DNA from: Streptomyces sp. 130
GTDB lineage: Bacteria; Actinomycetota; Actinomycetes; Streptomycetales; Streptomycetaceae
Reading direction: 5' to 3'
Length of the DNA: 64,000 nucleotides
Assembly: GCF_007096885.1 (NCBI RefSeq)
Contig: NZ_VJNO01000007.1
Span: 1 to 64,000 of the forward strand
Under the pieces are notes generated by a model. That model saw only the letters and a program-made list of their open reading frames with translations. It was not told the origin of the DNA and did no database searches. Below are positions 1 through 64,000 of the stretch, piece by piece. Made by a program: the position numbers and the translations under genes. Position 1 is the stretch's first letter, and every line of letters starts with the position of its first letter.

Positions 1-150
<150 letters not shown>

Positions 151-164
151 GTGGCCCGGCCGGG

Positions 165-785
165 CTACTCGAAACGCGAGGTGTCGCCGGCTCCCCGCCG
201 TACGATCTCCAGCTCGCCGCCGGAGAAGTCGATGACCGTCGTCGGCTCCGTACCGCAGTCGCCGGAGTCGAGGACGATGTCCACCTGGTGGTCCAGGCGC
301 TCCTTGATCTCCCAGCCCTGGGTGAGGGGTTCGGCCTCGTCGGGCAGCAACAGGGTGCTGGAGAGCAGCGGTTCGCCCAGCTCACCCAGGAGTGCCTGCA
401 CGACCGGGTGGTCCGGGATGCGGACGCCGACGGTCTTCTTCTTGGGGTGCAGCAGCTGGCGCGGCACCTCCTTCGTGGCGGGCAGGATGAACGTGTACTG
501 TCCGGGCGTCGACGCCTTGACCGTGCGGAACACGTCGTTGTCGATGTGCACGAACTGCCCGAGCTGGGCGAAGTTCTGGCACATCAGCGTGAAGTGGTGG
601 CGGTCGTCGAGGTCGCGGATCGCCCGGATGCGGGCGAGACCGTCCCGGCTGCCGAGCTGACACCCGAGTGCGTAGCAGGAGTCCGTCGGATACGCGACGA
701 GCGACCCGGAGCGGATGCTTTCGGCCACGTTGGTGATGGTGCGCTGCTGGGGATTTTCGGGGTGTACGTCGAAATACTTCGCCAT
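165..785 (-). CDS. Sua5/YciO/YrdC-family protein (threonylcarbamoyl-AMP synthase-like)
   Basis: This 206-residue protein has the compact single-domain size of the YrdC/YciO fold. It opens with a short strand region (DVHPENPQQRTI) and then the typical AYPTDSCYALGC nucleotide-binding stretch at residues 32-43. The family makes threonylcarbamoyl-AMP for the universal tRNA t6A37 modification. The C-terminal substrate motif reads SSTLLLP where true TsaC enzymes carry S-x-N, so the protein fits the YciO subgroup, whose role is less settled. It is transcribed divergently from the MarR gene, with a 13-bp palindrome between them, so the two may share control. Family assignment is firm; the exact activity is inferred. 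Confidence 0.85.
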   Translation of the reverse strand: MAKYFDVHPENPQQRTITNVAESIRSGSLVAYPTDSCYALGCQLGSRDGLARIRAIRDLDDRHHFTLMCQNFAQLGQFVHIDNDVFRTVKASTPGQYTFILPATKEVPRQLLHPKKKTVGVRIPDHPVVQALLGELGEPLLSSTLLLPDEAEPLTQGWEIKERLDHQVDIVLDSGDCGTEPTTVIDFSGGELEIVRRGAGDTSRFE

Positions 786-909
786 CCGGCGAGTCTACGG
801 CGGGCGGGCGGACGGTTCCCGTCACGGCGGAGTGTCCGGGCCGGGGGCGGGCAGGACAACCGGTTCGAGTGGTGGCCGCCGTCCGAACCCGCCGGGGCCC
901 GCGCGGGTG

Positions 910-964
910 TGTGCACGATGCACGATACATGCATCGTGCACATATTCCGTGGTATATGTGTACA
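910..964. promoter_or_regulatory. Overlapping palindromes between yciO-like and marR genes (probable MarR operator)
   Basis: A perfect 13-bp inverted repeat, TGTGCACGATGCA at 910-922 and its complement at 930-942, has a 7-bp spacer. A second imperfect dyad starts inside it: GTGCACATAT at 936-945 pairs with 954-963 with one mismatch. The stretch is AT-richer than its surroundings and lies 54-108 bp upstream of the MarR gene, in the divergent intergenic region 786-1017. MarR proteins usually bind such palindromes as dimers and repress themselves and the neighbouring gene. The symmetry is seen directly; the ligand regulator is inferred. Confidence 0.6.
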
Positions 965-1017
965 GAGAGGTCGCCGTCCCGGCGGGGGAGGCGCACCGCA
1001 GTCGTAGGGAGCCGTGC

Positions 1018-1464
1018 GTGGACATGCCTGTGGACCGGATCGAGTTCGAGACGATGCTGCTCGGCCGGCACATGAGCCTGCTCACCTCGCGCGGCGACGG
1101 GCGGCTCGACCGGAGCGCGTACATCCTCCTCAGCCGCATCCGGGCCCAGGGGCCCATGTCGATCGGCCAGCTGCACGACGCCTTCGGCCTCGACACCTCG
1201 ACGCTGAACCGGCAGACCGCCGCGATGCTCCGGGCCGGTGTGGTCGACCGCATCGCCGACCCGGACGGCGGCATCGCGCGCAAGTTCGTCATCACGGACG
1301 AGGGCGAGCGCCGCCTCGACAAGGACCGCGCCGAGAACCGCGAGGGCCTGCTGCGGGTCCTCGCCGAGTGGACCCCGCAGGAGGCCGCCCGTTTCGCCGA
1401 CGACCTGGCCCGGCTCAACCGCGACATCGAACGCCTCGACGGCAGGCCCTGGCCGCGCGACTGA
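1018..1464 (+). CDS. MarR-family transcriptional regulator
   Basis: About 148 residues with the one-domain winged-helix layout of MarR. An N-terminal dimerisation helix (DRIEFETMLLGRHMSLL) is followed by the HTH: GPMSIGQLHDAFGLDTSTLNRQTAAML is the recognition part, and DPDGGIARKFVITDEG forms the wing. A C-terminal helix carries many Arg and Glu residues. The GTG at 1018 is preceded by AGGGAG at 1006-1011 with 6-bp spacing; an ATG at 1024 would be 12 bp away. It is divergent from the YciO-like gene and probably autoregulates through the palindromes at 910-964. The effector cannot be read from the sequence. Confidence 0.88.
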   Translation: MDMPVDRIEFETMLLGRHMSLLTSRGDGRLDRSAYILLSRIRAQGPMSIGQLHDAFGLDTSTLNRQTAAMLRAGVVDRIADPDGGIARKFVITDEGERRLDKDRAENREGLLRVLAEWTPQEAARFADDLARLNRDIERLDGRPWPRD

Positions 1465-1630
1465 GCCGTACGGCGGACCCGGCGTCCGCGGCGTGAAGCG
1501 GAGCTGCGGGCCCGCTTAAGAAAACCTCGATGGACCTGGGGCGCGGGGTACGGCAGATTTCTCCGTGACGGCGGAGGATGGTGCGCGGCAGCCGGTGCGA
1601 GCGCGCTGCCACGCCGTCCCCCTCATCCTT

Positions 1631-1672
1631 CCCCGGGCCGCAGGCTTCCTCAGGCATGCCCCCGGCCCGGGG
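1631..1672 (+). promoter_or_regulatory. Inverted repeat in the tdh 5' leader
   Basis: CCCCGGGCCG at 1631-1640 is perfectly complementary to 1663-1672 across a 22-nt loop and ends 30 nt before the tdh start. No T-tract follows. It could be the terminator of the MarR gene or a leader hairpin of tdh. The rest of the 237-bp gap 1465-1701 shows only an AT-richer patch (CTTAAGAAAA) near 1516-1525 that may mark a promoter. Confidence 0.4.
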
Positions 1673-1701
1673 AACTCAACGCCGTACAGGGAGCCGCAGC
1701 C

Positions 1702-2730
1702 GTGAAGGCACTCGTGAAGCAGAAGGCCGAGCCCGGACTCTGGCTGATGGACGTCCCCGAGCCCGAGACCGGCCCCGGCGACGTACTGATCAAGGTCCTG
1801 CGCACCGGTATCTGCGGGACCGACCTGCACATCCGCAACTACGACGGCTGGGCGCAGCAGGCCATCAGCACCCCGCTCGTCCTCGGCCACGAGTTCGTCG
1901 GCGAGGTCGCCGCGATCGGCGCGGACGTCGTCGACATCGCCGTCGGCGACCTGGTCAGCGGCGAGGGCCACCTCGTCTGCGGCAAGTGCCGCAACTGCCT
2001 GGCCGGCCGCCGACACCTCTGCCGCTCGACGCTGGGCCTCGGCGTCGGCCGCGACGGCGCCTTCGCCGAGTACGTCGCGCTGCCCGCGTCCAACGTGTGG
2101 GTGCACCGGGTCCCCGTCGACCTCGACATCGCCGCGATCTTCGACCCGTTCGGCAACGCCGTGCACACCGCGCTGTCCTTCCCGCTGGTCGGCGAGGACG
2201 TCCTGATCACCGGCGCGGGCCCGATCGGCATCATGGCCGCCGCCGTCGCCAAGCACGCCGGCGCCCGCAACGTCGTCATCACCGACGTCAGCGAGGCCCG
2301 CCTGGAGCTGGCCCGCAAGGTCGGCGTCAGCCTGGCGCTCAACGTCGCCGACGCCACCATCGCCGACGGCCAGAAGGAGCTGGGCCTGCGCGAGGGCTTC
2401 GACATCGGCCTGGAGATGTCCGGCCGCCCCGAGGCGATGCGCGACATGATCGCGAACATGACGCACGGCGGCCGGATCGCCATGCTCGGACTCCCCGCCG
2501 AGGAGTTCGCCGTGGACTGGGCCCGGATCGTCACCTCGATGATCACGGTCAAGGGCATCTACGGCCGCGAGATGTACGAGACCTGGTACGCCATGTCCGT
2601 CCTGCTGGAGGGCGGCCTCGACCTCGCCCCCGTGATCACCGGCCGCTACGGCTACCGCGACTTCGAGGCGGCCTTCGACGACGCGGCGAGCGGGCGCGGC
2701 GGCAAGGTCATCCTCGACTGGACCGTCTGA
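1702..2730 (+). CDS. tdh: L-threonine 3-dehydrogenase
   Basis: This zinc-dependent medium-chain dehydrogenase oxidises L-threonine to 2-amino-3-ketobutyrate with NAD+. The 342 residues match the family length. Catalytic zinc ligands are C38 (GICGTD) and the H63-E64 pair of GHE. The structural zinc cysteines are C93, C96, C99 and C107. The Rossmann glycine motif [10 protein letters not shown] follows at about residue 170. The GTG start has AGGGAG 8 bp upstream. It sits 27 bp ahead of kbl, which uses its unstable product, so the pair forms the classic threonine-to-glycine operon. Confidence 0.95.
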
Positions 2731-2757
2731 CCTCCTCACCTCTTTAAGGAATCCGGC

Positions 2758-3951
<1,194 letters not shown>

Positions 3952-3957
3952 GGGGCG

Positions 3958-4006
3958 GTCCCAGGACGGTCGCGGGGGCGGTCAGGGCGCCCCCGCGCCC
4001 TGGGAC
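3958..4006 (+). terminator. Compound hairpin terminator after kbl
   Basis: An outer 8-bp stem (GTCCCAGG at 3958-3965 with 3999-4006) encloses a perfect 10-bp GC stem (CGCGGGGGCG at 3971-3980 with 3988-3997). It lies directly after kbl and only 10 bp before the LysR start, so its distal edge overlaps the presumed LysR promoter. Confidence 0.65.
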
Positions 4007-4016
4007 AATAGGTCGC

Positions 4017-4916
4017 ATGATCGATGCCCGGCGGCTGCGCGTCCTGCGCGCCGTGGCGGACCACGGCACGGTGACCGCCGCGGCCGCCGCCCTGTACCTG
4101 ACCCCGTCCGCCGTCTCCCAGCAGCTCGCCGCCCTGGAGCAGGAGACCGGCCACCGGCTGGTCGAGCGCGGCTCGCGCGGGGCCAGGCTCACCCCGGCCG
4201 GCGAGATCCTGCTCACCCACACCAACGCGGTCCTGGCCCAGCTGGAACGGGCGGAGGCCGAGCTCGCCGCGTACGGCTCGGGCGAGGCCGGTACGGTCAC
4301 GGTCGCCGCGTTCGCCACCGGCATCGGGCTGGTGCTCGCCCCCGCCATCGCCGCGCTCGGCCGGACCGCCCCCGGCATCAAGGTCCGCGTCCAGGACGCC
4401 GAGGGCGACGCGAGCGTCCCGATGGTCCTGGACCGCCAGGTCGATGTGGCCGTCGCCGTCGAATACCGGGGCGCCCCGGGCGAGGACGACCGCCGGCTCA
4501 CCCGCGTCCCCCTCTATTCGGAACCGTTCGACGCGGTGCTCCCGGTGGGCCACCGGCTGGCCGGCCAGGAGCAGGTGGCCGTCGCCGAACTGGCCAAGGA
4601 CGCCTGGATCGGGCCCTACCCCGGCAACCCCTGCCACGACGTGGTGGTCCTGGCCTGCGAGTACGCCGGATTCGCCCCGAACCTCGAACACTCCTCGGAC
4701 GACTTCCACGCGGTCGTCGCCCTCGCCGGCGCCGCCGCCGGGGTGGCCCTGGTGCCGCGCACCGCGCTCCAGGGCATGCCGCTGACCGGTGTGGTGGTCC
4801 GCCCGGTGCGCGGGAGCGCCCCGACCCGCCGGGTCTTCGCGGCGGTGCGCCGGGGCGCGGAGGCCCACCCGCTGATCGCACCGGTCCTGGACGCGCTGGC
4901 GGGCGCGGCGGGCTGA
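4017..4916 (+). CDS. LysR-family transcriptional regulator
   Basis: A 299-residue regulator. The winged HTH covers residues 1-60 (IDARRLRVLRAVADHGTVTA, then TPSAVSQQLAALEQETG). The C-terminal periplasmic-binding-like effector domain runs from about residue 90 (GTVTVAAFATGIGLVLAP). There is no Shine-Dalgarno. A GACAAT hexamer at 4004-4009 ends 7 nt before the ATG, which suggests a leaderless transcript. LysR genes often control a neighbour, here either tdh-kbl or the downstream peptidase, but nothing in the sequence decides between them. Confidence 0.88.
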   Translation: MIDARRLRVLRAVADHGTVTAAAAALYLTPSAVSQQLAALEQETGHRLVERGSRGARLTPAGEILLTHTNAVLAQLERAEAELAAYGSGEAGTVTVAAFATGIGLVLAPAIAALGRTAPGIKVRVQDAEGDASVPMVLDRQVDVAVAVEYRGAPGEDDRRLTRVPLYSEPFDAVLPVGHRLAGQEQVAVAELAKDAWIGPYPGNPCHDVVVLACEYAGFAPNLEHSSDDFHAVVALAGAAAGVALVPRTALQGMPLTGVVVRPVRGSAPTRRVFAAVRRGAEAHPLIAPVLDALAGAAG

Positions 4917-5051
4917 AGGGGTCCAGGCCGGCCGCGACCGTGCCGGCCTCGTCGTCCGGGAAGGCCCGGGCCCCGTCCCCCGACCCGCTCGCGCTCGCAC
5001 CGGCGGGCGGGCAGGATGGGAGGGCCTTTCCGCGCCGTCAGGAGGACCCGC

Positions 5052-6179
5052 ATGCCCACGAACCAGCCCGCGCCCTTCACCGCCGACGACTACCGGGCCA
5101 GGATGGCGCGGGCGGGCGAGAGCGCCGCCGCGGCCGGGCTCGCCGGGGTGCTGGTCGCACCGGGGCCCGACATGGTCCACCTCACGGGCTACGCGCCGCC
5201 CGCCGACACCGAACGCCTCACCCTCCTCGTGATCGCGGCGGACCGGGACCCCGTGCTCGTCGTGCCGACGCTGGAGGCACCGGACGCGGAGAAGGCCGTC
5301 GGCGCCCCCGCCCTGACCCTGCGCGACTGGACGGACGGCAAGGACCCGTACGAGGTCACCGCGCCGCTGCTGGACGAGCGGGGCCGGTTCGGGATCAGCG
5401 ACAACGCCTGGGCGATGCACCTCCTCGGCCTCCAGCAGCGCCTGCCCGGCACTTCGTACGCCTCGCTCACCCAGGCGCTGCCGATGCTGCGCGCGGTGAA
5501 GGACGCCCACGAGCTGGCACGGCTGGCCGCCGCCGGGGCCGCCGCCGACGCCGCGTACGAGGAGATCCTGAAGGTCCGCTTCTCGGGGCGCAAGGAGACC
5601 GACGTCGCCGCGGACCTGGCCCGGCTCCTCACCGAGCACGGGCACTCCCAGGTCGACTTCACCGTCGTCGGCTCCGGCCCCAACGGCGCCAACCCGCACC
5701 ACGAGGCGGGGAGCCGCACCATCGAGCACGGCGACATGGTCGTCCTCGACTTCGGCGGCCTCATGCACGGCTACGGCTCCGACACCTCCCGTACCGTCCA
5801 CGTCGGCGAACCCACCGCCGAGGAGCAGCGGGTCCACGACATCGTGCGCGAGGCGCAGGAGGCGGGCTGCGCCGCGGTGCGCCCCGGAGTCGCCTGCCAG
5901 GAGATCGACCGGGCCGCCCGCGCGGTCATCACCGAATTCGGTTACGGGGAACGCTTCATCCACCGCACCGGCCACGGCATCGGCGTCACCACCCACGAAC
6001 CGCCGTACATGATCGAGGGCGAGGAGCAGCCGCTCGTGCCCGGCATGTGCTTCTCGGTGGAGCCCGGCATCTATCTGCCGGGCCGGTTCGGCGTCCGCAT
6101 CGAGGACATCGTGACCGTCACCGAGGACGGCGGGCGCCGCCTCAACGCCACCGCCCGCGAACTCGCGATCGTCGAGTAG
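5052..6179 (+). CDS. M24-family metallopeptidase (Xaa-Pro aminopeptidase/prolidase type)
   Basis: About 375 residues. The N-terminal creatinase/prolidase domain (to about residue 145) is followed by the pita-bread catalytic domain. The metal ligands are visible in order: two Asp in LDFGGLMHGYGSDTSRT, His in HRTGHGIGVTTHE, Glu in SVEPGIYLPG and Glu in VRIEDIVTV. The enzyme would cleave X-Pro dipeptides or N-terminal residues before proline in the cytoplasm. The ATG at 5052 is preferred because AGGAGG at 5040-5045 lies 6 bp upstream. No signal peptide is seen. Confidence 0.88.
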   Translation: MPTNQPAPFTADDYRARMARAGESAAAAGLAGVLVAPGPDMVHLTGYAPPADTERLTLLVIAADRDPVLVVPTLEAPDAEKAVGAPALTLRDWTDGKDPYEVTAPLLDERGRFGISDNAWAMHLLGLQQRLPGTSYASLTQALPMLRAVKDAHELARLAAAGAAADAAYEEILKVRFSGRKETDVAADLARLLTEHGHSQVDFTVVGSGPNGANPHHEAGSRTIEHGDMVVLDFGGLMHGYGSDTSRTVHVGEPTAEEQRVHDIVREAQEAGCAAVRPGVACQEIDRAARAVITEFGYGERFIHRTGHGIGVTTHEPPYMIEGEEQPLVPGMCFSVEPGIYLPGRFGVRIEDIVTVTEDGGRRLNATARELAIVE

Positions 6180-6192
6180 GAGAGGCGGCCGG

Positions 6193-7953
6193 TCAGTCGT
6201 CGGAGAGGACCACGCAGGACTCCGGCGGCAGGTGCAGCGTCCCGTCAGGACCGGGCGGGTCCACCGGCAGCCACGCGGCGAGCACCCGGCCCGGGCCGCC
6301 CCGGTGCCGCCCGTTGCCCAGCGGGATCGCGGCCGGCTCCGCGTTCAGGTTGACCGCGATCCGCAGGTCGCCCCGGCGCACCGCGAGCCACCGCGCCCCG
6401 TCGTCGTACGCCGCCTTGACGCTCGCCAGGTCCGGGTCGCGCAGGTCCGGCAGGGTGCGGCGCAGGGCGATCAGCTCGCGGTACCAGGCGAGCAGCCGGG
6501 CGTGCGGCTCGCGGCCCGGCTCGTCCCAGTCCAGGCAGGAGCGGGCCCGGGTGGCCGGGTCCTGCGGGTCCGGGATCTCCTCCTCGGCCCAGCCGTGCGC
6601 CCCGAACTCCCGCCGCCTGCCCGTGCGTACGGCCTCCGCCAGCTCCGGGTCCGTGTGGTCGGTGAAGAACTGCCACGGGGTGCGGGCGCCCCACTCCTCG
6701 CCCATGAACAGCATCGGCGTGAAGGGGCCGGTCAGCACGAGGGCCGCCGCGCAGGCCAGCAGCCCGGGGGAGAGGGAGGCGGCGAGCCGGTCGCCGAGGG
6801 CCCGGTTGCCGATCTGGTCGTGGGTCTGGGCGTATCCCACGAAGCGGTGGGCGGCGCTGCGGGTGACGTCGACGGGGCGGCCGTGCGTACGGCCCCGGAA
6901 GCTGGAATACGTGCCGTTGTGGAAGAAGGCGCTCGTCATCGTCTTGGCGAGCCCGGCCAGCGGGGCGGTCGCGAAGTCCGCGTAGTACCCCTGGGACTCG
7001 CCGGTGAGCGCGGTGTGCAGGCAGTGGTGGAAGTCGTCGTTCCACTGCGCGTGCAGCCCGAGCCCGCCCTCCGCGCGCGGGGTCGTGGTGCGCGGGTCGC
7101 ACAGATCGGACTCGGCGATCAGCGGCAGCGGGCGCCCCAGCTCGGCGGAGAGCGCGTCGGCCGCCGCGGACAGCTCCTCCAGATACGTCAGCGCCCGGGT
7201 GTCGGCCAGGGCGTGCACCGCGTCGAGCCGCAGCCCGTCGAGCCGGTAGTCGCGCAGCCAGGCGAGCGCGCTGCCCAGCAGGTACGCCCGCACCTCGTCG
7301 GAGCCCGGCGCGTCCAGGTTGACCGCCGCGCCCCACGGGGTGTGGTGCGTTTCGGTGAAGTACGGGCCGAACACGGGGAGGTAGTTCCCGGACGGGCCCA
7401 GATGGTTGTGGACGACGTCCAGCACGACGGCCAGCCCGAGACCGTGCGCCGTGTCGACGAAGCGCTTGAGCCCTTCCGGCCCGCCGTACGGCTCGTGGAC
7501 GGCCCACAGCGACACGCCCTCGTACCCCCAGCCGTGCACCCCGGGGAACGGGCAGACCGGCATCAGCGACACATGGGTGATGCCCAGCTCCGCGAGATGC
7601 CCGAGCCGGGCCGCCGCCGCGTCGAACGTGCCCTCGTCCGTGAACGTGCCGATGTGCAGCTCGTAGAGGACCGCGCCCGGCAGCTCGCGCCCCGCCCACT
7701 GCGAGCGCCAGGGGTACGCGTCGTGGTCGACCACCGCCGACTCGCCGTGGGGGCCGTCCGGCTGGCGGCGCGAGCGGGGGTCGGGGCGCACCGGACCGCC
7801 GTCCAGGGCGAAACCGTACCGGTCGCCGTCCACCGCCTCCGCCTCGGCGGTCCACCATCCGGGCCGGTCCGGATCGGGCTCCATGGGCCGCAGTCCGCCC
7901 GCCAGCCGCAGCGCGGCCGACCCCGCGTCGGGCGCCCATACCTCGAACAACAT
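6193..7953 (-). CDS. treZ: Malto-oligosyltrehalose trehalohydrolase
   Basis: A GH13 enzyme of about 586 residues that releases trehalose from maltooligosyl-trehalose made by TreY. The N-terminal beta domain (FEVWAPDAGSAALRL) is typical of TreZ. The catalytic barrel carries DVVHNH, GLRLDAVHAL with the nucleophile Asp, LIAESD with the acid Glu, and FVGYAQTHDQIGN. The ATG at 7953 has GAGGGAG just upstream; starting further out would add 15 poorly conserved residues. It is separated by several genes from treY and treX, which lie upstream on the same strand. Confidence 0.93.
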   Translation of the reverse strand: MLFEVWAPDAGSAALRLAGGLRPMEPDPDRPGWWTAEAEAVDGDRYGFALDGGPVRPDPRSRRQPDGPHGESAVVDHDAYPWRSQWAGRELPGAVLYELHIGTFTDEGTFDAAAARLGHLAELGITHVSLMPVCPFPGVHGWGYEGVSLWAVHEPYGGPEGLKRFVDTAHGLGLAVVLDVVHNHLGPSGNYLPVFGPYFTETHHTPWGAAVNLDAPGSDEVRAYLLGSALAWLRDYRLDGLRLDAVHALADTRALTYLEELSAAADALSAELGRPLPLIAESDLCDPRTTTPRAEGGLGLHAQWNDDFHHCLHTALTGESQGYYADFATAPLAGLAKTMTSAFFHNGTYSSFRGRTHGRPVDVTRSAAHRFVGYAQTHDQIGNRALGDRLAASLSPGLLACAAALVLTGPFTPMLFMGEEWGARTPWQFFTDHTDPELAEAVRTGRRREFGAHGWAEEEIPDPQDPATRARSCLDWDEPGREPHARLLAWYRELIALRRTLPDLRDPDLASVKAAYDDGARWLAVRRGDLRIAVNLNAEPAAIPLGNGRHRGGPGRVLAAWLPVDPPGPDGTLHLPPESCVVLSDD

Positions 7954-8022
7954 GCAGCACTCCCTCGCTCCCGGGGCCCGGTCGTCGCCCCGGCCCATCG
8001 TGCTACGGCGGCGAGGCGGCCG

Positions 8023-8979
8023 TCAGCCGTCCCACACCATGTCGAAGGCGCGCTCGAAATTGACGTAGCCCAGCCGGGCGAACGCCTTCGCCATCGGCAC
8101 GTTGCCGACGTCCGTCGCCGCCCGGACGCGCTCCACCCCGTCCTGCGCGGCCAGTATCCGCGTTCCCTCGGCGAGGATGTCGTCGATGTAGCCATGGCCG
8201 CGGTGGGCGGGCAGCACGCCGATGTACGCGATGACCGGGTTGTAGTCGTTACGGGCCGGGATCACGAAGCCGACGGGCTCGCCGTCCGGAAGCTCGGCGG
8301 CACGCCACCATTCCCGGGGCGTCGCGTACCCGGCCAGCTCCTCGTCGTAATGCTTCTCGGCGGCCTGGCGCGGCGTCAGGCCGGAGGCCAGGTCCCGCTG
8401 CCCGTGCGCGTCGAGGGTGCCCTCCATCACCGGCGTCATCAGCGCGAGCAGGTCCTCGCGCCCCGCCAGCGGCCGGAATCGCAGCCGCCCGCTCGCGGCC
8501 GGCACCGCGGTCCCCGCGCGCCACTCCAGGCGCAGCCGCTCCACGAGCATCCGGGCCCCGGTGCGCTCCATGACCCTGATCCGGGCTTCGACGGCCTCGC
8601 GGACGGCCGGGTCCTCGCGCCAGTCGCCCGGCACGAACCGCCCGTACTCGGGGCGCGGCGCACCGGCCGGGACGACGGCGGCGGTCGCCGCCTCGACCAG
8701 CCGCAGCCCGGCCTCCTCGCGCTCGGCGAGGGGCAGCGTGTCGTCCAGGTCGAAGAAGTCGAGCAGCAGCGGTGCCGCGCCGTCCCTGCTCCACCAGGCG
8801 ACCCGCGCCACCACCCGGTCGCCGCGCAGCGCGACCCACATCCATTCCGGACGGCGGCGGCCCGTGGCGAGATCGTCCGCGAGCTCGTGGTCGAGGACGT
8901 AGGGGAGCCGGCGGAAGAGCTCCAGCTCCCCGGGGCCGGTCAGCGGACGGATGGTCAGGTCAAGCGGTGCGTCGGGCAC
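8023..8979 (-). CDS. GNAT-family N-acetyltransferase
   Basis: 318 residues with two GNAT-like halves. The C-terminal half holds the acetyl-CoA signature (AYIGVLPAHRGHGYIDDILAEGTRIL, then VPMAKAFARLGY). The N-terminal half starts PLDLTIRPLTGPGELELFRRLPYVL and looks like a degenerate second GNAT domain. Such tandem proteins acetylate small molecules or peptides; the substrate cannot be told. The start is GTG with GGAG 4 bp upstream. Confidence 0.83.
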   Translation of the reverse strand: MPDAPLDLTIRPLTGPGELELFRRLPYVLDHELADDLATGRRRPEWMWVALRGDRVVARVAWWSRDGAAPLLLDFFDLDDTLPLAEREEAGLRLVEAATAAVVPAGAPRPEYGRFVPGDWREDPAVREAVEARIRVMERTGARMLVERLRLEWRAGTAVPAASGRLRFRPLAGREDLLALMTPVMEGTLDAHGQRDLASGLTPRQAAEKHYDEELAGYATPREWWRAAELPDGEPVGFVIPARNDYNPVIAYIGVLPAHRGHGYIDDILAEGTRILAAQDGVERVRAATDVGNVPMAKAFARLGYVNFERAFDMVWDG

Positions 8980-9144
8980 TGAGCTCCAAGGACGAAGGGG
9001 TGCGTCACGGCGGTCCCCGGACGACAGCGGCCGACCCTAGCAACGTTCCGCGCGGGCCGCCCGCGGTTATCCGGTGCAGGTCAGAGGGGCCGGAAAGCGG
9101 GGTTCTTCTGGACACCCCGGGGCCGTCGGACCGACAATCGAGCC

Positions 9145-9711
9145 GTGACGTCCCCGTTCGAGTACCACACGCCCACCGCGCGCCTGTCCGACGCGCAGCG
9201 CGACCGTGTTCTCGGTGTGCTCCGGGAGGGCGCCGCCCAGGGCAAGCTCTCCCAGGACACCTTCATGCGGCGCATGGAGGTGGCGCTGACGACCAGCCGT
9301 CCCGAGGAGCTGGAAGCCCTCACCAAGGACCTGGAACGCGAAGGCCGTTGGTCGCGGGGGCTGCTGCGTGTCGTCGGCGGGGTGTCCGGCTTTCCCGAGC
9401 GGGTCCGCCGGGCGTGGCGCGCGGAGCGGCTGCCCAAGCTGCTGCTGCCCGCCCCCAGCCCGCACCCCCTGCTCATCGGCCGCGACCCGGGCAACGGACT
9501 GCGGCTCAGCCACGAGACCGTCTCCCGGATGCACGCGGAGCTGACCGCGCACGGCGACCGCTGGCTGCTGCGGGACCTCGGCTCGACCAACGGCACCTGC
9601 GTCAACGGCCAGCGCGTCACCGGCACGGTCCCGGTCCGCGAGGGCGACCAGGTGAGCTTCGGCCGCATGATGTTCCGTCTCTCCGCGCCCACGCTCCGGC
9701 CGCCCGCCTGA
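9145..9711 (+). CDS. DUF1707 and FHA domain protein
   Basis: 188 residues. The first 60 form a DUF1707 module (LSDAQRDRVLGVLREGAAQG through EELEALTKDLERE), common in actinobacterial membrane-associated or regulatory proteins. The C-terminal FHA domain shows the full phosphothreonine-binding set: LIGRDPGNGLRL, ETVSRMHAEL, DLGSTNGTCVNG. It probably reads out Ser/Thr kinase signalling; no kinase gene is adjacent. A GACAAT element at 9133-9138 ends 6 nt before the GTG, so the gene looks leaderless. Confidence 0.9.
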   Translation: MTSPFEYHTPTARLSDAQRDRVLGVLREGAAQGKLSQDTFMRRMEVALTTSRPEELEALTKDLEREGRWSRGLLRVVGGVSGFPERVRRAWRAERLPKLLLPAPSPHPLLIGRDPGNGLRLSHETVSRMHAELTAHGDRWLLRDLGSTNGTCVNGQRVTGTVPVREGDQVSFGRMMFRLSAPTLRPPA

Positions 9712-9720
9712 CGCACCCGC

Positions 9721-10020
9721 TCACGCCCGCTGGTGCAGCCCCCGGCCCGCCAGGGTGAGGAAGGACTCGCCGACCGCCTCGGAGAGCGTCGGGTGCGGGT
9801 GGATGTGCCGGGCGACGTCGAAGGGTTCCGCCTCCCAGCCGACGATCCGCTGGGACTCGGCGATCATCTCCGAGACGTGCGGCCCGACCAGGTGCACGCC
9901 GAGCACCCGCCCGGCCCGTTCCGCGACCACCTTCACCAGGCCGCCCTGCCCGTGCACCATGCCCTTGGCGACCGCGGTCAGCGGCATGGTGTTGACCACC
10001 ACGTCGTGGCCCGCCTCGCG
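9721..10020 (-). pseudogene. C-terminal fragment of dihydrolipoyl dehydrogenase
   Basis: About 100 codons matching only the dimerisation domain of lipoamide dehydrogenase: VVVNTMPLTAVAKG, then the active-site motif HIHPHPTLSEAVGE, with an intact stop. Homology ends abruptly near 10020, just upstream of REAGHDV, and the FAD- and NAD-binding domains are absent. Without them the fragment cannot be an enzyme. It looks like the remnant of a deletion whose other edge may be the plus-strand remnant at 10032. Confidence 0.75.
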
Positions 10021-10031
10021 CGCCGCCGGCG

Positions 10032-10175
10032 GTCTTCTCCCGCGTCCCGCTGACCGGCGCGGCGGCGGCGTTCACCGACCTGCTGGCCGGCATCCGGAGC
10101 ACCGGCGAGGTGCCCCCTTTGTCACCCGGACGGCCGCGCGCCGACTGCGACGCGACCGTTCAGGTGATGCCCTGA
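10032..10175 (+). pseudogene. Possible C-terminal remnant of a zinc-type dehydrogenase
   Basis: This 47-codon open stretch (FSRVPLTGAAAAFTDLLAG, then a divergent tail) has the rhythm of the last helix of medium-chain dehydrogenases, where a PL-x3-AxAF pattern precedes the final strand. It has no plausible start and abuts the truncated lipoamide dehydrogenase on the opposite strand. Identification is weak. The 200-bp stretch 10021-10224 otherwise shows no gene. Confidence 0.25.
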
Positions 10176-10224
10176 GAGGGACCGCGCCGTCCACCGGCGT
10201 ACCGACTCTCCCGGGGGAACCGCC

Positions 10225-11217
10225 ATGCAGGCAGACGCGCCCCGAGACATACCCGCCCCGACCACCTCGCCCGAGCCACGCGCCCACGCCACCCGGTCCG
10301 GGTCGCGCGGGACCGGCCGGTCCCGCACCGGGCCCAGTCTCCTCGCGCGCGGCGCGGCCCGGGACCCGTACCGCTTCTACCGGATGCTGCGCGAGCAGCA
10401 CCCGCTCAGTTACGACGCGCCCCTCGGGGCCTGGCTGATCAGCCGGTACGACGATGTGACCGCAGCCCTCACCGACCCCCGGTTCACCGGCTTTCCGCAG
10501 GACGGGGCGCCCCGGGGCGGGCCCGCGCCGCTCGGTCTGTGCCACGGCAGCCCGCGCTGCCTGCCCGCCGACCGCTACACCGTGGTGACCGGCACCGTCC
10601 CCGGCGCCCTCGCCGAGCGCGTGCAGCGCACCGCCCATGTGCTCGCCCGGCGGATCGCCCGCAGCCCCCGGGCCGACCTGGTCGAGGAGTTCTGCCGCTG
10701 GCTGCCCGCCGCGCCGGCCGGGAACGGGCCCTGCGCCCGGGACACCGCCCTGCGCCGGACCGTGCTCGCCTCGCTCCTCGCCAACCTGCTGGACGACCCC
10801 GACCTGCTGGCCGCCCTGCGCATCGAACCCGCGCTCACCGGGCGGGCCTGGACCGAGTCGCTGCGCCGCGACCCGCCGGTCCAGGTCGTCCTGCGCCGCA
10901 CGGTCGCCGAGGTCACCCTCAGCGGCGGCACCCTCCCGGCGCGGGCGCCCGTCGCCTGCCTCGTCGGGGCCGCCGCGCGCGACCCCGGGCGGTTCGCGGC
11001 CCCGGACACCTTCGACCCGTTCCGTCCGGACCAGGACCGCACGCTGACCGGCCCGCCGGGCTGCCCGGCCGTGGCGCTCAGCCGGCTGGAGGCCGAACAG
11101 GGGCTGCGCGCCCTGCTCGACGCGATGCCCCGGCTCCGCTGGGCGGAGGGCTTCCGCCCGGCCGCCACCGGCCTGCTCACGAGGGGCCCGCGCTCCCTCC
11201 TCGTCCGGCCCGGCTGA
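10225..11217 (+). CDS. Degenerate cytochrome P450-like protein
   Basis: 330 residues against about 400 for bacterial P450s. The N-terminus resembles CYP proteins (LLARGAARDPYRFYRMLREQ; GAWLISRYDDVTAALTDPRF). The K-helix ExxR survives in TESLRRDPPVQ, and the later ARDPGRFAAPDTFDPFRPD block is intact. The I-helix oxygen-activating A/G-G-x-D/E-T-T motif is missing, and the heme loop reads TGPPGCPAVALSRLE instead of FGxGxHxCLG, keeping only the Cys. It may have lost monooxygenase chemistry. The ATG follows a GGGGGA sequence. A 23-bp hairpin follows the stop. Confidence 0.7.
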   Translation: MQADAPRDIPAPTTSPEPRAHATRSGSRGTGRSRTGPSLLARGAARDPYRFYRMLREQHPLSYDAPLGAWLISRYDDVTAALTDPRFTGFPQDGAPRGGPAPLGLCHGSPRCLPADRYTVVTGTVPGALAERVQRTAHVLARRIARSPRADLVEEFCRWLPAAPAGNGPCARDTALRRTVLASLLANLLDDPDLLAALRIEPALTGRAWTESLRRDPPVQVVLRRTVAEVTLSGGTLPARAPVACLVGAAARDPGRFAAPDTFDPFRPDQDRTLTGPPGCPAVALSRLEAEQGLRALLDAMPRLRWAEGFRPAATGLLTRGPRSLLVRPG

Positions 11218-11271
11218 GGGCCTGTCGTCCAGCTGCCGTCTGCCGCTCGACGGCAGCTGGACGACAGGCCC
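11218..11271. terminator. Perfect 23-bp stem hairpin between convergent genes
   Basis: Bases 11218-11240 pair perfectly with 11249-11271 across the 8-nt loop TGCCGCTC. The P450-like gene ends at 11217 and treY ends at 11278 on the other strand, so this is well placed as a bidirectional terminator. The arm starts GGGCCTGTCGTC and ends CCGTC, the same outer sequences as the hairpin at 58201-58270, although the inner six bases differ. Confidence 0.8.
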
Positions 11272-11277
11272 CCAGCC

Positions 11278-13644
11278 TCACCCGCGTACCAGCAACGCCA
11301 CCGGGCGGTCCGCGAAGAGCTCCGCCACCTCCGCCGTGCCGCCCGCGAAGGTGCGGCCCGGCGCGAGGAGGTCCCGCCACACGCCCTCGTCCGGCAGGGC
11401 CAGCCGGGTGCCCCGCCAGCCGCCCGACTCCGCGAGCCGCAGCGACAGCCGGGTCACCGCCGTGACGACCTCGCCGGAGCGGCAGAAGGCCAGGCAGTGC
11501 GAGGCCGCCGGGCCCGAGGCGCGCAGCGGGGCGTACGTGCCCGACTCGCCGAACACCGCGGGCCGCTCCCGGCGCAGCCGCAGCGCCACTCCGGTCAGCT
11601 CGGCCTTCTCGTCGACGGGCTCGTCCGGCGACGGCTCCCGGAACGGCCGCCGGTTGTCCGGGTCGACCAGGGCCAGATACGTGCGTTCGGTGCCCTGGTA
11701 GAGATCCGGCACCCCCGGCATCGTCAGGTGCACCAGCGCCGCGCCCAGCGACTGCGCCCGCACATGCGCGGCGAGCGGCGCGGCGAACTCCTCCACTAGG
11801 GACCGCACCGGGCCGGCGTCCGCGGCCGGCCCGGCGGCCACGAAGTCCGACGCCATCCGCTCGTACACCGGATCGGGCTCCGTCCAGCTGGTGAACAGGC
11901 CCGACTCGCGCACCGCCTTCAGCAGCGCCGGCTCCAGCCGCGCCGCCCGCTCGTCGGCCGGGATGCCCGCGCAGCCGACCGCCGTCTGCCACGCCTGCCA
12001 GGCCAGCTGCGGATCGGGCGCCGCCTGGGCGGACCGCCCGAGCCCCGCCACCAGTCCCGCCCACCGCCCGGGGCACTGGGACAGCACCGCGATGCCCGCC
12101 CGCACATCGGCGCTGCGCTTGGTGTCATGCGTCGTCAGGGCCGTCCCGGTGGCGGGCCAGTCGCGGGCGAGCCGGGCGCAGAAGGCGTGGAAGTCCTCCG
12201 GCTCGACGGCCGGGTGCCCCGGGTCGCCGCCCACCTCGTTGGCCGAGATCAGCGGCAGATAGCGGTAGTACGCGGTGTCCTCGACCGCCTTCGCCCGCAG
12301 CGCGGACGCGGTCTGCGCGAACCGGGCGCAGAACGCCGCCCGGTCCCCGCCGCCCCCCAGCCGCCCGAGCGCCAGATCCCGCACCACGTCGACCGCCGAC
12401 GCCTCCTCACGTACCGCGAACACCGCCTTGGCGTCGCTCACCGTCGTCGCGTCGAGCGTCGCCTCCGCGGCCTCGGAGCAGAGGCCGCCCGCCGTCACGT
12501 ACGGGCGGTAGACCGGGACGCGGACCAGCAGCTCGCGGATGGCGGTGCGCAGCGCCCAGGGGGCGTGGTCGCGCAGCGCGGGGTCGCCGGCGCAGATCCG
12601 GGAGGCGAGGCGGGTCAGCAGCTCGGTCTCCGCCGCCAGTTCATGGGTGACGACGCGGTACGCGGCCCGGCGCACGGTCGCCGTCCAGTGGCCGCCCCGG
12701 TCACCGGCCGGGGACGCGGCCTCGCGGTAGTGGCCCAGCAGCTCGGCGGCGCCCCGGGGGTCGGTGAAGAGGCCGTCGATCCGGTACAGCGCGTCGTAGC
12801 CGGTGGTCCCGGCGACGGCCCAGCCGGCCGGCAGCCGCTCGGAGCCGGTGAGGATCTTCTCCACCACCGTCCACACCCGGCCGCTCGCCTCGGAGAGCCG
12901 TTCCAGATAGCCGGCCGGGTCGGCGAGACCGTCCGGGTGGTCGATCCGCAGACCGTCGGCCACCCCGTCCCGGACCAGTTCGAGGATCTTGCCGTGGGTG
13001 GCGGCGAAGACCTCCGGGTCCTCGACGCGCACCCCGATCAGGTCCGAGATGGTGAAGAACCGCCGGTAGTTCAGCTCGGTGCGGGCCAGCCGCCACCAGC
13101 CGAGCCGGTAGTGCTGGGCGTCCAGCAGCTCGGGGAGCGGCAGGCGGGCGGTGCCCTCGCGCAGCGGGAACTCCTGCTCGCCGTAGCGCAGCACCTCGCC
13201 GTCGACCCGCATCCGCGCCATCTCGTCGCCGATCCGGCCGCCCAGCACCGGCAGCAGCATCCGCCCGTCGCCGGCCGCCCAGTCGATGTCGAACCACCGG
13301 GCGTACGGGGACTGAGGGCCCTCGCGCAGCACCTCGCGCAGGGCGTGGTTGTGGACGGGGTCGGCCGCCATGTGGTTGGGCACGATGTCCAGGACCAGGC
13401 CGAGGCCGTGCTCCCGGGCGGTGCGCGCGAGGCGGCGCAGCCCCTCCTCACCGCCCAGCTCGGCCCGGACCCGGCCGTGGTCGGTGACGTCGTAGCCGTG
13501 CCGGGAGCCCGGCACCGCTTCCAGGACCGGGGAGAGGTGCAGATGGGAGACGCCGAGCGAGGCGAGGTACGGCACGGCGTCCTCGGCGGCGCGGAACGGG
13601 AACTCCGGCTGGAGCTGGAGCCGGTACGTGGCGGTAGGCGTCAT
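11278..13644 (-). CDS. treY: Malto-oligosyltrehalose synthase
   Basis: A GH13 enzyme of about 788 residues that rearranges the reducing-end alpha-1,4 bond of maltodextrin to alpha,alpha-1,1. The signature blocks are present: ATYRLQLQPEFPF at the N-terminus, DIVPNHMA, DGLRIDHPDGL with the catalytic Asp, VVEKILTG with the acid Glu, and TTHDTKRSADVRA. ATG 13644 is taken as the start because homology begins there; a GTG at 13662 is also open. It lies downstream of treX on the same strand; treZ, acting next, is further along. Confidence 0.93.
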   Translation of the reverse strand: MTPTATYRLQLQPEFPFRAAEDAVPYLASLGVSHLHLSPVLEAVPGSRHGYDVTDHGRVRAELGGEEGLRRLARTAREHGLGLVLDIVPNHMAADPVHNHALREVLREGPQSPYARWFDIDWAAGDGRMLLPVLGGRIGDEMARMRVDGEVLRYGEQEFPLREGTARLPLPELLDAQHYRLGWWRLARTELNYRRFFTISDLIGVRVEDPEVFAATHGKILELVRDGVADGLRIDHPDGLADPAGYLERLSEASGRVWTVVEKILTGSERLPAGWAVAGTTGYDALYRIDGLFTDPRGAAELLGHYREAASPAGDRGGHWTATVRRAAYRVVTHELAAETELLTRLASRICAGDPALRDHAPWALRTAIRELLVRVPVYRPYVTAGGLCSEAAEATLDATTVSDAKAVFAVREEASAVDVVRDLALGRLGGGGDRAAFCARFAQTASALRAKAVEDTAYYRYLPLISANEVGGDPGHPAVEPEDFHAFCARLARDWPATGTALTTHDTKRSADVRAGIAVLSQCPGRWAGLVAGLGRSAQAAPDPQLAWQAWQTAVGCAGIPADERAARLEPALLKAVRESGLFTSWTEPDPVYERMASDFVAAGPAADAGPVRSLVEEFAAPLAAHVRAQSLGAALVHLTMPGVPDLYQGTERTYLALVDPDNRRPFREPSPDEPVDEKAELTGVALRLRRERPAVFGESGTYAPLRASGPAASHCLAFCRSGEVVTAVTRLSLRLAESGGWRGTRLALPDEGVWRDLLAPGRTFAGGTAEVAELFADRPVALLVRG

Positions 13645-13696
13645 GGAAGGCTTCGTACCCACATCGGGGCCGGCTGTGTCACCCCGCCCGGCACAA

Positions 13697-13730
13697 GGGC
13701 CTGTCCGGCGGATCGGGGCCGGACAGGCCC
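13697..13730 (-). terminator. 12-bp stem hairpin between treX and treY
   Basis: GGGCCTGTCCGG at 13697-13708 pairs perfectly with 13719-13730 (10-nt loop). It lies between the treX stop and the treY start. It carries the 11-mer CTGTCCGGCGG (13701-13711), which is also the terminal repeat of the MITE-like element at 42799-42990. Confidence 0.6.
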
Positions 13731-13770
13731 TGGGCCCGGCGGGGTGGCGCGGGCGGTCCCGCGAGACCGG

Positions 13771-15939
<2,169 letters not shown>

Positions 15940-16312
15940 GGATTCGACTCTTCCCGTCCTGCCGCGGTCGCCCTGGGGAACGCGGGCCGCCTGGTCGCGG
16001 GGCCCGTCGTCCCAGATCTTCCCCGAAAGAGTGCCCCTTACCTAGGACGTCGGCCCGTCGGTCAACCTCGTGCCTCTCCGTGTCGCCCGGAACCGGCCTC
16101 GGATCGCCCCCGGTCCGCGGCTGTCCGGTTCCCGGTCCTCGCTGGGGTGTTTAATCACTATGAATCCGCTCACTCCCGTCGAACCCGCCGACCGGAACGT
16201 GTTTGATTCCATGGGGAGTTGGTAAAGGAGCCTGCGCATCCGGCTGCACCGGCTCCCGCTCCCGGAGTACCCTTCCTTGATCGTTGGTGGGGGAGTGGAA
16301 GGCGGTGCGTGG
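15940..16312. other. Intergenic region upstream of treX and the HEPN gene
   Basis: This 373-bp divergent region has AT-richer patches around 16036-16046 and 16149-16163 (TTTAATCACTATGAA), likely promoters. A GGAGCC...GGCTCC inverted repeat lies near 16226-16253. No convincing gene is seen; a short open frame at 16042-16239 on the minus strand lacks codon bias and a Shine-Dalgarno. Confidence 0.4.
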
Positions 16313-17545
16313 GTGAGCTCGGGAGGGTTCGAGCTGCCCCCGGGTGACGCGGGTCACGAGGGGGACGTGGCCGAGGTCCCGCCCGGGGCGGTATCGCTGG
16401 CACAGCCCCTGGAGATCGGCGCGGAGCTGGACTGGGACGCCGACGCCTGGAGCGAGGTGCGCACGCGCGCCCAGCGGGCCGGGCGCGCCTATATCTGGCT
16501 GAATCTGGTCGAACAGCGGCTGCGCGCCGTCGTCGCGGCGGTGCTCCGGCCGATCTACGAGCCCGTGCACGGCGAGGACTGGGTGGTGGCCGCCGCCGGG
16601 CCCGCCGGCCAGGAGTGGGTGCAGCGCGCGGTCGCCGTGCGCGAGGTCTCCCGCCGCAAGGGCTATCTGCTCGACCCGGCCGACGACAACGTCCTCAGCT
16701 TCCTCACGCTGCCCCAGCTCCGCGAGCTGATGGTCCAGCACTGGCCCTGCTTCGAGCCGTACTTCGACGACCGCCGCGATGTCGAACTGGCACTCGACGA
16801 GCTGGAGGTCGCCCGCAACGTCGTCTCCCGCAACCGCGCGCTCAACGAGGCGGTGCTCGCCCAGGCCGAGCGGGCCTCCGCCCGGCTCCTGGAGATGCTG
16901 GGCAGCGGCGCGGGGGTGCCCTCCGCCGACCGGCTTCCGGTCGACGCCGTCGAGGAGCTGGTCGGCGACCGGTACGCGGACGTGGTCTCCGTCCACTCCG
17001 ACCGGGTGCGCCTCCAGCGCCAGCTGCCCGCCGAGGACCTGTTCGGCGACGCCCGGCGGCTCGACGCGATCGGCATCGGGCTCAACCTGCTGGTGCAGAA
17101 CTTCTCCGGACGCCGCCTCATCCGGCTCGCCGAGTCGGGATGCCGCATCCGGCTGCTCTTCATCAACCCGGCCAGCAGCGCGGTCAAACGCCGTGAGCGG
17201 GAGCTCGGCCTGAAGAAGGGCGAGCTGAGCCGGTCCGTCGAGATGAACATCCTGCACACCCGCCGGGTGCGCGCCAAGCTCCGCGACCCGGACGCCTTCC
17301 AGATCCACGTCTTCGACGAGACCCCGCGCTTCACGGCCTATCTGGTGGACGGCGACGGGGCCGACGCGGTCGGGGTCGTCCAGACCTATCTGCGCCGGGC
17401 GCGCGGCATGGAGGCGCCGGTGCTGGTGCTGCGCGGCGGCGGGCGTGCGGTGGTCCGGGCGGGGCAGGGGTACGAACACGGGCTGTTCGAGACGTACCGC
17501 GAGGAGTTCGAGTCGGTGTGGACGGACTCCCGGCCGGTCTCCTGA
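16313..17545 (+). CDS. SAV2148-family HEPN domain protein
   Basis: About 410 residues. I recognise it as the streptomycete SAV2148 family, which is highly conserved within the genus. The N-terminal half is helical (AGRAYIWLNLVEQRLRAVV, then LTLPQLRELMVQHWPCFEPYF) and corresponds to the HEPN part. The C-terminal part from about residue 225 (GIGLNLLVQNFSGRRLIRLAESG, then LFINPASSAV) resembles a phospholipase-D-like domain, as in other effector proteins. The biochemical role is not established. The GTG at 16313 is chosen by similarity of the SSGGFELPPGD start; an in-frame ATC/GTG region upstream stays open to 16277. Confidence 0.85.
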   Translation: MSSGGFELPPGDAGHEGDVAEVPPGAVSLAQPLEIGAELDWDADAWSEVRTRAQRAGRAYIWLNLVEQRLRAVVAAVLRPIYEPVHGEDWVVAAAGPAGQEWVQRAVAVREVSRRKGYLLDPADDNVLSFLTLPQLRELMVQHWPCFEPYFDDRRDVELALDELEVARNVVSRNRALNEAVLAQAERASARLLEMLGSGAGVPSADRLPVDAVEELVGDRYADVVSVHSDRVRLQRQLPAEDLFGDARRLDAIGIGLNLLVQNFSGRRLIRLAESGCRIRLLFINPASSAVKRRERELGLKKGELSRSVEMNILHTRRVRAKLRDPDAFQIHVFDETPRFTAYLVDGDGADAVGVVQTYLRRARGMEAPVLVLRGGGRAVVRAGQGYEHGLFETYREEFESVWTDSRPVS

Positions 17546-17612
17546 GCGGCGTTGTCAGTGGCCCGTGCGAGGGTGGTCGTCATCCGGGGGAGCACCATGA
17601 AGGAGGTACGGG

Positions 17613-18341
17613 ATGAGCTGGCACCGGCACGCGCTGGTCGGCTTCGATCTGGAGACGACGGGGACGGACCCGCTGGAGGCCCGGATCGTGACGGCCGCGG
17701 TCATCGCGGTGGACGACCGGGACGGTGAGCCGGCGGCCCGGCACACCTGGCTGGCCGACCCGGGCATCCGCATCCCGGCCCAGGCGTCCGCGATCCACGG
17801 CATCAGCAGCGAGCGGGCGGCGGCGGAGGGCCGGCCCGCCCGCGAGGTGGCCGACGAGATCGCCGACACGCTGGCCGGCTACTGGCGCCGGGGCGTCCCG
17901 GTCGTCGCGTACAACGCCGCCTTCGACCTGACGCTGCTCACCGCCGAACTGCACCGCCACGGACTGACCCCGCTCGCCGACCGGCTGGACGGCGCGCCCA
18001 TCGGCCCCGTCATCGATCCGTACACCATCGACCGCGCGGTCGACCGCTACCGCAAGGGCAAGCGCAATCTGGAGGCGGTCTGCGTCGAGTACGGCGTGGT
18101 CCACGGCGGCGCCCACGACGCGGCGGCGGACGCGCTGGCCGCGGTCCGGGTGGCGTACGCGATAGCCGCCCGCCACCGCGTCGTCGCCGAACTCCCGGCG
18201 GACGCGCTGCACGCCCGCCAGATCACCTGGCACGCGAAGTGGGCGGCGGACTTCCAGGACTTCCTCCGCCGCAAGGGCTCCCCGGACGCGGTGGTGGACG
18301 GCCAGTGGCCGCTCAGGGAGCCGGTGCGCACGACCGCCTGA
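17613..18341 (+). CDS. DEDDh-family 3'-5' exonuclease (DnaQ-like)
   Basis: 242 residues with an RNase-T/DnaQ exonuclease domain. Exo I is GFDLETTG (D12, E14), exo II is VAYNAAFDLTLL and exo III is GGAHDAAADALA, with the DEDDh His-x4-Asp spacing. It would degrade single-stranded DNA or RNA ends or proofread. The start is clear: AAGGAGG at 17599-17605, 7 bp before the ATG. The C-terminal 45 residues (ARQITWHAKWAADFQDFLRRKG) are typical of the stand-alone Streptomyces proteins. Confidence 0.9.
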   Translation: MSWHRHALVGFDLETTGTDPLEARIVTAAVIAVDDRDGEPAARHTWLADPGIRIPAQASAIHGISSERAAAEGRPAREVADEIADTLAGYWRRGVPVVAYNAAFDLTLLTAELHRHGLTPLADRLDGAPIGPVIDPYTIDRAVDRYRKGKRNLEAVCVEYGVVHGGAHDAAADALAAVRVAYAIAARHRVVAELPADALHARQITWHAKWAADFQDFLRRKGSPDAVVDGQWPLREPVRTTA

Positions 18342-18444
18342 CGGCGGGTGTTCCATCCGGCCGCGTGCCCTCGACCGCCGGACGGGCTCGACCGCACCGT
18401 CGGCACGGCGCGGGCAGCCTCGCGTGCCGGACACCCGGGCCGGC

Positions 18445-19311
18445 TCAGAACGGATACCACCGCACCGAAGGGTCACCGTCCCGCAGCGACGCCACACGGC
18501 GCCGGAACTCCGCGAGAGCGGCCCCGTTCACCGGCGCGTGCTGCGCCACCCACGCACAGCTCGCCGTCTCCCGGGCCCCCCGCAGCACCCCGCACCCGTC
18601 CCACTCCCGCACATCCCACCCGTACGCCTCGGTGAACGCCTCGTACGCGTCCGCCGCCAGCCCGTACCGGTCGCGGGACAGCGCGAGGACCACCAGGTCG
18701 TGTTCCCGCAGATCACAGGAGAAGGTCTCCAGGTCCACCAGGACCGGCCCGTCCGCCCCGACGTGCACGTTGCGCGCCAGCGCGTCCCCGTGGATCGGCC
18801 CCGGCGGCAGATGCGGGACCAGCGCCGCAGCCGCCGCCGCGAACCCGTCGCGCCGCTCGCGCAGATACGCCGCGTCGGCCGGATCGATCGCGTCGCCCGC
18901 CAGCCGCAGCCACCGCTCGACGCCGCCCAGCAGCTCCCGGCGCGGCAGCGCGAAGTCCTCCGGCGCGGGCAGCGCGTGGACGGCGGTGAGCAGCGGGGCC
19001 AGGTCGCGCGGCTCGGCGGGCCGCACCGCCTCGGGCAGCCGGTGCCACACGGTCACCGGATGACCCTCGACCTGCCGCGCCCCCTCCTCGGCGGCCCGCA
19101 CGGCGGGGACACCGGACGCCGCGAGCCACCGGGCGACGGCGACCTCGCGCCCGGCCCGTTCCAGCAGCTCGGGGTGGCGCGCGGCGTCCCGGCCGACCTT
19201 GACCACGAGGCCGTCGGCCGCGAACACCGCGTTCTCGCCGAGGGCCAGCAGCTCCGCGCCCCCGGGGAACCCGGCGGCGGCCAGCACCTCGCGCGCTTCC
19301 ATCTCGTTCAT
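18445..19311 (-). CDS. Aminoglycoside-phosphotransferase-like kinase
   Basis: 288 residues with the APH/choline kinase fold. The ATP-anchoring lysine is in GLVVKVGRD (about 38), the catalytic loop is IHGDALARNVHV (about 182) and the metal-binding Asp is in VLVDLETFS (about 199). Such proteins are common in Streptomyces and phosphorylate small molecules or act in resistance; no substrate is indicated. The upstream leader has no clear Shine-Dalgarno. Confidence 0.82.
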   Translation of the reverse strand: MNEMEAREVLAAAGFPGGAELLALGENAVFAADGLVVKVGRDAARHPELLERAGREVAVARWLAASGVPAVRAAEEGARQVEGHPVTVWHRLPEAVRPAEPRDLAPLLTAVHALPAPEDFALPRRELLGGVERWLRLAGDAIDPADAAYLRERRDGFAAAAAALVPHLPPGPIHGDALARNVHVGADGPVLVDLETFSCDLREHDLVVLALSRDRYGLAADAYEAFTEAYGWDVREWDGCGVLRGARETASCAWVAQHAPVNGAALAEFRRRVASLRDGDPSVRWYPF

Positions 19312-19637
19312 GGTCCGATTTTCGCATCCGTGCAGGCTGGCTTGACGAACCGGCAGCCCGTCAGCACGATGACGGAGGCCACCTGACCGGCCAGAACGGC
19401 AAGCAGCCGGTCGAACGTCGCAAAGGGGGCCCAGGGCATTTCGTTCGGATCATGCCGGGCTCGCGGGCTCTGGCACCGCACCTCGCGGCGTTGTCGTCGA
19501 TCACCAACGCTCCTTCCCCGAGTTCTCGGCTGCGCTCGAACAGGGGAGATCCCATCTGTCTCGATCCTCCGCCTTGCGATGCACGGCACCAGAGCCCGCT
19601 CCCTGATCCGGCCTGACCCAAACGAAAGGCCCTACGC
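19312..19637. other. Intergenic region with diverged repeat and importer promoter
   Basis: 326 bp between the kinase gene and the sugar ABC operon. It carries the 35-bp repeat copy at 19519-19553 (listed separately). A 93-codon open frame on the minus strand (19308-19589) has atypical third-position composition and no recognisable domain, so it is not called. The sugar operon promoter must lie here, since the permease ATG at 19638 follows an AACGAAAGG sequence. Confidence 0.4.
19519..19553 (-). repeat. 35-bp intergenic repeat shared with the MITE-like element
   Basis: Bases 19519-19553 match the reverse complement of 42908-42942 at 32 of 35 positions. They share CGAGTTCTCGGCT at one end and CAGGGGAGATCCC at the other. 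The rest of the 42.8-kb element is not recognisable here, so this is a remnant or a shorter family member. Confidence 0.7.
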
Positions 19638-20591
19638 ATGACATCGGCAAGCGCAACCGTGGGTTCCGGACGCCACGGGCCGCCCGGCAAGCGCTCCGGC
19701 GAGCGCACCGAGGGCCGGCTCGACCGGGGCGCCGGCACCTGGTTCCTGGTGCTCCCCGCCCTGATCCCGATCCTGGTCCTGAGCGTCGGCCCGCTGCTCT
19801 ACGGGGTCGCGCTGGCCTTCACCGACGCCCAGTCCGGCCGCACCCGCGCCACGCAGTGGACCGGCACGCTGAACTTCCAGGACCTGCTGCACGACGGACT
19901 GTTCTGGGAGTCGTTCCGGATCGGCCTGGTGTGGGCGGTCGGCGTCACCGTGCCGCAGTTCGTGCTGGCCCTCGGCCTGGCCCTGCTGCTCAACGAGAAC
20001 CTGCGGATGCGCTGGCTGGCCCGGGCGCTGGCGATCATCCCGTGGGCGATGCCCGAGGTCGTCGTCGGCATCATGTGGCGCCTCGTCTACAACCCGGACG
20101 CCGGCATCCTCAACGAGACCATCCGCGACCTGGGCCTCGGGGACGGCCGGGACTGGCTGACCGGGCTCGCGACCGCGCTGCCCGCCGTGATCGTCGTCGG
20201 CGTCTGGTCCGGGATGCCGCAGACCACGGTCGCCCTGCTCGCCGGGCTACAGAACACCCCGCAGGAACTCCACGAGGCCGCCGCGCTGGACGGGGCGGGC
20301 GCCTGGCGCCGGTTCCGCACGGTGACCTGGCCCGCCATCAGGCCGGTCGCCCTGTCCATCACCGCGCTCAACTTCATCTGGAACTTCAACTCCTTCGCCC
20401 TGGTCTACGTCCTGACCAGCGGGGGTCCCGGCGGCCGGACCCGGCTGCCGATGCTCTTCGCCTACGAGGAGGCGTTCCGCTACGGGCAGTTCGGCTACGC
20501 CGCCGCGATGGGCTGTGTGATGGTCGCGGTGGTCTCCGTGCTCCTCGCCGTGTATCTCGCCGGGCGGCTCAGGGGAGGCGACGACCGATGA
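19638..20591 (+). CDS. Carbohydrate ABC transporter permease (MalF type)
   Basis: 317 residues with about six membrane segments, starting LVLPALIPILVLSVGPLLYG after a charged N-terminus. The cytoplasmic EAA loop that contacts the ATPase is visible as ELHEAAALDGAGAWRRFRTVTWPAI. It is the first gene of a three-gene importer operon overlapping the next gene by ATGA. No ATPase is encoded here, so a shared MsiK-type ATPase elsewhere is expected, as is usual in Streptomyces. Confidence 0.92.
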   Translation: MTSASATVGSGRHGPPGKRSGERTEGRLDRGAGTWFLVLPALIPILVLSVGPLLYGVALAFTDAQSGRTRATQWTGTLNFQDLLHDGLFWESFRIGLVWAVGVTVPQFVLALGLALLLNENLRMRWLARALAIIPWAMPEVVVGIMWRLVYNPDAGILNETIRDLGLGDGRDWLTGLATALPAVIVVGVWSGMPQTTVALLAGLQNTPQELHEAAALDGAGAWRRFRTVTWPAIRPVALSITALNFIWNFNSFALVYVLTSGGPGGRTRLPMLFAYEEAFRYGQFGYAAAMGCVMVAVVSVLLAVYLAGRLRGGDDR

Positions 20592-21427
20592 GCATGCGCA
20601 CCAGAAGGTCCGTGCGCGCCGGGCAGTACGTGGCGCTGCTGTGCTACCTGGTCTTCCTGGCGTTCCCCTTCCTGTGGCTGATCTCCACAGCCTTCAAGCC
20701 CGCCCCCGAGCTGGGCTCCCTGCACCCGACCTGGATTCCGCACCACCCGACGCTGGACAACTTCCGGCAGGCGTTCGACGAGCAGCCGTTGCTGCGGGCC
20801 ACCGCCAACTCGCTGGCCGCCGCGCTCTCGGCCGGGCTGATCGCCGTCCTGATCGCGACCCCGATGGCCTATGTGATGGCCCGCCACCGCACCCGCCTCG
20901 CCACGGCCGCCACCGGCTGGGTGGTGGTCAGCCAGGCGTTCCCCTTCGTCCTGCTGATCATTCCGCTCTTCCTGGTCCTGAAGAACCTGCACCTGATCAA
21001 CACCCTCTGGGGCCTGATCCTGGTCTACGTGGTCTGGGCGCTGCCCTTCGCGCTGTGGATGCTCGTCGGTTACGTACGGGCCGTGCCGCGCGAGCTGGAG
21101 GAGGCGGCGGCGGTCGACGGGGCCGGGCGGCTGCGGACACTGGTCTCGGTCACCGCCCCGCTGCTGGCCCCGGGAATCGTCGCCACGGCCCTCTTCGCGT
21201 TCATCACCGCGTGGAACGAGTTCTTCTTCGCGCTCGTCCTCCTCAAGACCCCGGAGAAGCAGACCTTGCCGGTCGTACTGACGCACTTCCTCGGCGCCGA
21301 GGGGGCCGCCGACCTCGGGCCGCTCGCCGCCGCCGCGTTCCTCGCCACCCTCCCCTCGCTCGTGCTGTTCGCCGTGATCCAGCGGCGGATCACCGGCGGC
21401 ATGCTGGCCGGGGCGGTGAAGAACTGA
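20588..21427 (+). CDS. Carbohydrate ABC transporter permease (MalG type)
   Basis: 279 residues with six predicted membrane segments (YVALLCYLVFLAFPFLWLIS at the N-terminus). The EAA loop is LEEAAAVDGAGRLRTLVSVTAPLLAPG. The start overlaps the upstream permease stop (ATGA at 20588-20591), indicating translational coupling. It forms the heterodimeric channel with the MalF-type partner. Confidence 0.93.
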   Translation: MSMRTRRSVRAGQYVALLCYLVFLAFPFLWLISTAFKPAPELGSLHPTWIPHHPTLDNFRQAFDEQPLLRATANSLAAALSAGLIAVLIATPMAYVMARHRTRLATAATGWVVVSQAFPFVLLIIPLFLVLKNLHLINTLWGLILVYVVWALPFALWMLVGYVRAVPRELEEAAAVDGAGRLRTLVSVTAPLLAPGIVATALFAFITAWNEFFFALVLLKTPEKQTLPVVLTHFLGAEGAADLGPLAAAAFLATLPSLVLFAVIQRRITGGMLAGAVKN

Positions 21428-22719
21428 TGCGCGCCCTGGTACGCACGGCCGCCGCGGCGGCCACCGCGCTCGCCCTGCTGCTCACCGGCTGCGGCGGGGG
21501 CGGCGACGGCGGCACGGACGGGAGGATCACCCTCCGGTTCCAGTCGCTGGCCTGGCAGAAGGAGTCCGTCGACATCAACAAGCAGTTGGTGAAGGAGTGG
21601 AACGCGGCCCACCCCGACATCCGGGTCGAGTACGTCCAGGGCAGCTGGGACAGCGTCCACGACCAGCTCCTCACCTCCTTCGAGGGCGGCGAGGCGCCCG
21701 ACATCATCCACGACGCGTCCGACGACCTCGCCGACTTCGCGTACGGCGGCTACCTCGCCGACCTCCGCCCGCTCCTCCCGGAAGCGCTGACCGAGGGCAT
21801 CCCGCGCAACAGCTGGGAGACGGCCACCTTCGACGGCGGGGTGTACGGCGTCCCGTTCCTCCAGGAACCCCGCGTCCTGATCGCCAACACCAAGATCCTC
21901 AAGGAGTCGGGGGTCCGCATCCCGACCCCCGAGAGGCCGTGGACCTGGGGGGAGTTCCGCCAGGTGACCGAGGAGCTGACCGGCAAGGGCCGTTACGGGG
22001 TCGCCTGGCCGCTCAAGGAGCCGGTCTCCGTCACCCTCAACCTCGGCCTCTCGGCGGGCGGCGAGCTCTTCCACCGGGGCGCCGACGGCAAGGTGACCGT
22101 CGCGATGGGGGAGGGCGACCAGGTCGTGCCGGGCACCATCCACGACCAGGTCAACACCGACCACAGCGCCGCCCGCACCGCGCTCGGCATGGGCGGCGGC
22201 GACACCCTGCCCGGTTTCTTCGGCGGCAAGTACGCGATGGTGCCGCTCGGGTTCTCGTACCGCCAGCAGGTCGTCGAGCAGGCGCCCAAGGGCTTCGAGT
22301 GGACGGTGCTGCCCGCCCCGGCGGGCCGGGACGGGCCGGCGCAGGGGGTCAGCCCGCAGACCCTGTCCGTCGCCGAGGACAGCCCGCACAAGAAGGAGGC
22401 CGTCCGGTTCATCGACTTCCTGCTCAAGCCCGCCAACATGGTGCGCCTGGCCAAGGGGGACTGGATGCTGCCCACCGGGACCGAGGCGCTGGCCGACCCC
22501 TCGCTGCACACCCCGGACCGGGGCTGGGCGACGGGTGCCGCGCTCGCCGGGTCGCTGCGGTCCGCCCCGGCCCAGTCGGTGCGCGGCTACCCCGAGTGGA
22601 AGGACAAGGTGGCGACGCCCGCCTTCCAGGAGTACTACAGCGGGGCGATCGACGCCGCCGAGCTGAAGAAGCGTCTGGTCACCGACGGCAACCGGGTCCT
22701 GGCCCGCTACCAGCGCTGA
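21427..22719 (+). CDS. Sugar-binding lipoprotein of an ABC importer
   Basis: 430 residues. A lipoprotein signal peptide (RALVRTAAAAATALALLLTG followed by C) places the lipidated Cys at about residue 24. The mature part is a family-1 extracellular solute-binding protein (ITLRFQSLAWQKESVDINKQ; EAPDIIHDASDDLADFA). The ATG overlaps the permease stop by one base (TGATG). The solute is likely an oligosaccharide; nothing in the neighbourhood names it. A GC-rich hairpin follows. Confidence 0.93.
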   Translation: MRALVRTAAAAATALALLLTGCGGGGDGGTDGRITLRFQSLAWQKESVDINKQLVKEWNAAHPDIRVEYVQGSWDSVHDQLLTSFEGGEAPDIIHDASDDLADFAYGGYLADLRPLLPEALTEGIPRNSWETATFDGGVYGVPFLQEPRVLIANTKILKESGVRIPTPERPWTWGEFRQVTEELTGKGRYGVAWPLKEPVSVTLNLGLSAGGELFHRGADGKVTVAMGEGDQVVPGTIHDQVNTDHSAARTALGMGGGDTLPGFFGGKYAMVPLGFSYRQQVVEQAPKGFEWTVLPAPAGRDGPAQGVSPQTLSVAEDSPHKKEAVRFIDFLLKPANMVRLAKGDWMLPTGTEALADPSLHTPDRGWATGAALAGSLRSAPAQSVRGYPEWKDKVATPAFQEYYSGAIDAAELKKRLVTDGNRVLARYQR

Positions 22720-22759
22720 ACGGCGCGGGCCCTCCCCCGGGGAGCCGGTCGGGCCCCCT

Positions 22760-22778
22760 CCCCGCCCCGGGGGCGGGG
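22760..22778 (+). terminator. GC hairpin after the sugar ABC operon
   Basis: CCCCGCCCC at 22760-22768 is complementary to 22770-22778, 40 bp after the binding-protein stop. The remaining gap to 23002 carries the subtilase promoter region, including an AT-richer GGTATTGATCTG at 22897-22908; nothing else is recognised. Confidence 0.5.
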
Positions 22779-23002
22779 CGTGCCCCCCAGGAGGAGGAGC
22801 CACGCCTCCTGCGCGTAAAGGTGATCGGCGCATCGAGGCGCTCCTGCGGGGGTCCTGTGACGAAAGATTCGCGAGTGCGTCGGAGTCGTAGGGGGGTATT
22901 GATCTGCGCGCGTCAATCGGCCAGGGTTTCGAGCCAACCCCCGGAGATCTTCCGGCCGGGGGCCAATCCCCCCACAAAGAATGACGAGGAGACCCCCTCT
23001 TC

Positions 23003-24205
23003 ATGGCAATTCACAAGCGCGCACGCCGGTTCAAGCTGACCGCCTCCATCACCGCGGTCGCGGCCGCCGCCGGCGTCACCCTGCTGGGCACCCCGTTCGC
23101 CGGAGCGGCACCCGCCCCGGCCATGGGCAAGGTCTACGGAGCCGACGCGGCGACCGCGGTCTCCGGCAGCTACATCGTGATGCTGGACCACAAGGTGGAC
23201 AAGGCGGAACTCGCGAAGGAGTACGGCGGAAAGCTGAAGCGCGACTACAACTCCGCCATCAACGGCTTCTCCGCCGCCGGCCTTTCGCAGACCGAGGCCA
23301 AGCGGCTCGCCGCCGACCCTGCCGTCTCCAAGGTCGTCCAGAACAAGAAGTTCCACATAGACGCCACCCAGGACAACCCGCCGTCCTGGGGCCTGGACCG
23401 CATCGACCAGACGCAGACCGCCGGCGACAACGCGTACACCTACCCGGACAGCGCGGGCGAAGGCGTCACCGCCTACGTCATCGACACCGGGGTCCGCACC
23501 ACCCACGAGGAGTTCGGGGGCCGCGCCAGGTCCGGCTTCGACGCCGTCGACAACGACGACAGCGCCGACGACGGCAACGGCCACGGCACCCACGTCGCCG
23601 GCACCATAGCCGGGTCCACCTACGGCGTCGCCAAGAAGGCCGAGATCGTCGCCGTCCGCGTGCTGGACGACTCCGGCTCCGGCACCACCGAGCAGGTCGT
23701 CGCCGGCATCGACTGGGTCACCGAGCACCACCAGGGCCCGTCCGTCGCCAACATGAGCCTGGGCGGCGGCGCCGACGAAGCGCTCGACGCGGCCGTCCAG
23801 AAGGCCATCGCCTCCGGCGTCACCTTCGCGGTCGCCGCCGGCAACGAGTCGAGCGACGCCGGCCAGGGCTCCCCGTCCCGCGTCCCCGAGGCCATCACCG
23901 TCGCCTCGTCCACCGCGGACGACGAGCAGTCCTCGTTCTCCAACTACGGCTCGGTCGTGGACCTCTACGCCCCGGGCTCCGACATCACCTCCTCCTGGAA
24001 CGACAGCGACACCGGCTCCAACACCATTTCCGGTACGTCGATGGCCACCCCGCACGTCGTCGGCGCCGCCGCCGTCTATCTGGCCGGGCACCCGGACGCC
24101 ACCCCGGACGAGGTCGCCACGGCCCTGACCGAAGGCGCGACACCGGACGCCATCGGCAACGCCACCGGGGGAACCGCGAACAAGCTCCTGAAGATCGTCG
24201 AGTAA
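23003..24205 (+). CDS. Secreted S8-family serine peptidase (subtilisin-like)
   Basis: 400 residues. A Sec signal peptide covers about 1-36. An I9 propeptide inhibitor follows (GSYIVMLDHKVDKAELAKEY; INGFSAAGL), and then a proteinase-K-like catalytic domain with D161 (VIDTG), H194 (GNGHGTHVAG), oxyanion N281 (AAGNES) and S346 (SGTSMATPH). It is expected to be exported, self-processed and to degrade extracellular protein. No cell-wall or C-terminal domain is present. The ATG follows GAGGAG by about 10 bp. Confidence 0.93.
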   Translation: MAIHKRARRFKLTASITAVAAAAGVTLLGTPFAGAAPAPAMGKVYGADAATAVSGSYIVMLDHKVDKAELAKEYGGKLKRDYNSAINGFSAAGLSQTEAKRLAADPAVSKVVQNKKFHIDATQDNPPSWGLDRIDQTQTAGDNAYTYPDSAGEGVTAYVIDTGVRTTHEEFGGRARSGFDAVDNDDSADDGNGHGTHVAGTIAGSTYGVAKKAEIVAVRVLDDSGSGTTEQVVAGIDWVTEHHQGPSVANMSLGGGADEALDAAVQKAIASGVTFAVAAGNESSDAGQGSPSRVPEAITVASSTADDEQSSFSNYGSVVDLYAPGSDITSSWNDSDTGSNTISGTSMATPHVVGAAAVYLAGHPDATPDEVATALTEGATPDAIGNATGGTANKLLKIVE

Positions 24206-24217
24206 CAGCGCGACCGC

Positions 24218-24264
24218 CCGGGCGGCCACCGCGCCCTCCCCCACGGGGCGCGGCGGCCGCCCGG
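24218..24264 (+). terminator. Two-part hairpin terminator after the subtilase
   Basis: A 10-bp stem (CCGGGCGGCC at 24218-24227 with 24255-24264) continues into an 8-bp stem (24229-24236 with 24246-24253). Confidence 0.65.
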
Positions 24265-24292
24265 TGCGTGCCACCCGTTCTACGCTTGCCCG

Positions 24293-24325
24293 ATGACGAC
24301 CGATACGGGCGGGAGGCGGGTATGA
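24293..24325 (+). CDS. Possible 10-codon upstream ORF coupled to the NTF2-like gene
   Basis: A TACGCT -10-like element (24281-24286) sits 6 nt before an ATG that opens MTTDTGGRRV and stops in TATGA. That stop overlaps the ATG of the next gene at 24322. The arrangement suggests a leaderless mini-ORF whose translation feeds the downstream start, which also has its own GGGAGG sequence. The peptide looks unimportant in itself. Confidence 0.35.
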   Translation: MTTDTGGRRV

Positions 24326-24714
24326 CCGGACCGGCGCCGGGCGTGGCCGCCGCCATCGAGGGCGAGCTCCGGCTCATGGACCCCCTCGTCCGGGCCTCCG
24401 CCGGCCTCCTCGACCAGGTGCTGCACCCCGACTACCGCGAGGTCGACACCACCGGCCGTCACTGGGACCGGGACACGATCATCGACCTGCTCGTCTCGGG
24501 CCGTGCCCCCGGCCCCGGCCGGCTCACCGCCTCACGCATGCGGGGCGTGCACCTCGCCGACGGGCTCGTCCACGTCACCTTCGACACCGAGGCCAAGGGC
24601 AGGCGCGCCCACCGCAGTTCGCTCTGGCGGCTCACCCGGTCCGGCTGGCTCCTCTACTACCACCAGGCCACACCCTTCGAGGCCGAGCCCTCCGAGGCCG
24701 CGCCCGGCTGCTGA
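24322..24714 (+). CDS. DUF4440/NTF2-like protein
   Basis: 130 residues with the cone-shaped NTF2-like pattern: N-terminal helices (AAIEGELRLMDPLVRASAGLL), then LHPDYREVDTTGRHW, and a late beta meander (VHVTFDTEAKGRRAHRSSLWRL, then GWLLYYHQATPF). This family includes small enzymes and binding modules, and no specific function can be read. ATG 24322 has GGGAGG 5 bp upstream. Confidence 0.8.
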   Translation: MTGPAPGVAAAIEGELRLMDPLVRASAGLLDQVLHPDYREVDTTGRHWDRDTIIDLLVSGRAPGPGRLTASRMRGVHLADGLVHVTFDTEAKGRRAHRSSLWRLTRSGWLLYYHQATPFEAEPSEAAPGC

Positions 24715-24724
24715 ACGACCGGCG

Positions 24725-25561
24725 TCAGCCCCGGGCCGGCCGCCGCGCCCGGGCCGCCCACCGGCCGTCCGTCCGCGTGATCCGCACGGGGTGCCCGAAG
24801 CACTCGCTGACCAGGTCCGTGGTCAGCACCTCGTCCGCCCCGCCCGAGGCCAGGCACCGCCCGCCGCGCAGCAGCATCGCGTGCGTGGTGGAGGCGGGCA
24901 GCTCCTCCAGATGATGGGTGACCAGCACGGTCGCCAGCTCCGGATGCTCCTCGCGCAACGCGTCCAGGCTGTCCAGCAGCTGTTCCCGGGCGGCCAGGTC
25001 GAGCCCGGTCGCCGGCTCGTCGAGCAGCAGCAGCCGGGGCTGCGGCATCAGGGCCCGGGCGATCAGCGTGCGCCCGCGCTCACCCTGCGACAGGGCCGGC
25101 CAGCGCGATTCCGTCTTGCCGCCCATCCCGAGCATCGTCAGCAGCCGCTCCGCCCGCTCCCGCTGCCCCGGACCGGGCGACCAGCGCGGCACCGGCTCGA
25201 CCGAGTTCGTCAGGCCGGTCAGCACCACCTCGCTCACCGTCAGCGGGGAACGCAGCGGATGGCGCGGATTGACGTGGCCGAGCAGCGTCCGCAGCTCCCG
25301 CAGATCCACCCGCCCCAGCGTCCGGCCCAGCACCTCGACCGAACCCCGCGTCGGATGGTTCACCGCCCCGAGCAGCCCGAGCAGGGTGCTCTTGCCCGCC
25401 CCGTTCGCCCCGAGCAGCGCCCAGTGCTCCCCGCCGCGCACGGTGAGCGAGACCGCGTCGAGCAGGACGTTCCCGTCGCGTACGAGCGAGACCTCGTCGG
25501 CCCGGATCACCGGGACCGGGGCCGTGGCGACGGAGGGGGACAGGGGTGCGGTGGTGGTCAC
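24725..25561 (-). CDS. ABC transporter ATP-binding protein (orphan)
   Basis: 278 residues. Walker A is LLGANGAGKSTLLG, the signature is ALSQGERGRTLIARAL, Walker B is LLLLDEPATGLDLAAREQ, and the switch His is in VLVTHHLEELP. It resembles the stand-alone ModF/YlmA-type ATPases, and no permease is encoded beside it, so transport may not be its role. The GTG at 25561 has AAGGAG 9 bp upstream; a start further out at MSARART is less likely. Confidence 0.85.
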   Translation of the reverse strand: MTTTAPLSPSVATAPVPVIRADEVSLVRDGNVLLDAVSLTVRGGEHWALLGANGAGKSTLLGLLGAVNHPTRGSVEVLGRTLGRVDLRELRTLLGHVNPRHPLRSPLTVSEVVLTGLTNSVEPVPRWSPGPGQRERAERLLTMLGMGGKTESRWPALSQGERGRTLIARALMPQPRLLLLDEPATGLDLAAREQLLDSLDALREEHPELATVLVTHHLEELPASTTHAMLLRGGRCLASGGADEVLTTDLVSECFGHPVRITRTDGRWAARARRPARG

Positions 25562-25699
25562 GTGCGACTGCTCCTTCGTACGGGCGCGAGCGCTCATCCG
25601 CGCACCGGAAAGCCTATCCGTGGCCCGTACACCCTCCGCGCCCGGCGCCTGTCGCCTTTCTTCAAGACCGGCCGCGCGCGCCCGCCTAGGTTGGGGCGC

Positions 25700-26281
25700 A
25701 TGAAGACCGAGCACGCCCACATGACCGAATGCGCCGCCGAAGCCGCCCGCGTGGCCCGGGGCGTCAGCCCCCGACAGCTGGCGGCGACCACCACCCCCTG
25801 CGCGGACTGGGACCTGCGCACCCTCGTCAACCACTGGGTCCTCTACACCTCGCACGGCATGGAGCACCGCGCCCGGCGCACCGAGCTCCCCGAGGAGCTG
25901 ACCGCCCGCGACTTCACCGCCGACGCCGACTGGGCCGACCGCTACGCCGCCCAGCTCGACCGGGCCGTCGCCGCCTGGTCCGACCCCGCCGTCTGGGAGG
26001 GCACCATCGGCGAGGGCGACTCCGCCTCCCCGGCCGCCGACACCGCCGCGATGCTCATCGAGGAGATCGCGCTGCACGGCTGGGACGTGGCCCGGGCCAC
26101 CGGGCAGGACTTCCGGATCTCCGAGGAGGCCGCCGCGTACATCCTGGGCACCGTCGAGAAGACCGCCGCGCTCTACCGCCAGTACGAGGGGTTCACCGAC
26201 GAGGTGGACGCCCCCGGCGCCACCGGATTCACCCGGGCCCTGGCGCTGAGCGGGCGCGACCCGCAGTGGAGCGCGAGCTGA
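25700..26281 (+). CDS. TIGR03086-type metal-binding protein (DinB/mycothiol-dependent fold)
   Basis: 193 residues of the actinobacterial TIGR03086/maleylpyruvate isomerase N-terminal fold. Helices start MTECAAEAARVARGV, with CADWDLRTLVNHWVLY carrying the first metal-ligand His and EEIALHGWDVARATGQ carrying the later one. These four-helix proteins often use mycothiol as thiol partner. A TAGGTT -10-like element ends 7 nt before the ATG, so it is probably leaderless. Confidence 0.82.
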   Translation: MKTEHAHMTECAAEAARVARGVSPRQLAATTTPCADWDLRTLVNHWVLYTSHGMEHRARRTELPEELTARDFTADADWADRYAAQLDRAVAAWSDPAVWEGTIGEGDSASPAADTAAMLIEEIALHGWDVARATGQDFRISEEAAAYILGTVEKTAALYRQYEGFTDEVDAPGATGFTRALALSGRDPQWSAS

Positions 26282-26349
26282 AAATGGCCCAGGCGAACGG
26301 GTGCCGAATGGCCCGGGGGAGTGCGCCACCGGCTGGCTAGGCTCGCCCC

Positions 26350-26994
26350 ATGACCACTCACCCCGCCCCGGAACAGGGCAGGCCCGCCGGACAGGCCCTG
26401 GTCGACTTCTACTTCGACCCGGCCTGCCCGTTCGCCTGGATCACCTCCCGCTGGATGCTGGAGGTGGAGCAGCACCGCGACATCGAGCTGCGCTTCCACG
26501 TCATGAGCCTCCACCTGCACAACGCCGGCAACGAACTCCCCGACTGGTACCGCGACCTGGTCGACCGGTCGCTCGGCCCCGTCCGGGTCGCCGCCGCCGC
26601 TGCCCAGGAACACGGCGAGGAGATCCTGCGCGACCTCTACACCGCCCTCGGCAGCCGCATCCACCAGCGGAAGATCGAGGACTTCGACGAGGTCGTCGCC
26701 CAGTCCCTCGCCGAGCTGGGCCTGCCCGCGCACCTCGCGGAGGCCGCGCACGAGGAGACGTACGACGAGGCCGTGCGGCGCAGCCACGAGGCCGGGCAGG
26801 ACCCGGAGGCGGGCGGCTACGTCGGCACGCCCACGATCCACGTCGACGGGACCGTCTGGTTCGGGCCGGTGCTGCGGGCGATCCCGCGCGGCGAGGAGGC
26901 GGCGCGGCTCTTCGACAGCTTCCGGGTGCTCGCCGGCCACCCCGACTTCTTCGAGCTCAAGCGCACCCGGACCGGCGGCATCGACGCCGGCTGA
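26350..26994 (+). CDS. DsbA-like mycothiol-dependent nitroreductase (Rv2466c family)
   Basis: 214 residues closely resembling mycobacterial Rv2466c, a thioredoxin-fold oxidoreductase using mycothiol. The active site reads [14 protein letters not shown]26 is kept, but the resolving position is A29 instead of Cys. The cis-Pro loop is [10 protein letters not shown], and the C-terminus [15 protein letters not shown] matches the family. A TAGGCT element ends 6 nt before the ATG (leaderless). It sits next to another probable mycothiol-linked protein. Confidence 0.85.
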
Positions 26995-27021
26995 GCGGGC
27001 CCGGCCGGTGTGCCGCCCGGC

Positions 27022-27780
27022 TCAGGCGCCGACCGCGACCGGCCGCGCCGCGGTCGCCTTCGCCTCGTCGTACCGGTCGAGCAGCAGCCGGGCCAGCTCC
27101 GGGGCCGGGCCCAGCACCCCGGCCAGCACGTCCGCGCCGGCCTCGGCCGCCCCCGCCGCGATGCGGTCCGGGAGGCGGCCGGGCGCGATCACGTACGGGG
27201 CGACCGCCACCCGGCCCGCGCCCTCGGCCCGCAGGGCCCGTACCGCGTCCTCGGTCCGGGGAAGGGATGCGGAGGCGAACGCAGGCCGCACGGAACACCA
27301 ACCGGTGTGCCGCAGCTCCCGCGCGATTTCAGCGATCACTGCGATCGCCTCCGGGTCTGAGGAGCCCGCCGAGGCCAGGACGAGCCCGGTCGAGCTTCGG
27401 TCGCCGGGGCGCACCCCGGCCTCGTACAGCCGCCGTTCCAGCGCGGCGTTCAGCAGCGGCGACGGGCCGAGCACCTCGGCCTGCCGGACCCGCAGCCGGG
27501 GCAGCGCCGCGCGGGCCTCGCGCAGTACCGCCGGGATGTCCGACTTGGCGTGGAACGCCCGGGTGAGCAGCAGCGGCAGCGCCACCACCTCCGGCGCCTG
27601 CTCCGCGGCCAGCCGTTCCAGGACCCGCGGCACCGAGGGCGCGTTGAAGTCCAGGAACCCCGTCTCCACGCGCAGCCCGGGGCGCAGCGCCCGTACCCGC
27701 GCCGTCAGGGCGTGCACGGTCGCGGCGTGCCGCGGGTCGCGGCTGCCGTGGGCGATGACGAGGAGGACCGGAGAGGACAC
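27022..27780 (-). CDS. Sirohydrochlorin chelatase (CbiX/SirB family)
   Basis: 252 residues with two CbiX halves. The metal-site His lies in LLVIAHGSRDPRHA near the N-terminus, and further His/Glu pairs follow (LTRAFHAKSDIP). It would insert iron (or cobalt) into sirohydrochlorin; placed in the sulfate-assimilation block, siroheme for the sulfite reductase is the likely product. It ends the operon that starts at the sulfite reductase. Confidence 0.9.
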   Translation of the reverse strand: MSSPVLLVIAHGSRDPRHAATVHALTARVRALRPGLRVETGFLDFNAPSVPRVLERLAAEQAPEVVALPLLLTRAFHAKSDIPAVLREARAALPRLRVRQAEVLGPSPLLNAALERRLYEAGVRPGDRSSTGLVLASAGSSDPEAIAVIAEIARELRHTGWCSVRPAFASASLPRTEDAVRALRAEGAGRVAVAPYVIAPGRLPDRIAAGAAEAGADVLAGVLGPAPELARLLLDRYDEAKATAARPVAVGA

Positions 27781-27786
27781 GGGCGC

Positions 27787-28698
27787 TCAGTTCTTGACGA
27801 GGAGACCGCGGCTGCGCAGCACCCACCGCTCCAGCGGGCTGAAGATGAGCAGGTCGATGGCGATGCCGACGAACAGGATCAGGATGATGGCGAGGAAGAT
27901 GCCCGGCATGTCCGCGTTGTTGCGGCCGTTCTCCAGCAACTGCCCGAGCCCGAGGCCGAGGTCCGGCGACGAGGCGATGATCTCGGCGGCCATCAGCGAA
28001 CGCCAGGAGAACGCCCAGCCCTGCTTGAGGCCCGCCAGATAGCCCGGCAGGGCGGCCGGCATCACGATCAGCCAGGTGCCGCGCAGCCCGGTCGCGCCCA
28101 GGGTGCGGCCGGCCCGCAGGAACAGCGGAGGCACCTGGTCGACGCCCGAGACCAGCCCGTTGGCGATCGACGGCACCGCGCCGAGCAGGATCACCGCGAA
28201 CATCATCGAGTCGTTCAGCCCGAGCCAGATCACCGCTGGCGCCACCCAGGCCACCGAGGGCAGGGACTGGAGCCCGGACAGGATCGGCCCGATCGCGGCC
28301 CGGACGAGCTTCACCCGGGCGACCAGCAGACCCAGCGGGGTGCCGATGGCCACCGACAGCAGGAAGCCGAGCAGACCGCGCGAGACGCTGGTCCACACCA
28401 CGTCGAGCAGCGTGCCCCGCAGCCACATGTCGCGGGCGCTGTCCCAGACGGCGGACGGCGAGGGCAGCTTGTAGTCCTCGGTCACCTCGCCCCAGACGAG
28501 CAGCTGCCAGACGACCAGGACCAGGGCCACCGCGACGGCCGGGGGCAGGACCTTGCGCAGCAGGACCTCGCGCACCGGAACGCGCTGCACCTGCACCGCG
28601 TCCAGGGCGTCCAGACCGGCTTCGAGGCCGGCCAGGTCGTCCGGCTTCCCGCTCCCGCCGGATGCCGCCTCGTCCGACTTGATGTCAGTGCTGGCCAT
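27787..28698 (-). CDS. ABC transporter permease (SsuC/TauC type)
   Basis: 303 residues with about six membrane segments (VLPPAVAVALVLVVWQLLVWG near the start). The EAA-like loop is GRTLGATGLRGTWLIVMPAALPGY. It belongs to the sulfonate/nitrate/taurine importer class. ATG 28698 lies inside the end of the ATPase gene (14-bp overlap), so the pair is coupled. Confidence 0.9.
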   Translation of the reverse strand: MASTDIKSDEAASGGSGKPDDLAGLEAGLDALDAVQVQRVPVREVLLRKVLPPAVAVALVLVVWQLLVWGEVTEDYKLPSPSAVWDSARDMWLRGTLLDVVWTSVSRGLLGFLLSVAIGTPLGLLVARVKLVRAAIGPILSGLQSLPSVAWVAPAVIWLGLNDSMMFAVILLGAVPSIANGLVSGVDQVPPLFLRAGRTLGATGLRGTWLIVMPAALPGYLAGLKQGWAFSWRSLMAAEIIASSPDLGLGLGQLLENGRNNADMPGIFLAIILILFVGIAIDLLIFSPLERWVLRSRGLLVKN

Positions 28699-29473
28699 GA
28701 CGGCGGATCTCCCCACGCAGTTGTTCGGTGATCTCGACGGACAGTTCCGCGACGGCGGTGTCCTCGATACGGCGCGGCTGCTCGATGTCGACCGTCCACT
28801 CACGGGCGATCCGGCCGGGGCGGGACGAGAGCAGCACCACGCGCTCGGCGAGGCGCACGGCCTCGCGCACGTTGTGTGTGACGAAGAGGACCGAGACGTT
28901 CGTCTCGCGCCAGATCCGGGTCAGCTCGTCGTGCAGCACATCGCGGGTGATGGCGTCGAGCGCCGCGAACGGCTCGTCCATCAGCAGCAGCTGGCTGTCC
29001 TGGGCGAGCGCGCGGGCCATCGCCACGCGCTGCCGCATGCCACCGGACAGCTCGTGCACCCGCTTTCCGTACGCCCCGCCGAGCCGGACCAGTTCCAGCA
29101 GCCGCTCCGCCTCGGCCCGGCGCTGCGACTTCGGCACCCCGCGCAGGCGCAGGGCCAGTTCGATGTTCTTGCCCGCGGTCAGCCACGGGAAGAGGGCGTG
29201 CTCCTGGAACATCAGCGCGGGCCGGCCGCCGGGGGTCTCGATGCTGCCCCCGGTCGGCCGGTCCAGCCCGGCCACCAGATTGAGCAGCGTCGACTTGCCG
29301 CACCCGGAGGCTCCCAGGAGGGTGACGAACTCGCCCGGGGCGACATCGAGACTGATGTCGTCCAGGACCAGCTGCGTTCCGGCGGGCCCGGCGAAGGACT
29401 TCGAGACATGCGCGATGCGGGCGGCGTGCCCGACCGAGACACGGTCCTCGGCCTTGGTGAGGGTGTTCGCCAT
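28685..29473 (-). CDS. ABC transporter ATP-binding protein (SsuB/TauB type)
   Basis: About 262 residues. Walker A is LLGASGCGKSTLLNLVAG, the signature is ELSGGMRQRVAMARAL, Walker B is LLLMDEPFAALDAITR, and the switch is VTHNVREAV. The start at 29473 has AGGAGG 8 bp upstream; the GTG at 29482 would fall inside the Shine-Dalgarno spacing. It energises uptake of an organosulfur compound, judged from its place between binding protein and permease in a sulfur operon. Confidence 0.92.
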   Translation of the reverse strand: MANTLTKAEDRVSVGHAARIAHVSKSFAGPAGTQLVLDDISLDVAPGEFVTLLGASGCGKSTLLNLVAGLDRPTGGSIETPGGRPALMFQEHALFPWLTAGKNIELALRLRGVPKSQRRAEAERLLELVRLGGAYGKRVHELSGGMRQRVAMARALAQDSQLLLMDEPFAALDAITRDVLHDELTRIWRETNVSVLFVTHNVREAVRLAERVVLLSSRPGRIAREWTVDIEQPRRIEDTAVAELSVEITEQLRGEIRRHGQH

Positions 29474-29507
29474 GGTCGTCACCTCCTGGGAGTCTTCGGG
29501 CGGCTGG

Positions 29508-30614
29508 TCACTTGACGCCGAGGCCGGCGTCGTCGGCCTCGGGCTTGCCCGCGGCCTTCAGGATCTTGTTGAGCGGCTTCAGGTCGTAGATGCCCTTGAG
29601 GTCGGGCTGCTCCAGCAGACCGGCCTTGACCGCGTGCCGGGCCTGCGCGTCGAGCGTCGCGGCCAGCGGGTCGTCGGTGATCCGCAGCGACTTCCAGGCG
29701 GGGTCGATGACCTCGGCCGGCAGTTCCTTGCCGGTGAGCTTCTTCAGCGCCGCGTTGGCGGAGTCCTTCGCCTTGTCCGGGTTGGCGTTGATCCAGGCGT
29801 TGGTGGTGACGGAGCCGCGCAGCACGGCCTCGACCACGTCCGGGTGCTCCTTCAGGAACTTCTGCGACACGATGATGTTGGTGATCACGAACTCGTGGTC
29901 CGGCCACAGCGTGGATTCGTCCAGCAGTTCCTTCGCGCCCTCGGCGACCAGCTTGGAGGCGGTCGGCTCGGGGACCCAGGCGCCGTCGATGGAACCGGAG
30001 CGGTAGGCGTCGGGCGTCACCTTGTTGTCCGTACGGACCACGGAGACGTCACCCTTGCCGCTCTGGGCGTCGACCTTCCAGCCCTTCTCCGAGACCCAGT
30101 TGAGGAACGCCACGTCCTGGGTGTTGCCGAGCTGCGGGGTCGCGATCTTCTTGCCCTTGACGTCGTCCAGGGTCTTGATCTTCTCCGGGTTCACGACGAG
30201 CTTGACGCCGCCGGACGCGGAGCCGCCGATGATCCGCAGGTTCTTGCCGCCGGACTTGGTGTAGCCGTTGATGGACGGCGAGGGGCCGATGAAGCCGATG
30301 TCGATGGAGCCGGCGTTCAGCGCCTCGATCTCGGACGGGCCGGCGTTGAAGGTGGCGGTCTTGAGCTGGGTGCCGCCCAGCTCCTTCTGGAACAGCCCTT
30401 CCTGGTCGCCCACGAGCGCGGTGGCGTGCGTGAGGTTCGGGAAGTACCCGATGCGCACGGTGCCGGCGGAGAGCTTCTTGCCGTGTGCGGCGTTCGCCTT
30501 GTCGTCGTCCGCGGCCTGGGAGCCGTAGCCGCAGGCGGTCAGGGCCGCGGCCAGCAGGGGCAGGGCGGCGACGGCGGCGACGGCGCGGCGCGACGTGGTA
30601 CGTGGGGCAGGCAC
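29508..30614 (-). CDS. Sulfonate-type substrate-binding lipoprotein
   Basis: 368 residues. A lipoprotein signal (TSRRAVAAVAALPLLAAALT then AC) gives the lipidated Cys at about residue 26. The mature part is an SsuA/NrtA-like binding fold (GTVRIGYFPNLTHATALVG; GSIDIGFIGPSPSINGY). GTG 30614 has GAGAGGAA 8 bp upstream. Aliphatic sulfonates or sulfate esters are likely ligands by context. Regions upstream continue open but lack a start signal. Confidence 0.9.
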   Translation of the reverse strand: MPAPRTTSRRAVAAVAALPLLAAALTACGYGSQAADDDKANAAHGKKLSAGTVRIGYFPNLTHATALVGDQEGLFQKELGGTQLKTATFNAGPSEIEALNAGSIDIGFIGPSPSINGYTKSGGKNLRIIGGSASGGVKLVVNPEKIKTLDDVKGKKIATPQLGNTQDVAFLNWVSEKGWKVDAQSGKGDVSVVRTDNKVTPDAYRSGSIDGAWVPEPTASKLVAEGAKELLDESTLWPDHEFVITNIIVSQKFLKEHPDVVEAVLRGSVTTNAWINANPDKAKDSANAALKKLTGKELPAEVIDPAWKSLRITDDPLAATLDAQARHAVKAGLLEQPDLKGIYDLKPLNKILKAAGKPEADDAGLGVK

Positions 30615-30738
30615 GGGAGGTGTTCCTCTCGGAGGCCCGGAGCTCACGCCCCTCGTACGTGCGGGGGCGCGGCCGGGAAGTCGGCAGGTCTTCGTCGGTG
30701 CGGGCGGTGCGTCCGGGCGCGCAGGCGGTGCGCGTACG

Positions 30739-30840
30739 TCATCGCGCACATCGCCCGACTCCGCCCTGTCCGCTCCCGACCGCGCCGCTCCCGACGCGCC
30801 CGCCCTCCTTCGCGAAGGTGGAGAAGGCGTCGATGCCCAT
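30739..30840 (-). CDS. Possible 33-residue ORF coupled to cysN
   Basis: An ATG overlaps the cysN stop by one base and opens 33 codons beginning MGIDAFSTFAKEGGRVGSGA and ending in GRCAR. The first 22 codons are all G/C-ended, like a real gene. No homologue is recognised. It could equally be chance read-through in the 225-bp gap before the binding-protein gene. Confidence 0.25.
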   Translation of the reverse strand: MGIDAFSTFAKEGGRVGSGAVGSGQGGVGRCAR

Positions 30841-32171
30841 CAGAAGTCCCATTCCGCGTCGTCGTCCGCGGCCGGCGGCTCCTCGGCGGTGGCGAACGCG
30901 GTGCCCGCCATGCCCGCCGAGAGGGTGGTGCCGTCCGCCGGGTCGATCAGCAGGAAGGAACCGGTGCGGCGCGAGTCGGCGTACGCGTCGAGCGCCAGCG
31001 GCTCGGCGGTCCGGATCACGACCCGGCCGATGTCGTTGGCGACCAGCTGGCCCGGGGCCGGGTGCTGTGAGAGGTCGTCCAGGGTCAGCCGCGAGGGGAT
31101 GTCCTTGACGATGGCCTTGACCGTGCGCGTGGTGTGCTTGAGCAGCACCCGCCGCCCCACGGTGAGCGCTTCGTCCGCGACGTGGCAGACGGTCGCCTCG
31201 ACGTCCTGGGTGACGGCCGGCGCGTCGTCCACCGGCGCGATGAGGTCACCGCGCGAGACGTCGATGTCGTCCGCCAGGCGCAGGGTCACCGACTGGGGCG
31301 CCCAGGCGATGTCCACGGGCTCCCCGAGCAGGTCGATGCCCTCGATCGTGGAGGTGCGGCCCGAGGGCAGCACGGCCACGGACTCGCCGACCCGGAACGC
31401 CCCGGCGGCGATCTGGCCCGCGTAGCCCCGGTAGTCGGGGTACTCCGCGGTCTGCGGCCGGATCACGTACTGGACCGGGAAGCGGGCGTGGCAGCCGGTC
31501 AGGTCGTGGCTGACCGGGACGGTCTCCAGATGCTCCAGGACCGTCGGACCGCCGTACCAGTCCATGTGCGCGGAGGGCTCCACGACGTTGTCGCCGGCCA
31601 GCGCGGAGATCGGGATCGCGGTGATCTCGGGGACCCCGAGGGAGGCCGCGTACGCGGTGAACTCCTCGGCTATGGCGGCGAACACCGGCTCCGCGTAGCC
31701 CACCAGGTCCATCTTGTTGACGGCCAGGACGACGTGCGGGACGCGCAGCAGGGCGGCGACGGCGGCGTGCCGGCGGGTCTGCTCGACCACCCCGTTGCGG
31801 GCGTCGACCAGGACCACGGCCAGCTCGGCCGTGGAGGCGCCGGTGACCATGTTGCGGGTGTACTGCACATGGCCCGGCGTGTCGGCGAGGATGAACCGGC
31901 GCCGGGGCGTCGCGAAGTAGCGGTAGGCGACATCGATGGTGATGCCCTGCTCGCGCTCGGCGCGCAGCCCGTCGGTCAGCAGCGCCAGGTCGGGAGCCTC
32001 CTGGCCCCGGTTGCGCGAGGCGTGCTCGACGGCCTCCAGCTGGTCGGTGAGGACCGACTTGGAGTCGTGCAGCAGGCGCCCCACGAGGGTGGACTTGCCG
32101 TCGTCCACCGACCCGGCGGTGGCGAAGCGCAGCAGGGTGGTGGCGCTCAACTGCTCAGCTGTGGTGGTCAT
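30840..32171 (-). CDS. cysN: Sulfate adenylyltransferase subunit 1 (GTPase)
   Basis: 443 residues. An EF-Tu-like GTPase domain comes first: P-loop GSVDDGKSTLVGRLL, switch DTPGHVQYTRNM and NKMDL, then two beta-barrel domains. CysN couples GTP hydrolysis to APS formation by CysD. The ATG abuts the cysD stop with no gap. The C-terminal APS kinase domain found in some CysNC fusions is absent; cysC is separate upstream. Confidence 0.95.
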   Translation of the reverse strand: MTTTAEQLSATTLLRFATAGSVDDGKSTLVGRLLHDSKSVLTDQLEAVEHASRNRGQEAPDLALLTDGLRAEREQGITIDVAYRYFATPRRRFILADTPGHVQYTRNMVTGASTAELAVVLVDARNGVVEQTRRHAAVAALLRVPHVVLAVNKMDLVGYAEPVFAAIAEEFTAYAASLGVPEITAIPISALAGDNVVEPSAHMDWYGGPTVLEHLETVPVSHDLTGCHARFPVQYVIRPQTAEYPDYRGYAGQIAAGAFRVGESVAVLPSGRTSTIEGIDLLGEPVDIAWAPQSVTLRLADDIDVSRGDLIAPVDDAPAVTQDVEATVCHVADEALTVGRRVLLKHTTRTVKAIVKDIPSRLTLDDLSQHPAPGQLVANDIGRVVIRTAEPLALDAYADSRRTGSFLLIDPADGTTLSAGMAGTAFATAEEPPAADDDAEWDF

Positions 32172-33107
32172 TTAGAAGTACCCCTCGCGCTTGCGGTCTT
32201 CCATCGCGGCCTCGGACATCTTGTCGTCGGCGCGGGTGGCGCCCCGTTCGGTGAGCCGGGAGGCGGCGATCTCGGTGATCACGGCGTCCAGCGTGGTCGC
32301 GTCGGAGTCGACGGCGCCGGTGCAGGACATGTCGCCGACCGTGCGGTAGCGCACCTGACGGGTCTCGGTCCTCTCGTGCTCCTTGGGCCCGCCCCAGTCG
32401 CCCGCGGTCAGCCACATGCCGGAGCGGTTGAAGACCTCGCGCTCGTGGGCGAAGTAGATGGACGGGAGCTCGATGCCCTCGCGCTGGATGTACTGCCAGA
32501 CGTCCAGCTCGGTCCAGTTGGAGATCGGGAAGACCCGGACGTGCTCACCGGGCGCGTGCCGGCCGTTGTAGAGCTGCCACAGCTCGGGGCGCTGGCGGCG
32601 CGGGTCCCACTGGGAGAACTCGTCGCGCAGCGAGAAGACCCGCTCCTTGGCGCGCGCCTTCTCCTCGTCGCGCCGCCCGCCGCCGAACACCGCGTCGAAG
32701 CGGTGCTGCTGGATCGCCTCGGTCAGCGGCACGGTCTGGAGCGGGTTGCGGGTGCCGTCGGGGCGCTCGCGGAGCTTGCCGGCGTCGATGTACTCCTGCA
32801 CGGAGGCGACGTGCAGCCGCAGCCCGTGCTCGGCGACCACGCGGTCGCGGTACGCCAGCACCTCGGGGAAGTTGTGCCCGGTGTCCACGTGCAGCAGGGC
32901 GAACGGCACCGGCGCGGGCGCGAACGCCTTCAGCGCCAGGTGCAGCATCAGGATCGAGTCCTTGCCGCCCGAGAACAGGATGACCGGCCGCTCGAACTCG
33001 CCCGCCACCTCGCGGAAGATGTGCACCGCCTCGGACTCCAGCGAGTCCAGGTGGCTCAGCGCGTACGGATGGTCGGTGCCCTCTTGCACAGTCGCGACGG
33101 TCGTCAC
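32172..33107 (-). CDS. cysD: Sulfate adenylyltransferase subunit 2
   Basis: 311 residues of the PP-loop ATP pyrophosphatase family, making APS from sulfate and ATP with CysN. The PP-motif is ILFSGGKDSILM at about residue 40, followed by LHVDTGHNFPEVL. VFGGGRRDEEKARAKERVFS and the C-terminal DRKREGYF are typical of CysD. The GTG at 33107 overlaps the cysC stop (GTGA) and has GAGAGGGG upstream. Confidence 0.95.
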   Translation of the reverse strand: MTTVATVQEGTDHPYALSHLDSLESEAVHIFREVAGEFERPVILFSGGKDSILMLHLALKAFAPAPVPFALLHVDTGHNFPEVLAYRDRVVAEHGLRLHVASVQEYIDAGKLRERPDGTRNPLQTVPLTEAIQQHRFDAVFGGGRRDEEKARAKERVFSLRDEFSQWDPRRQRPELWQLYNGRHAPGEHVRVFPISNWTELDVWQYIQREGIELPSIYFAHEREVFNRSGMWLTAGDWGGPKEHERTETRQVRYRTVGDMSCTGAVDSDATTLDAVITEIAASRLTERGATRADDKMSEAAMEDRKREGYF

Positions 33108-33649
33108 GCCGCACCCCTCTCGCTCAGCAGCGCGTACAGCTCCGCCGCGGACTCCTGCACGGTCTGGCGGTGCGACTCGATCCGCAGATCGGGTGACTCG
33201 GGAGCCTCGTAGGGGTCGTCCACCCCGGTGAGCCCGCTGATCTCGCCCGCCGCCTGCTTGGCGTAAAGCCCCTTCACATCGCGCTCGGAGCACACCTCGA
33301 CCGGAGTGGCGACGTGCACCTCCAGATAGGCGGTGCCCTCGGCCTGGTGCCGTTTGCGGACGGCGTCCCTGCTGTCCGCGTAAGGGGCGATGACCGGGAC
33401 CAGCACCTTGACGCCGTTGGCCGCCAGCAGCTCGGCGACGAAGCCGATCCGCTGCACGTTGGTGTGCCGGTCCTCGCGCGAGAAGCCGAGGCCCGCCGAG
33501 AGGAACTCGCGGATCTCGTCGCCGTCGAGCACCTCCACGCGGTGGCCCTCGGCGCGCAGCCGCCCGGCGAGCTCATAGGCGATGGTGGTCTTGCCGGCGC
33601 TCGGCAGACCGGTCAGCCAGACGGTGGCCCCCGTCTCCGTCACGCTCAT
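33104..33649 (-). CDS. cysC: Adenylyl-sulfate kinase
   Basis: 181 residues that phosphorylate APS to PAPS. The P-loop is WLTGLPSAGKTTIA, followed by EVLDGDEIREFLSAGLGFSREDR, the APS-binding block. ATG 33649 has AGGAG 6 bp upstream and is preferred over an in-frame ATG 24 bp earlier. It lies between cysH and cysD. The neighbouring CysH carries iron-sulfur cysteines typical of APS reductases, so the PAPS made here may serve sulfotransferases as well as reduction. Confidence 0.93.
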   Translation of the reverse strand: MSVTETGATVWLTGLPSAGKTTIAYELAGRLRAEGHRVEVLDGDEIREFLSAGLGFSREDRHTNVQRIGFVAELLAANGVKVLVPVIAPYADSRDAVRKRHQAEGTAYLEVHVATPVEVCSERDVKGLYAKQAAGEISGLTGVDDPYEAPESPDLRIESHRQTVQESAAELYALLSERGAA

Positions 33650-33672
33650 CGAAGTCTCCTGATCAGTCGTCA

Positions 33673-34389
33673 TCAGCCGTGCAGCCCGCACTCGGTCTTG
33701 CCGCGCCCGGCCCAGCGGCCGGCCCGGGCGTCCTCGCCCTCCAGCACCCGGCGGGTGCAGGGCGCGCAGCCCACGGAGGCGTAACCGTCCATCAGCAGCG
33801 GGTTGGTGAGCACCCCGTGCTCGGCGACGTAGGCGTCCACGTCGTCCTGGGTCCAGCGGGCGATCGGCGAGACCTTCACCTTCCGGCGCTTCTCGTCCCA
33901 GCCGACCACCGGGGTGTTCGCCCGGGTCGGGGACTCGTCGCGGCGCAGCCCCGTCGCCCAGGCGGCGTACGCGGTCAGTCCCTCTTCCAGGGGCTTGACC
34001 TTGCGCAGCCCGCAGCAGAGGTCGGGGTCGCGGTCGTGCAGCTTCGGCCCGTACTCGGCGTCCTGCTCGGCCACCGTCTGACGCGGTGTCAGCGTGATCA
34101 CGTTCACGTCCATCACGGCGTCCACCGCGTCCCGCGTCCCGATGGTCTCCTCGAAGTGGTAGCCGGTGTCGAGGAACACCACGTCGACGCCCGGCATCAC
34201 CCGGGAGGCGAGGTGGGCGACGACCGCGTCCTCCATCGAGGAGGTGACGCAGAACCGGGGGCCGAAGGTGTCCGCGGCCCACCTGAGGATGTCGAGCGCG
34301 TCGGCGTCCTCCAGCTCGCGTCCGGCCCGCTCGGCGAGCTCCCGCAGCTCCTCGTCGGTGAGCGAGTCAATCTTCTGAGTGACCGTCAT
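33673..34389 (-). CDS. cysH: Phosphoadenylyl-/adenylyl-sulfate reductase
   Basis: 238 residues of the PP-loop reductase family (CVTSSMEDAVVAHLASRV; FLDTGYHFEETIGTRD). Two cysteine pairs, CCGLRKVKPLEEGL and SVGCAPCTRRV, match the 4Fe-4S site of APS-type reductases. The C-terminal TECGLHG holds the redox-active Cys. It yields sulfite for the downstream sulfite reductase. The ATG overlaps the small zinc-ribbon gene stop (ATGA), so it is coupled. Confidence 0.93.
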   Translation of the reverse strand: MTVTQKIDSLTDEELRELAERAGRELEDADALDILRWAADTFGPRFCVTSSMEDAVVAHLASRVMPGVDVVFLDTGYHFEETIGTRDAVDAVMDVNVITLTPRQTVAEQDAEYGPKLHDRDPDLCCGLRKVKPLEEGLTAYAAWATGLRRDESPTRANTPVVGWDEKRRKVKVSPIARWTQDDVDAYVAEHGVLTNPLLMDGYASVGCAPCTRRVLEGEDARAGRWAGRGKTECGLHG

Positions 34390-34565
34390 ATCCCGTCCCC
34401 TCCAACATCGTTGGGCGCCAGTCCCCGGCTCAGCAGGCCCAGGAACTTCAGCTGGAACGCGCGATTGCAGGCGGCGCATTCCCACGCCCCGTGCCCGGCC
34501 TCGTGCGGGCGCAGGTCCTCGTCGCCGCAGTACGGGCAGTGGAACGGCGCGGCACGCTCGCTCAT
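34386..34565 (-). CDS. Small zinc-ribbon-like protein of the sulfur operon
   Basis: 59 residues with two CxxC pairs, FHCPYCGDEDL and WECAACNRAF, plus two His between them, giving a rubredoxin/zinc-ribbon knuckle. It overlaps both the sulfite reductase (ATGA at 34562-34565) and cysH (ATGA at 34386-34389), so all three are translated together. I know such a small ORF in the same place in other streptomycete sulfur clusters. Function is unproven; a metal-binding or electron-transfer partner of the reductases is plausible. Confidence 0.85.
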   Translation of the reverse strand: MSERAAPFHCPYCGDEDLRPHEAGHGAWECAACNRAFQLKFLGLLSRGLAPNDVGGDGI

Positions 34566-36259
34566 GACAGCGACTCCGCACTGGCGCGGGCCGCCCAGGT
34601 GGCGAAGCGCTCGTCGGCCTCGCGCTCCTGAAGGTAACGGCCGATGACCCGCTCGACGTAGTCCGGCAGCTCCTGCGAGGTGACCTTCAGCCCGCGCACC
34701 TTGCGGCCGAAGCCGGCGTCCAGGCCGAGCGCGCCGCCCAAGTGGACCTGGTAGCCCTCCACCTGGTCGCCGTTCCCGTCCAGGACGAGCTGGCCCTTGA
34801 GGCCGATGTCCGCGGTCTGGATGCGGGCGCAGGCGTTGGGGCAGCCGTTGATGTTGATGGTCAGGGGCTCGTCGAAGTCGGGGAGCCTGCGCTCCAGTTC
34901 CTCGATGAGGGAGGCGCCGCGCGCCTTCGTCTCCACGATCGCGAGCTTGCAGTACTCGATGCCGGTGCAGGCCATCGTGCCGCGCCGGAAGGTGGACGGC
35001 TTCACCTGGAAGCCGAGCGATTCCAGACCGGCGGACAGCGAGTCGACCCGGTCCCGCTCGACGTCGAGGATGATCATCTTCTGCTCGACGGTGGTCCGGA
35101 CCCGGCCGGAGCCGTGCTCCTCGGCCAGCTCGGCGATCTTGGCGAGGGTCGAGCCGTCGACCCGGCCGACCCGGGGGGCGAAGCCGACGTAGAAACGGCC
35201 GTCCTGCTGCGGGTGGACGCCGATGTGGTCGCGCCACCGGCTGCTCGGTTCCGCCGGGGCGGGGCCGTCGAGCAGCGGGCGCTTCAGGTACTCGTCCTCC
35301 AGGATCTGGCGGAACTTGGCGACACCCCAGTCGGCGACCAGGAACTTCAGCCGGGCCCGGTTGCGCAGCCGACGGTAGCCGTAGTCCCGGAAGATGCCCA
35401 CCACGCCGGCCCAGACGTCCGCGACCTCGTCCAGCGGCACCCAGGCGCCGAGGCGTTCGGCGAGCCGGGGGTTGGTGGACAGCCCGCCGCCGACCCAGAG
35501 GTCGAAGCCCGGTCCGTGCTCGGGGTGCTCGACGCCCACGAAGGCGATGTCGTTGATCTCGTGGACGACGTCCTGGACCGGCGAGCCGGAGATCGCGGTC
35601 TTGAACTTGCGGGGCAGGTTGGAGAATTCGGGGCTGCCGATGTACCGGGCGTGGATCTCCTCCAGGGCCGGTGTGCCGTCGATGATCTCGTCGGCGGCGA
35701 TGCCCGCCACCGGGGAGCCGATCATCGTACGGGGGCAGTCGCCGCACGCCTCGGTGGTGGAGAGCCCCACGGCCTCCAGCTTCTGCCAGATCGCCGGGAC
35801 GTCCTCGATGCGGATCCAGTGCATCTGGACGTTCTGCCGGTCGGTGATGTCCGCGCTGCCCCGCGCGTACTCCTGCGAGATCTCACCGATGACGCGCAGC
35901 TGCTGGGTGGTCAGCTTCCCGCCGTCGATGCGGACCCGCATCATGAAGTACTTGTCCTCCAGCTCCTCCGGCTCCAGCACCGCGGTCTTGCCGCCGTCGA
36001 TGCCGGCCTTGCGCTGGGTGTAGAGCCCCCACCAACGCATGCGCCCCCGCAGGTCGTTGGGGTCGATCGAGTCGAATCCGCGCTTGGAGTAGATCGTCTC
36101 AATGCGTGTCCGCACGTTGAGACTGTCGTCGTCCTTCTTGAACTGCTCATTGCCGTTGAGCGGGGTGTAGTGCCCCAGGGCCCACTGGCCTTCGCCGCGG
36201 TGGCGGCCCACCTTGCGGCGGGGCGCGGCGGGCGCAGGCTTTTCCGGGGTTGCGGCCAT
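34562..36259 (-). CDS. Ferredoxin-dependent sulfite reductase
   Basis: 565 residues of the nitrite/sulfite reductase family, reducing sulfite to sulfide with siroheme and a 4Fe-4S cluster. The two cluster motifs are MACTGIEYCKL (CX5C) and NGCPNACAR (CX3C). Duplicated ferredoxin-like halves are visible (MMRVRIDGGKLTTQQLRVIG; RFYVGFAPRVGRVDGSTLAK). ATG 36259 follows GAAGGAC. It heads the sulfate operon (59-aa ORF, cysH, cysC, cysD, cysN, importer, chelatase), and a cysteine-containing leader peptide lies upstream. Confidence 0.93.
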   Translation of the reverse strand: MAATPEKPAPAAPRRKVGRHRGEGQWALGHYTPLNGNEQFKKDDDSLNVRTRIETIYSKRGFDSIDPNDLRGRMRWWGLYTQRKAGIDGGKTAVLEPEELEDKYFMMRVRIDGGKLTTQQLRVIGEISQEYARGSADITDRQNVQMHWIRIEDVPAIWQKLEAVGLSTTEACGDCPRTMIGSPVAGIAADEIIDGTPALEEIHARYIGSPEFSNLPRKFKTAISGSPVQDVVHEINDIAFVGVEHPEHGPGFDLWVGGGLSTNPRLAERLGAWVPLDEVADVWAGVVGIFRDYGYRRLRNRARLKFLVADWGVAKFRQILEDEYLKRPLLDGPAPAEPSSRWRDHIGVHPQQDGRFYVGFAPRVGRVDGSTLAKIAELAEEHGSGRVRTTVEQKMIILDVERDRVDSLSAGLESLGFQVKPSTFRRGTMACTGIEYCKLAIVETKARGASLIEELERRLPDFDEPLTININGCPNACARIQTADIGLKGQLVLDGNGDQVEGYQVHLGGALGLDAGFGRKVRGLKVTSQELPDYVERVIGRYLQEREADERFATWAARASAESLS

Positions 36260-36373
36260 GACAGTACGTCCTTCGGGACTGCGGGAGGGCGGCTCTGAAC
36301 TGCACACTCGCGTGAAGCGCGGCGGTGCGCAGGGCTGGACTGAAGAAAGAAGATCTCGGCGGTGCTGGGACTC

Positions 36374-36457
36374 TCAGCTCGCCGGACAGATGGCGCTGGA
36401 CATGCGGCCGAGGTCGACGTGGCGTCGACTCACCAAGGCAATTCCAGTTCCGGACAT
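36374..36457 (-). CDS. Leader peptide upstream of the sulfur-assimilation operon
   Basis: 27 codons beginning MSGTGIALVSRRHVDLGRMS and ending SAICPAS, with the stop 114 bp before the sulfite reductase ATG. I recognise the RRHVDLGRMSSAICP core as the conserved streptomycete putative leader peptide found at this position in other genomes. The single late Cys suits ribosome-pausing control by cysteine supply, as reported for polycysteine leader peptides in mycobacteria. No strong Shine-Dalgarno precedes it. The mechanism is inferred. Confidence 0.8.
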   Translation of the reverse strand: MSGTGIALVSRRHVDLGRMSSAICPAS

Positions 36458-36656
36458 GACGGAAGCGTGTCACGGGGATCTCGCGGCAGTCCACCACTAT
36501 CCATGATGTGGACGGCGCAGTCCCGTCTGATGAGACAATGTGGCGCCCGTCACGTGTGTGGCGGGCGCCGGGGCGAAGCGTAAAACCGGACAAGCAAGGG
36601 GATTTGCCGCAGAACGCGGAACGCGGAGTCGGGAGCGGGTGTGCGCGGGAGGCGGC

Positions 36657-37253
36657 TCAGCGGCCGGAGCCCGGCCACGGGCCGGGCGCCGGCACCGGCT
36701 CCTCCAGCTCCGTCCGCGTGTCGAACAGCCGGAAGCCCCGCTTCAGGTAGTTGTCCATCGCGTGCGGACCGTCCTTGGAGCAGGTGTGCAGCCAGACCCG
36801 CTTCGTCGCCGGCCGCGTCGGCCACCGCTCGGCGAGGTCCCAGGCGCGTGCGGTGCCGTACGACAGCAGGTGACCGCCGATCCGGCGCCCCCGGAAGGCC
36901 GGGATCAGCCCGAAGTACATGATCTCGACCACGCCGTCGTCCTGCGGGTCCAGCTCGATGTAGCCCGCCGGCGTGCCGTTCGCGTACGCCACCCAGGTCT
37001 CCGCGCCCGGCCGCTCCAGGAACGTTCGCCACTGCTCGTACGTCATGCCGAGGCGGTCCGTCCACCGGACGTCCCCGCCCACCGCCGTGTAGAGGAAGCG
37101 GCTGAACTCGGGCAGCGGCACCTCGGACCGCACGATCCGGACCTCCGCGTCCGGCACGGCGGACGGCCGCAGATCGTCGGGGGAGGTCTGCTCCAGGGAC
37201 CAGATGGTCACCTCTTCGGAGGCCGGTGGCGCGGGACGTACGGGGTCGCTCAT
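36657..37253 (-). CDS. GNAT-family N-acetyltransferase
   Basis: 198 residues. The acetyl-CoA loop is IMYFGLIPAFRGRRIGGHLLS at about residue 115, followed by KRVWLHTCSKDGPHAMDNYLKRGF, which is the usual late GNAT block. ATG 37253 is chosen because the Pro/Arg-rich upstream codons lack family similarity. It is a single-gene unit; no substrate clue. Confidence 0.85.
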   Translation of the reverse strand: MSDPVRPAPPASEEVTIWSLEQTSPDDLRPSAVPDAEVRIVRSEVPLPEFSRFLYTAVGGDVRWTDRLGMTYEQWRTFLERPGAETWVAYANGTPAGYIELDPQDDGVVEIMYFGLIPAFRGRRIGGHLLSYGTARAWDLAERWPTRPATKRVWLHTCSKDGPHAMDNYLKRGFRLFDTRTELEEPVPAPGPWPGSGR

Positions 37254-37302
37254 GGCAGCCAGACAACCATGCCCCGCGCCTCTCGCCCCACCCGGCCCCC
37301 GG

Positions 37303-38607
37303 TCACCGCGCTCCCGGCTCCTTGCCCGCACGCGCCTCCCGGGCCGCCGCCACCACCGGGGCCTGCGAGCGCGGCAGCAGATCGGCCGGGTGCTCGGGGT
37401 GGACCACCTCCACCTCCACGCCCTCGCCGAACCGGTACGGGCGGTGCGCCAGCACCTCGGCCAGATGGCGCCGCAGCCTCGATATCTCCGCCCGGACCGT
37501 CACCGTCCTGGTGGCGTCGCCGAACAGGTCCTGCGCCAGCTCGGAGGCCGTACGCCCCTCACGGTGCAGCGCCAGCGCGTACAGCAGCTCGGCGTGGCGC
37601 GGCGAGAGTCGCTGGGTCCAGGTCCCCACCGGGCCCACCACGTTCACCGCGAGCGCGCGCGGCCGGCTCAGATCGAGGACCACCCGGCGCGGCGGGCTGT
37701 CCATCGCCCCGTCCGCGACCTGGACCAGCCAGCCGCCCGGCAGCGGCTCCACCCGGCACATCCCCAGCGAAGGCAGCCACACCCGGCCCGGCCCCAGCGA
37801 CTTCGGCAGCGGCAGCCGGTCCACCGGCGGCATCCCCGTCACCGCCGCCGTCCAGCCGTGGCCGTCCACCGCCAGCGCCCGGCCGCCGAGCCGGCTCAGG
37901 ACCGGGGCGGCCACCGCCCGCAGCCGGTCCACCGCCTCCAGATGGCGCACCCGGATCTCGCTCTCCGCCAGCCGGGCGACCGACCGCACCAGGGCCAGCG
38001 TCGTCGGGTGGAACGTGGACGCGGGCCCGCTGATGTCCACGATCCCCATCAGCCGGCCGTCCCGTGGGTCGCGCACCGGGGCCGCCGCGCACGTCCAGCC
38101 GTGCAGACTGCGCACGAAGTGCTCCGCCGAGTGCACCTGCACCGGGGCGCGGGCCGCGAGCGCCGTACCGATCGCGTTGGTGCCGGTGATCTCCTCGGAC
38201 CACGCCGCGCCCTCCGCGAGACAGATGTCGTCGGCCCGGCGCAGCACGGCCGTGTTGCCCTCGCGCCACAGCACCCGGCCCTCCACATCGGTGACGACCA
38301 TGATCTGCTGCGAGGCGTCCGCGATGCTCGTCAGACCGTCGCTGAGCAGCGGCATCACCTCGCCCAGCGCCGAGCTGCGGCGCCGGTGCTCGATCTCGTC
38401 CGCATCCAGCAGCCTGCTGTGCGTCGGCCGCTCCGGATCGAGGCCGCTGCGCAGCACCCGGTCCCAGGAGGCGCCGATCTCGGCCCGGGGCACGGCGGGC
38501 AGGCGGCCGCCCGCCATCCGCGCCTCACGGGACCGGTGCACCAGGCGCCTGTCCTGCGCGCTCTCCCGAGCGGCCGGCCGCATCGCCTCGGCCGAAGTCG
38601 TCTCCAC
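37303..38607 (-). CDS. GAF-domain transcriptional regulator with C-terminal winged helix
   Basis: 434 residues. The N-terminal region resembles AcoR-type regulators (ASWDRVLRSGLDPERP; QIMVVTDVEGRVLWREG), followed by a GAF sensor (EGAAWSEEITGTNAIGTALA; GWTCAAAPVRDP). Instead of the sigma-54 AAA domain of AcoR, the C-terminus has a winged-helix, SARP-like DNA-binding module (LSPRHAELLYALALHREGRTA; TVTVRAEISRLRRHL). It may control the acyl-CoA dehydrogenase gene behind it or itself. Three TGCAAC-type repeats lie upstream. Confidence 0.8.
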   Translation of the reverse strand: METTSAEAMRPAARESAQDRRLVHRSREARMAGGRLPAVPRAEIGASWDRVLRSGLDPERPTHSRLLDADEIEHRRRSSALGEVMPLLSDGLTSIADASQQIMVVTDVEGRVLWREGNTAVLRRADDICLAEGAAWSEEITGTNAIGTALAARAPVQVHSAEHFVRSLHGWTCAAAPVRDPRDGRLMGIVDISGPASTFHPTTLALVRSVARLAESEIRVRHLEAVDRLRAVAAPVLSRLGGRALAVDGHGWTAAVTGMPPVDRLPLPKSLGPGRVWLPSLGMCRVEPLPGGWLVQVADGAMDSPPRRVVLDLSRPRALAVNVVGPVGTWTQRLSPRHAELLYALALHREGRTASELAQDLFGDATRTVTVRAEISRLRRHLAEVLAHRPYRFGEGVEVEVVHPEHPADLLPRSQAPVVAAAREARAGKEPGAR

Positions 38608-38684
38608 GCCGGTTCCCCCTCACCCCAGTGCCGGCCCGGTGAACGGGCCGCGCCCCCATCCTGCCGCCGCCCGGGCCGCGGTAC

Positions 38685-38722
38685 CGCAACTCCACACAAT
38701 GGTTGCAACCCTCTGCAACTCT
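38685..38722. promoter_or_regulatory. TGCAAC direct repeats upstream of the GAF regulator
   Basis: TGCAACCCT (38704-38712) and TGCAACTCT (38714-38722) repeat with a 10-bp period, and CGCAACTCC (38685-38693) lies 19 bp before. The first also forms the palindrome GGTTGCAACC (38701-38710). One-turn spacing is typical of sites bound side by side by an activator. They lie about 80-115 bp upstream of the minus-strand regulator start. The remaining gap 38608-38857 shows nothing else. Confidence 0.45.
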
Positions 38723-38857
38723 GGCGGGGGTCCCCGGACCGTACAAGAGTGGCGGAACACCGCACCGCGGGGCCCCGGCCCCCACGTGTGGTGTGTACAG
38801 CATGGGGGGTGGTGCCGTGTCGGCGCAGCACCACCCCCCGTCGCTGCATCCGGCCGG

Positions 38858-40495
38858 TCAGGCCTCCACCGGCCGGGCCCGGGCCACGACCGATGCCAGA
38901 TCCAGGGTGTCCGGAAGGGTCCCGAACACCGCGCCCCCGTCCCCGCCCAGGCGCGAAGCGCAGAAGGCGTCCGCCACCTCGGGCGGCGCCCAGCGGACCA
39001 GCAGCGAGCCCTGGAGCACCAGCGCGACGCGCTCCACCACCCGGCGCGCCCGCGCCTCGATCCCCGCCAGGTCGGCCAGCTCCGTCAGCATGTCCCTGAT
39101 GGCCGCGTCCAGCCGGTGATCGGCGCCCCGGGCCCGCCCGACCTCCCGGAGGTACGCGTTCAGCGCGAGCGGTTCGTCCCGCAGCACCCGCACCACCTCC
39201 AGCGCCTGTACGTTCCCCGCCCCCTCCCCGAGGGAGTTGAGCGGCGCCTCCCGCAGCAGCCGGGGCATCCCCGACTCCTCCACATAGCCGTTGCCGCCCA
39301 GGCACTCCAGCGCCTCGCCCACCAGCGGCGCGCACCGCTTGGCCACCCAGTACTTCGCCGCCGGCACCGCGATCCGCAGGAACGCCGCCTCGGTCTCGCC
39401 GCCGTCGTCGTACGCCGCCGCGAGCCGCATCGCCAGCACGGTCGCCGCCTCCGACTCCACCGCCAGATCGGCCAGCACGTTGCGCATCAGCGGCTTGTCC
39501 ACGAGCGGGCCGCCGGACGCGGACCGGTGCGTCGTGTGGTGGACCGCCTGCGCCACCGCCTGCCGCATCAGTGCCGCCGAACCGGTCACGCGGTCCAGCC
39601 GGGCCGCCGCCACCATCCCCGCGACCGTGCGGGCGCCCTGCCCCTCCTCGCCGACCCGGCGCGCCCACGTCCCGGCGAACTCGACCTCCGCCGTGGCGTT
39701 GGACCGGTTGCCCAGCTTGTCCTTGAGCCGCTGGATCGCGAACGGGTTGCGGGTGCCGTCCGGCAGCACCCGGGGCAGCAGGAAGCAGGTGAGACCGTCG
39801 GGGGCCTGCGCGAGGACCAGGAAACCGTCGGACATCGGCGCCGAGCAGAACCACTTGTGCCCGGTCAGCGCGTAGGCGCCGTCCTCGGCCAGCGGCTCGG
39901 CGCGCGTGCCGGCCGCCCCCGGGTCCGAGCCGCCCTGCTTCTCCGTCAGGCCGGTCCCGAGCAGCGCCCCCGCCTTCAGCCCCGGGGGCCGCAGCCCCTC
40001 CTCGTACACCCGCGAGGTCAGCAGCGGCTCCCACCCGGCGGCCACCTCCGGCTCGGCGCGCAGGGCCGGCACCGCCGCGTGCGTCGTGGAGAGCGGGCAG
40101 CCGTGGCCCGCCTCGGCCTGCGTCCACACCAGGAAGCCCGCCGCCCGGCGGACGTGCCCGCCCGGCCGGTCCCATGCGTCGGTCAGCCCCGCCCCCACGG
40201 CGTGCCCGAGCAGCCGGTGCCAGGACGGGTGGAAGTCGACCTCGTCGATGCGGTGGCCGTAGCGGTCGTGGGTGCGCAGCCTCGGCGGGTACGCGTTCGC
40301 CTCGGTGCCCCAGGACGCGGCCTGCGCGGAGCCGGCCGACCGGCCGAGCGCGGTGAGCCCGTCGCGGGCCTCGTCCAGGACCTCCGGCGGAAGATGACGT
40401 TCCACGGCCTCGCCGAGTACCCGGTCCGCACCGAAGACGTCGTAGCCGAGCAGGGGAGGGGGCTGGTTGGACACGGTGTGGGTGGTGGTCGCCAT
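38858..40495 (-). CDS. AidB-like acyl-CoA dehydrogenase
   Basis: 545 residues, longer than ordinary acyl-CoA dehydrogenases and laid out as in AidB. The N-terminal block is NQPPPLLGYDVFGADRVLGEAV, FAD-contacting LTEKQGGSDPG follows, then ALTGHKWFCSAPMSDGFLVLAQ, and the C-terminal signature is CLGGNGYVEESGMPRLLREAPL. AidB is a flavoprotein linked to the alkylation response, and its true substrate is unsettled. The ATG follows a TACCGT hexamer by 6 nt, so it is probably leaderless, and it diverges from the BrkB gene. Confidence 0.88.
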   Translation of the reverse strand: MATTTHTVSNQPPPLLGYDVFGADRVLGEAVERHLPPEVLDEARDGLTALGRSAGSAQAASWGTEANAYPPRLRTHDRYGHRIDEVDFHPSWHRLLGHAVGAGLTDAWDRPGGHVRRAAGFLVWTQAEAGHGCPLSTTHAAVPALRAEPEVAAGWEPLLTSRVYEEGLRPPGLKAGALLGTGLTEKQGGSDPGAAGTRAEPLAEDGAYALTGHKWFCSAPMSDGFLVLAQAPDGLTCFLLPRVLPDGTRNPFAIQRLKDKLGNRSNATAEVEFAGTWARRVGEEGQGARTVAGMVAAARLDRVTGSAALMRQAVAQAVHHTTHRSASGGPLVDKPLMRNVLADLAVESEAATVLAMRLAAAYDDGGETEAAFLRIAVPAAKYWVAKRCAPLVGEALECLGGNGYVEESGMPRLLREAPLNSLGEGAGNVQALEVVRVLRDEPLALNAYLREVGRARGADHRLDAAIRDMLTELADLAGIEARARRVVERVALVLQGSLLVRWAPPEVADAFCASRLGGDGGAVFGTLPDTLDLASVVARARPVEA

Positions 40496-40500
40496 GCCGA

Positions 40501-40507
40501 TACGGTA
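40501..40507. promoter_or_regulatory. Overlapping divergent -10 elements (aidB-like / brkB-like)
   Basis: On the plus strand TACGGT (40501-40506) ends 6 nt before GTG 40513. On the minus strand TACCGT (40507 down to 40502) ends 6 nt before ATG 40495. Both fit the Streptomyces TANNNT pattern, and both genes would be leaderless. The two hexamers share five bases, so polymerase cannot occupy both at once. Confidence 0.55.
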
Positions 40508-40512
40508 AGGAC

Positions 40513-41694
40513 GTGCAGGCAGCAGACGAAACACCCGAGCGGCCACCGGGCCGGCTCCACCGGGCCCGAGTGCTCTACCGCAATGTCTCCAAGCGGCAGC
40601 TCGCCTGGCAGCTGCTCAAGGACACGGTCAACTCGTGCATGGAGTACCGCATCCTGGGACTCGCGGCCGAGGCCGCGTTCTTCACCCTGCTGTCCCTGCC
40701 CCCGCTGCTCCTCGGCCTGATCGGCCTGCTCGGTTACGTGGACGAGTGGACCAGCACCACCACGGTCGCGTCCATCGAGCGCAACATCCTCAGCGCCGCC
40801 CACACCATGCTCTCCGAGCGCGGCGTCAACGACTTCGCCAAGCCGCTCCTGGCCGACGTCACGACCGGCGCCCGGCCCGACGTCATCTCCATCGGCTTCG
40901 CGATCGCCCTGTGGTCGGGCTCCCGCGCGGTCAACGTCTTCATCGACACGATCACCGTCATGTACGGGCTCGACGGCCAGCGCGGCATCGTCAGGACCCG
41001 GATGCTCGCCTTCCTGCTGTACGTGGTGGCGCTCCTGCTCGGCGCGGTCGTGCTGCCGCTGCTCGTGGTCGGCCCGGACCGGGTCGTGGAGCTCATACCG
41101 TGGGGCACCGAAGTCATAAGCGTCCTGTACTGGCCGCTGGTGATCGTGCTCTCGGTCGCCTTCCTCACCACCCTCTACCACGTGTCCGTGCCGGTCCGTT
41201 CGCCGTGGATCGAGGACATGCCGGGCGCCCTGGTCGCCCTGGCGATGTGGGTGCTCGGCAGCTTCCTGCTCCGGATCTACCTGACCAGCACGGTCGAGGG
41301 CCCCACGATCTACGGCTCGCTGGCCGCCCCCATCGCGGTGCTGCTGTGGATCGGCGTCTCCGCCTTCGCGGTGCTGGTGGGCGCCGCCGTCAACGCGGCC
41401 ATCGACCGGGTCTGGCCCTCGGTGGCGACGGCCGCCGCCCGCGCCGCCAACGACCGGGCGCGCGCCGCCCAGGCCGCCGAGTTCGTGGCCCGCACCCAGG
41501 CGGAGAGCTGGCACGGCGGCCCGCCGGCCGACGAGGACGACGAGGACGACGGGGACGAGGGCGACAGCCCGTACATGCCCTCCGAGTTCCCCGAGCGCTG
41601 GTCGCGGTTCCTGCCCCCGGACGACGTGAAGTCCCGGCTGCAGAAGCCCGGCCGGGAGAAGGACCCGGACCGGTCCAACCCGTACGACGAGTGA
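40513..41694 (+). CDS. YihY/BrkB-family inner-membrane protein
   Basis: 393 residues with six hydrophobic segments (AAFFTLLSLPPLLLGLIGLL; VVALLLGAVVLPLLVV; IAVLLWIGVSAFAVLVGAAV). The family motif FALWSGSRAVN is seen as FAIALWSGSRAVNVFIDTIT, and the late block PTIYGSLAAPIAVLLWI matches. The C-terminal 90 residues are hydrophilic and acidic (DEDDEDDGDEGDS), presumably cytoplasmic. The family, once called RNase BN, is a membrane protein of unknown transport or structural role. No Shine-Dalgarno; probably leaderless. Confidence 0.88.
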   Translation: MQAADETPERPPGRLHRARVLYRNVSKRQLAWQLLKDTVNSCMEYRILGLAAEAAFFTLLSLPPLLLGLIGLLGYVDEWTSTTTVASIERNILSAAHTMLSERGVNDFAKPLLADVTTGARPDVISIGFAIALWSGSRAVNVFIDTITVMYGLDGQRGIVRTRMLAFLLYVVALLLGAVVLPLLVVGPDRVVELIPWGTEVISVLYWPLVIVLSVAFLTTLYHVSVPVRSPWIEDMPGALVALAMWVLGSFLLRIYLTSTVEGPTIYGSLAAPIAVLLWIGVSAFAVLVGAAVNAAIDRVWPSVATAAARAANDRARAAQAAEFVARTQAESWHGGPPADEDDEDDGDEGDSPYMPSEFPERWSRFLPPDDVKSRLQKPGREKDPDRSNPYDE

Positions 41695-41698
41695 GCGC

Positions 41699-42043
41699 TC
41701 AGCCGTCCGCCGTGGTGCCCTGAGACCCCGGCGACCAGGACAGCTTCACCGTGAGGTGGCCCTCCAGCGCGCTCTTCGCGATCACCGCGCCCGCCTCCGA
41801 GGTGATCTTCACGCCGAACTCCAGCTCCACCCCGTCCGGCTTCAGCCGCCCGTCCCGGAACACGGCGAGCGCCGACTCCGCCGCCGACCGGATGCCCTCC
41901 AGGGCGCTGTCGAAGGTGCGCCCCGCGCGCGCCAGGGCGTGCTGCCCGTCCCGCGACACCAGCCGCGCCCCCGGGGCGTGACGGTCGACCTCCACGGTCA
42001 CCGTCGCCCCGTTCTCCGTGGTGAACTCCATCAGTGCCGCCAT
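41699..42043 (-). CDS. Trypsin-co-occurring domain 1 (CU044_2847-family) protein
   Basis: 114 residues forming a small beta-rich domain (MEFTTENGATVTVEVDRHAPG; LARAGRTFDSALEGIRSAAESAL; ELEFGVKITSEAGAVIAKSA; GHLTVKLSW). I recognise it as the trypco1 family, which accompanies trypsin-like proteases and effector systems in actinobacteria; no trypsin-like gene is next to it here. It ends 5 bp from the convergent BrkB gene. Confidence 0.75.
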   Translation of the reverse strand: MAALMEFTTENGATVTVEVDRHAPGARLVSRDGQHALARAGRTFDSALEGIRSAAESALAVFRDGRLKPDGVELEFGVKITSEAGAVIAKSALEGHLTVKLSWSPGSQGTTADG

Positions 42044-42100
42044 GACCGCCCCCGTCGCCCGCACGTACGCCGCCGTGTCCGTCTCGACGACACTAGTGGC

Positions 42101-42793
42101 ATGGGCGACAGCTATACAGAGCGCGCGTCGCGACTGGACGGCGCGCGGGTGTGGACCGTGAGCGTCGAGCCGGGCACGGACCATCCGGTGCTGCCCGACG
42201 GCTGCATGGACCTGCTGTGGAACGGGGACCGGCTGCTCGTCGCCGGGCCCGACACCCACACCGCGCCGCCCACCGGAACCGGCGGCAGCTGGGCCGGAAT
42301 CCGCTTCGCCCCCGGCACCGCCCCCGCCCTGCTCGGCGTCCCCGCCGACGCACTGCGCGACCTGCGCGTGCCGCTCGCGGCGCTGTGGCCCGGCGCCCAG
42401 GTCCGCCGCCTCACCGAGAGGGTCGCCGAAGCGGCCGACCCGGCCGCCGCCCTGGAGGACATCGCCCTGCACCGGGCGGCCCGCACCGCGCCCCCGGACC
42501 CGGCGATGCGGGCGGTCGCCGCGCGGCTGGAGGCGGGCGGCAGCGTCGCGGAGGCCGCCCGCATCGCCGGACTCGGCCCCCGCCAGCTGCACCGCCGCTC
42601 GCTGACCGCCTTCGGCTACGGGCCCAAGACCCTCGCCCGGGTGCTGCGCCTCCAGCGCGCCCTGGCGCTCGTACGCTCCGGGCTGCCGTACGCGGACGCG
42701 GCACTCGCGGCGGGCTGCGCCGACCAGGCCCATCTGGCGCGGGACATGCGCGACCTGGCCGGCACCACCCTCACCGCGTACTTCGGCCGCTAG
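42101..42793 (+). CDS. AraC-family transcriptional regulator
   Basis: 230 residues. The N-terminal sensing part (VLPDGCMDLLWNGDRLLVAGPD) is the DUF6597-like cupin region seen in small AraC proteins. The C-terminal double HTH starts at about residue 145 (GSVAEAARIAGLGPRQLHRR; AFGYGPKTLARVLRLQRALA; DAALAAGCADQAHLARDMRD). GACACT (42089-42094) ends 6 nt before the ATG, indicating a leaderless start. The target is not evident. Confidence 0.86.
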   Translation: MGDSYTERASRLDGARVWTVSVEPGTDHPVLPDGCMDLLWNGDRLLVAGPDTHTAPPTGTGGSWAGIRFAPGTAPALLGVPADALRDLRVPLAALWPGAQVRRLTERVAEAADPAAALEDIALHRAARTAPPDPAMRAVAARLEAGGSVAEAARIAGLGPRQLHRRSLTAFGYGPKTLARVLRLQRALALVRSGLPYADAALAAGCADQAHLARDMRDLAGTTLTAYFGR

Positions 42794-42798
42794 GCGTT

Positions 42799-42990
42799 CT
42801 GTCCGGCGGTCTTCGCGGGCCCGCGACGCCGGGCACGCACGCTCGCCGCGCGCCCGCGCCCCCGAGTACGTCCAGTACGGGGGCGACCCGGGCGCACGCC
42901 GAGAAGCGGGATCTCCCCTGCCCGAGCGGAGCCGAGAACTCGCGGATGCGCCAGACGCCGCCGGCTGATCCACGAAGCTCCGCCGGACAG
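42799..42990. mobile_element. MITE-like repeat element, about 192 bp
   Basis: The element is bounded by inverted copies of CTGTCCGGCGG (42799-42809 and 42980-42990), each followed inward by CTTCGCGG or CTTCGTGG after one or two bases. Inside is an imperfect palindrome centred on GTACGTCCAGTAC (about 42872-42884). Bases 42908-42942 share 32 of 35 positions with 19519-19553. There is no coding frame and no clear target duplication. It lies between convergent gene ends and could also act as a terminator. Confidence 0.55.
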
Positions 42991-42993
42991 CCC

Positions 42994-43389
42994 CTAAGCG
43001 CCGGCCGGCGCGAACAGCGAGACCGCGCAACCGTCCGGGTCGAGGACCACGGCGTACCGCTGCCCCCACACCGCGTCCCACGGCTTCAGGTGGCCCCGGT
43101 AGCCGGCGCCGGTCAGGTCCTCGTAGACCGCGTCGACCTCCGCCGGGCCGTCGCAGAGGAACGCGAGCCCGAGCCGGTCCCCGCCGGACGGCGGCGCCCA
43201 GTCGGGATCGTAGGAGCGGACGACGTCCTCGGTGTCCCACAGCAGGCGCCCGCCGCCCGGCAGGGTCACCTCCACATGGGGTGCCGACTCCGCGCCCGCC
43301 GGGATGTCGAGCCCCAGCCGGCGGTAGAAGGCGAGGGAGGCGGGCAGGTCGGCGGTGGTGAGGGAGATCGCGTCGAGTCGTGGAGTCAT
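42994..43389 (-). CDS. VOC-family (glyoxalase/bleomycin-resistance) protein
   Basis: 131 residues with two beta-alpha-beta-beta-beta modules: LDAISLTTADLPASLAFYRRLG and GDRLGLAFLCDGPAEVDAVY, ending AVVLDPDGCAVSLFAP. Metal-ligand candidates are the early Asp/His positions and the late Asp, not typical enough to assign an enzyme. Its stop codon directly adjoins the MITE-like element. Confidence 0.82.
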   Translation of the reverse strand: MTPRLDAISLTTADLPASLAFYRRLGLDIPAGAESAPHVEVTLPGGGRLLWDTEDVVRSYDPDWAPPSGGDRLGLAFLCDGPAEVDAVYEDLTGAGYRGHLKPWDAVWGQRYAVVLDPDGCAVSLFAPAGA

Positions 43390-43436
43390 GCCCCGACCGT
43401 AGGCGGGCCCGCGGCCGGCCGTCTTGTACGAATCGG

Positions 43437-44999
43437 TCACGGCGCCCCGAGCACATCCCCGGGCGACGTCCCCGGGTCCGTCAGCGCCAGCCCCAGCGCC
43501 GCCCGCTCGGTGACCCAGCGCGTCGGGCGGTGGCGCGGGTCGCCCGTCGACGCGTACAGCGCCCGGTGCAGCTCCAGCATCCGGCCCGCGCCGACCCGGT
43601 CGCCCCAGGCCAGCGGGCCCACCGGGTAGCCGAGCCCCGCCGTGACGGCCACGTCGATGTCGGCCGGGGCGGCGAGCGCGCGCTCCGCGATGGACGCCGC
43701 GACCGACACGACGGAGGCCAGCAGCCGCTGCGCCACCGAGCCCGCCGTGTCCCGGACCACCGACACCGCGAACGGCTCCCCGCCGTCCGCCGCCCGGGCC
43801 AGCACCGCGCGGGCGTCCCGCCCCGCCGCCGCGTCCGCCGCCGGGGTCACCGCGAGCACGCGCCGCCGCCCCGCCGCCGGCAGCGGGTCGACGCCGAAGG
43901 TGCGCCCGGCGGGCAGCCCGTGCGCGGCGATCGCCGGGGCGACCGGGGTGCCCCAGACCGGGACCAGGACGACCGCCGCGTCCGACGGCCGCGCCCCGCT
44001 CTCCACGGCGGCGCCCGCCCCGGCCAGCGCCTCGCGGAGCGCGACCGCTTCGGCCTCCCGCCCGGGGTCCGGGGCGAAGACGTGCACCGGGCGGCCGGCG
44101 TCCCCGGTGACCGGCGGCTCCGGCGCGGGCCCGGTGGCCCCGGGGCCGTACGCGTACCAGCCGCGTCCGGTCTTGCGGCCGTGCAGCCCGGCCGCCACCC
44201 GGTTCGGGGTGAGGAAGGAGGGGCGGAGCCGGTCCTCGTGACGGAAGCCCTCCCAGATCGAGTCGATGACGGCGGCCGTCACATCGAGCCCGGTCAGGTC
44301 CATCAGCTCGAACGGGCCCATCCGCAGCCCCAGCACATCGCGCGCGATCCGGTCGATGTCCGCGGGCTCCCCGACGCTCTCCTCCACGAGCGCCAGCGCC
44401 TCCGTCACCAGGCCGCGCCCGGCGTGGTTGACCAGGAAGCCGGGGGTGTCCGCGACCGTCACCGCGCGGTGGCCGCAGCCCTCCACCAGCGAGGTGAGCA
44501 GCGGCGGGATCTCCGGCCGGGTCGCCGCGCCGGGCACCACCTCCACGATCCGCATCAGCGGCACCGGGTTGAAGAAGTGCAGCCCGGCCAGGCGCGCCGG
44601 GTCCTCCAGCGCGGCGGCGATCCGGGTCACCGACAGCGAGGAGGTGTTGGTGGCGAACACGGCGGAGGCGGGCAGCGCCCGCTCCAGCCGGCCGAACACC
44701 TCGGTCTTCGTCGCCAGGTCCTCGCGTACGGCCTCGATCACCAGCTCCACATCGGGGCCCGCCGCCCACGGGTCGTCCAGCGGGACCAGCCGCGCCACGG
44801 CCGACTCCGCGTCCGCCGCCGCCATCCGCCCCTTGGCCACGGCCCGGTCCAGCATGGAGCGTACGAAGGCGACGGCGTCCGCCACCGCCTCGGCGCGTAC
44901 GTCGCACAGCTCGACGGTGTGTCCGGCCGAGGCCGCCCACTGGGCGATGCCACGGCCCATGGCTCCGGCGCCGACGATCCTGATACGCATGCGGGTCAC
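43437..44999 (-). CDS. 3-hydroxyacyl-CoA dehydrogenase
   Basis: 520 residues. The NAD-binding motif is IVGAGAMGRGIAQW, followed by catalytic-region markers ATNTSSLSVT and LAGLHFFNPVPLMRIVEVV (catalytic His). A first C-terminal domain starts DTPGFLVNHAGRGLVTEAL, and a second, divergent one at about residue 400 (DTAGSVAQRLLASVVSVAAS). This PaaH-like long form oxidises 3-hydroxyacyl-CoA in fatty-acid or phenylacetate degradation. GTG 44999 and ATG 44990 are both possible; GAGAGGA lies just upstream. It is divergent from a LysR gene. Confidence 0.9.
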   Translation of the reverse strand: MTRMRIRIVGAGAMGRGIAQWAASAGHTVELCDVRAEAVADAVAFVRSMLDRAVAKGRMAAADAESAVARLVPLDDPWAAGPDVELVIEAVREDLATKTEVFGRLERALPASAVFATNTSSLSVTRIAAALEDPARLAGLHFFNPVPLMRIVEVVPGAATRPEIPPLLTSLVEGCGHRAVTVADTPGFLVNHAGRGLVTEALALVEESVGEPADIDRIARDVLGLRMGPFELMDLTGLDVTAAVIDSIWEGFRHEDRLRPSFLTPNRVAAGLHGRKTGRGWYAYGPGATGPAPEPPVTGDAGRPVHVFAPDPGREAEAVALREALAGAGAAVESGARPSDAAVVLVPVWGTPVAPAIAAHGLPAGRTFGVDPLPAAGRRRVLAVTPAADAAAGRDARAVLARAADGGEPFAVSVVRDTAGSVAQRLLASVVSVAASIAERALAAPADIDVAVTAGLGYPVGPLAWGDRVGAGRMLELHRALYASTGDPRHRPTRWVTERAALGLALTDPGTSPGDVLGAP

Positions 45000-45070
45000 G
45001 GTCCTCTCACTGGGGCGGGCCGGGTGCCCGCGCTGCCGACGCTTTCAGCGGCTTTGATCGCCGTCCAATA

Positions 45071-45091
45071 CCGAATTAGGCTCGGACCGAG
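45071..45091. promoter_or_regulatory. Dyad in the LysR / hydroxyacyl-CoA dehydrogenase intergenic region
   Basis: CTCGGACCGAG (45081-45091) is a perfect 11-bp palindrome. It overlaps a second dyad, CCGA...TCGG, at 45071-45085 around an AT-rich centre. Its position between divergent genes fits a LysR operator and promoter. The regulator is inferred. Confidence 0.35.
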
Positions 45092-45138
45092 ACGCCCGAC
45101 GAATCAATGATGAGCGCGAACCTAGGGGTGGGGACGGC

Positions 45139-46035
45139 ATGGAACTGCGCCACCTCGCCGCCTTCCTCGCCGTGGCGGAGGAACTGCACTTCGGCCGCGC
45201 CGCCAAACGGCTCCGGATGGCGCAGCCGCCGCTGAGCCAGCAGATCCGCCGCCTGGAGAAGGAGCTCGGCGTCCAGCTCTTCGAACGCAACACCCGCTCG
45301 GTGCGGCTCACCAGCGCGGGCGAGGCCTTCCTCCAGCCGGTGCGGACCGTGCTGGACGACCTGGACACGGCGGTACGGGCCGCGAGGGCGGCCGGAAAGG
45401 GCGCCTACGGGAGGGTGCGCATCGGCTTCGCGGGCGCGTCCAGCCACGAGACGCTGCCGCTGCTCACCCGCGCGGTGCGGGCCGCCCACCCGGGCATCGA
45501 GCTCGTGATGACCGGCCAGACCTACGCCGACGTGGCGCTCGCCCGGGTCGCGGACGGCTCGCTCGACCTGGGGTTCGTCCGGCTCCCGGTGACGCGGCCG
45601 GGCGTGAGCTGCCGGGTGATCGACGAGGAGGAGCTGGTGTGCGCGCTGCCCCTGGACCACCCGCTCGCCGGACGCGCCAAGATCCCGCTGGACGCGCTGG
45701 CCGGGGAGCCGTTCGTCGCCTTCCCCGCCAACACCGGCTCCACCGTGCGGGACGCGATGACCGAGGCGTGCGAGGCGGCCGGGTTCACCCCGCGCGTGGT
45801 GCAGGAGGCGCCGGACTCCTACACCATCCTGGCGCTGGTCGCGGCGGGCGTCGGGGTGACGCTGACCGTCACCTCCGTCCAGCACATCCAGCTCAGCGGC
45901 CTGGTCTACCGCCCGCTCGCCGGGCCGCCGATCCGCCGGCAGCCGGCGCTCGCCTGGCGGACGGACAATCCGTCGGCCGCCCTGCGCGCGGTGCTCGCCG
46001 TCGCGGAACGGGCGCTGCCGACACCGGCCCGCTGA
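45139..46035 (+). CDS. LysR-family transcriptional regulator
   Basis: 298 residues. The N-terminal winged HTH is very typical (MELRHLAAFLAVAEELHFGR; QPPLSQQIRRLEKELGVQLF), and the effector domain begins near 90 (GRVRIGFAGASSHETLPLL). It likely regulates itself and the divergent 3-hydroxyacyl-CoA dehydrogenase, as such pairs usually do. Its stop is 1 bp from the end of the convergent ATP-grasp gene. Confidence 0.9.
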   Translation: MELRHLAAFLAVAEELHFGRAAKRLRMAQPPLSQQIRRLEKELGVQLFERNTRSVRLTSAGEAFLQPVRTVLDDLDTAVRAARAAGKGAYGRVRIGFAGASSHETLPLLTRAVRAAHPGIELVMTGQTYADVALARVADGSLDLGFVRLPVTRPGVSCRVIDEEELVCALPLDHPLAGRAKIPLDALAGEPFVAFPANTGSTVRDAMTEACEAAGFTPRVVQEAPDSYTILALVAAGVGVTLTVTSVQHIQLSGLVYRPLAGPPIRRQPALAWRTDNPSAALRAVLAVAERALPTPAR

Positions 46036-46036
46036 C

Positions 46037-47020
46037 TCACCGGCCCCGGCCCGCCCCCAGGAAGGCGAGCAGGCTGACGGCCGCCGGACGGGCGTCGCCC
46101 ACGGCGGCCCGGTGGAGGTCCCGCACGGTCCGTACGACGGCCCGGGTCACCACGTCCTCACCGGCCTTGCGCTCGTACCAGTGCCAGTCGCCGTGGGCGT
46201 TCATCTCCAGGAACACCGGCTCCCCCCGGGCCCAGAGGAAGTCGAACGCCCCGTAGACGGCGCCGGTCTCCCGGGCCAGGGCGCGCGCCGCCGAGACCAC
46301 GGCCTCCGGAGGCCGGACCCGCCGTACGCGCACCTCGTCGGGGCGGGTCCAGATGTCCTCGGGACGCTCCTTGGCCACCTCGAAGGCGTGCGCTTCGTCC
46401 CCGGCGACGTAGACCCGGTACTCGGCGTCGTGCTCGACGTACTCCTGGACCACCACCGGTGTGGAGCGGGGGAGCCCCGGCACACCGGCGAGCCGGTCGC
46501 GGTCCAGGACCCGCGGCAGGTACCAGGCGAGCCGGCCGGGCGCCGGCTCCACGTAGTGCCGGTCGAGGACCTTGAGCACGTACCGCCCGGCGGGCAGCAG
46601 CCCGGCCGCGTCCGCGGGGTCGGTGGTGACCAGTCCGCGCGGGACGCGCACGCCGAGCGCCCGCGCCCGGTCCAGCTGCGCCGGCAGCCCCGGGTCGGCC
46701 GCGCCGATGGCGGCCGGGGAGGCCAGGGCCAGCTGCCGGGCCAGCGCGTCCCACGCGTCCCGGTACACCATCCGCCCGCCGGCCGGCCCGGACAGCGGCG
46801 CGGCCCGCGGCGAGAAGTGGCGCAGCCAGGTCACCGACGGGGCGAACCGGTGTCCGTCCAGGCCCAGGATGCCGTCCGGCCCCAGGACCGCCCGGACGTC
46901 CGCCAGGCCGTCCGCGTCGAGCCGGTGCACCGGCACACCGATCCGCCGCAGCAGGCCGGCCGCCTCGGCGGCCTCCCGGTCGCCGCGTCTGCTGAGGAGC
47001 AGGACGCACCGCTCAGCCAT
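46037..47020 (-). CDS. ATP-grasp protein resembling graspetide (RimK-like) ligases
   Basis: 327 residues. The central and C-terminal parts show the RimK-type ATP-grasp pattern: YVLKVLDRHYVEP, VVVQEYVEHDAEYRVYVAGD, GAFDFLWARGEPVFLEMNAHGDWHWYE. The last block closely resembles the LE-x-N-x-x-G-x-W motif of ligases that make macrolactam or macrolactone links in graspetides. The N-terminal domain (ERCVLLLSRRGDREAAEAAG) also fits. It is the last gene of the five-gene minus-strand operon and overlaps the GAF gene by 8 bp. The precursor at 52278 has no Lys, so only ester or amidation chemistry on it would be possible. Substrate unknown. Confidence 0.75.
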   Translation of the reverse strand: MAERCVLLLSRRGDREAAEAAGLLRRIGVPVHRLDADGLADVRAVLGPDGILGLDGHRFAPSVTWLRHFSPRAAPLSGPAGGRMVYRDAWDALARQLALASPAAIGAADPGLPAQLDRARALGVRVPRGLVTTDPADAAGLLPAGRYVLKVLDRHYVEPAPGRLAWYLPRVLDRDRLAGVPGLPRSTPVVVQEYVEHDAEYRVYVAGDEAHAFEVAKERPEDIWTRPDEVRVRRVRPPEAVVSAARALARETGAVYGAFDFLWARGEPVFLEMNAHGDWHWYERKAGEDVVTRAVVRTVRDLHRAAVGDARPAAVSLLAFLGAGRGR

Positions 47021-47567
47021 GGGTCGGGGCCAGCAGTGATTCCGCCATCGCCAGGAGCCGCAGCGCCTTGTCGGAACGGTTGCTGGGCTCGGCGGCGCGC
47101 AGCCGGGTGAGGAGTTCCAGGCCGATCGCGGCCTGGTCGGCCAGCAGCCCGAGCAGTTCGACGTCGGCCATCTCCCGTACGCCGCCCGCCCCCCGGTCCA
47201 GCACCTCCAGGACCCCGACGCACTCGTCGTCGCCGAACAGCGGGGCGGCCATGATGCTGTCGGGCACGTACCCGGTGGAGGCGGCGGCCTCCCCCGAGAA
47301 GTGCCGCGACTCGCGCAGGTCGTCGACGAGCATCGACTGCCCCGAGGCGGCGACCCAGCCGGCGATGCCGGTCCCCGCCGGGAAGCGGGTGCCGACGAGC
47401 CGGCCGTCGCCCTCCCCGGCCACGGCCTCGAAGACCAGGTCGCCGGTCCCGGGATCGATGAGGAAGATCGAGGAGGCCGCCGCGCCGAAGGCGTGGCGCG
47501 CGACTTCCACGACGGACTGCAGCAGGCGGCGCTCCACGGGCGTCGCGGCGTCAACGGGTTTCGTCAT
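47013..47567 (-). CDS. GAF-domain protein
   Basis: 184 residues occupied almost entirely by one GAF domain (LQSVVEVARHAFGAAASSIFL; GIAGWVAASGQSMLVDDLRE; SIMAAPLFGDDECVGVLEVLD), with no output domain. The ATG has GGAGG 5 bp upstream. It overlaps the subtilase gene by 17 bp and the ATP-grasp gene by 8 bp, so it must work in their pathway, perhaps as a sensor or scaffold. The GAF ligand cannot be predicted. Confidence 0.82.
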   Translation of the reverse strand: MTKPVDAATPVERRLLQSVVEVARHAFGAAASSIFLIDPGTGDLVFEAVAGEGDGRLVGTRFPAGTGIAGWVAASGQSMLVDDLRESRHFSGEAAASTGYVPDSIMAAPLFGDDECVGVLEVLDRGAGGVREMADVELLGLLADQAAIGLELLTRLRAAEPSNRSDKALRLLAMAESLLAPTHG

Positions 47568-48426
47568 GCGCACCTCCAAGTCGACCGGCGGTGTTCCCGG
47601 CGCAGAGGAACAGCACCGTCTTCAGCTGGAACGGCGTGAGCCAGGGGTGCTTGCCGAGGATCAGCGCGCACAGGCCCGAGATGTGCGGCGCGGCGAAGCT
47701 GTTGCCGGTCGAGCGGATGGTGCCGCCACCGGGCCAGGCCACGGGCACGCGTACCCCGCGCGCGTGGAACTCCACGGGCGGCGAGGGGTTGTAGTAGTAC
47801 GTCATCGGGTCGTCCTCGTCGTGGCTCGCCACGGAGATCACCGAGGAGAACGACCAGGGATAGCTGGGCACCGGCCGGTTGTGCGCGGAGACGACGAGCA
47901 CGCACCGGCGGAAGTAGGCCCGGTCCGCGAGCTCGTGGAGCCGCGCGGTCAGGGCGGGCCGGGTCGTCGCCAGACTCAGGTTGATGACGTCGAAGTCCTG
48001 CTCGATGGCCCACGCGAGACCGGCGATCAGGGCCGGACCGCTGCCGGTCTTGCCGTCGGTCAGCACCTGGACGGACGAGAGCGAGACCCCCGGTGCGACG
48101 GACCGGATCACCCCGGCGCAGGCGGTGCCGTGTCCGGCGCGGTCGGTGGCCGCGCACGGCACCATCTCCACCTCGCCGCTCTCGTCCGGCACGGCCGTCA
48201 CGGCGAGGTCGACCGGGCCGACCAGCGGATGGCCGCCCTCGACCCCGCTGTCCACGACGCACACCCGGACCCCGGTACCGTCGGCGCCGCCCCACGCCCA
48301 CTCGGGCGAGACCGACTCCATGGGGACGGACGAGAACCCCGCCGCCGTCTGCTCCCTGGTCGCACCCCAGGCCGGGACACCCGGGGTGTAGGGCCTCGGC
48401 GGCCGTCTCCAGGGCGGATCGCTCAT
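47551..48426 (-). CDS. Cytoplasmic S8-family serine peptidase of the RiPP-like locus
   Basis: 291 residues with a complete catalytic set: D59 (VVDSGVEGG), H99 (AGHGTACAG), oxyanion N183 (SAHNRP) and S243 (GNSFAAPHISG). There is no signal peptide and no I9 propeptide, so it should act inside the cell. It is coupled to the cyclase gene (4-bp overlap). Leader-peptide removal from the precursor at 52278, or cleavage of the regulator tail, are the natural hypotheses, unproven. The GNS variant of the usual GTS around the nucleophile is unusual. Confidence 0.88.
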   Translation of the reverse strand: MSDPPWRRPPRPYTPGVPAWGATREQTAAGFSSVPMESVSPEWAWGGADGTGVRVCVVDSGVEGGHPLVGPVDLAVTAVPDESGEVEMVPCAATDRAGHGTACAGVIRSVAPGVSLSSVQVLTDGKTGSGPALIAGLAWAIEQDFDVINLSLATTRPALTARLHELADRAYFRRCVLVVSAHNRPVPSYPWSFSSVISVASHDEDDPMTYYYNPSPPVEFHARGVRVPVAWPGGGTIRSTGNSFAAPHISGLCALILGKHPWLTPFQLKTVLFLCAGNTAGRLGGAHDETR

Positions 48427-51400
48427 CGGTCCTCCTCCAGCTCGGCCAGCCACGCCCGCACCGTCCGGGCGGGGAGCACGGCCTCCTTCGCCGTCAGCGC
48501 GGCCAGCGCGCGCCCGGCCGCGTGCCGCGCCCGCGCCTTCTCGCCCGCCGCGTCCAGCACCAGGGCCGCCTCGGACCAGACGTCACCGATGAGGCACGGG
48601 TCGTCGGTGCCGTCCAGGGCGGCGACGGCGCGTTCGGCGTCCCCGACCGCCTCCCCGTACGCCCCGGCCCGCGCCCGCACCCGGGCCCGCAGGGCCAGCC
48701 GGACGGCCCGGGTACGCGCCTCCGCCACCGGGTGGGCGGGCGGCTCGGTGAGTTCGGGCGCGTCGAGGAGGGCGTCGGACCCGGCGCGGAACCGCTCGCG
48801 GGCCGCGTACAGCCGCAGGGTGGCCGCGGTCCGGGCCTGCCCCAGAGCGGCCAGCCCGTCCGCCGCCGCCGTGTAGTGGCCGGCCGCCGCCGGGTGGGCG
48901 CCGGCCAGGGACTCCACGAACCCCGCCGTCTGGTCGGCCGCCAGTGCGCCGAGGGCCAGCGCCAGGTCGTCGCAGTGGACGCGGACCCGCGCGACGTCCT
49001 CGCGGGCCGCGTCCACCCGGTCCGACAGGGCCAGGTGCCGTGCCCGGGTCAGCAGGACGGGCACGAGGAGACTCCGGTCCGCGTCGAACCGCCGGACCAG
49101 GTCCTCGCAGAGCGCGATGGCCTGCCCGAGCGGGGTCGGTGACCACTGCGTCAGCTCGCAGATCGACGCCAGGATGCGGTTCGCCTCATAGGTGTCGCCG
49201 AGCCGGCGCGCCCGGGACAGCGCGTCGCGCATGGCGCCCTCCGCCGCACCGAGCCGGCCCTCGGCGAAGCTCCGCAGCGAGGACAGCTGATGCAGCCTGC
49301 ACCAGCTCAGGTCGTCCGCCGCACCCGGCTGGGCGTCTTCGGCACCCGGTCCGTACGGGGCGCCGGCGGGCCCCGGTCCGCCCGACCGCAGGGCGATCAG
49401 CTGCCGCAGGATGGCGCAGGTGTCCCGGGTCGGCACGTCGTCGGCGCTTCTGCGTTCCGCCTCGGCCACGGCCCGCCGGGCGCCGTCCCAGCGGCCCAGC
49501 GCGGCATACGCGTCGGTGATGCGGGCGGCCAGCACCCGGTGCTGGGGGTCGCCGTCCGGGGTGAGGCCGCGCCCGCGCTCCATCAGGGAGAGGGCGGCGG
49601 GCAGGTCGCGCCACTGCAGCGCCCGGTATCCGGTGGCCACCAGGGCCCGGGCCGCGCGGCCGGTCAGCGCGGGCAGCCCGGGGTCCCCCGGGTCCGCCTC
49701 GGACAGCAGCCGGCACGCGGACTCCAGGTGGTGGGCGAGGTCGCCCTCCGCGGCCGGGCGCGGCGTCCGCCCGTCGAGCCGGTCGGCGAGCACGGTGTGC
49801 CAGGCCGCCCGCCGGGCCTTCGACGTCATCTCGTACAGGGTGTCCCGGGCCAGCGCGCGGGTGAACCGGTAGCTGCCGGGCGGTCCGTCCAGGTGGATCA
49901 CCCGGGAGCGCAGCAGCCGGGTCAGCGCCTCGTCCAGGGCCCCGCCGGACAGGGCCGGTTCGTCGTCGGCGAGCGCGCGCACGTCCCCGGCCGTGAACGA
50001 CCCGCCCACCCCCGCCGCCCGTTCCAGCACGGCCCGGTCGGTGGCCGGCAGCCGGTCCAGCCAGGCGGTCAGCAGGACCCGGACCGATGTGGGGACGCCC
50101 TGGTCCACCGCCCGGGGACCGGACAGGTTCTCCAGCAGCAGTTCGGCGAAGAGCGGATTGCCGTCGCACTCCCGGACGACCCGGGCCAGCTCGTCGTCGG
50201 TGGCGACCGCCTCCTGCGCCGCGACCTCCGCCCGGTCCGCGAGCAGCCCCACCAGCCGCTCGGTGGCGGCGCGGGGCAGCGGGTCGAGGTGCAGCACGAG
50301 GTCGCCGCCGGACGGCGCCGCCGCCTCGTTCCTGGCCACCCGCACGACCAGCACCCGTGCGTCCCGTATCCCCTCGCACAGATCGGCGACCATGTCGGCC
50401 AGCGTCGGCTGGGCCCACTGGAAGTCCTCCAGGACCAGGATCACGGGGGCGCTCCGGCCGAGGGCCTCCAGCAGGCGCCGGAACGCCCAGCCGATCTCCT
50501 CGACGCTCACCGGGAGCCCGTCCCCGGAGCGGACGCCCAGGGCCGTGGCGAGGGCGGTGACGGCGCGGTCGGCGCTCGGGCGCAGCGTCTCCAGCGCGCT
50601 GCGGGCCTGTTCCCAGCCGCCGGGCAGCGACCAGACCGCGTCGGCCAGCGGACGGTGGGCGAGCCCGGCACCGTACGCCTGGCAGCCGGCCCGCAGCACG
50701 ACGGTCCCCTCCGCGCCGTGCCTCGCCAGGAACTCCCGTACCAGGCGGGACTTCCCGATGCCCGAGGGGCCGGTGACCGTGACGGGACGGCTGCGGCGCT
50801 CGCGGCGGACCGCCTGGAACTCGCGCAGCAGCGCGGCCAGATCGGCGTCCCGGCCGACGAGGGGCACCAGATCCTCCTGGCCCGTGGACTCGGCGACCGA
50901 GAGGGCCCGCCAGGCGGCGACCGGTTCGCGCTTCCCCTTCACCCGCAGCGGGGCGACGGCCTCCAGGCGGACCCGGCCGCCGACGAGCCCGGCCGTCTCC
51001 GCGCCGATCAGGATCTCGTGCGGCCCGGCGTGCGACTGGAGGCGGGCGGCGGTGTGCACGACGTCGCCGACGACCCTCGCCGCCCCGCCGAGCACCCCCG
51101 CCACCACGGCCTCTCCCGAGGCGATCCCGCAGTGGATGTCCAGCCGCACCCCGGGACCGGTCGCGATGGCCGCCACGGACTCGCGGACGGCGCAGGCCGC
51201 CCGGACCGCGTGCAGCGCGTCGTCCTCACGGGTGACGAACGCCCCGAAGACGGCCATCACCGCGTCACCGATGAACTTCTCGACCACCCCGCCGTGTTCG
51301 GTGACGGCCGTGGTGCAGGCCCGGTAGTAGCGGTCCATGGTGCGCCGCAGCGCCTCCGGGTCCAGGGTCTCGGCCAGCACGGTCGAGCCGACGAGGTCGA

Positions 51401-51536
51401 TGAAGACCGCCGTGACGATTCTGCGGCTGTCCGACGACGCCACCCCCGCGACCACCGGTGTGCCGCACTCCGGGCAGAACCGGGCCCCGTCCGGCACCGC
51501 GGCCCGGCAGCCGCCGCACCGCGCGGCACCGTTCAC
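48423..51536 (-). CDS. Class III nucleotide cyclase / AAA ATPase / TPR protein
   Basis: 1037 residues. A zinc ribbon (C7, C10, C21, C24) is followed by a class III cyclase domain with metal-binding D47 (VFIDLVGST) and D91 (FIGDAVMAVFG), then GDVVHTAARL. An AAA/STAND-like ATPase domain starts near residue 220 with Walker A VTGPSGIGKSRL and Walker B VILVLEDFQW. The C-terminal half is TPR-like helical repeats. Such proteins are signalling hubs; a second messenger is possible but several family members are inactive. The GTG overlaps the HTH gene stop (GTGA), so they are coupled. Confidence 0.88.
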   Translation of the reverse strand: MNGAARCGGCRAAVPDGARFCPECGTPVVAGVASSDSRRIVTAVFIDLVGSTVLAETLDPEALRRTMDRYYRACTTAVTEHGGVVEKFIGDAVMAVFGAFVTREDDALHAVRAACAVRESVAAIATGPGVRLDIHCGIASGEAVVAGVLGGAARVVGDVVHTAARLQSHAGPHEILIGAETAGLVGGRVRLEAVAPLRVKGKREPVAAWRALSVAESTGQEDLVPLVGRDADLAALLREFQAVRRERRSRPVTVTGPSGIGKSRLVREFLARHGAEGTVVLRAGCQAYGAGLAHRPLADAVWSLPGGWEQARSALETLRPSADRAVTALATALGVRSGDGLPVSVEEIGWAFRRLLEALGRSAPVILVLEDFQWAQPTLADMVADLCEGIRDARVLVVRVARNEAAAPSGGDLVLHLDPLPRAATERLVGLLADRAEVAAQEAVATDDELARVVRECDGNPLFAELLLENLSGPRAVDQGVPTSVRVLLTAWLDRLPATDRAVLERAAGVGGSFTAGDVRALADDEPALSGGALDEALTRLLRSRVIHLDGPPGSYRFTRALARDTLYEMTSKARRAAWHTVLADRLDGRTPRPAAEGDLAHHLESACRLLSEADPGDPGLPALTGRAARALVATGYRALQWRDLPAALSLMERGRGLTPDGDPQHRVLAARITDAYAALGRWDGARRAVAEAERRSADDVPTRDTCAILRQLIALRSGGPGPAGAPYGPGAEDAQPGAADDLSWCRLHQLSSLRSFAEGRLGAAEGAMRDALSRARRLGDTYEANRILASICELTQWSPTPLGQAIALCEDLVRRFDADRSLLVPVLLTRARHLALSDRVDAAREDVARVRVHCDDLALALGALAADQTAGFVESLAGAHPAAAGHYTAAADGLAALGQARTAATLRLYAARERFRAGSDALLDAPELTEPPAHPVAEARTRAVRLALRARVRARAGAYGEAVGDAERAVAALDGTDDPCLIGDVWSEAALVLDAAGEKARARHAAGRALAALTAKEAVLPARTVRAWLAELEEDR

Positions 51537-52057
51537 AGGAGCTTGATGTCCTGTCCCTCCACCTCACCGGAGACCGCTTCCAGCCGCTCCTTGACGGAGT
51601 TGAGGACCTGGACCTCTTGCTCGCTGAGCGCCGAGAGGACCGAGCGCTGCTCCACCGCCAGCAGGTCCACCGGGTGTCCGGCCTCACGCAGTGCGTGCAG
51701 GGCGTCGAAGGTCATGGCTACCGGTACCTCGTTCCCGTAGTGCGGCCAGTCGAGGGTGACGCCGGCCGGTTTGATCGAGCACTCCGCGACCGCCGCCGCG
51801 AGGGCGTCGACGGCCTCGGGGGCCTCCTGCCGCTTCCGCTCGTCGGCGGGCAGCGGCGGCCAGATCCCCTGGACCAGAACGCCCTGGGCGTACAGCCGCG
51901 CAATCATTTCCGTACGGTTGGACGCGCCCGTTCTTCGGAGCATGTTGCATAAGTGAGCCGCTACCGTGTGCGGGCTGATGCAGAGAGCTTCGGCGATATC
52001 CCGGTTCGAGTAGCCGGCGGCCACGAGCGAAGCGATCAGAATCTCACGCCTGGTCAA
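51533..52057 (-). CDS. LuxR-type HTH protein with precursor-like C-terminal domain
   Basis: 174 residues. A LuxR/GerE HTH occupies the very N-terminus (residues 1-60: LVAAGYSNRDIAEALCISPH, then TVAAHLCNMLRRTG). A linker follows, then residues 120-169 align without gaps to residues 6-55 of the peptide precursor at 52278, with 30 of 50 identical (shared AGxPVDLL, RLxAVS, VEGQ). The tail ends DIKLL without the precursor's core or Cys. The start is TTG with AGGGG 8-9 bp upstream; an in-frame stop excludes an earlier start. It heads the minus-strand operon and probably senses or is processed with the peptide system. Confidence 0.88.
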   Translation of the reverse strand: MTRREILIASLVAAGYSNRDIAEALCISPHTVAAHLCNMLRRTGASNRTEMIARLYAQGVLVQGIWPPLPADERKRQEAPEAVDALAAAVAECSIKPAGVTLDWPHYGNEVPVAMTFDALHALREAGHPVDLLAVEQRSVLSALSEQEVQVLNSVKERLEAVSGEVEGQDIKLL

Positions 52058-52277
52058 ACCCTTTACCCCTCATTTCGGTGAGCAAAGCATGGGCCGGCAG
52101 GGGGATTTCCTCACTCCCGGGGTCAGAGTAGCTGCGGGTCATGTTCCGGACAAGAACGCCTTGAGCGGGATCTCTCACGCACCGATTCATAGTCGATCGA
52201 GGGATGTGAACCCGGGGGGCGCCGGAGCAGCCTTGCCGTTGCACCAGCCCGTGACCGTCTCCACGAAGGAGTGACCC
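52058..52277. promoter_or_regulatory. Divergent promoter region of the RiPP-like locus
   Basis: This 220-bp region separates the HTH operon from the precursor operon. It contains an imperfect dyad around CCCGGG at 52110-52128 (CTC...GAG arms, six of nine pairs) and a CATAGT -10-like hexamer near 52185-52190 for the plus-strand operon. The HTH protein is the obvious candidate to bind here. No gene is seen within it. Confidence 0.4.
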
Positions 52278-52475
52278 ATGTCGCAAGCACCCCTCGACGC
52301 GCTGCGCAGCGCCGGCACCCCGGTCGACCTGCTGTCGGACTCCGAGCGCGAGGTCTTCAACGCCCTCAGCCCGGACGAGGTCGCGGTCCTCGGCTCGATC
52401 CAGGCCCGGCTCAACGCCGTGTCGGCCGCGGTCGAGGGCCAGGTGAACGACAACCAGGTCAACGTTCTCTGCTGA
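52278..52475 (+). CDS. Putative RiPP precursor peptide
   Basis: 65 residues with an ideal AAGGAG at 52266-52271, 6 bp before the ATG. Residues 6-55 form an acidic, helical leader-like region (DALRSAGTPVDLLSDSER; ALSPDEVAVLGSIQARL). The final residues GQVNDNQVNVLC are Asn-rich and end in C65. There is no signal peptide and no Lys. It is followed by a hairpin, then radical SAM, flavoprotein, exporter and B12-radical SAM genes, the usual company of a modified peptide. The leader is paralogous to the C-terminus of the divergent HTH protein. The class is unknown to me; the leader is not nitrile-hydratase-like or lanthipeptide-like. Confidence 0.82.
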   Translation: MSQAPLDALRSAGTPVDLLSDSEREVFNALSPDEVAVLGSIQARLNAVSAAVEGQVNDNQVNVLC

Positions 52476-52488
52476 TCCCGGCTCTGAC

Positions 52489-52516
52489 GGGTCCGGCGGC
52501 ACCGGCCGCCGGACCC
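52489..52516 (+). terminator. Hairpin between the precursor and radical SAM genes
   Basis: GGGTCCGGCGGC (52489-52500) pairs perfectly with 52505-52516 around the loop ACCG, 13 bp after the precursor stop. No T-run follows. It fits a partial terminator or RNA-stabilising stem that makes precursor mRNA exceed that of the enzymes. Confidence 0.6.
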
Positions 52517-52572
52517 GGCGGAGACGAGGCGCCCGACCGCCGTGCGTCCGGACACCCAGTGGGAGCGTGATG

Positions 52573-53934
52573 ATGGACCGAGTCAGCAGATACCTGGTGC
52601 TGAGCGACCGCGCGTACGCCGACGCCACCGGCGTCCCGGTGCGGCTCGCGTACAGCACCCGCACCGCGAGCACCGTCGCGGTCGACCTCCCCACCGCGCG
52701 GGCACTGGAGGCCGGCGACGCCGCCGCGCTGGCCCCGGCCTGGACCGGCGCCCTGCGCGCGGCCCAGCTGCTGGTCCCGGCCGGCGAGGACGAGCTGTCC
52801 GCCGTGCTCGACCGCAACCGGCGCGCCTCGGCGGACCGTTCGGCGGTGCACATCGCCCTGCTGCCGACCTCCTACTGCAACATGGGCTGCGCCTACTGCG
52901 GCCAGGAGCACACCCGGGGCGGCCTCTCCCGCGACCACCGCGACCGGGTGCGCGACCGCGTGCTGCGCGCCGTGACCGCACCGCGGACCCGCAGCGCCCG
53001 CATCGACTGGTTCGGGGCCGAACCGATGATGGGCTACGCGGTCATCCGCGACCTCGCCCCGCGGTTCGTCGCCGCCGCCGCCGAGCACGGCGTCGCCTAC
53101 TCCTCGGTGATCGTCACCAACGGCTCCCTGCTCACCGCCGCGAAAATCAACACGCTCATCCGCTCCTGCGGTGTCACCCATTTCGAGATCACGATCGACG
53201 GGCCGCCGGACATACACAATGAACACCGGCCACTGAAAAGCGGGCGCGGATCTTTCTGGAACATCGTGCGCGCGGTGCGTGCCGTGCTCGACGAGCCCGA
53301 TCTCGGCCCGGCCCATTTCTCCTTCCGGACGAATGTCGATGTGCACAACCAGGACGCCGTGCCCCGCTATGTCGAGCTGATGGCGGAGCTGGGATTCAGT
53401 CATCCGCGCGTCTCCTTCTCGATCCGTCCCGTGCACTCGTGGGGAAACGACGTATCGGCGATCGAGGTGTCCAAACAGAACTTCGCCGAACGCGAGACGG
53501 GCTGGCTCAGGCTGCTCACCGGTCACGGGCTGCACACACAGCTGCTGCCGACCGACGTGCACAAGGTCCTGTGCCCCGCCACGACCCGCTCGTCCGAGAT
53601 CATCAGCAGCACCGGCAACATCTTCTCGTGCAGCGAGTACCCCCTCGTTCCCGAGGCCGAGCGCACCCTCGCGCTGACGCACATCGACCGGGCGGGCACC
53701 GAACCGGTCCGGCCGCTGGGCCCCTTCGACGGCTGGAACGACGAGATCGCCGAGGGCACCACCTGGTGCAAGGGCTGCGTCTTCATGCCCACCTGCGGCG
53801 GCTCCTGCCCCAAGGCGTGGCAGGAGGGGCACCCGCCCTGCCCCTCCTACAAGTACAACGTCCAGGACCGGTTCGACCTCATCGCCGCCGAATGCGGTCT
53901 GCGGGTGGCCGGTGAGCCCGCCGGAGCCCGGTGA
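52573..53934 (+). CDS. Radical SAM/SPASM-domain peptide maturase
   Basis: About 453 residues. The SAM-cluster motif is LLPTSYCNMGCAYCGQEH, a canonical CX3CX2C at C102, C106 and C109. The barrel follows (IDWFGAEPMMGY; ITIDGPPDIHNEHR). The C-terminal SPASM region holds the auxiliary-cluster cysteines (TTWCKGCVFMPTCGGSCPKA, then PPCP). Such enzymes install thioether, C-C or epimer modifications on peptides whose leader they recognise. GTG 52567, ATG 52570 and ATG 52573 are all open; GGGAG at 52561-52565 best suits 52573. It overlaps the flavoprotein gene. Confidence 0.9.
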   Translation: MDRVSRYLVLSDRAYADATGVPVRLAYSTRTASTVAVDLPTARALEAGDAAALAPAWTGALRAAQLLVPAGEDELSAVLDRNRRASADRSAVHIALLPTSYCNMGCAYCGQEHTRGGLSRDHRDRVRDRVLRAVTAPRTRSARIDWFGAEPMMGYAVIRDLAPRFVAAAAEHGVAYSSVIVTNGSLLTAAKINTLIRSCGVTHFEITIDGPPDIHNEHRPLKSGRGSFWNIVRAVRAVLDEPDLGPAHFSFRTNVDVHNQDAVPRYVELMAELGFSHPRVSFSIRPVHSWGNDVSAIEVSKQNFAERETGWLRLLTGHGLHTQLLPTDVHKVLCPATTRSSEIISSTGNIFSCSEYPLVPEAERTLALTHIDRAGTEPVRPLGPFDGWNDEIAEGTTWCKGCVFMPTCGGSCPKAWQEGHPPCPSYKYNVQDRFDLIAAECGLRVAGEPAGAR

Positions 53935-54527
53935 TGACGGCGGAGACCGGCCCGGACGCCCCGCGCCGGCTGCTCATCGGCGTCTGCGGCTCGGGCAACG
54001 TACTCGCCGTGCCGCAGTACCTCATGGCCCTGCGCACCGGCCTCGGACCCGGCGTCGAGATCCGTATGGCCATGACCCGCTCCGCCGCCGCGCTGATCCC
54101 GGCCGCGACCATGCGGCTGCTGTGCCGGGACGTGTACTGCGACGGCGAGGACGAGCTGACGACCGGTCATGTCGCCCCGGCCGTCTGGGCGGACCGGTTC
54201 GTCGTCCTGCCCGCCACCGCCAACATGCTCGGCCAGGCGGCCAACGGCCTCGCCTCCGGACTCCTCAGCTCCGCACTGCTCGCCCATGAACGCCCGGTGG
54301 TGTTCTTCCCGAGCATGAACAGCCTGATGTGGCAGCGCCCGGCCGTCCGCCGCAACGTGGACCGGCTGCGCGCGGACGGCCACGCCGTCGTGGACCCGGT
54401 GCCCGCGGCCGGCTGGCAGATCGCCGCGGGAGACGTACGCAAGAACCTCGGGCTGCCGCCGCCCGCCACCGTGACGGCGGTGATCGGCGAGTTCCTGGAC
54501 ATGCCGGTCGGCCCGCTCGGCGGCTGA
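53931..54527 (+). CDS. EpiD/LanD-like flavoprotein decarboxylase
   Basis: 198 residues of the HFCD family (homo-oligomeric flavin-containing Cys decarboxylases). FMN-binding LLIGVCGSGNVLAVP comes first, the catalytic His is H80 (TTGHVAP), the VLPATANMLGQAANG motif covers 92-106, and the PxMNxxMW substrate clamp is PSMNSLMW with N130. Relatives such as EpiD and CypD oxidatively decarboxylate a C-terminal Cys of a peptide, and the nearby precursor ends in Cys. A role in coenzyme A synthesis is unlikely since the synthetase half of Dfp is absent. The start overlaps the upstream stop (GTGATG). Confidence 0.88.
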   Translation: MMTAETGPDAPRRLLIGVCGSGNVLAVPQYLMALRTGLGPGVEIRMAMTRSAAALIPAATMRLLCRDVYCDGEDELTTGHVAPAVWADRFVVLPATANMLGQAANGLASGLLSSALLAHERPVVFFPSMNSLMWQRPAVRRNVDRLRADGHAVVDPVPAAGWQIAAGDVRKNLGLPPPATVTAVIGEFLDMPVGPLGG

Positions 54528-54553
54528 GCACCCACCCAGCAGAAGGAGAAGAC

Positions 54554-55894
54554 GTGGCAGCGGCCGGACAGCGGCTCCGTACGGCACTGACGGGCGGACC
54601 CATGTCCGTGCGCGGCTTCCGGCTGCTGCTCGCCGGACAGCTCTCCTCCACGGTCGGCGACTACTGCTACGCCGTCGCGCTGCCCTGGCTGATCCTCTCC
54701 GGCGACGGCGGCCCGGTCCTGCTCGGCACGGTCCTGGCCTGCTACGGCATCCCCCGCGTCGTCACCATCCCGCTGGGCGGGGTGGTGGCCGACCGGATCG
54801 GCGGCCGACGAGTCATGCTCATGACCGACCTGGTGCGCGCCGCGGCCGTCGGCCTCCTCGCGGTGCTCGCCTCGGCCGGGACGCCGACGCTGGGCCAGCT
54901 CGCCCCCATCGCCGTCGTCCTGGGCGCCTGCTCCGGGATGTTCATCCCCGCCTCCTACACCCTCCTGCCCGCCCTGCTGCGCAAGGAGGACCTCGGCCGG
55001 GGCAACGCCCTGTCGACCATGGTCAACCAGGTCGGCGGACTCCTCGGCCCCACCGCGGGCGGCGCCCTGGTGGCCGCCTTCGACGCCGGCCCGGCGCTCA
55101 CGGTCGACGCCGCGTCCTTCCTCGTCTCGGCGCTGGTCCTCGCCCGGATACGCACCGGCGCGGACGCGCCCGAACACGACGGCCCCGACGCCGCCGACGA
55201 GGCCCCGGCCCGCAAGGTGACCTTCCCGGAACTGCTGCGCCACGGAAGGCTGCTGCACGTCGTCCTCGTGGTGGCCCTCGTCTGCAACCTGGCCTTCAAC
55301 GGCACGATCGAGGTGGCGCTGCCGGAACTGGCCCACCAGGGCATGGGCGCCACCGGCTACGGAATCCTGCTGACCTGCCTGAGCCTGGGCGGGCTGGCCG
55401 GCTCCCTGGTCGCCGCCCGCAGCCGTCCGGTGCGGTCGCCCGCCTACCTGTTCGCCACGCTCGCGGTCGTCATGGGCATCGCCCTGGCCGCCGTCCCGTA
55501 CGCCGGGGGGCTGGCCGGCGCCGCGGTGTGTGTCTGCGTGTACGCCCTGGCCAGCGGCTGGCAGAACATCGTCGTGGTCACGATGCTCCAGGTCTGGGCA
55601 CCGTCCGCGCTCATCGGCCGGGTCATGAGCCTGGTCATGCTGGCCGTCATGGGCACCTTCCCGGTCTCCGTCGCGGTGGCCGGCTTCGGGGTGCGCCACC
55701 TCGGCGCGGCCCCCTTCTTCCCGGTGGCGGGCGGGGCCATCGCCCTCACCGTGCTGGCCGCGCTCACCCAGCGGGTGTTCCGCGAGCACCGCGCCGACAC
55801 CGAGTACGCCCCACCGGTCGCCGTACCGGCCGGGGCCCCGGCCGCCCGCTCCACGCATCCGGCGCGGGACAACAGTCAGGAGTCACAGCGATGA
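54554..55894 (+). CDS. MFS transporter (putative peptide exporter)
   Basis: 446 residues with about 12 membrane segments, of the MFS_3/enterobactin-exporter type (FRLLLAGQLSSTVGDYCYAV; LGGVVADRIGGRRVMLMTDL is the loop 2-3 motif; SLVMLAVMGTFPVSVAVAGF late). The GTG has AAGGAG 5 bp upstream. Placed between maturation enzymes and overlapping the next gene (ATGA), it probably exports the mature product and gives self-protection. Confidence 0.9.
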   Translation: MAAAGQRLRTALTGGPMSVRGFRLLLAGQLSSTVGDYCYAVALPWLILSGDGGPVLLGTVLACYGIPRVVTIPLGGVVADRIGGRRVMLMTDLVRAAAVGLLAVLASAGTPTLGQLAPIAVVLGACSGMFIPASYTLLPALLRKEDLGRGNALSTMVNQVGGLLGPTAGGALVAAFDAGPALTVDAASFLVSALVLARIRTGADAPEHDGPDAADEAPARKVTFPELLRHGRLLHVVLVVALVCNLAFNGTIEVALPELAHQGMGATGYGILLTCLSLGGLAGSLVAARSRPVRSPAYLFATLAVVMGIALAAVPYAGGLAGAAVCVCVYALASGWQNIVVVTMLQVWAPSALIGRVMSLVMLAVMGTFPVSVAVAGFGVRHLGAAPFFPVAGGAIALTVLAALTQRVFREHRADTEYAPPVAVPAGAPAARSTHPARDNSQESQR

Positions 55895-58095
55895 GCGTCT
55901 TCGTCCCGTTGGGCATGGAGCGGTTGAAGAACGCCCCCGGCCACGGCGGCCCGCGGCCCGGGCGGGGCACCGGCGACACCGCGTACCTGCTGGTCAACCC
56001 GCCGGTGACCGACCCGACGACCGCCTACCACTCGATCCCGTACCTCGTGGGCGCCGCCAGGGCGGCCGGCCACACCGAGTACGCCTGCGTGGACGCCAAC
56101 CTCGACGCCTTCACCTATCTCGCCGACCCCGCGCGCTTCGGCGCCGCGCTCACGGCCGCCCGCGCCCTGCGCGCCGAGATCGAGGCGAGGTCCGGCGCCC
56201 CCCGCCGGTACGACGAGATCCGCTACCGGCAGGCGCTGGCCGCCGAGGGGCTGACCGCCACCTCGGCGCGCGACGCGATCCGGGTGTTCCAGGACCCCGA
56301 GGACTTCTACCACCCGCCGACCTACGCGCAGGCGGTCGCGGTGACGAGCCGGTGGTGGGAGCTGATCGCCCTGGAGATGCCGCCCGGCGCGGCGGACGGC
56401 TTCTCGATGCGGGTGAAGTCCGCCGTCAACCTGTGCAGCACCGCGGACCTGTCCGACCCCGCGGTCCCGGCCGCCGTGGCCCGCCCCTTCGAGGGGTACT
56501 TCGCCGACGAGTTCGTCCCGAAGCTGCGCGAACGCCCCTGGGCAGTGGTCGGGCTCTCGGTCAACTACACCAGCCAGCTGCCCGTCGCCCTGCGGATGGC
56601 CCGCCTGATCCGGACCGTGCTGCCCGACACGGTGATCGTCTTCGGCGGCACCGAGGTCGGCGACGTGGTCAAGTACGCCACCGACCCGGCGGCGGCGTGG
56701 CGGGTCTTCCAGGACGCGGACCTGATCGTTCCGGGCGAGGGCGAGGGCGCCCTCATCGGCATCCTGGACGCCGTCGGGAACGGCGCGGTCCGGGGCGGTG
56801 ACGCCTTCGAGGGCATCGGCGGCGTGATGACCCGGAGCCGCCCGGACCCCGTCATCGCGTACAGCAGCGTGGCGACGCCCGAAACCCCGGCGTACGACGT
56901 GTGGGACTGGGACCGGTACTGGTCGCCCGAGCCGGTGATCCTCTACAGCCCGACCCGGGGGTGCTACTGGAACAAGTGCACCTTCTGCGACTACGGCCTC
57001 AACACCGACCGGCCGACCTCGCCCTCGCGGGAACGCCCCGTGGAGGCCGTCCTCCAGGACCTGCGGGAGGTGAGCCGCTACGGCAGGACGCTCTACTTCG
57101 CGGTGGACGCCATGTCCCCCCGCTATCTGCGCACCCTCGCCGCCGCCCTCGCCGAATCCTCCCTGGACCTGCGGTGGTCCGCCGAACTGCGGCTGGAGCG
57201 GACGTTTCCCAAGCGCGCCGTCGGTGAACTCCTCGCGGCCTCCGGCTGCGTCGCGGTCTCCTTCGGCTACGAGTCGGGCAGCCAGCGGGTCCTCGACCTC
57301 ATCGACAAGGGGGTGCGGATCGACGCCGTGCCGGACGTCCTGGCCGAGCTGGCGCGCCACGGCATCGCCGCGCAGATGATGGGCTTCACCGGCTTCCCCA
57401 CCGAGACCCGCGACGAGGCGCTGGAGACGTACGAGTTCCTCCAGCACCACGAGAAGCTGTGGACGACCGCGGGCATCGGCCTGTTCGCGCTGACCCCCGG
57501 CTCCATCGTCGCCAAGGACCCCGCCCGGTTCGGCATCGAACTCCTGCCGACCTCCGCCTCCGACGACATCCGGCGCTATGTGCCCTGGCGCGACCGCGCG
57601 TCCGGCGAGGTGCACTGGCCGGAGGCCGAGGACCCCCGCGTCCCGCGCGAACACAGCGCCGGCTTCCGCAGGACCAGCTTCGACCGGCCCTTCGTCGGCG
57701 GCATCGACGCCGCGCACACCCTGCTGTACCACGCCCGCTTCGGCCGGGGGCTGCTGCCCGAGACCCCCGACGGCCCGGGCCGCGACGACCAGCCCCGCGT
57801 CCGCCTGGTCGAGGAACCGGTCGTGACCATCCCCTTCGCCTCCGTCGAGGGGCTTACCGGCGTGGGCGACCTGCTGGCGCAGGTCAGCCGGCGCAGCCGG
57901 GCGCACCTGGACACCACGTCCGGCGGTTACGCGGAATGGCTCGACGGCACCGGTACGGCCCGGCCCGGTTCCTGCGGGGTCCTGGTCCTCGCCCACGGCG
58001 ACCTCGTCGAGGTGCCCGCCGGCGTGGACTTCGGCGCCGACAACGCGGTGACCCGGGCCCTGCGCCTGATGCTCGCGACACAGGCCCGCGCCTGA
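55891..58095 (+). CDS. Cobalamin-binding radical SAM protein
   Basis: 734 residues. The N-terminal Rossmann-like B12-binding region is visible (VGLSVNYTSQLPVALRMARL; VIVFGGTEVGDVV), without the classic DxHxxG base-off motif. The radical SAM motif TRGCYWNKCTFCDYGL has Cys at 358, 363 and 366, that is CX4CX2C, one residue longer than the standard CX3CX2C. Barrel motifs follow (YFAVDAMSPRYL; VSFGYESGSQRVLDLIDKGV). The C-terminal 180 residues are unfamiliar. Relatives methylate unactivated carbons or cleave or crosslink peptides. ATG 55891 overlaps the MFS stop and has AGGAG 8 bp upstream. Confidence 0.87.
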   Translation: MSVFVPLGMERLKNAPGHGGPRPGRGTGDTAYLLVNPPVTDPTTAYHSIPYLVGAARAAGHTEYACVDANLDAFTYLADPARFGAALTAARALRAEIEARSGAPRRYDEIRYRQALAAEGLTATSARDAIRVFQDPEDFYHPPTYAQAVAVTSRWWELIALEMPPGAADGFSMRVKSAVNLCSTADLSDPAVPAAVARPFEGYFADEFVPKLRERPWAVVGLSVNYTSQLPVALRMARLIRTVLPDTVIVFGGTEVGDVVKYATDPAAAWRVFQDADLIVPGEGEGALIGILDAVGNGAVRGGDAFEGIGGVMTRSRPDPVIAYSSVATPETPAYDVWDWDRYWSPEPVILYSPTRGCYWNKCTFCDYGLNTDRPTSPSRERPVEAVLQDLREVSRYGRTLYFAVDAMSPRYLRTLAAALAESSLDLRWSAELRLERTFPKRAVGELLAASGCVAVSFGYESGSQRVLDLIDKGVRIDAVPDVLAELARHGIAAQMMGFTGFPTETRDEALETYEFLQHHEKLWTTAGIGLFALTPGSIVAKDPARFGIELLPTSASDDIRRYVPWRDRASGEVHWPEAEDPRVPREHSAGFRRTSFDRPFVGGIDAAHTLLYHARFGRGLLPETPDGPGRDDQPRVRLVEEPVVTIPFASVEGLTGVGDLLAQVSRRSRAHLDTTSGGYAEWLDGTGTARPGSCGVLVLAHGDLVEVPAGVDFGADNAVTRALRLMLATQARA

Positions 58096-58200
58096 GGCCG
58101 TCGAAGCCGTCCGGGGCGGCCGATTGAGACGCCCGGCGTCTCGGTTCCGGGGGAACTGGGTATTGGACCGGTCACGCCGCCGGGTGCGAGGGTCGTGCCT

Positions 58201-58270
58201 GGCCCTGTCGTCGCGTTCCCGTCTGCCGGCCCGCCCGCCGGGCGGACGACGGGAACGCGACGACAGGGCC
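58201..58270 (+). terminator. Long hairpin closing the RiPP-like operon
   Basis: Bases 58201-58223 pair perfectly with 58248-58270 (23 bp). The 24-nt loop contains its own CCGCCC/GGGCGG stem. The arm begins GGCCCTGTCGTC and ends CCGTC, as in the hairpin at 11218-11271, while the middle six bases differ and are fully compensated. It lies 105 bp after the last biosynthetic gene. The rest of 58096-58307 shows nothing else. Confidence 0.75.
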
Positions 58271-58307
58271 CAGACCCGCGCACCCCGTCTCCCGGAAAGG
58301 CCCCGCC

Positions 58308-59534
58308 GTGCCCGACGCCCTCGATGTCGTGATCTGCGAACCCCTGCGCACCCCCATCGGCCGCTTCGGCGGGGTGTTCGCCGCGGAGAAGCCGGCCGCC
58401 CTCGCGGCCCGCGTGATCGCCGAGGTCGTCGCCCGGACCGGCATCGACCCCGACCGGGTGGACGAGGTGATCCTCGGCCACTCCTACCCGACTGCGGAGG
58501 CGCCCGCGATCGGCCGGGTCGCCGCCCTGGACGCCGGGCTCCCGCAGTCGGTGACCGGCCTCCAGACCGACCGCCGCTGCGGCTCCGGGCTGCAGGCGGT
58601 CCTGGACGCGGCGATGCAGATCCGGGCCGGGTTCAGCGAGGTCGTCATCGCGGGCGGCGTCGACGTGATGAGCGGCGCCCCGTACTACACGCACGACGGG
58701 CGCTGGGGCATCAAGGGCCCCGGCCTCCAGCTCCACGACGCCCTCGCCCGGGGCCGGGTCACCGCGGGCGGCGTCCGCCACCCGGTGCCCGGCGGCATGA
58801 TCGAGACCGCCGAGAACCTGCGCCGGGCGTACGGGATCAGCCGCGCGGACCAGGACGCGCTGGCCCTGCGCTCGCAGCGGCGGGCGGGGCTGGCCGCCGC
58901 CGAGGGCCGGTACGAGAAGGAGACGGTCCCGGTCACCGTCAGGACCAGGAAGGGCGAAACGGTGGTCTCCGCCGACGAGCACCCCCGCCCCGACACCACC
59001 GCCGAACAGCTCGCCGCCCTCCGCCCGGTCATGCTGAAGTCCGACCCGGAGGCCACGGTCACCGCGGGCAACGCCAGCGGCCAGAACGACGCGGCGGCCG
59101 CCTGTCTGGTGACGAGCGCCGCCACCGCCGAACGCCTCGGCCTCACCCCGCTGGTCCGGCTGGTCTCCTTCGCCCGCGCCGGGGTGCCCGCCGCGACCAT
59201 GGGCCTCGGGCCCGTCCCCGCGACCGAGGCCGCGCTCGGCCGCGCCGGGCTCACCCTCGCCGACCTCGACCTGATCGAGGTGAACGAGGCGTTCGCCGCT
59301 CAGGTCCTGGCCTGCACCCGGGAGATGGGCCTCGGCGAGAAGGACCACGAGGAGCGGATCAACGTGAACGGCTCCGGCGTCTCGCTCGGCCACCCGGTCG
59401 GCGCGACCGGCGCCCGCATCCTCGCCACGCTCACCCGCGAACTGCACCGCCGCGAGGCCCGCTACGGCCTGGAGACCATGTGCATCGGCGGCGGCCAGGG
59501 CCTCGCCGCGGTCTTCGAGCGCGTCGCGCCCTGA
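58308..59534 (+). CDS. Acetyl-CoA acetyltransferase (thiolase)
   Basis: 408 residues. The nucleophilic Cys is in TDRRCGSGLQAV (about residue 89), then VNEAFAAQ, GHPVGATGARI, and the second Cys in MCIGGGQGLAAVFER. It condenses or cleaves acyl-CoA with acetyl-CoA. GTG 58308 follows GGAAAGG. It stands beyond a strong terminator and so is separate from the peptide operon. Confidence 0.93.
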   Translation: MPDALDVVICEPLRTPIGRFGGVFAAEKPAALAARVIAEVVARTGIDPDRVDEVILGHSYPTAEAPAIGRVAALDAGLPQSVTGLQTDRRCGSGLQAVLDAAMQIRAGFSEVVIAGGVDVMSGAPYYTHDGRWGIKGPGLQLHDALARGRVTAGGVRHPVPGGMIETAENLRRAYGISRADQDALALRSQRRAGLAAAEGRYEKETVPVTVRTRKGETVVSADEHPRPDTTAEQLAALRPVMLKSDPEATVTAGNASGQNDAAAACLVTSAATAERLGLTPLVRLVSFARAGVPAATMGLGPVPATEAALGRAGLTLADLDLIEVNEAFAAQVLACTREMGLGEKDHEERINVNGSGVSLGHPVGATGARILATLTRELHRREARYGLETMCIGGGQGLAAVFERVAP

Positions 59535-59542
59535 CGGGGCGG

Positions 59543-60064
59543 CTACCGGGCCTCCGGGCCGAAGTCCTCCGCGAAGTAGCTGTCGTGGCGGACGCGGAAC
59601 CGCTTCAGCTCCTCACCGCCCCGCTGCGACATCTCCGCGACCCGCTCGAAGTACTCCTCGCGCGGGGCGCCCGGCGAGAACAGCATGAGCATCGACATCG
59701 GCTCGTCGGTGACGTTCCTGAAGGCGTGCAGCCCGCCGACCGGCACGTACAGGAAGTCGCCGGTCCGGCCGGTCACCCACCGCTCGCCGTTGCAGAGCTC
59801 GATCTCGCCGGAGAGGACGTAGAACGACTCCGACATCGCCTTGTGGAAGTGGGTCTTCGCCCCGGCGGACCGGGCGGCCAGATCCACCTTGTACAGCCCG
59901 TACTCACCGCCCGTCGAGCCGTTGGTGGCGAGGTAGTGGGTGGCGCCGCCGTCCGGCGAGGTGATGTCCGGCGGGGTGTCCGCGGGCCGGAAGACGGCGT
60001 TCACCTCGCCCGTGGCGCCGAGGTAGCGGGGCTCCGGGTACTCCAGGTGCTCCGGGTACGACAT
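59543..60064 (-). CDS. Cupin-domain protein (quercetinase-like)
   Basis: 173 residues with one conserved cupin: motif 1 KTHFHKAMSESFYVLSGEIEL holds the HxH...E metal ligands, and motif 2 is GDFLYVPVGGLHAFRNV. The C-terminal LMLFSPGAPREEYFERVAEM is usual in Streptomyces proteins of this type. ATG 60064 has GAAGGAG 6 bp upstream. It could be a dioxygenase or a sugar-binding protein. Confidence 0.85.
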   Translation of the reverse strand: MSYPEHLEYPEPRYLGATGEVNAVFRPADTPPDITSPDGGATHYLATNGSTGGEYGLYKVDLAARSAGAKTHFHKAMSESFYVLSGEIELCNGERWVTGRTGDFLYVPVGGLHAFRNVTDEPMSMLMLFSPGAPREEYFERVAEMSQRGGEELKRFRVRHDSYFAEDFGPEAR

Positions 60065-60190
60065 GGTGCGCTCCTTCGATCGGTGTGCACCCACCCTCGC
60101 GCCCGCCCCGGCCGGACTCCATCGGGCGCGCGGACGATCTTCGGCCGGCCGGGGACCAGGACCGGGGGCCCGTCCCGGCCGACCATCGTC

Positions 60191-61648
60191 CTACTGCTTC
60201 GCGGCCGCCCGCTCGTCCGCCACCGGAGCCGCCGCCAGGTGGTCCTCCGCCGCGTCCGGGTCCGCCAGCCGGTTCAGCCGGGCCGGCACGTCGAGGCCGA
60301 CCAGCAGCACCACGATCACCGTGCCCGCGAAGGTCAGCACCGCCAGGGCCTGCCCGAGGCTCATCCCCGACGCCAGATGTGCGCCGAGCACCGGCGCGAC
60401 CGCCCCGCCCAGCGCGCCCACGTTGTAGGTGAAGCCGAGCGCGGCGCCCCGGCTGCGGGTCGGGAAGTGGCCGCCGATGTAGCGGGGGAGGAGGCCGGAG
60501 ATGCCGAAGCTGGTCGCCTGGAGCAGGAAGAGCAGGGCGCCGAGCAGCAGCAGGTTGTCCTCCACCGCGAACACCGGGTAGACGAAGGCGAGCGAGGCCA
60601 GCAGCGTCAGCGCGTACGCCTTCTTCGTGCCGATCCAGTCGCCGAGGAAGCCGGCCAGCCAGCAGCCGGCCATGGTTCCGAAGCCCGCGAAGTACAGGAC
60701 GTCGGTGACCTGGTCCGTCGAGTAGCCCAGCTCCGTCTTCAGATAGGTCGGCAGCAGGGCCTGGATCGGCCAGGAGTACAGGAACGCGAAGAACAGCGTC
60801 ACGATCATCGACAGATAGAGCACCCAGCCGCGCTTCCCGCCCAGCTGCACCGCGAGCGCCGCCAGGGATATCCCGGCGACCACCGAGAGCACCGGCACCA
60901 TGCCCGCGCCGCCCGGTGTGAAGACCAGGAAGAGGGAGAGCGTGGCGACGGCCACCAGGACCGTGTTGACGGCCGCCCGGCGCGGGGTCAGGAACAGCGG
61001 CCGGAACGGGTTGGGCTTCGCGCCCTCGTCCGCGACGGACTCCGTCCACTCCTCCGCCTCCGGCAGCGCCCGCCGCATCCACAGCGCGACGGCGATCGGG
61101 ATCAGCCCCAGGTAGAACATCCAGCGCCAGCCGAGCGAGGGCACCACCCAGTCGTACACCTGGGCGGCCAGCACCGAGCCCACCGAGAAGCCGGAGATCA
61201 GGAAGCCGCTGGCCCGGTTGCGCAGGGCGGGCGGCCAGCTCTCCATCACGTACGTGGAGCTGGCGCTGTACTCGCCGGCCATGCCCATGCCGATGGCCAG
61301 CCGGGCGGCGAACAGGCTGTGGTAGTTCCACGCGAACCCGCAGGCGAAGGTGCCCAGCGAATACAGCAGGATGCTCGCCACCATCGACAGCTTCCGCCCG
61401 TAGCGGTCGCCGAGGGCGCCGAGCACGGCGCCGCCGAGCCAGCGGGTGATGAAGGCACCGGAGATCAGGCTGGCCGCCTGCACCGTGCTCAGGCCGAAGT
61501 CGTCGCTGATCTCGGTCAGCACGAGGGTGATCAGCACGAAGTCGAAGCCGTCGAGGACATAGCCGATCCAGGCGGCGAAGAAGGACTTCCACTGGGTGCC
61601 GCTCACCTGGCGGTACCAGGGGAGCGCGGGGGGTGTGGTGGTGTGCAC
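60191..61648 (-). CDS. MFS transporter (NanT-like, sialate family)
   Basis: 485 residues with 12 membrane segments. It has the sugar/metabolite:H+ symporter traits LDGFDFVLITLVLTEISDDF and LGALGDRYGRKLSMV, with an inserted central loop pair as in NanT. GTG 61648 has GGAG 5 bp upstream. It is preceded on the same strand by nanE, a ROK kinase and a NanA-family lyase gene, so sialic acid or an N-acylated amino sugar is the likely solute. Confidence 0.87.
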   Translation of the reverse strand: MHTTTPPALPWYRQVSGTQWKSFFAAWIGYVLDGFDFVLITLVLTEISDDFGLSTVQAASLISGAFITRWLGGAVLGALGDRYGRKLSMVASILLYSLGTFACGFAWNYHSLFAARLAIGMGMAGEYSASSTYVMESWPPALRNRASGFLISGFSVGSVLAAQVYDWVVPSLGWRWMFYLGLIPIAVALWMRRALPEAEEWTESVADEGAKPNPFRPLFLTPRRAAVNTVLVAVATLSLFLVFTPGGAGMVPVLSVVAGISLAALAVQLGGKRGWVLYLSMIVTLFFAFLYSWPIQALLPTYLKTELGYSTDQVTDVLYFAGFGTMAGCWLAGFLGDWIGTKKAYALTLLASLAFVYPVFAVEDNLLLLGALLFLLQATSFGISGLLPRYIGGHFPTRSRGAALGFTYNVGALGGAVAPVLGAHLASGMSLGQALAVLTFAGTVIVVLLVGLDVPARLNRLADPDAAEDHLAAAPVADERAAAKQ

Positions 61649-61710
61649 GGTGACTCCAGAATGCGCGACGGTGTTCACCTTTGAACAGCCGTCCCGCGAA
61701 AAGGGGCAGT

Positions 61711-62391
61711 TCAGCGCCGGGTGAGGCCCGTCACGAAGCGGGCGGTGAGGGCTGTCGGCGCGGTGATGGCGGTACCGACGACGACACTGTGCGCGCCGCG
61801 CGCCAGGGCCTCGGCCGCGTCCTCGGGGGTGTTGATACGGCCTTCGGCGACGACCGGTGCGTCGATCGCGGCGGCGAGAGCGGCGACCAGGTCCAGGTCG
61901 GGCCCGGTCCGCTTCGGCTGCCCGGGCACATAGCCGGACAGGGTGGTGGAGACGAAGTCCGCGCCGAGCCGGGCGGCGGTGACGCCCTCGGCGAGGGTGG
62001 AGACGTCGGCCATGACCAGCGCGCCCGCCGCGTGGACCGCCTCGACCAGCTCCGCGAACGTCGAGCCGTCGGGGCGCGGCCGGTCGGTGGCGTCCGCCGC
62101 GACGACGGCCGCCCCGGCCTCCGCGACCGCGAGGGCGTGCCGGACGGTCGGCGTGATGTAGACGCCGAGGTCGCCGTCCTTCCACAGCCCGACGACCGGC
62201 AGGTCCACGGCGGCGGTGATCGCGGCGACGACCTCCGGCTCGTTGGCCCGGATCGCCGCGCCGCCGCCGGCCGCCGCCGACCGGGCCAGCCGCACCAGCG
62301 TGGCGGTGTCCCGCATCGGGTCGCCCGGAGGCGCCTGGCAGGACACGATCAGCTTGCCCCGGAGGGCGGCGGCCAGTTCCTGTGCGTTCAT
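61711..62391 (-). CDS. nanE: N-acylglucosamine-6-phosphate 2-epimerase (NanE)
   Basis: 226-residue TIM barrel converting ManNAc-6-P to GlcNAc-6-P. The family motifs LIVSCQAPPGDPMRD, AAIRANEPEVVAAI, PVVGLWKDGDLGVYITPT with the catalytic Lys, VVAADATDRPRPDG and VVAEGRINTPEDA are all present. The start overlaps the ROK kinase stop (ATGA at 62388-62391). It lies between transporter and kinase genes. Confidence 0.93.
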   Translation of the reverse strand: MNAQELAAALRGKLIVSCQAPPGDPMRDTATLVRLARSAAAGGGAAIRANEPEVVAAITAAVDLPVVGLWKDGDLGVYITPTVRHALAVAEAGAAVVAADATDRPRPDGSTFAELVEAVHAAGALVMADVSTLAEGVTAARLGADFVSTTLSGYVPGQPKRTGPDLDLVAALAAAIDAPVVAEGRINTPEDAAEALARGAHSVVVGTAITAPTALTARFVTGLTRR

Positions 62392-63566
62392 CGAAGAGCT
62401 CCCGGGTGGTGGAGGGGACTGGTGAGGGTGAGGGCCGCCGCGCCGAGCACGGCCGCGTCGTGGCCGAAGAGCGGGGCGTGCGGGACGAGCCCGCGCAGCG
62501 GCGCCATCAGCTCGGCCGCGAAAGCGTCGCGCAGCGCCTCGGTGTACAGCGGCCCGATGCGCGGGACCCCGCCGCCGACGACGACGCGGTCGGGCCCGAG
62601 GGCGTTGGCGAGCCCGCCGAGCACCCGCCCGGCGGCCGAGGCGCCCGTGGTGATCGCGGTGACGGCCTCCGCGTCGCCCTCGGCGGCGCGCGCGGCGACC
62701 GTCTCCAGGCGGTCCACGGGCGCGCCGGTCAGCCGCTCGTAGTGGGCGGCGATCCCGGGCCCGGAGGCGATGACCTCCAGATGGCCGGCGGCCCCGCAGG
62801 TGCAGGGCAGCCCGGCCGCCTCCGGGCTCGGCAGGTGGCCCAGGTGCCCGGCGATGCCGGCCGCGCCGTGCACCATCCGGCCGTCCGCCGCGAGCGCGCC
62901 GCCGACGCCCGTCCCGATCGCCGCGAACAGCAGCGAGGCGTGGCCGCCGTGCTCGGCGCGCAGCGCGTCCAGCTCCGGGCCCGCCGTGGCGCGGACGTCG
63001 TTGTCGCAGGCCACCGCGTATCCGGTGCGGTCCGCCAGGCCGGTGCCCAGCGGGGTCCCGGCCCAGCCCCGGATCGCGTCGGTGGCGCTGGTGACCGTGC
63101 CGGTACGGGGATCGATCACCCCGGCCGCCGCGACGCCGAGCACGGACGCGGTGCGGCCGGGGTCGACCTCGGCGACGGCCGCCGCGAGCGCGTCGAGCAC
63201 CGCCGCCGCGCCGCTGCGGGCCGGAGTGGGCCGGGAGCACCGGGCCGTCACCGTGCCGTCCGCGCCGAACAGCGCGGCGGCGATCTTCGTACCGCCCAGA
63301 TCCAGACCGACGACCGGCCGCCGCTCCGGAAGCGCCACGGGGGCCGCCATCGCGGCCGTCGCGGGGCCCGTCGTGGGACCCGCCCCCGCAGCCGCCCCTG
63401 CGGCCGTCACCGGAGCCGTCACGGGGCCCGTCATGGGACCCGCCCCCGCAGCCGCCCCCGCGGCCGTCATCGGAGCCGTCACGGGGGCCGTCGTGGGACC
63501 CGCCCCCGCAGCCGCCCCCGCGGCCGTCATCGAACCCGCCCCCGCGGCCGTCACCGGAGCCGTCAT
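62388..63566 (-). CDS. ROK-family sugar kinase (ManNAc kinase-like) with repeat-encoded N-terminus
   Basis: 392 residues if begun at ATG 63566, which overlaps the lyase stop (ATGA). The ROK core starts near residue 85: ATP-binding GLDLGGTKIAAALFG, then FAAIGTGVGGALA, GHLGHLPS and CTCGAAGHLEV. In the last motif the third cysteine of the usual CxCGxxGC zinc site is replaced by His. Residues 1-72 are only Ala, Gly, Pro, Thr, Val, Met and Ser, encoded by 60-bp repeats. An alternative start at 63350 would omit them, but neither has a Shine-Dalgarno and only 63566 is coupled. It likely phosphorylates ManNAc before NanE. Confidence 0.85.
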   Translation of the reverse strand: MTAPVTAAGAGSMTAAGAAAGAGPTTAPVTAPMTAAGAAAGAGPMTGPVTAPVTAAGAAAGAGPTTGPATAAMAAPVALPERRPVVGLDLGGTKIAAALFGADGTVTARCSRPTPARSGAAAVLDALAAAVAEVDPGRTASVLGVAAAGVIDPRTGTVTSATDAIRGWAGTPLGTGLADRTGYAVACDNDVRATAGPELDALRAEHGGHASLLFAAIGTGVGGALAADGRMVHGAAGIAGHLGHLPSPEAAGLPCTCGAAGHLEVIASGPGIAAHYERLTGAPVDRLETVAARAAEGDAEAVTAITTGASAAGRVLGGLANALGPDRVVVGGGVPRIGPLYTEALRDAFAAELMAPLRGLVPHAPLFGHDAAVLGAAALTLTSPLHHPGALR

Positions 63567-63570
63567 CGGA
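63361..63570 (-). repeat. 60-bp tandem repeats at the 5' end of the ROK kinase gene
   Basis: Blocks 63361-63420, 63421-63480 and 63481-63540 are near-identical at exact 60-bp spacing (shared GGACCCGCCCCCGCAGCCGC), and a truncated copy runs to 63570. Each unit is 20 codons, so the frame is preserved. Differences are single substitutions, except that the third block diverges after about 50 bp. This suggests recent slippage expansion. Confidence 0.85.
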
Positions 63571-64000
63571 CCGGCGGCAGGCCCGCGTCGCGCAGCCGCC
63601 CGGAGACGTACGCGACGGACTCCGCCGACAGCTGGATCTGCGGGAACACCGTGTCGCCGCACTCGATGACCCCGAGCAGCTGCAGCGCCGCCTTGAACGA
63701 GCCGAGCGCCGACGAGCTGCGGCCCATGTCCGCCTCCGGGCCCGCGTCGACCATCGCGAACAGCTCGACCAACCGCTCCTGCTCCTTGGCCGCCAGCGAC
63801 CAGTCACCGGCGCGCGCGGCTTCGTAGAGCCGTACGTAACCGGCCGGGTCGACATTGCCGATGCCCGGGACGACCCCGTCGGCGCCGGCCAGCAGGGCCG
63901 CGTCCACGGTCAGTTCGGAACCGGTGAGGATGCTGAAGCCCGGCACCGGTCCGTGCGCCCGGCCCTCGCGGCCGCCGAGCTCCACGACGAGCCGGCGCAG
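63563..64000 (-). CDS. DapA/NanA-family aldolase-type lyase (partial)
   Basis: The C-terminal 145 codons of a dihydrodipicolinate synthase/N-acetylneuraminate lyase-family protein; the gene continues past the window edge. Visible parts include GFSILTGSELTVDAALLAGA and GVVPGIGNVDPAGYVRLYEA, the typical TIM-barrel end, and the helical C-terminus (ALGSFKAALQLLGVIECG). The catalytic Tyr and Lys lie outside. With NanE, a ROK kinase and NanT it suggests sialic acid cleavage. The stop overlaps the kinase ATG. Confidence 0.87.
   Translation of the reverse strand: MRRLVVELGGREGRAHGPVPGFSILTGSELTVDAALLAGADGVVPGIGNVDPAGYVRLYEAARAGDWSLAAKEQERLVELFAMVDAGPEADMGRSSSALGSFKAALQLLGVIECGDTVFPQIQLSAESVAYVSGRLRDAGLPPVR

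Follow-up and report, generated by a model that had tools for sequence, protein, structure and literature searches.

A conserved actinobacterial gene cluster with a leader-domain peptide and a leader-bearing regulator as candidate precursors

Layout of the cluster and its two leader domains

The window, a stretch of 64,000 nucleotides of Streptomyces sp. 130 (contig NZ_VJNO01000007.1, positions 1 to 64,000), contains ten genes in two divergent operons. Positions, strands and gene families all agreed with a preliminary description of this DNA (Table 1).

Table 1. Genes of the cluster at 46037..58095, with strand and supporting profile matches or start sites.
Feature	Position	Strand	Matches and remarks
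ATP-grasp ligase, homologue of graspetide macrocyclases	46037..47020	-	TIGR04187 4.6e-24, under cut-off
GAF-domain protein	47013..47567	-	PF13185 9e-17, PF01590 1e-16
Subtilisin-like (S8) protease, candidate leader peptidase	47551..48426	-	PF00082 8e-28
Zn-ribbon / class III nucleotide cyclase / AAA / TPR protein	48423..51536	-	AAA_16 1e-22, Guanylate_cyc 5e-15
LuxR-type HTH regulator with C-terminal leader domain, ending GQDIKLL	51533..52057	-	GerE 4e-15, NF045560
65-aa precursor peptide (leader domain and core) with NVLC end	52278..52475	+	NF045560
Radical SAM/SPASM peptide maturase, N-terminal domain ahead of SAM barrel	52570..53934	+	
HFCD flavoprotein, predicted peptidyl-cysteine decarboxylase	53934..54527	+	PF02441 5e-21; alternative GTG start 53931
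MFS exporter	54554..55894	+	PF07690 6e-36; GTG 54554 after GAAGGAG; ATG 54602 alternative
B12-dependent radical SAM enzyme, predicted C-methyltransferase	55891..58095	+	Radical_SAM 5e-13

On the minus strand, the HTH and cyclase genes overlap by 4 nt, as do the cyclase and subtilase genes; the overlap is 17 nt between the subtilase and GAF genes and 8 nt between the GAF and ATP-grasp genes, exactly the range of 4-17 bp described earlier. Nearly all plus-strand ends had been described as overlapping too, which holds for two of the four junctions (SPASM/HFCD, 1-4 nt; MFS/B12, 4 nt) but not for the precursor and SPASM genes, separated by 94 nt, nor for the HFCD and MFS genes, separated by 26 nt (GTG at 54554) or 74 nt (ATG at 54602). 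The divergent operons have one intergenic region (52058-52277) in common. A promoter and terminator scan of positions 51900-52700 found none, and such scans are hardly informative for Streptomyces.

The good ribosome binding site noted for the 65-aa peptide was confirmed as GAAGGAG, six bases 5' of the ATG and identical in all eight aligned Streptomyces sequences, the window included. Residues 5-55 of the peptide match NF045560 (aroma_sacti_dom) with 70 bits, and residues 118-169 at the C-terminus of the regulator match the same family with 69.5 bits, against a curated cut-off of 30 for both. On these profile scores, the precursor and the tail region of the regulator are members of the aroma-sacti leader-domain family, and their leader domains have a V-x-G-Q boundary in common. 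The structure model of the regulator is poor past the HTH (mean pLDDT 63; about 49-68 for residues 111-160), so no claim is based on its leader part.

The end of the precursor is strongly conserved. N.[LV]C closes all 14 database relatives, and Asn occupies position -4 in 16 of 16 distinct cores, ten of which have a single C-terminal Cys. The leader pN/pS was 0.076/0.193 for 11 precursors of equal length, precursors of other lengths being left out.

Distribution and related clusters

We examined 83 fetched loci (L039-L121). The N-x-[LV]-C peptide was present in 24 of them, each with the HFCD and B12 genes; three of these loci (L084, L080 and L083) repeat others (L043, L049 and L052), and the 24 therefore represent 21 distinct loci. 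Among the other 59 loci, 58 lacked an HFCD match and had no B12 match above 300 bits, and the remaining one (L039) is cut before the precursor. There are 21 other distinct actinobacterial loci that combine a leader-domain N-x-[LV]-C peptide with genes for SPASM, HFCD and B12-radical SAM enzymes; the order of the genes takes three forms, and in 20 of the 21 the cyclase gene lies beside this set. The ten-gene cluster is conserved across several actinobacterial families, and the earlier suggestion that both operons form one system agrees with this distribution.

A SPASM gene at least 58% identical was found in 20 loci of the genome collection, 19 of which have the precursor; in the 20th, the contig starts at the SPASM gene. 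This association goes beyond chance. The preliminary description had stated that a precursor absent beside the radical SAM pair would speak against a RiPP, and the conservation of the precursor with this pair removes that objection. Within the genus of the window, an HFCD match above 300 bits occurred in six of 392 genomes, and the same six had a SPASM match above 800 bits and both copies of the leader domain. At an E-value of 1e-20 the HFCD profile matched 388 of the 392 genomes, with scores of 328 and more in six and at most 181 elsewhere; hence, only the gap in scores was used. A SPASM search at 1e-70 in a class sample of 394 genomes returned only the match of the window itself, and megablast found no copy of the cluster in the plasmid collection.

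Two groups of clusters with the same leader domain were compared with the window. The StsA/StsB sactipeptides (NF045559, NF045574) share NF045560, and the StsA-like loci (L074, assigned by its NF045559 score, and L085-L089, assigned by their CAC peptides) have an HTH protein with a DLKLL tail, ATP-grasp, cyclase, subtilase and GAF genes nearby. In contrast to the window, they lack HFCD and a strong B12 match. The window cluster has no CxC core, its maturase is not StsB, and its ten genes do not include a separate one of the PqqD type. Its precursor scored 25.7 bits with NF045559 (cut-off 75; 129.9 bits for the positive control, the L074 precursor) and has one C-terminal Cys. For the SPASM enzyme, the best 25 of 43 families, the lowest of which scored 29 bits, did not include NF045574 (cut-off 625), whereas the L074 maturase, as positive control, scored 885. 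A StsA sactipeptide was rejected on both cut-offs. StsA is the subject of a paper of 2023 (Precord). The AGGALF-ending aroma-sacti clusters of Streptomyces share the leader domain, the cyclase/AAA/TPR, S8 protease and GAF genes and often the MFS gene, but differ in their aromatic core end, in another radical SAM family, and in the lack of ATP-grasp, HFCD and a strong B12 match. Core ends and partner enzymes allow the aroma-sacti leader family, as NCBI names it, to be divided into sub-classes.

Both the combination of genes and the precursor type had been called unfamiliar. A wholly unknown precursor type was rejected, since NF045560 matches the precursor above its cut-off, and the cyclase, subtilase and GAF genes are common in this leader family; beyond the leader, no description of the combination was found in the literature searched. 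No title or abstract found in this search described it, although a listing in a supplementary table is possible, and the term 'aroma-sacti' did not occur in the literature searched. The literature searched included PMC12710340, PMC7159879, PMC8939145 and PMC7794033.

The regulator tail, the ATP-grasp ligase and the cyclase module

We see a somewhat better than even chance that the cluster has two precursors. The peptide ending in N-x-[LV]-C would receive a radical-made ring and have its Cys decarboxylated, and the tail of the leader-bearing LuxR regulator would be modified by the ATP-grasp ligase. This proposal draws on the conserved gene set in three gene orders and on the presence of HFCD and B12 genes in all 24 loci with such a peptide. 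Its regulator part draws on the ATP-grasp ligase, which has graspetide cyclases as its nearest relatives and whose presence goes with the [DE]xK tail.

The best PDB matches of the ATP-grasp profile were AMdnB (7m4s, 87 bits), 5ig8 (81) and CdnC (79). Like the graspetide cyclases AMdnB, CdnC and 5ig8/5ig9, the ligase keeps its catalytic residues: K150, E200, R202, K217, D260, E272 and N274 are invariant in 14 rows, while E193 is absent in one of 25 rows. In contrast to these enzymes, its predicted substrate is not a diversified core but the near-invariant last five residues of the regulator; a [DE]xK[LV]L tail ends 32 of 33 database relatives.

Among loci with the subtilase and GAF genes inside the fetched stretch, the ATP-grasp gene was present in all 24 with a [DE]-x-K-L-L regulator tail (23 distinct after removal of repeats) and in none of the 47 without. 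This count leaves out four loci with a tail and no ATP-grasp whose S8 or GAF gene falls outside the stretch (L043, L049, L080, L084), six without a tail (L039, L058, L059, L079, L103, L118), and L041, where not only the ATP-grasp gene is partial but the cyclase, MFS and B12 genes too are incomplete, without runs of N. L061 was scored as ATP-grasp without tail; its tail (GHEVKVF) lies beyond the locus end and was later found with the ATP-grasp nearby. In the genome of L054, the tail, cyclase, S8, GAF and ATP-grasp genes are on a separate contig (L128). The ATP-grasp gene and the [DE]xK tail also occur together in loci with a different kind of precursor (the six StsA-like loci) and in loci where no precursor was found (L128, L129). 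Hence, the ATP-grasp gene tracks the regulator tail rather than the precursor core, and the regulator is therefore likely a second precursor. A search with the HTH tail, recommended earlier, proved worthwhile in that the tail region is the second copy of the leader domain, and the ligase follows this tail instead of the precursor.

The ligase would form an Asp/Glu-to-Lys amide, or another ligation, on the [DE]-x-K-L-L tail, and the modified tail, with the cyclase/AAA/TPR and GAF proteins, may make expression depend on how the pathway stands. It is a doubtful extension that one leader code sends two proteins to two ring chemistries, Asp/Glu-Lys in the last five residues of the regulator and aminovinyl-thioether in the precursor, and couples maturation to gene control. 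We know of no earlier case of a DNA-binding regulator with a RiPP leader serving as substrate of a RiPP enzyme; if true, the link between maturation and regulation would be directly testable.

Alternatively, the leader domain of the regulator could be a sensor only, which replaces the precursor on the maturase or protease and reports precursor shortage with its tail unmodified. We regard this as fairly unlikely. It would fit the shared leader domain, the common intergenic region of the operons in the window and the hydrophobic tail residues, which are conserved as strongly as the charged ones, but it leaves the co-occurrence of ATP-grasp and tail unexplained, and in five loci (L053, L055-L057, L060) the HTH part is absent while the tail is kept.

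The cyclase protein matches TOMM_kin_cyc (4e-45, below cut-off) and retains D47, K87, D91 and the P-loop GK in 76 of 76 matched stretches; the S8 protease retains D59, H99 and S243 in 72 of 72. The cyclase/AAA/TPR, subtilase and GAF genes form a common module of the NF045560 leader family, found together in 46 fetched loci without the HFCD or B12 enzyme. An anti-phage system was considered and rejected, as PADLOC gave only partial matches (Pycsar-cyclase and subtilase, up to 56 bits). It is unlikely that the whole minus-strand module (leader-domain HTH, cyclase/AAA/TPR, subtilase, GAF and ATP-grasp) serves signalling or conflict on its own and was joined to the peptide cluster by chance. Those 46 loci and the partial PADLOC matches are in line with such independence, as are the six loci where the module lies near StsA-like CAC peptides and L128, where it adjoins a SARP-like gene without any SPASM, HFCD or B12 genes. 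Against it, the cyclase gene adjoins the SPASM/HFCD/B12 set in nearly all distinct loci whatever the gene order, and the key protein of the module bears the leader domain of the precursor with the same boundary.

Enzymes predicted to act on the precursor core

In the two-precursor proposal, the SPASM enzyme would bind the leader and link the Cys(-1) thiol with Asn(-4). The enzyme has the CxxxCxxC motif and auxiliary-cluster Cys residues, as expected of sactipeptide and ranthipeptide enzymes, and the core of its predicted substrate contains a Cys; its score with the radical SAM/SPASM maturase family TIGR04463 was 181 bits, below the cut-off of 525. In the SPASM tree, 15 rows with a Cys-terminal peptide were split from three without (support 94/91). 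Eight distant SPASM relatives were also compared, and upstream of four of them lies a peptide ending in N-x-x-C, an end found in two of 3749 background ORFs; all four peptides have a purine-rich ribosome-binding site, and none matches NF045560. The smallest candidate substrates are the 22-aa peptides of L059 and L143. The tree split and the four distant peptides count in favour of the proposal, as do the nearest solved relatives of the SPASM and HFCD enzymes. The predicted SPASM model is nearest to the thioether enzyme 5why, and the CteB-type sacti/ranthipeptide maturases (5wgg, 5why) share its architecture with an N-terminal domain and give the best fold match to the model. The enzyme differs from them by an identity of about 15%, a Cys donor that would sit after its partner, and a core with, mostly, that one Cys.

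The best PDB match of the HFCD profile was the mersacidin decarboxylase MrsD (6e-53), an aminovinyl-forming enzyme. H79, PATA and MNxxMW are invariant in 14 aligned rows, and the active-site His and the C-terminal Cys of the precursor are both present, as in aminovinyl-cysteine RiPPs. The HFCD enzyme would oxidatively decarboxylate the C-terminal Cys and so yield an aminovinyl thioether ring with i/i+3 spacing, without a dehydratase. The same spacing occurs in cypemycin and epidermin. Aminovinyl-cysteine RiPPs (epidermin, mersacidin, cypemycin, thioamitides) resemble the proposed product in their C-terminal Cys, an HFCD enzyme nearest to MrsD and a partner predicted at -4. Their partner residue is Ser, Thr or Cys, whereas that of the window is Asn, and here two radical SAM enzymes are present instead of the usual machinery; no lanthionine synthetase, kinase/lyase, dehydratase or equivalent was among the Pfam and NCBIfam matches listed for the ten cluster proteins (two NCBIfam lists hold the best 25 matches only). 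If true, bacteria would have a radical way, free of dehydratases, to make the aminovinyl-thioether ring that known antibiotics carry at the C-terminus, and any genome could be screened for its four-residue signature, N-x-x-C at the very end.

It seems quite unlikely that the product is instead a peptide with a decarboxylated Cys but no Cys-Asn ring. In that case the SPASM enzyme would carry out an oxidation, epimerisation or rearrangement in the Asn/Val region, and the peptide would end in the enethiol made by the HFCD enzyme or in the reduced form of this enethiol. In line with this, the fit of TigE and anSME to the SPASM model is nearly as good as that of the thioether enzyme, and the HFCD family includes PPC decarboxylases, which end at a thiol; its best NCBIfam match is TIGR00521 (coaBC, 93 bits, under cut-off). 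However, PPC decarboxylases carry a Cys-containing reductive flap, and no matching conserved Cys was found in the 14-row HFCD alignment. Asn(-4) and Cys(-1) are also conserved jointly, even in the four leader-less peptides, and the nearest solved relative of the HFCD enzyme is MrsD.

Within the two-precursor proposal, the remaining enzymes may complete the peptide. The B12-radical SAM enzyme would C-methylate the core; its match to B12-binding (3e-7, 30.9 bits) is just below the cut-off of 32.1, and it scored 83.6 bits (1e-23) with TIGR03975, the RiPP maturation radical SAM C-methyltransferases, against a cut-off of 281.85. Cys 358, 363 and 366 are invariant in 13 aligned rows. Cleavage close to the E-V-E-G-Q boundary, which is shared, would fall to the S8 protease, a predicted cytosolic enzyme, and export of the product to the MFS protein. 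A mixed graspetide, with the ATP-grasp ligase acting on the NxLC precursor, would suit their common cluster and leader domain and the homology to graspetide cyclases, but it is very improbable and was rejected, as some cores have no acidic residue (GNLINSLC, SNNNTVC, MNKNNCLC) and the ligase and [DE]xK tail persist with another precursor or none found.

Layout and conservation of the two operons

The cluster consists of ten genes in two divergent operons, in Streptomyces-like DNA with a GC content of about 0.73; when genome contigs were scanned with the SPASM enzyme, the closest named relatives were Streptomyces records. The preliminary description had all gene ends overlapping on the minus strand and nearly all on the plus strand; the former holds, the latter does not.

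Features of the window and Cys-terminal peptides beside distant SPASM relatives
Feature	Position	Strand	Description
Window start	1-150		long poly-C/G runs, resembling an assembly artefact
3-hydroxyacyl-CoA dehydrogenase-like gene	43437-44999		flank, annotated by eye
LysR gene	45139-46035		left flank
HTH gene	51533-52057	minus	start codon a conserved TTG
Leftward operon		minus	HTH regulator, cyclase/AAA/TPR, subtilase, GAF, ATP-grasp; overlaps 4, 4, 17, 8 nt
Rightward operon		plus	65-aa peptide, radical SAM/SPASM, HFCD flavoprotein, MFS, B12-radical SAM; overlap at 2/4 junctions
Thiolase-like gene	58308-59534		right flank, annotated by eye
L143 peptide	2450-2518		22 aa, starts MDETLTTTT, MDETLTTTTDIGEPDEHVNIAC, ends N-x-x-C; HFCD gene adjoins SPASM gene
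L059 peptide	9853-9921		22 aa, starts MSTLTTTTT, MSTLTTTTTKQAEADVIVNGSC, ends N-x-x-C; adjoins SPASM enzyme
L058 peptide			51 aa, ends ILNNIC; 1.2 kb upstream of SPASM
L153 peptide			33 aa, ends LNGNC; plasmid locus

The dehydrogenase-like and thiolase-like flanking genes suggest acyl-CoA or aromatic catabolism. Both LysR and thiolase flanked the cluster in four comparison loci (L040, L044, L045, L046), whereas neither was found beside it in L042, L048, L050 and L052. Hence, the cluster occupies different genomic places.

A single SPASM scan of genome contigs yielded 23 loci at 94 to 37% identity. All 20 loci with at least 58% identity carried the HFCD (predicted peptidyl-cysteine decarboxylase), MFS and B12 genes, MFS and B12 being partial in L041. 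The precursor, whose conservation with the radical SAM pair had been singled out as a check on the RiPP reading, was present in 19 of the 20; the remaining contig (L039) begins at the SPASM gene. Hosts were Streptomyces, Streptacidiphilus, Thermoactinospora, Sphaerisporangium, Nonomuraea, Actinoallomurus and an actinobacterial MAG. The operons are divergent in Streptomycetaceae, and all genes are co-directional in L051; a third arrangement, with a divergent B12 gene and the cyclase operon placed after MFS, occurs in L053, L055-L057 and L060. It is mainly because they are kept together through these three gene orders that we regard the two operons as one system.

Further loci from 392 genomes of the same genus brought the total to 83. 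An N-x-[LV]-C peptide occurred in 24 of these (21 distinct), always with HFCD and B12 genes, whereas 58 other loci lacked an HFCD match as well as any B12 match above 300 bits; the L039 contig is incomplete. The cluster is real, conserved and beyond chance. L041 keeps precursor, SPASM and HFCD but has shortened forms of the cyclase, ATP-grasp, MFS and B12 genes on a contig without N runs, as in either a decayed or a misassembled copy. In two Actinoallomurus loci (L056, L060), the N-x-[LV]-C precursor occurs as a tandem pair with differing cores.

One leader domain in precursor and regulator

At E 0.001, two proteins of the genome and no others matched the NCBIfam leader domain NF045560 (aroma_sacti_dom, cut-off 30 bits): the precursor scored 70.0 bits over residues 5-55, and the HTH regulator 69.5 bits at its C-terminus, over residues 118-169. 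Hence, both proteins have a common leader domain, which the preliminary description, in flagging the HTH tail, caught in part. Past a V-E-G-Q boundary, the precursor runs on as V-N-D-N-Q-V-N-V-L-C and the regulator as D-I-K-L-L. The pattern xxVx[GAP][QH] stood at the aligned place in 52 of 58 distinct leader-domain ends (L039-L121); five of the six misses were StsA-associated tails with V-W-A-H a few residues later, and one has F for V. Several public records give a shorter version of the HTH protein (often 122-130 aa), named as aroma-sacti and lacking a precomputed HTH domain.

Substitution rates indicate that the leader is under evolutionary constraint (pN 0.076 vs pS 0.193), whereas the ten-residue core, in a small number of cores, appears unconstrained by this measure (0.213 vs 0.210). 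A constrained leader with an unconstrained core is usual in RiPPs.

Among 79 fetched loci with the leader domain, the cyclase was present in 77 and the S8 protease and GAF genes in 71; all eight lacking the latter pair, except L079, were cut short or ended near the gene. The S8 catalytic triad (72/72) and the cyclase metal Asp and P-loop (76/76) were intact. The 73 leader-domain ends in L062-L121 comprised 41 AGGALF, 10 other F or W, 11 [DE]xK tails, six CAC-type and five N-x-[LV]-C. A different radical SAM family, two members of which were Pfam-tested, was common to 15 of the first 20 such loci. A class III lanthionine synthetase-like family occurred near the clusters in L062, L064, L065, L070 and L077; the only member scanned (L062) matched NF038151 at 893 bits.

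Within the genus, 64 of 392 genomes had the leader family above cut-off, and six had HFCD above 300 bits, the same six with SPASM above 800 bits; three additional genomes reached 491-611 bits for SPASM. The cluster thus represents a rare sub-class. Its combination and precursor type had been called unrecognised. The leader family is in fact already catalogued, but the sub-class, core signature and leader-bearing regulator appear undescribed in the open-access main texts searched, where no paper used the term 'aroma-sacti' and none of the titles or abstracts listed described a radical SAM, HFCD and B12 RiPP or a leader-bearing regulator.

The ATP-grasp gene and the regulator tail

The ATP-grasp profile matched graspetide cyclases best (AMdnB 87 bits, 5ig8 81, CdnC 79). 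Among loci with S8 and GAF genes inside the fetched stretch, all 24 (23 distinct) in which a leader-domain protein ends [DE].K[LV][LM] have ATP-grasp, as against 0 of the 47 lacking this ending. In L061, ATP-grasp is present and the tail lies past the locus end; the tails GHEVKVF (L129, the same place) and GHELKLV (L128) both have ATP-grasp nearby. The tail is near-invariant, with an acidic residue in 32/33 database relatives and Lys in 33/33.

ATP-grasp and the [DE]xK tail also occur near peptides resembling StsA, the CxC sactipeptide precursor (StsA/StsC appear in PMC12710340). In L074 and L085-L089, ATP-grasp, a leader-domain HTH protein with a DLKLL tail, cyclase, subtilase and GAF lie about 11 kb from the CAC peptide; L074 scored 129.9 bits for NF045559 and 885 bits for the maturase StsB, which stands there with a PqqD-like protein. 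L128 likewise has ATP-grasp with a tail, but neither a SPASM set nor an N-x-x-C precursor was seen there. ATP-grasp thus tracks the tail rather than the core. Streptomycetaceae, L051 and the StsA-like loci have the HTH part, but L053, L055-L057 and L060 lack it and retain a leader-plus-tail protein alone. The conserved element is the tail protein rather than DNA binding.

In Sphaerisporangium melleum, the L128 tail protein, cyclase, S8, GAF and ATP-grasp adjoin a SARP-like gene, the N-x-[LV]-C cluster lies on a different contig, and L130 holds two divergent StsA-like CAC peptides less than 1 kb apart.

The core motif and the SPASM enzyme

All 16 distinct cores have Cys at position -1 and Asn at -4; Leu (12 cores) or Val (4) occupies position -2, and position -3 is variable, with Val in 7, Cys in 6 and Asn, Ser and Thr in one each. 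The N.[LV]C terminus recurred in 14/14 database relatives of the precursor.

We sought Cys-terminal ORFs within 1.6 kb upstream of eight SPASM relatives at 33-51% identity. Four (L143, L059, L058, L153) had peptides ending in N-x-x-C, all with purine-rich ribosome-binding sites and none matching NF045560 or our own leader profile. The L155 peptide is Cys-terminal with Asn at -3 instead, and L078, L061 and L154 had no Cys-terminal peptide in this interval; L078 is accompanied by a leader-domain peptide ending GVVW. Against a background of 2/3749 ORFs ending in NxxC, a post hoc calculation puts the chance of at least 4/8 loci at about 2e-7. A tree of 18 SPASM enzymes separated the 15 that have a Cys-terminal peptide from the three others with support of 94/91, just below the tree's own 95/80 mark. 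As the common factor in these loci, the SPASM enzyme most likely acts on the terminal N-x-x-C; we infer the chemistry of the cluster.

The 22-aa peptides of L059 and L143 may be the smallest members of the N-x-x-C class. On the L153 plasmid (Streptomyces sp. NBC_01281), the N-G-N-C peptide is followed by the SPASM enzyme, a class I methyltransferase, a SagB-type dehydrogenase and MFS, so that this end motif is paired there with a different set of tailoring genes.
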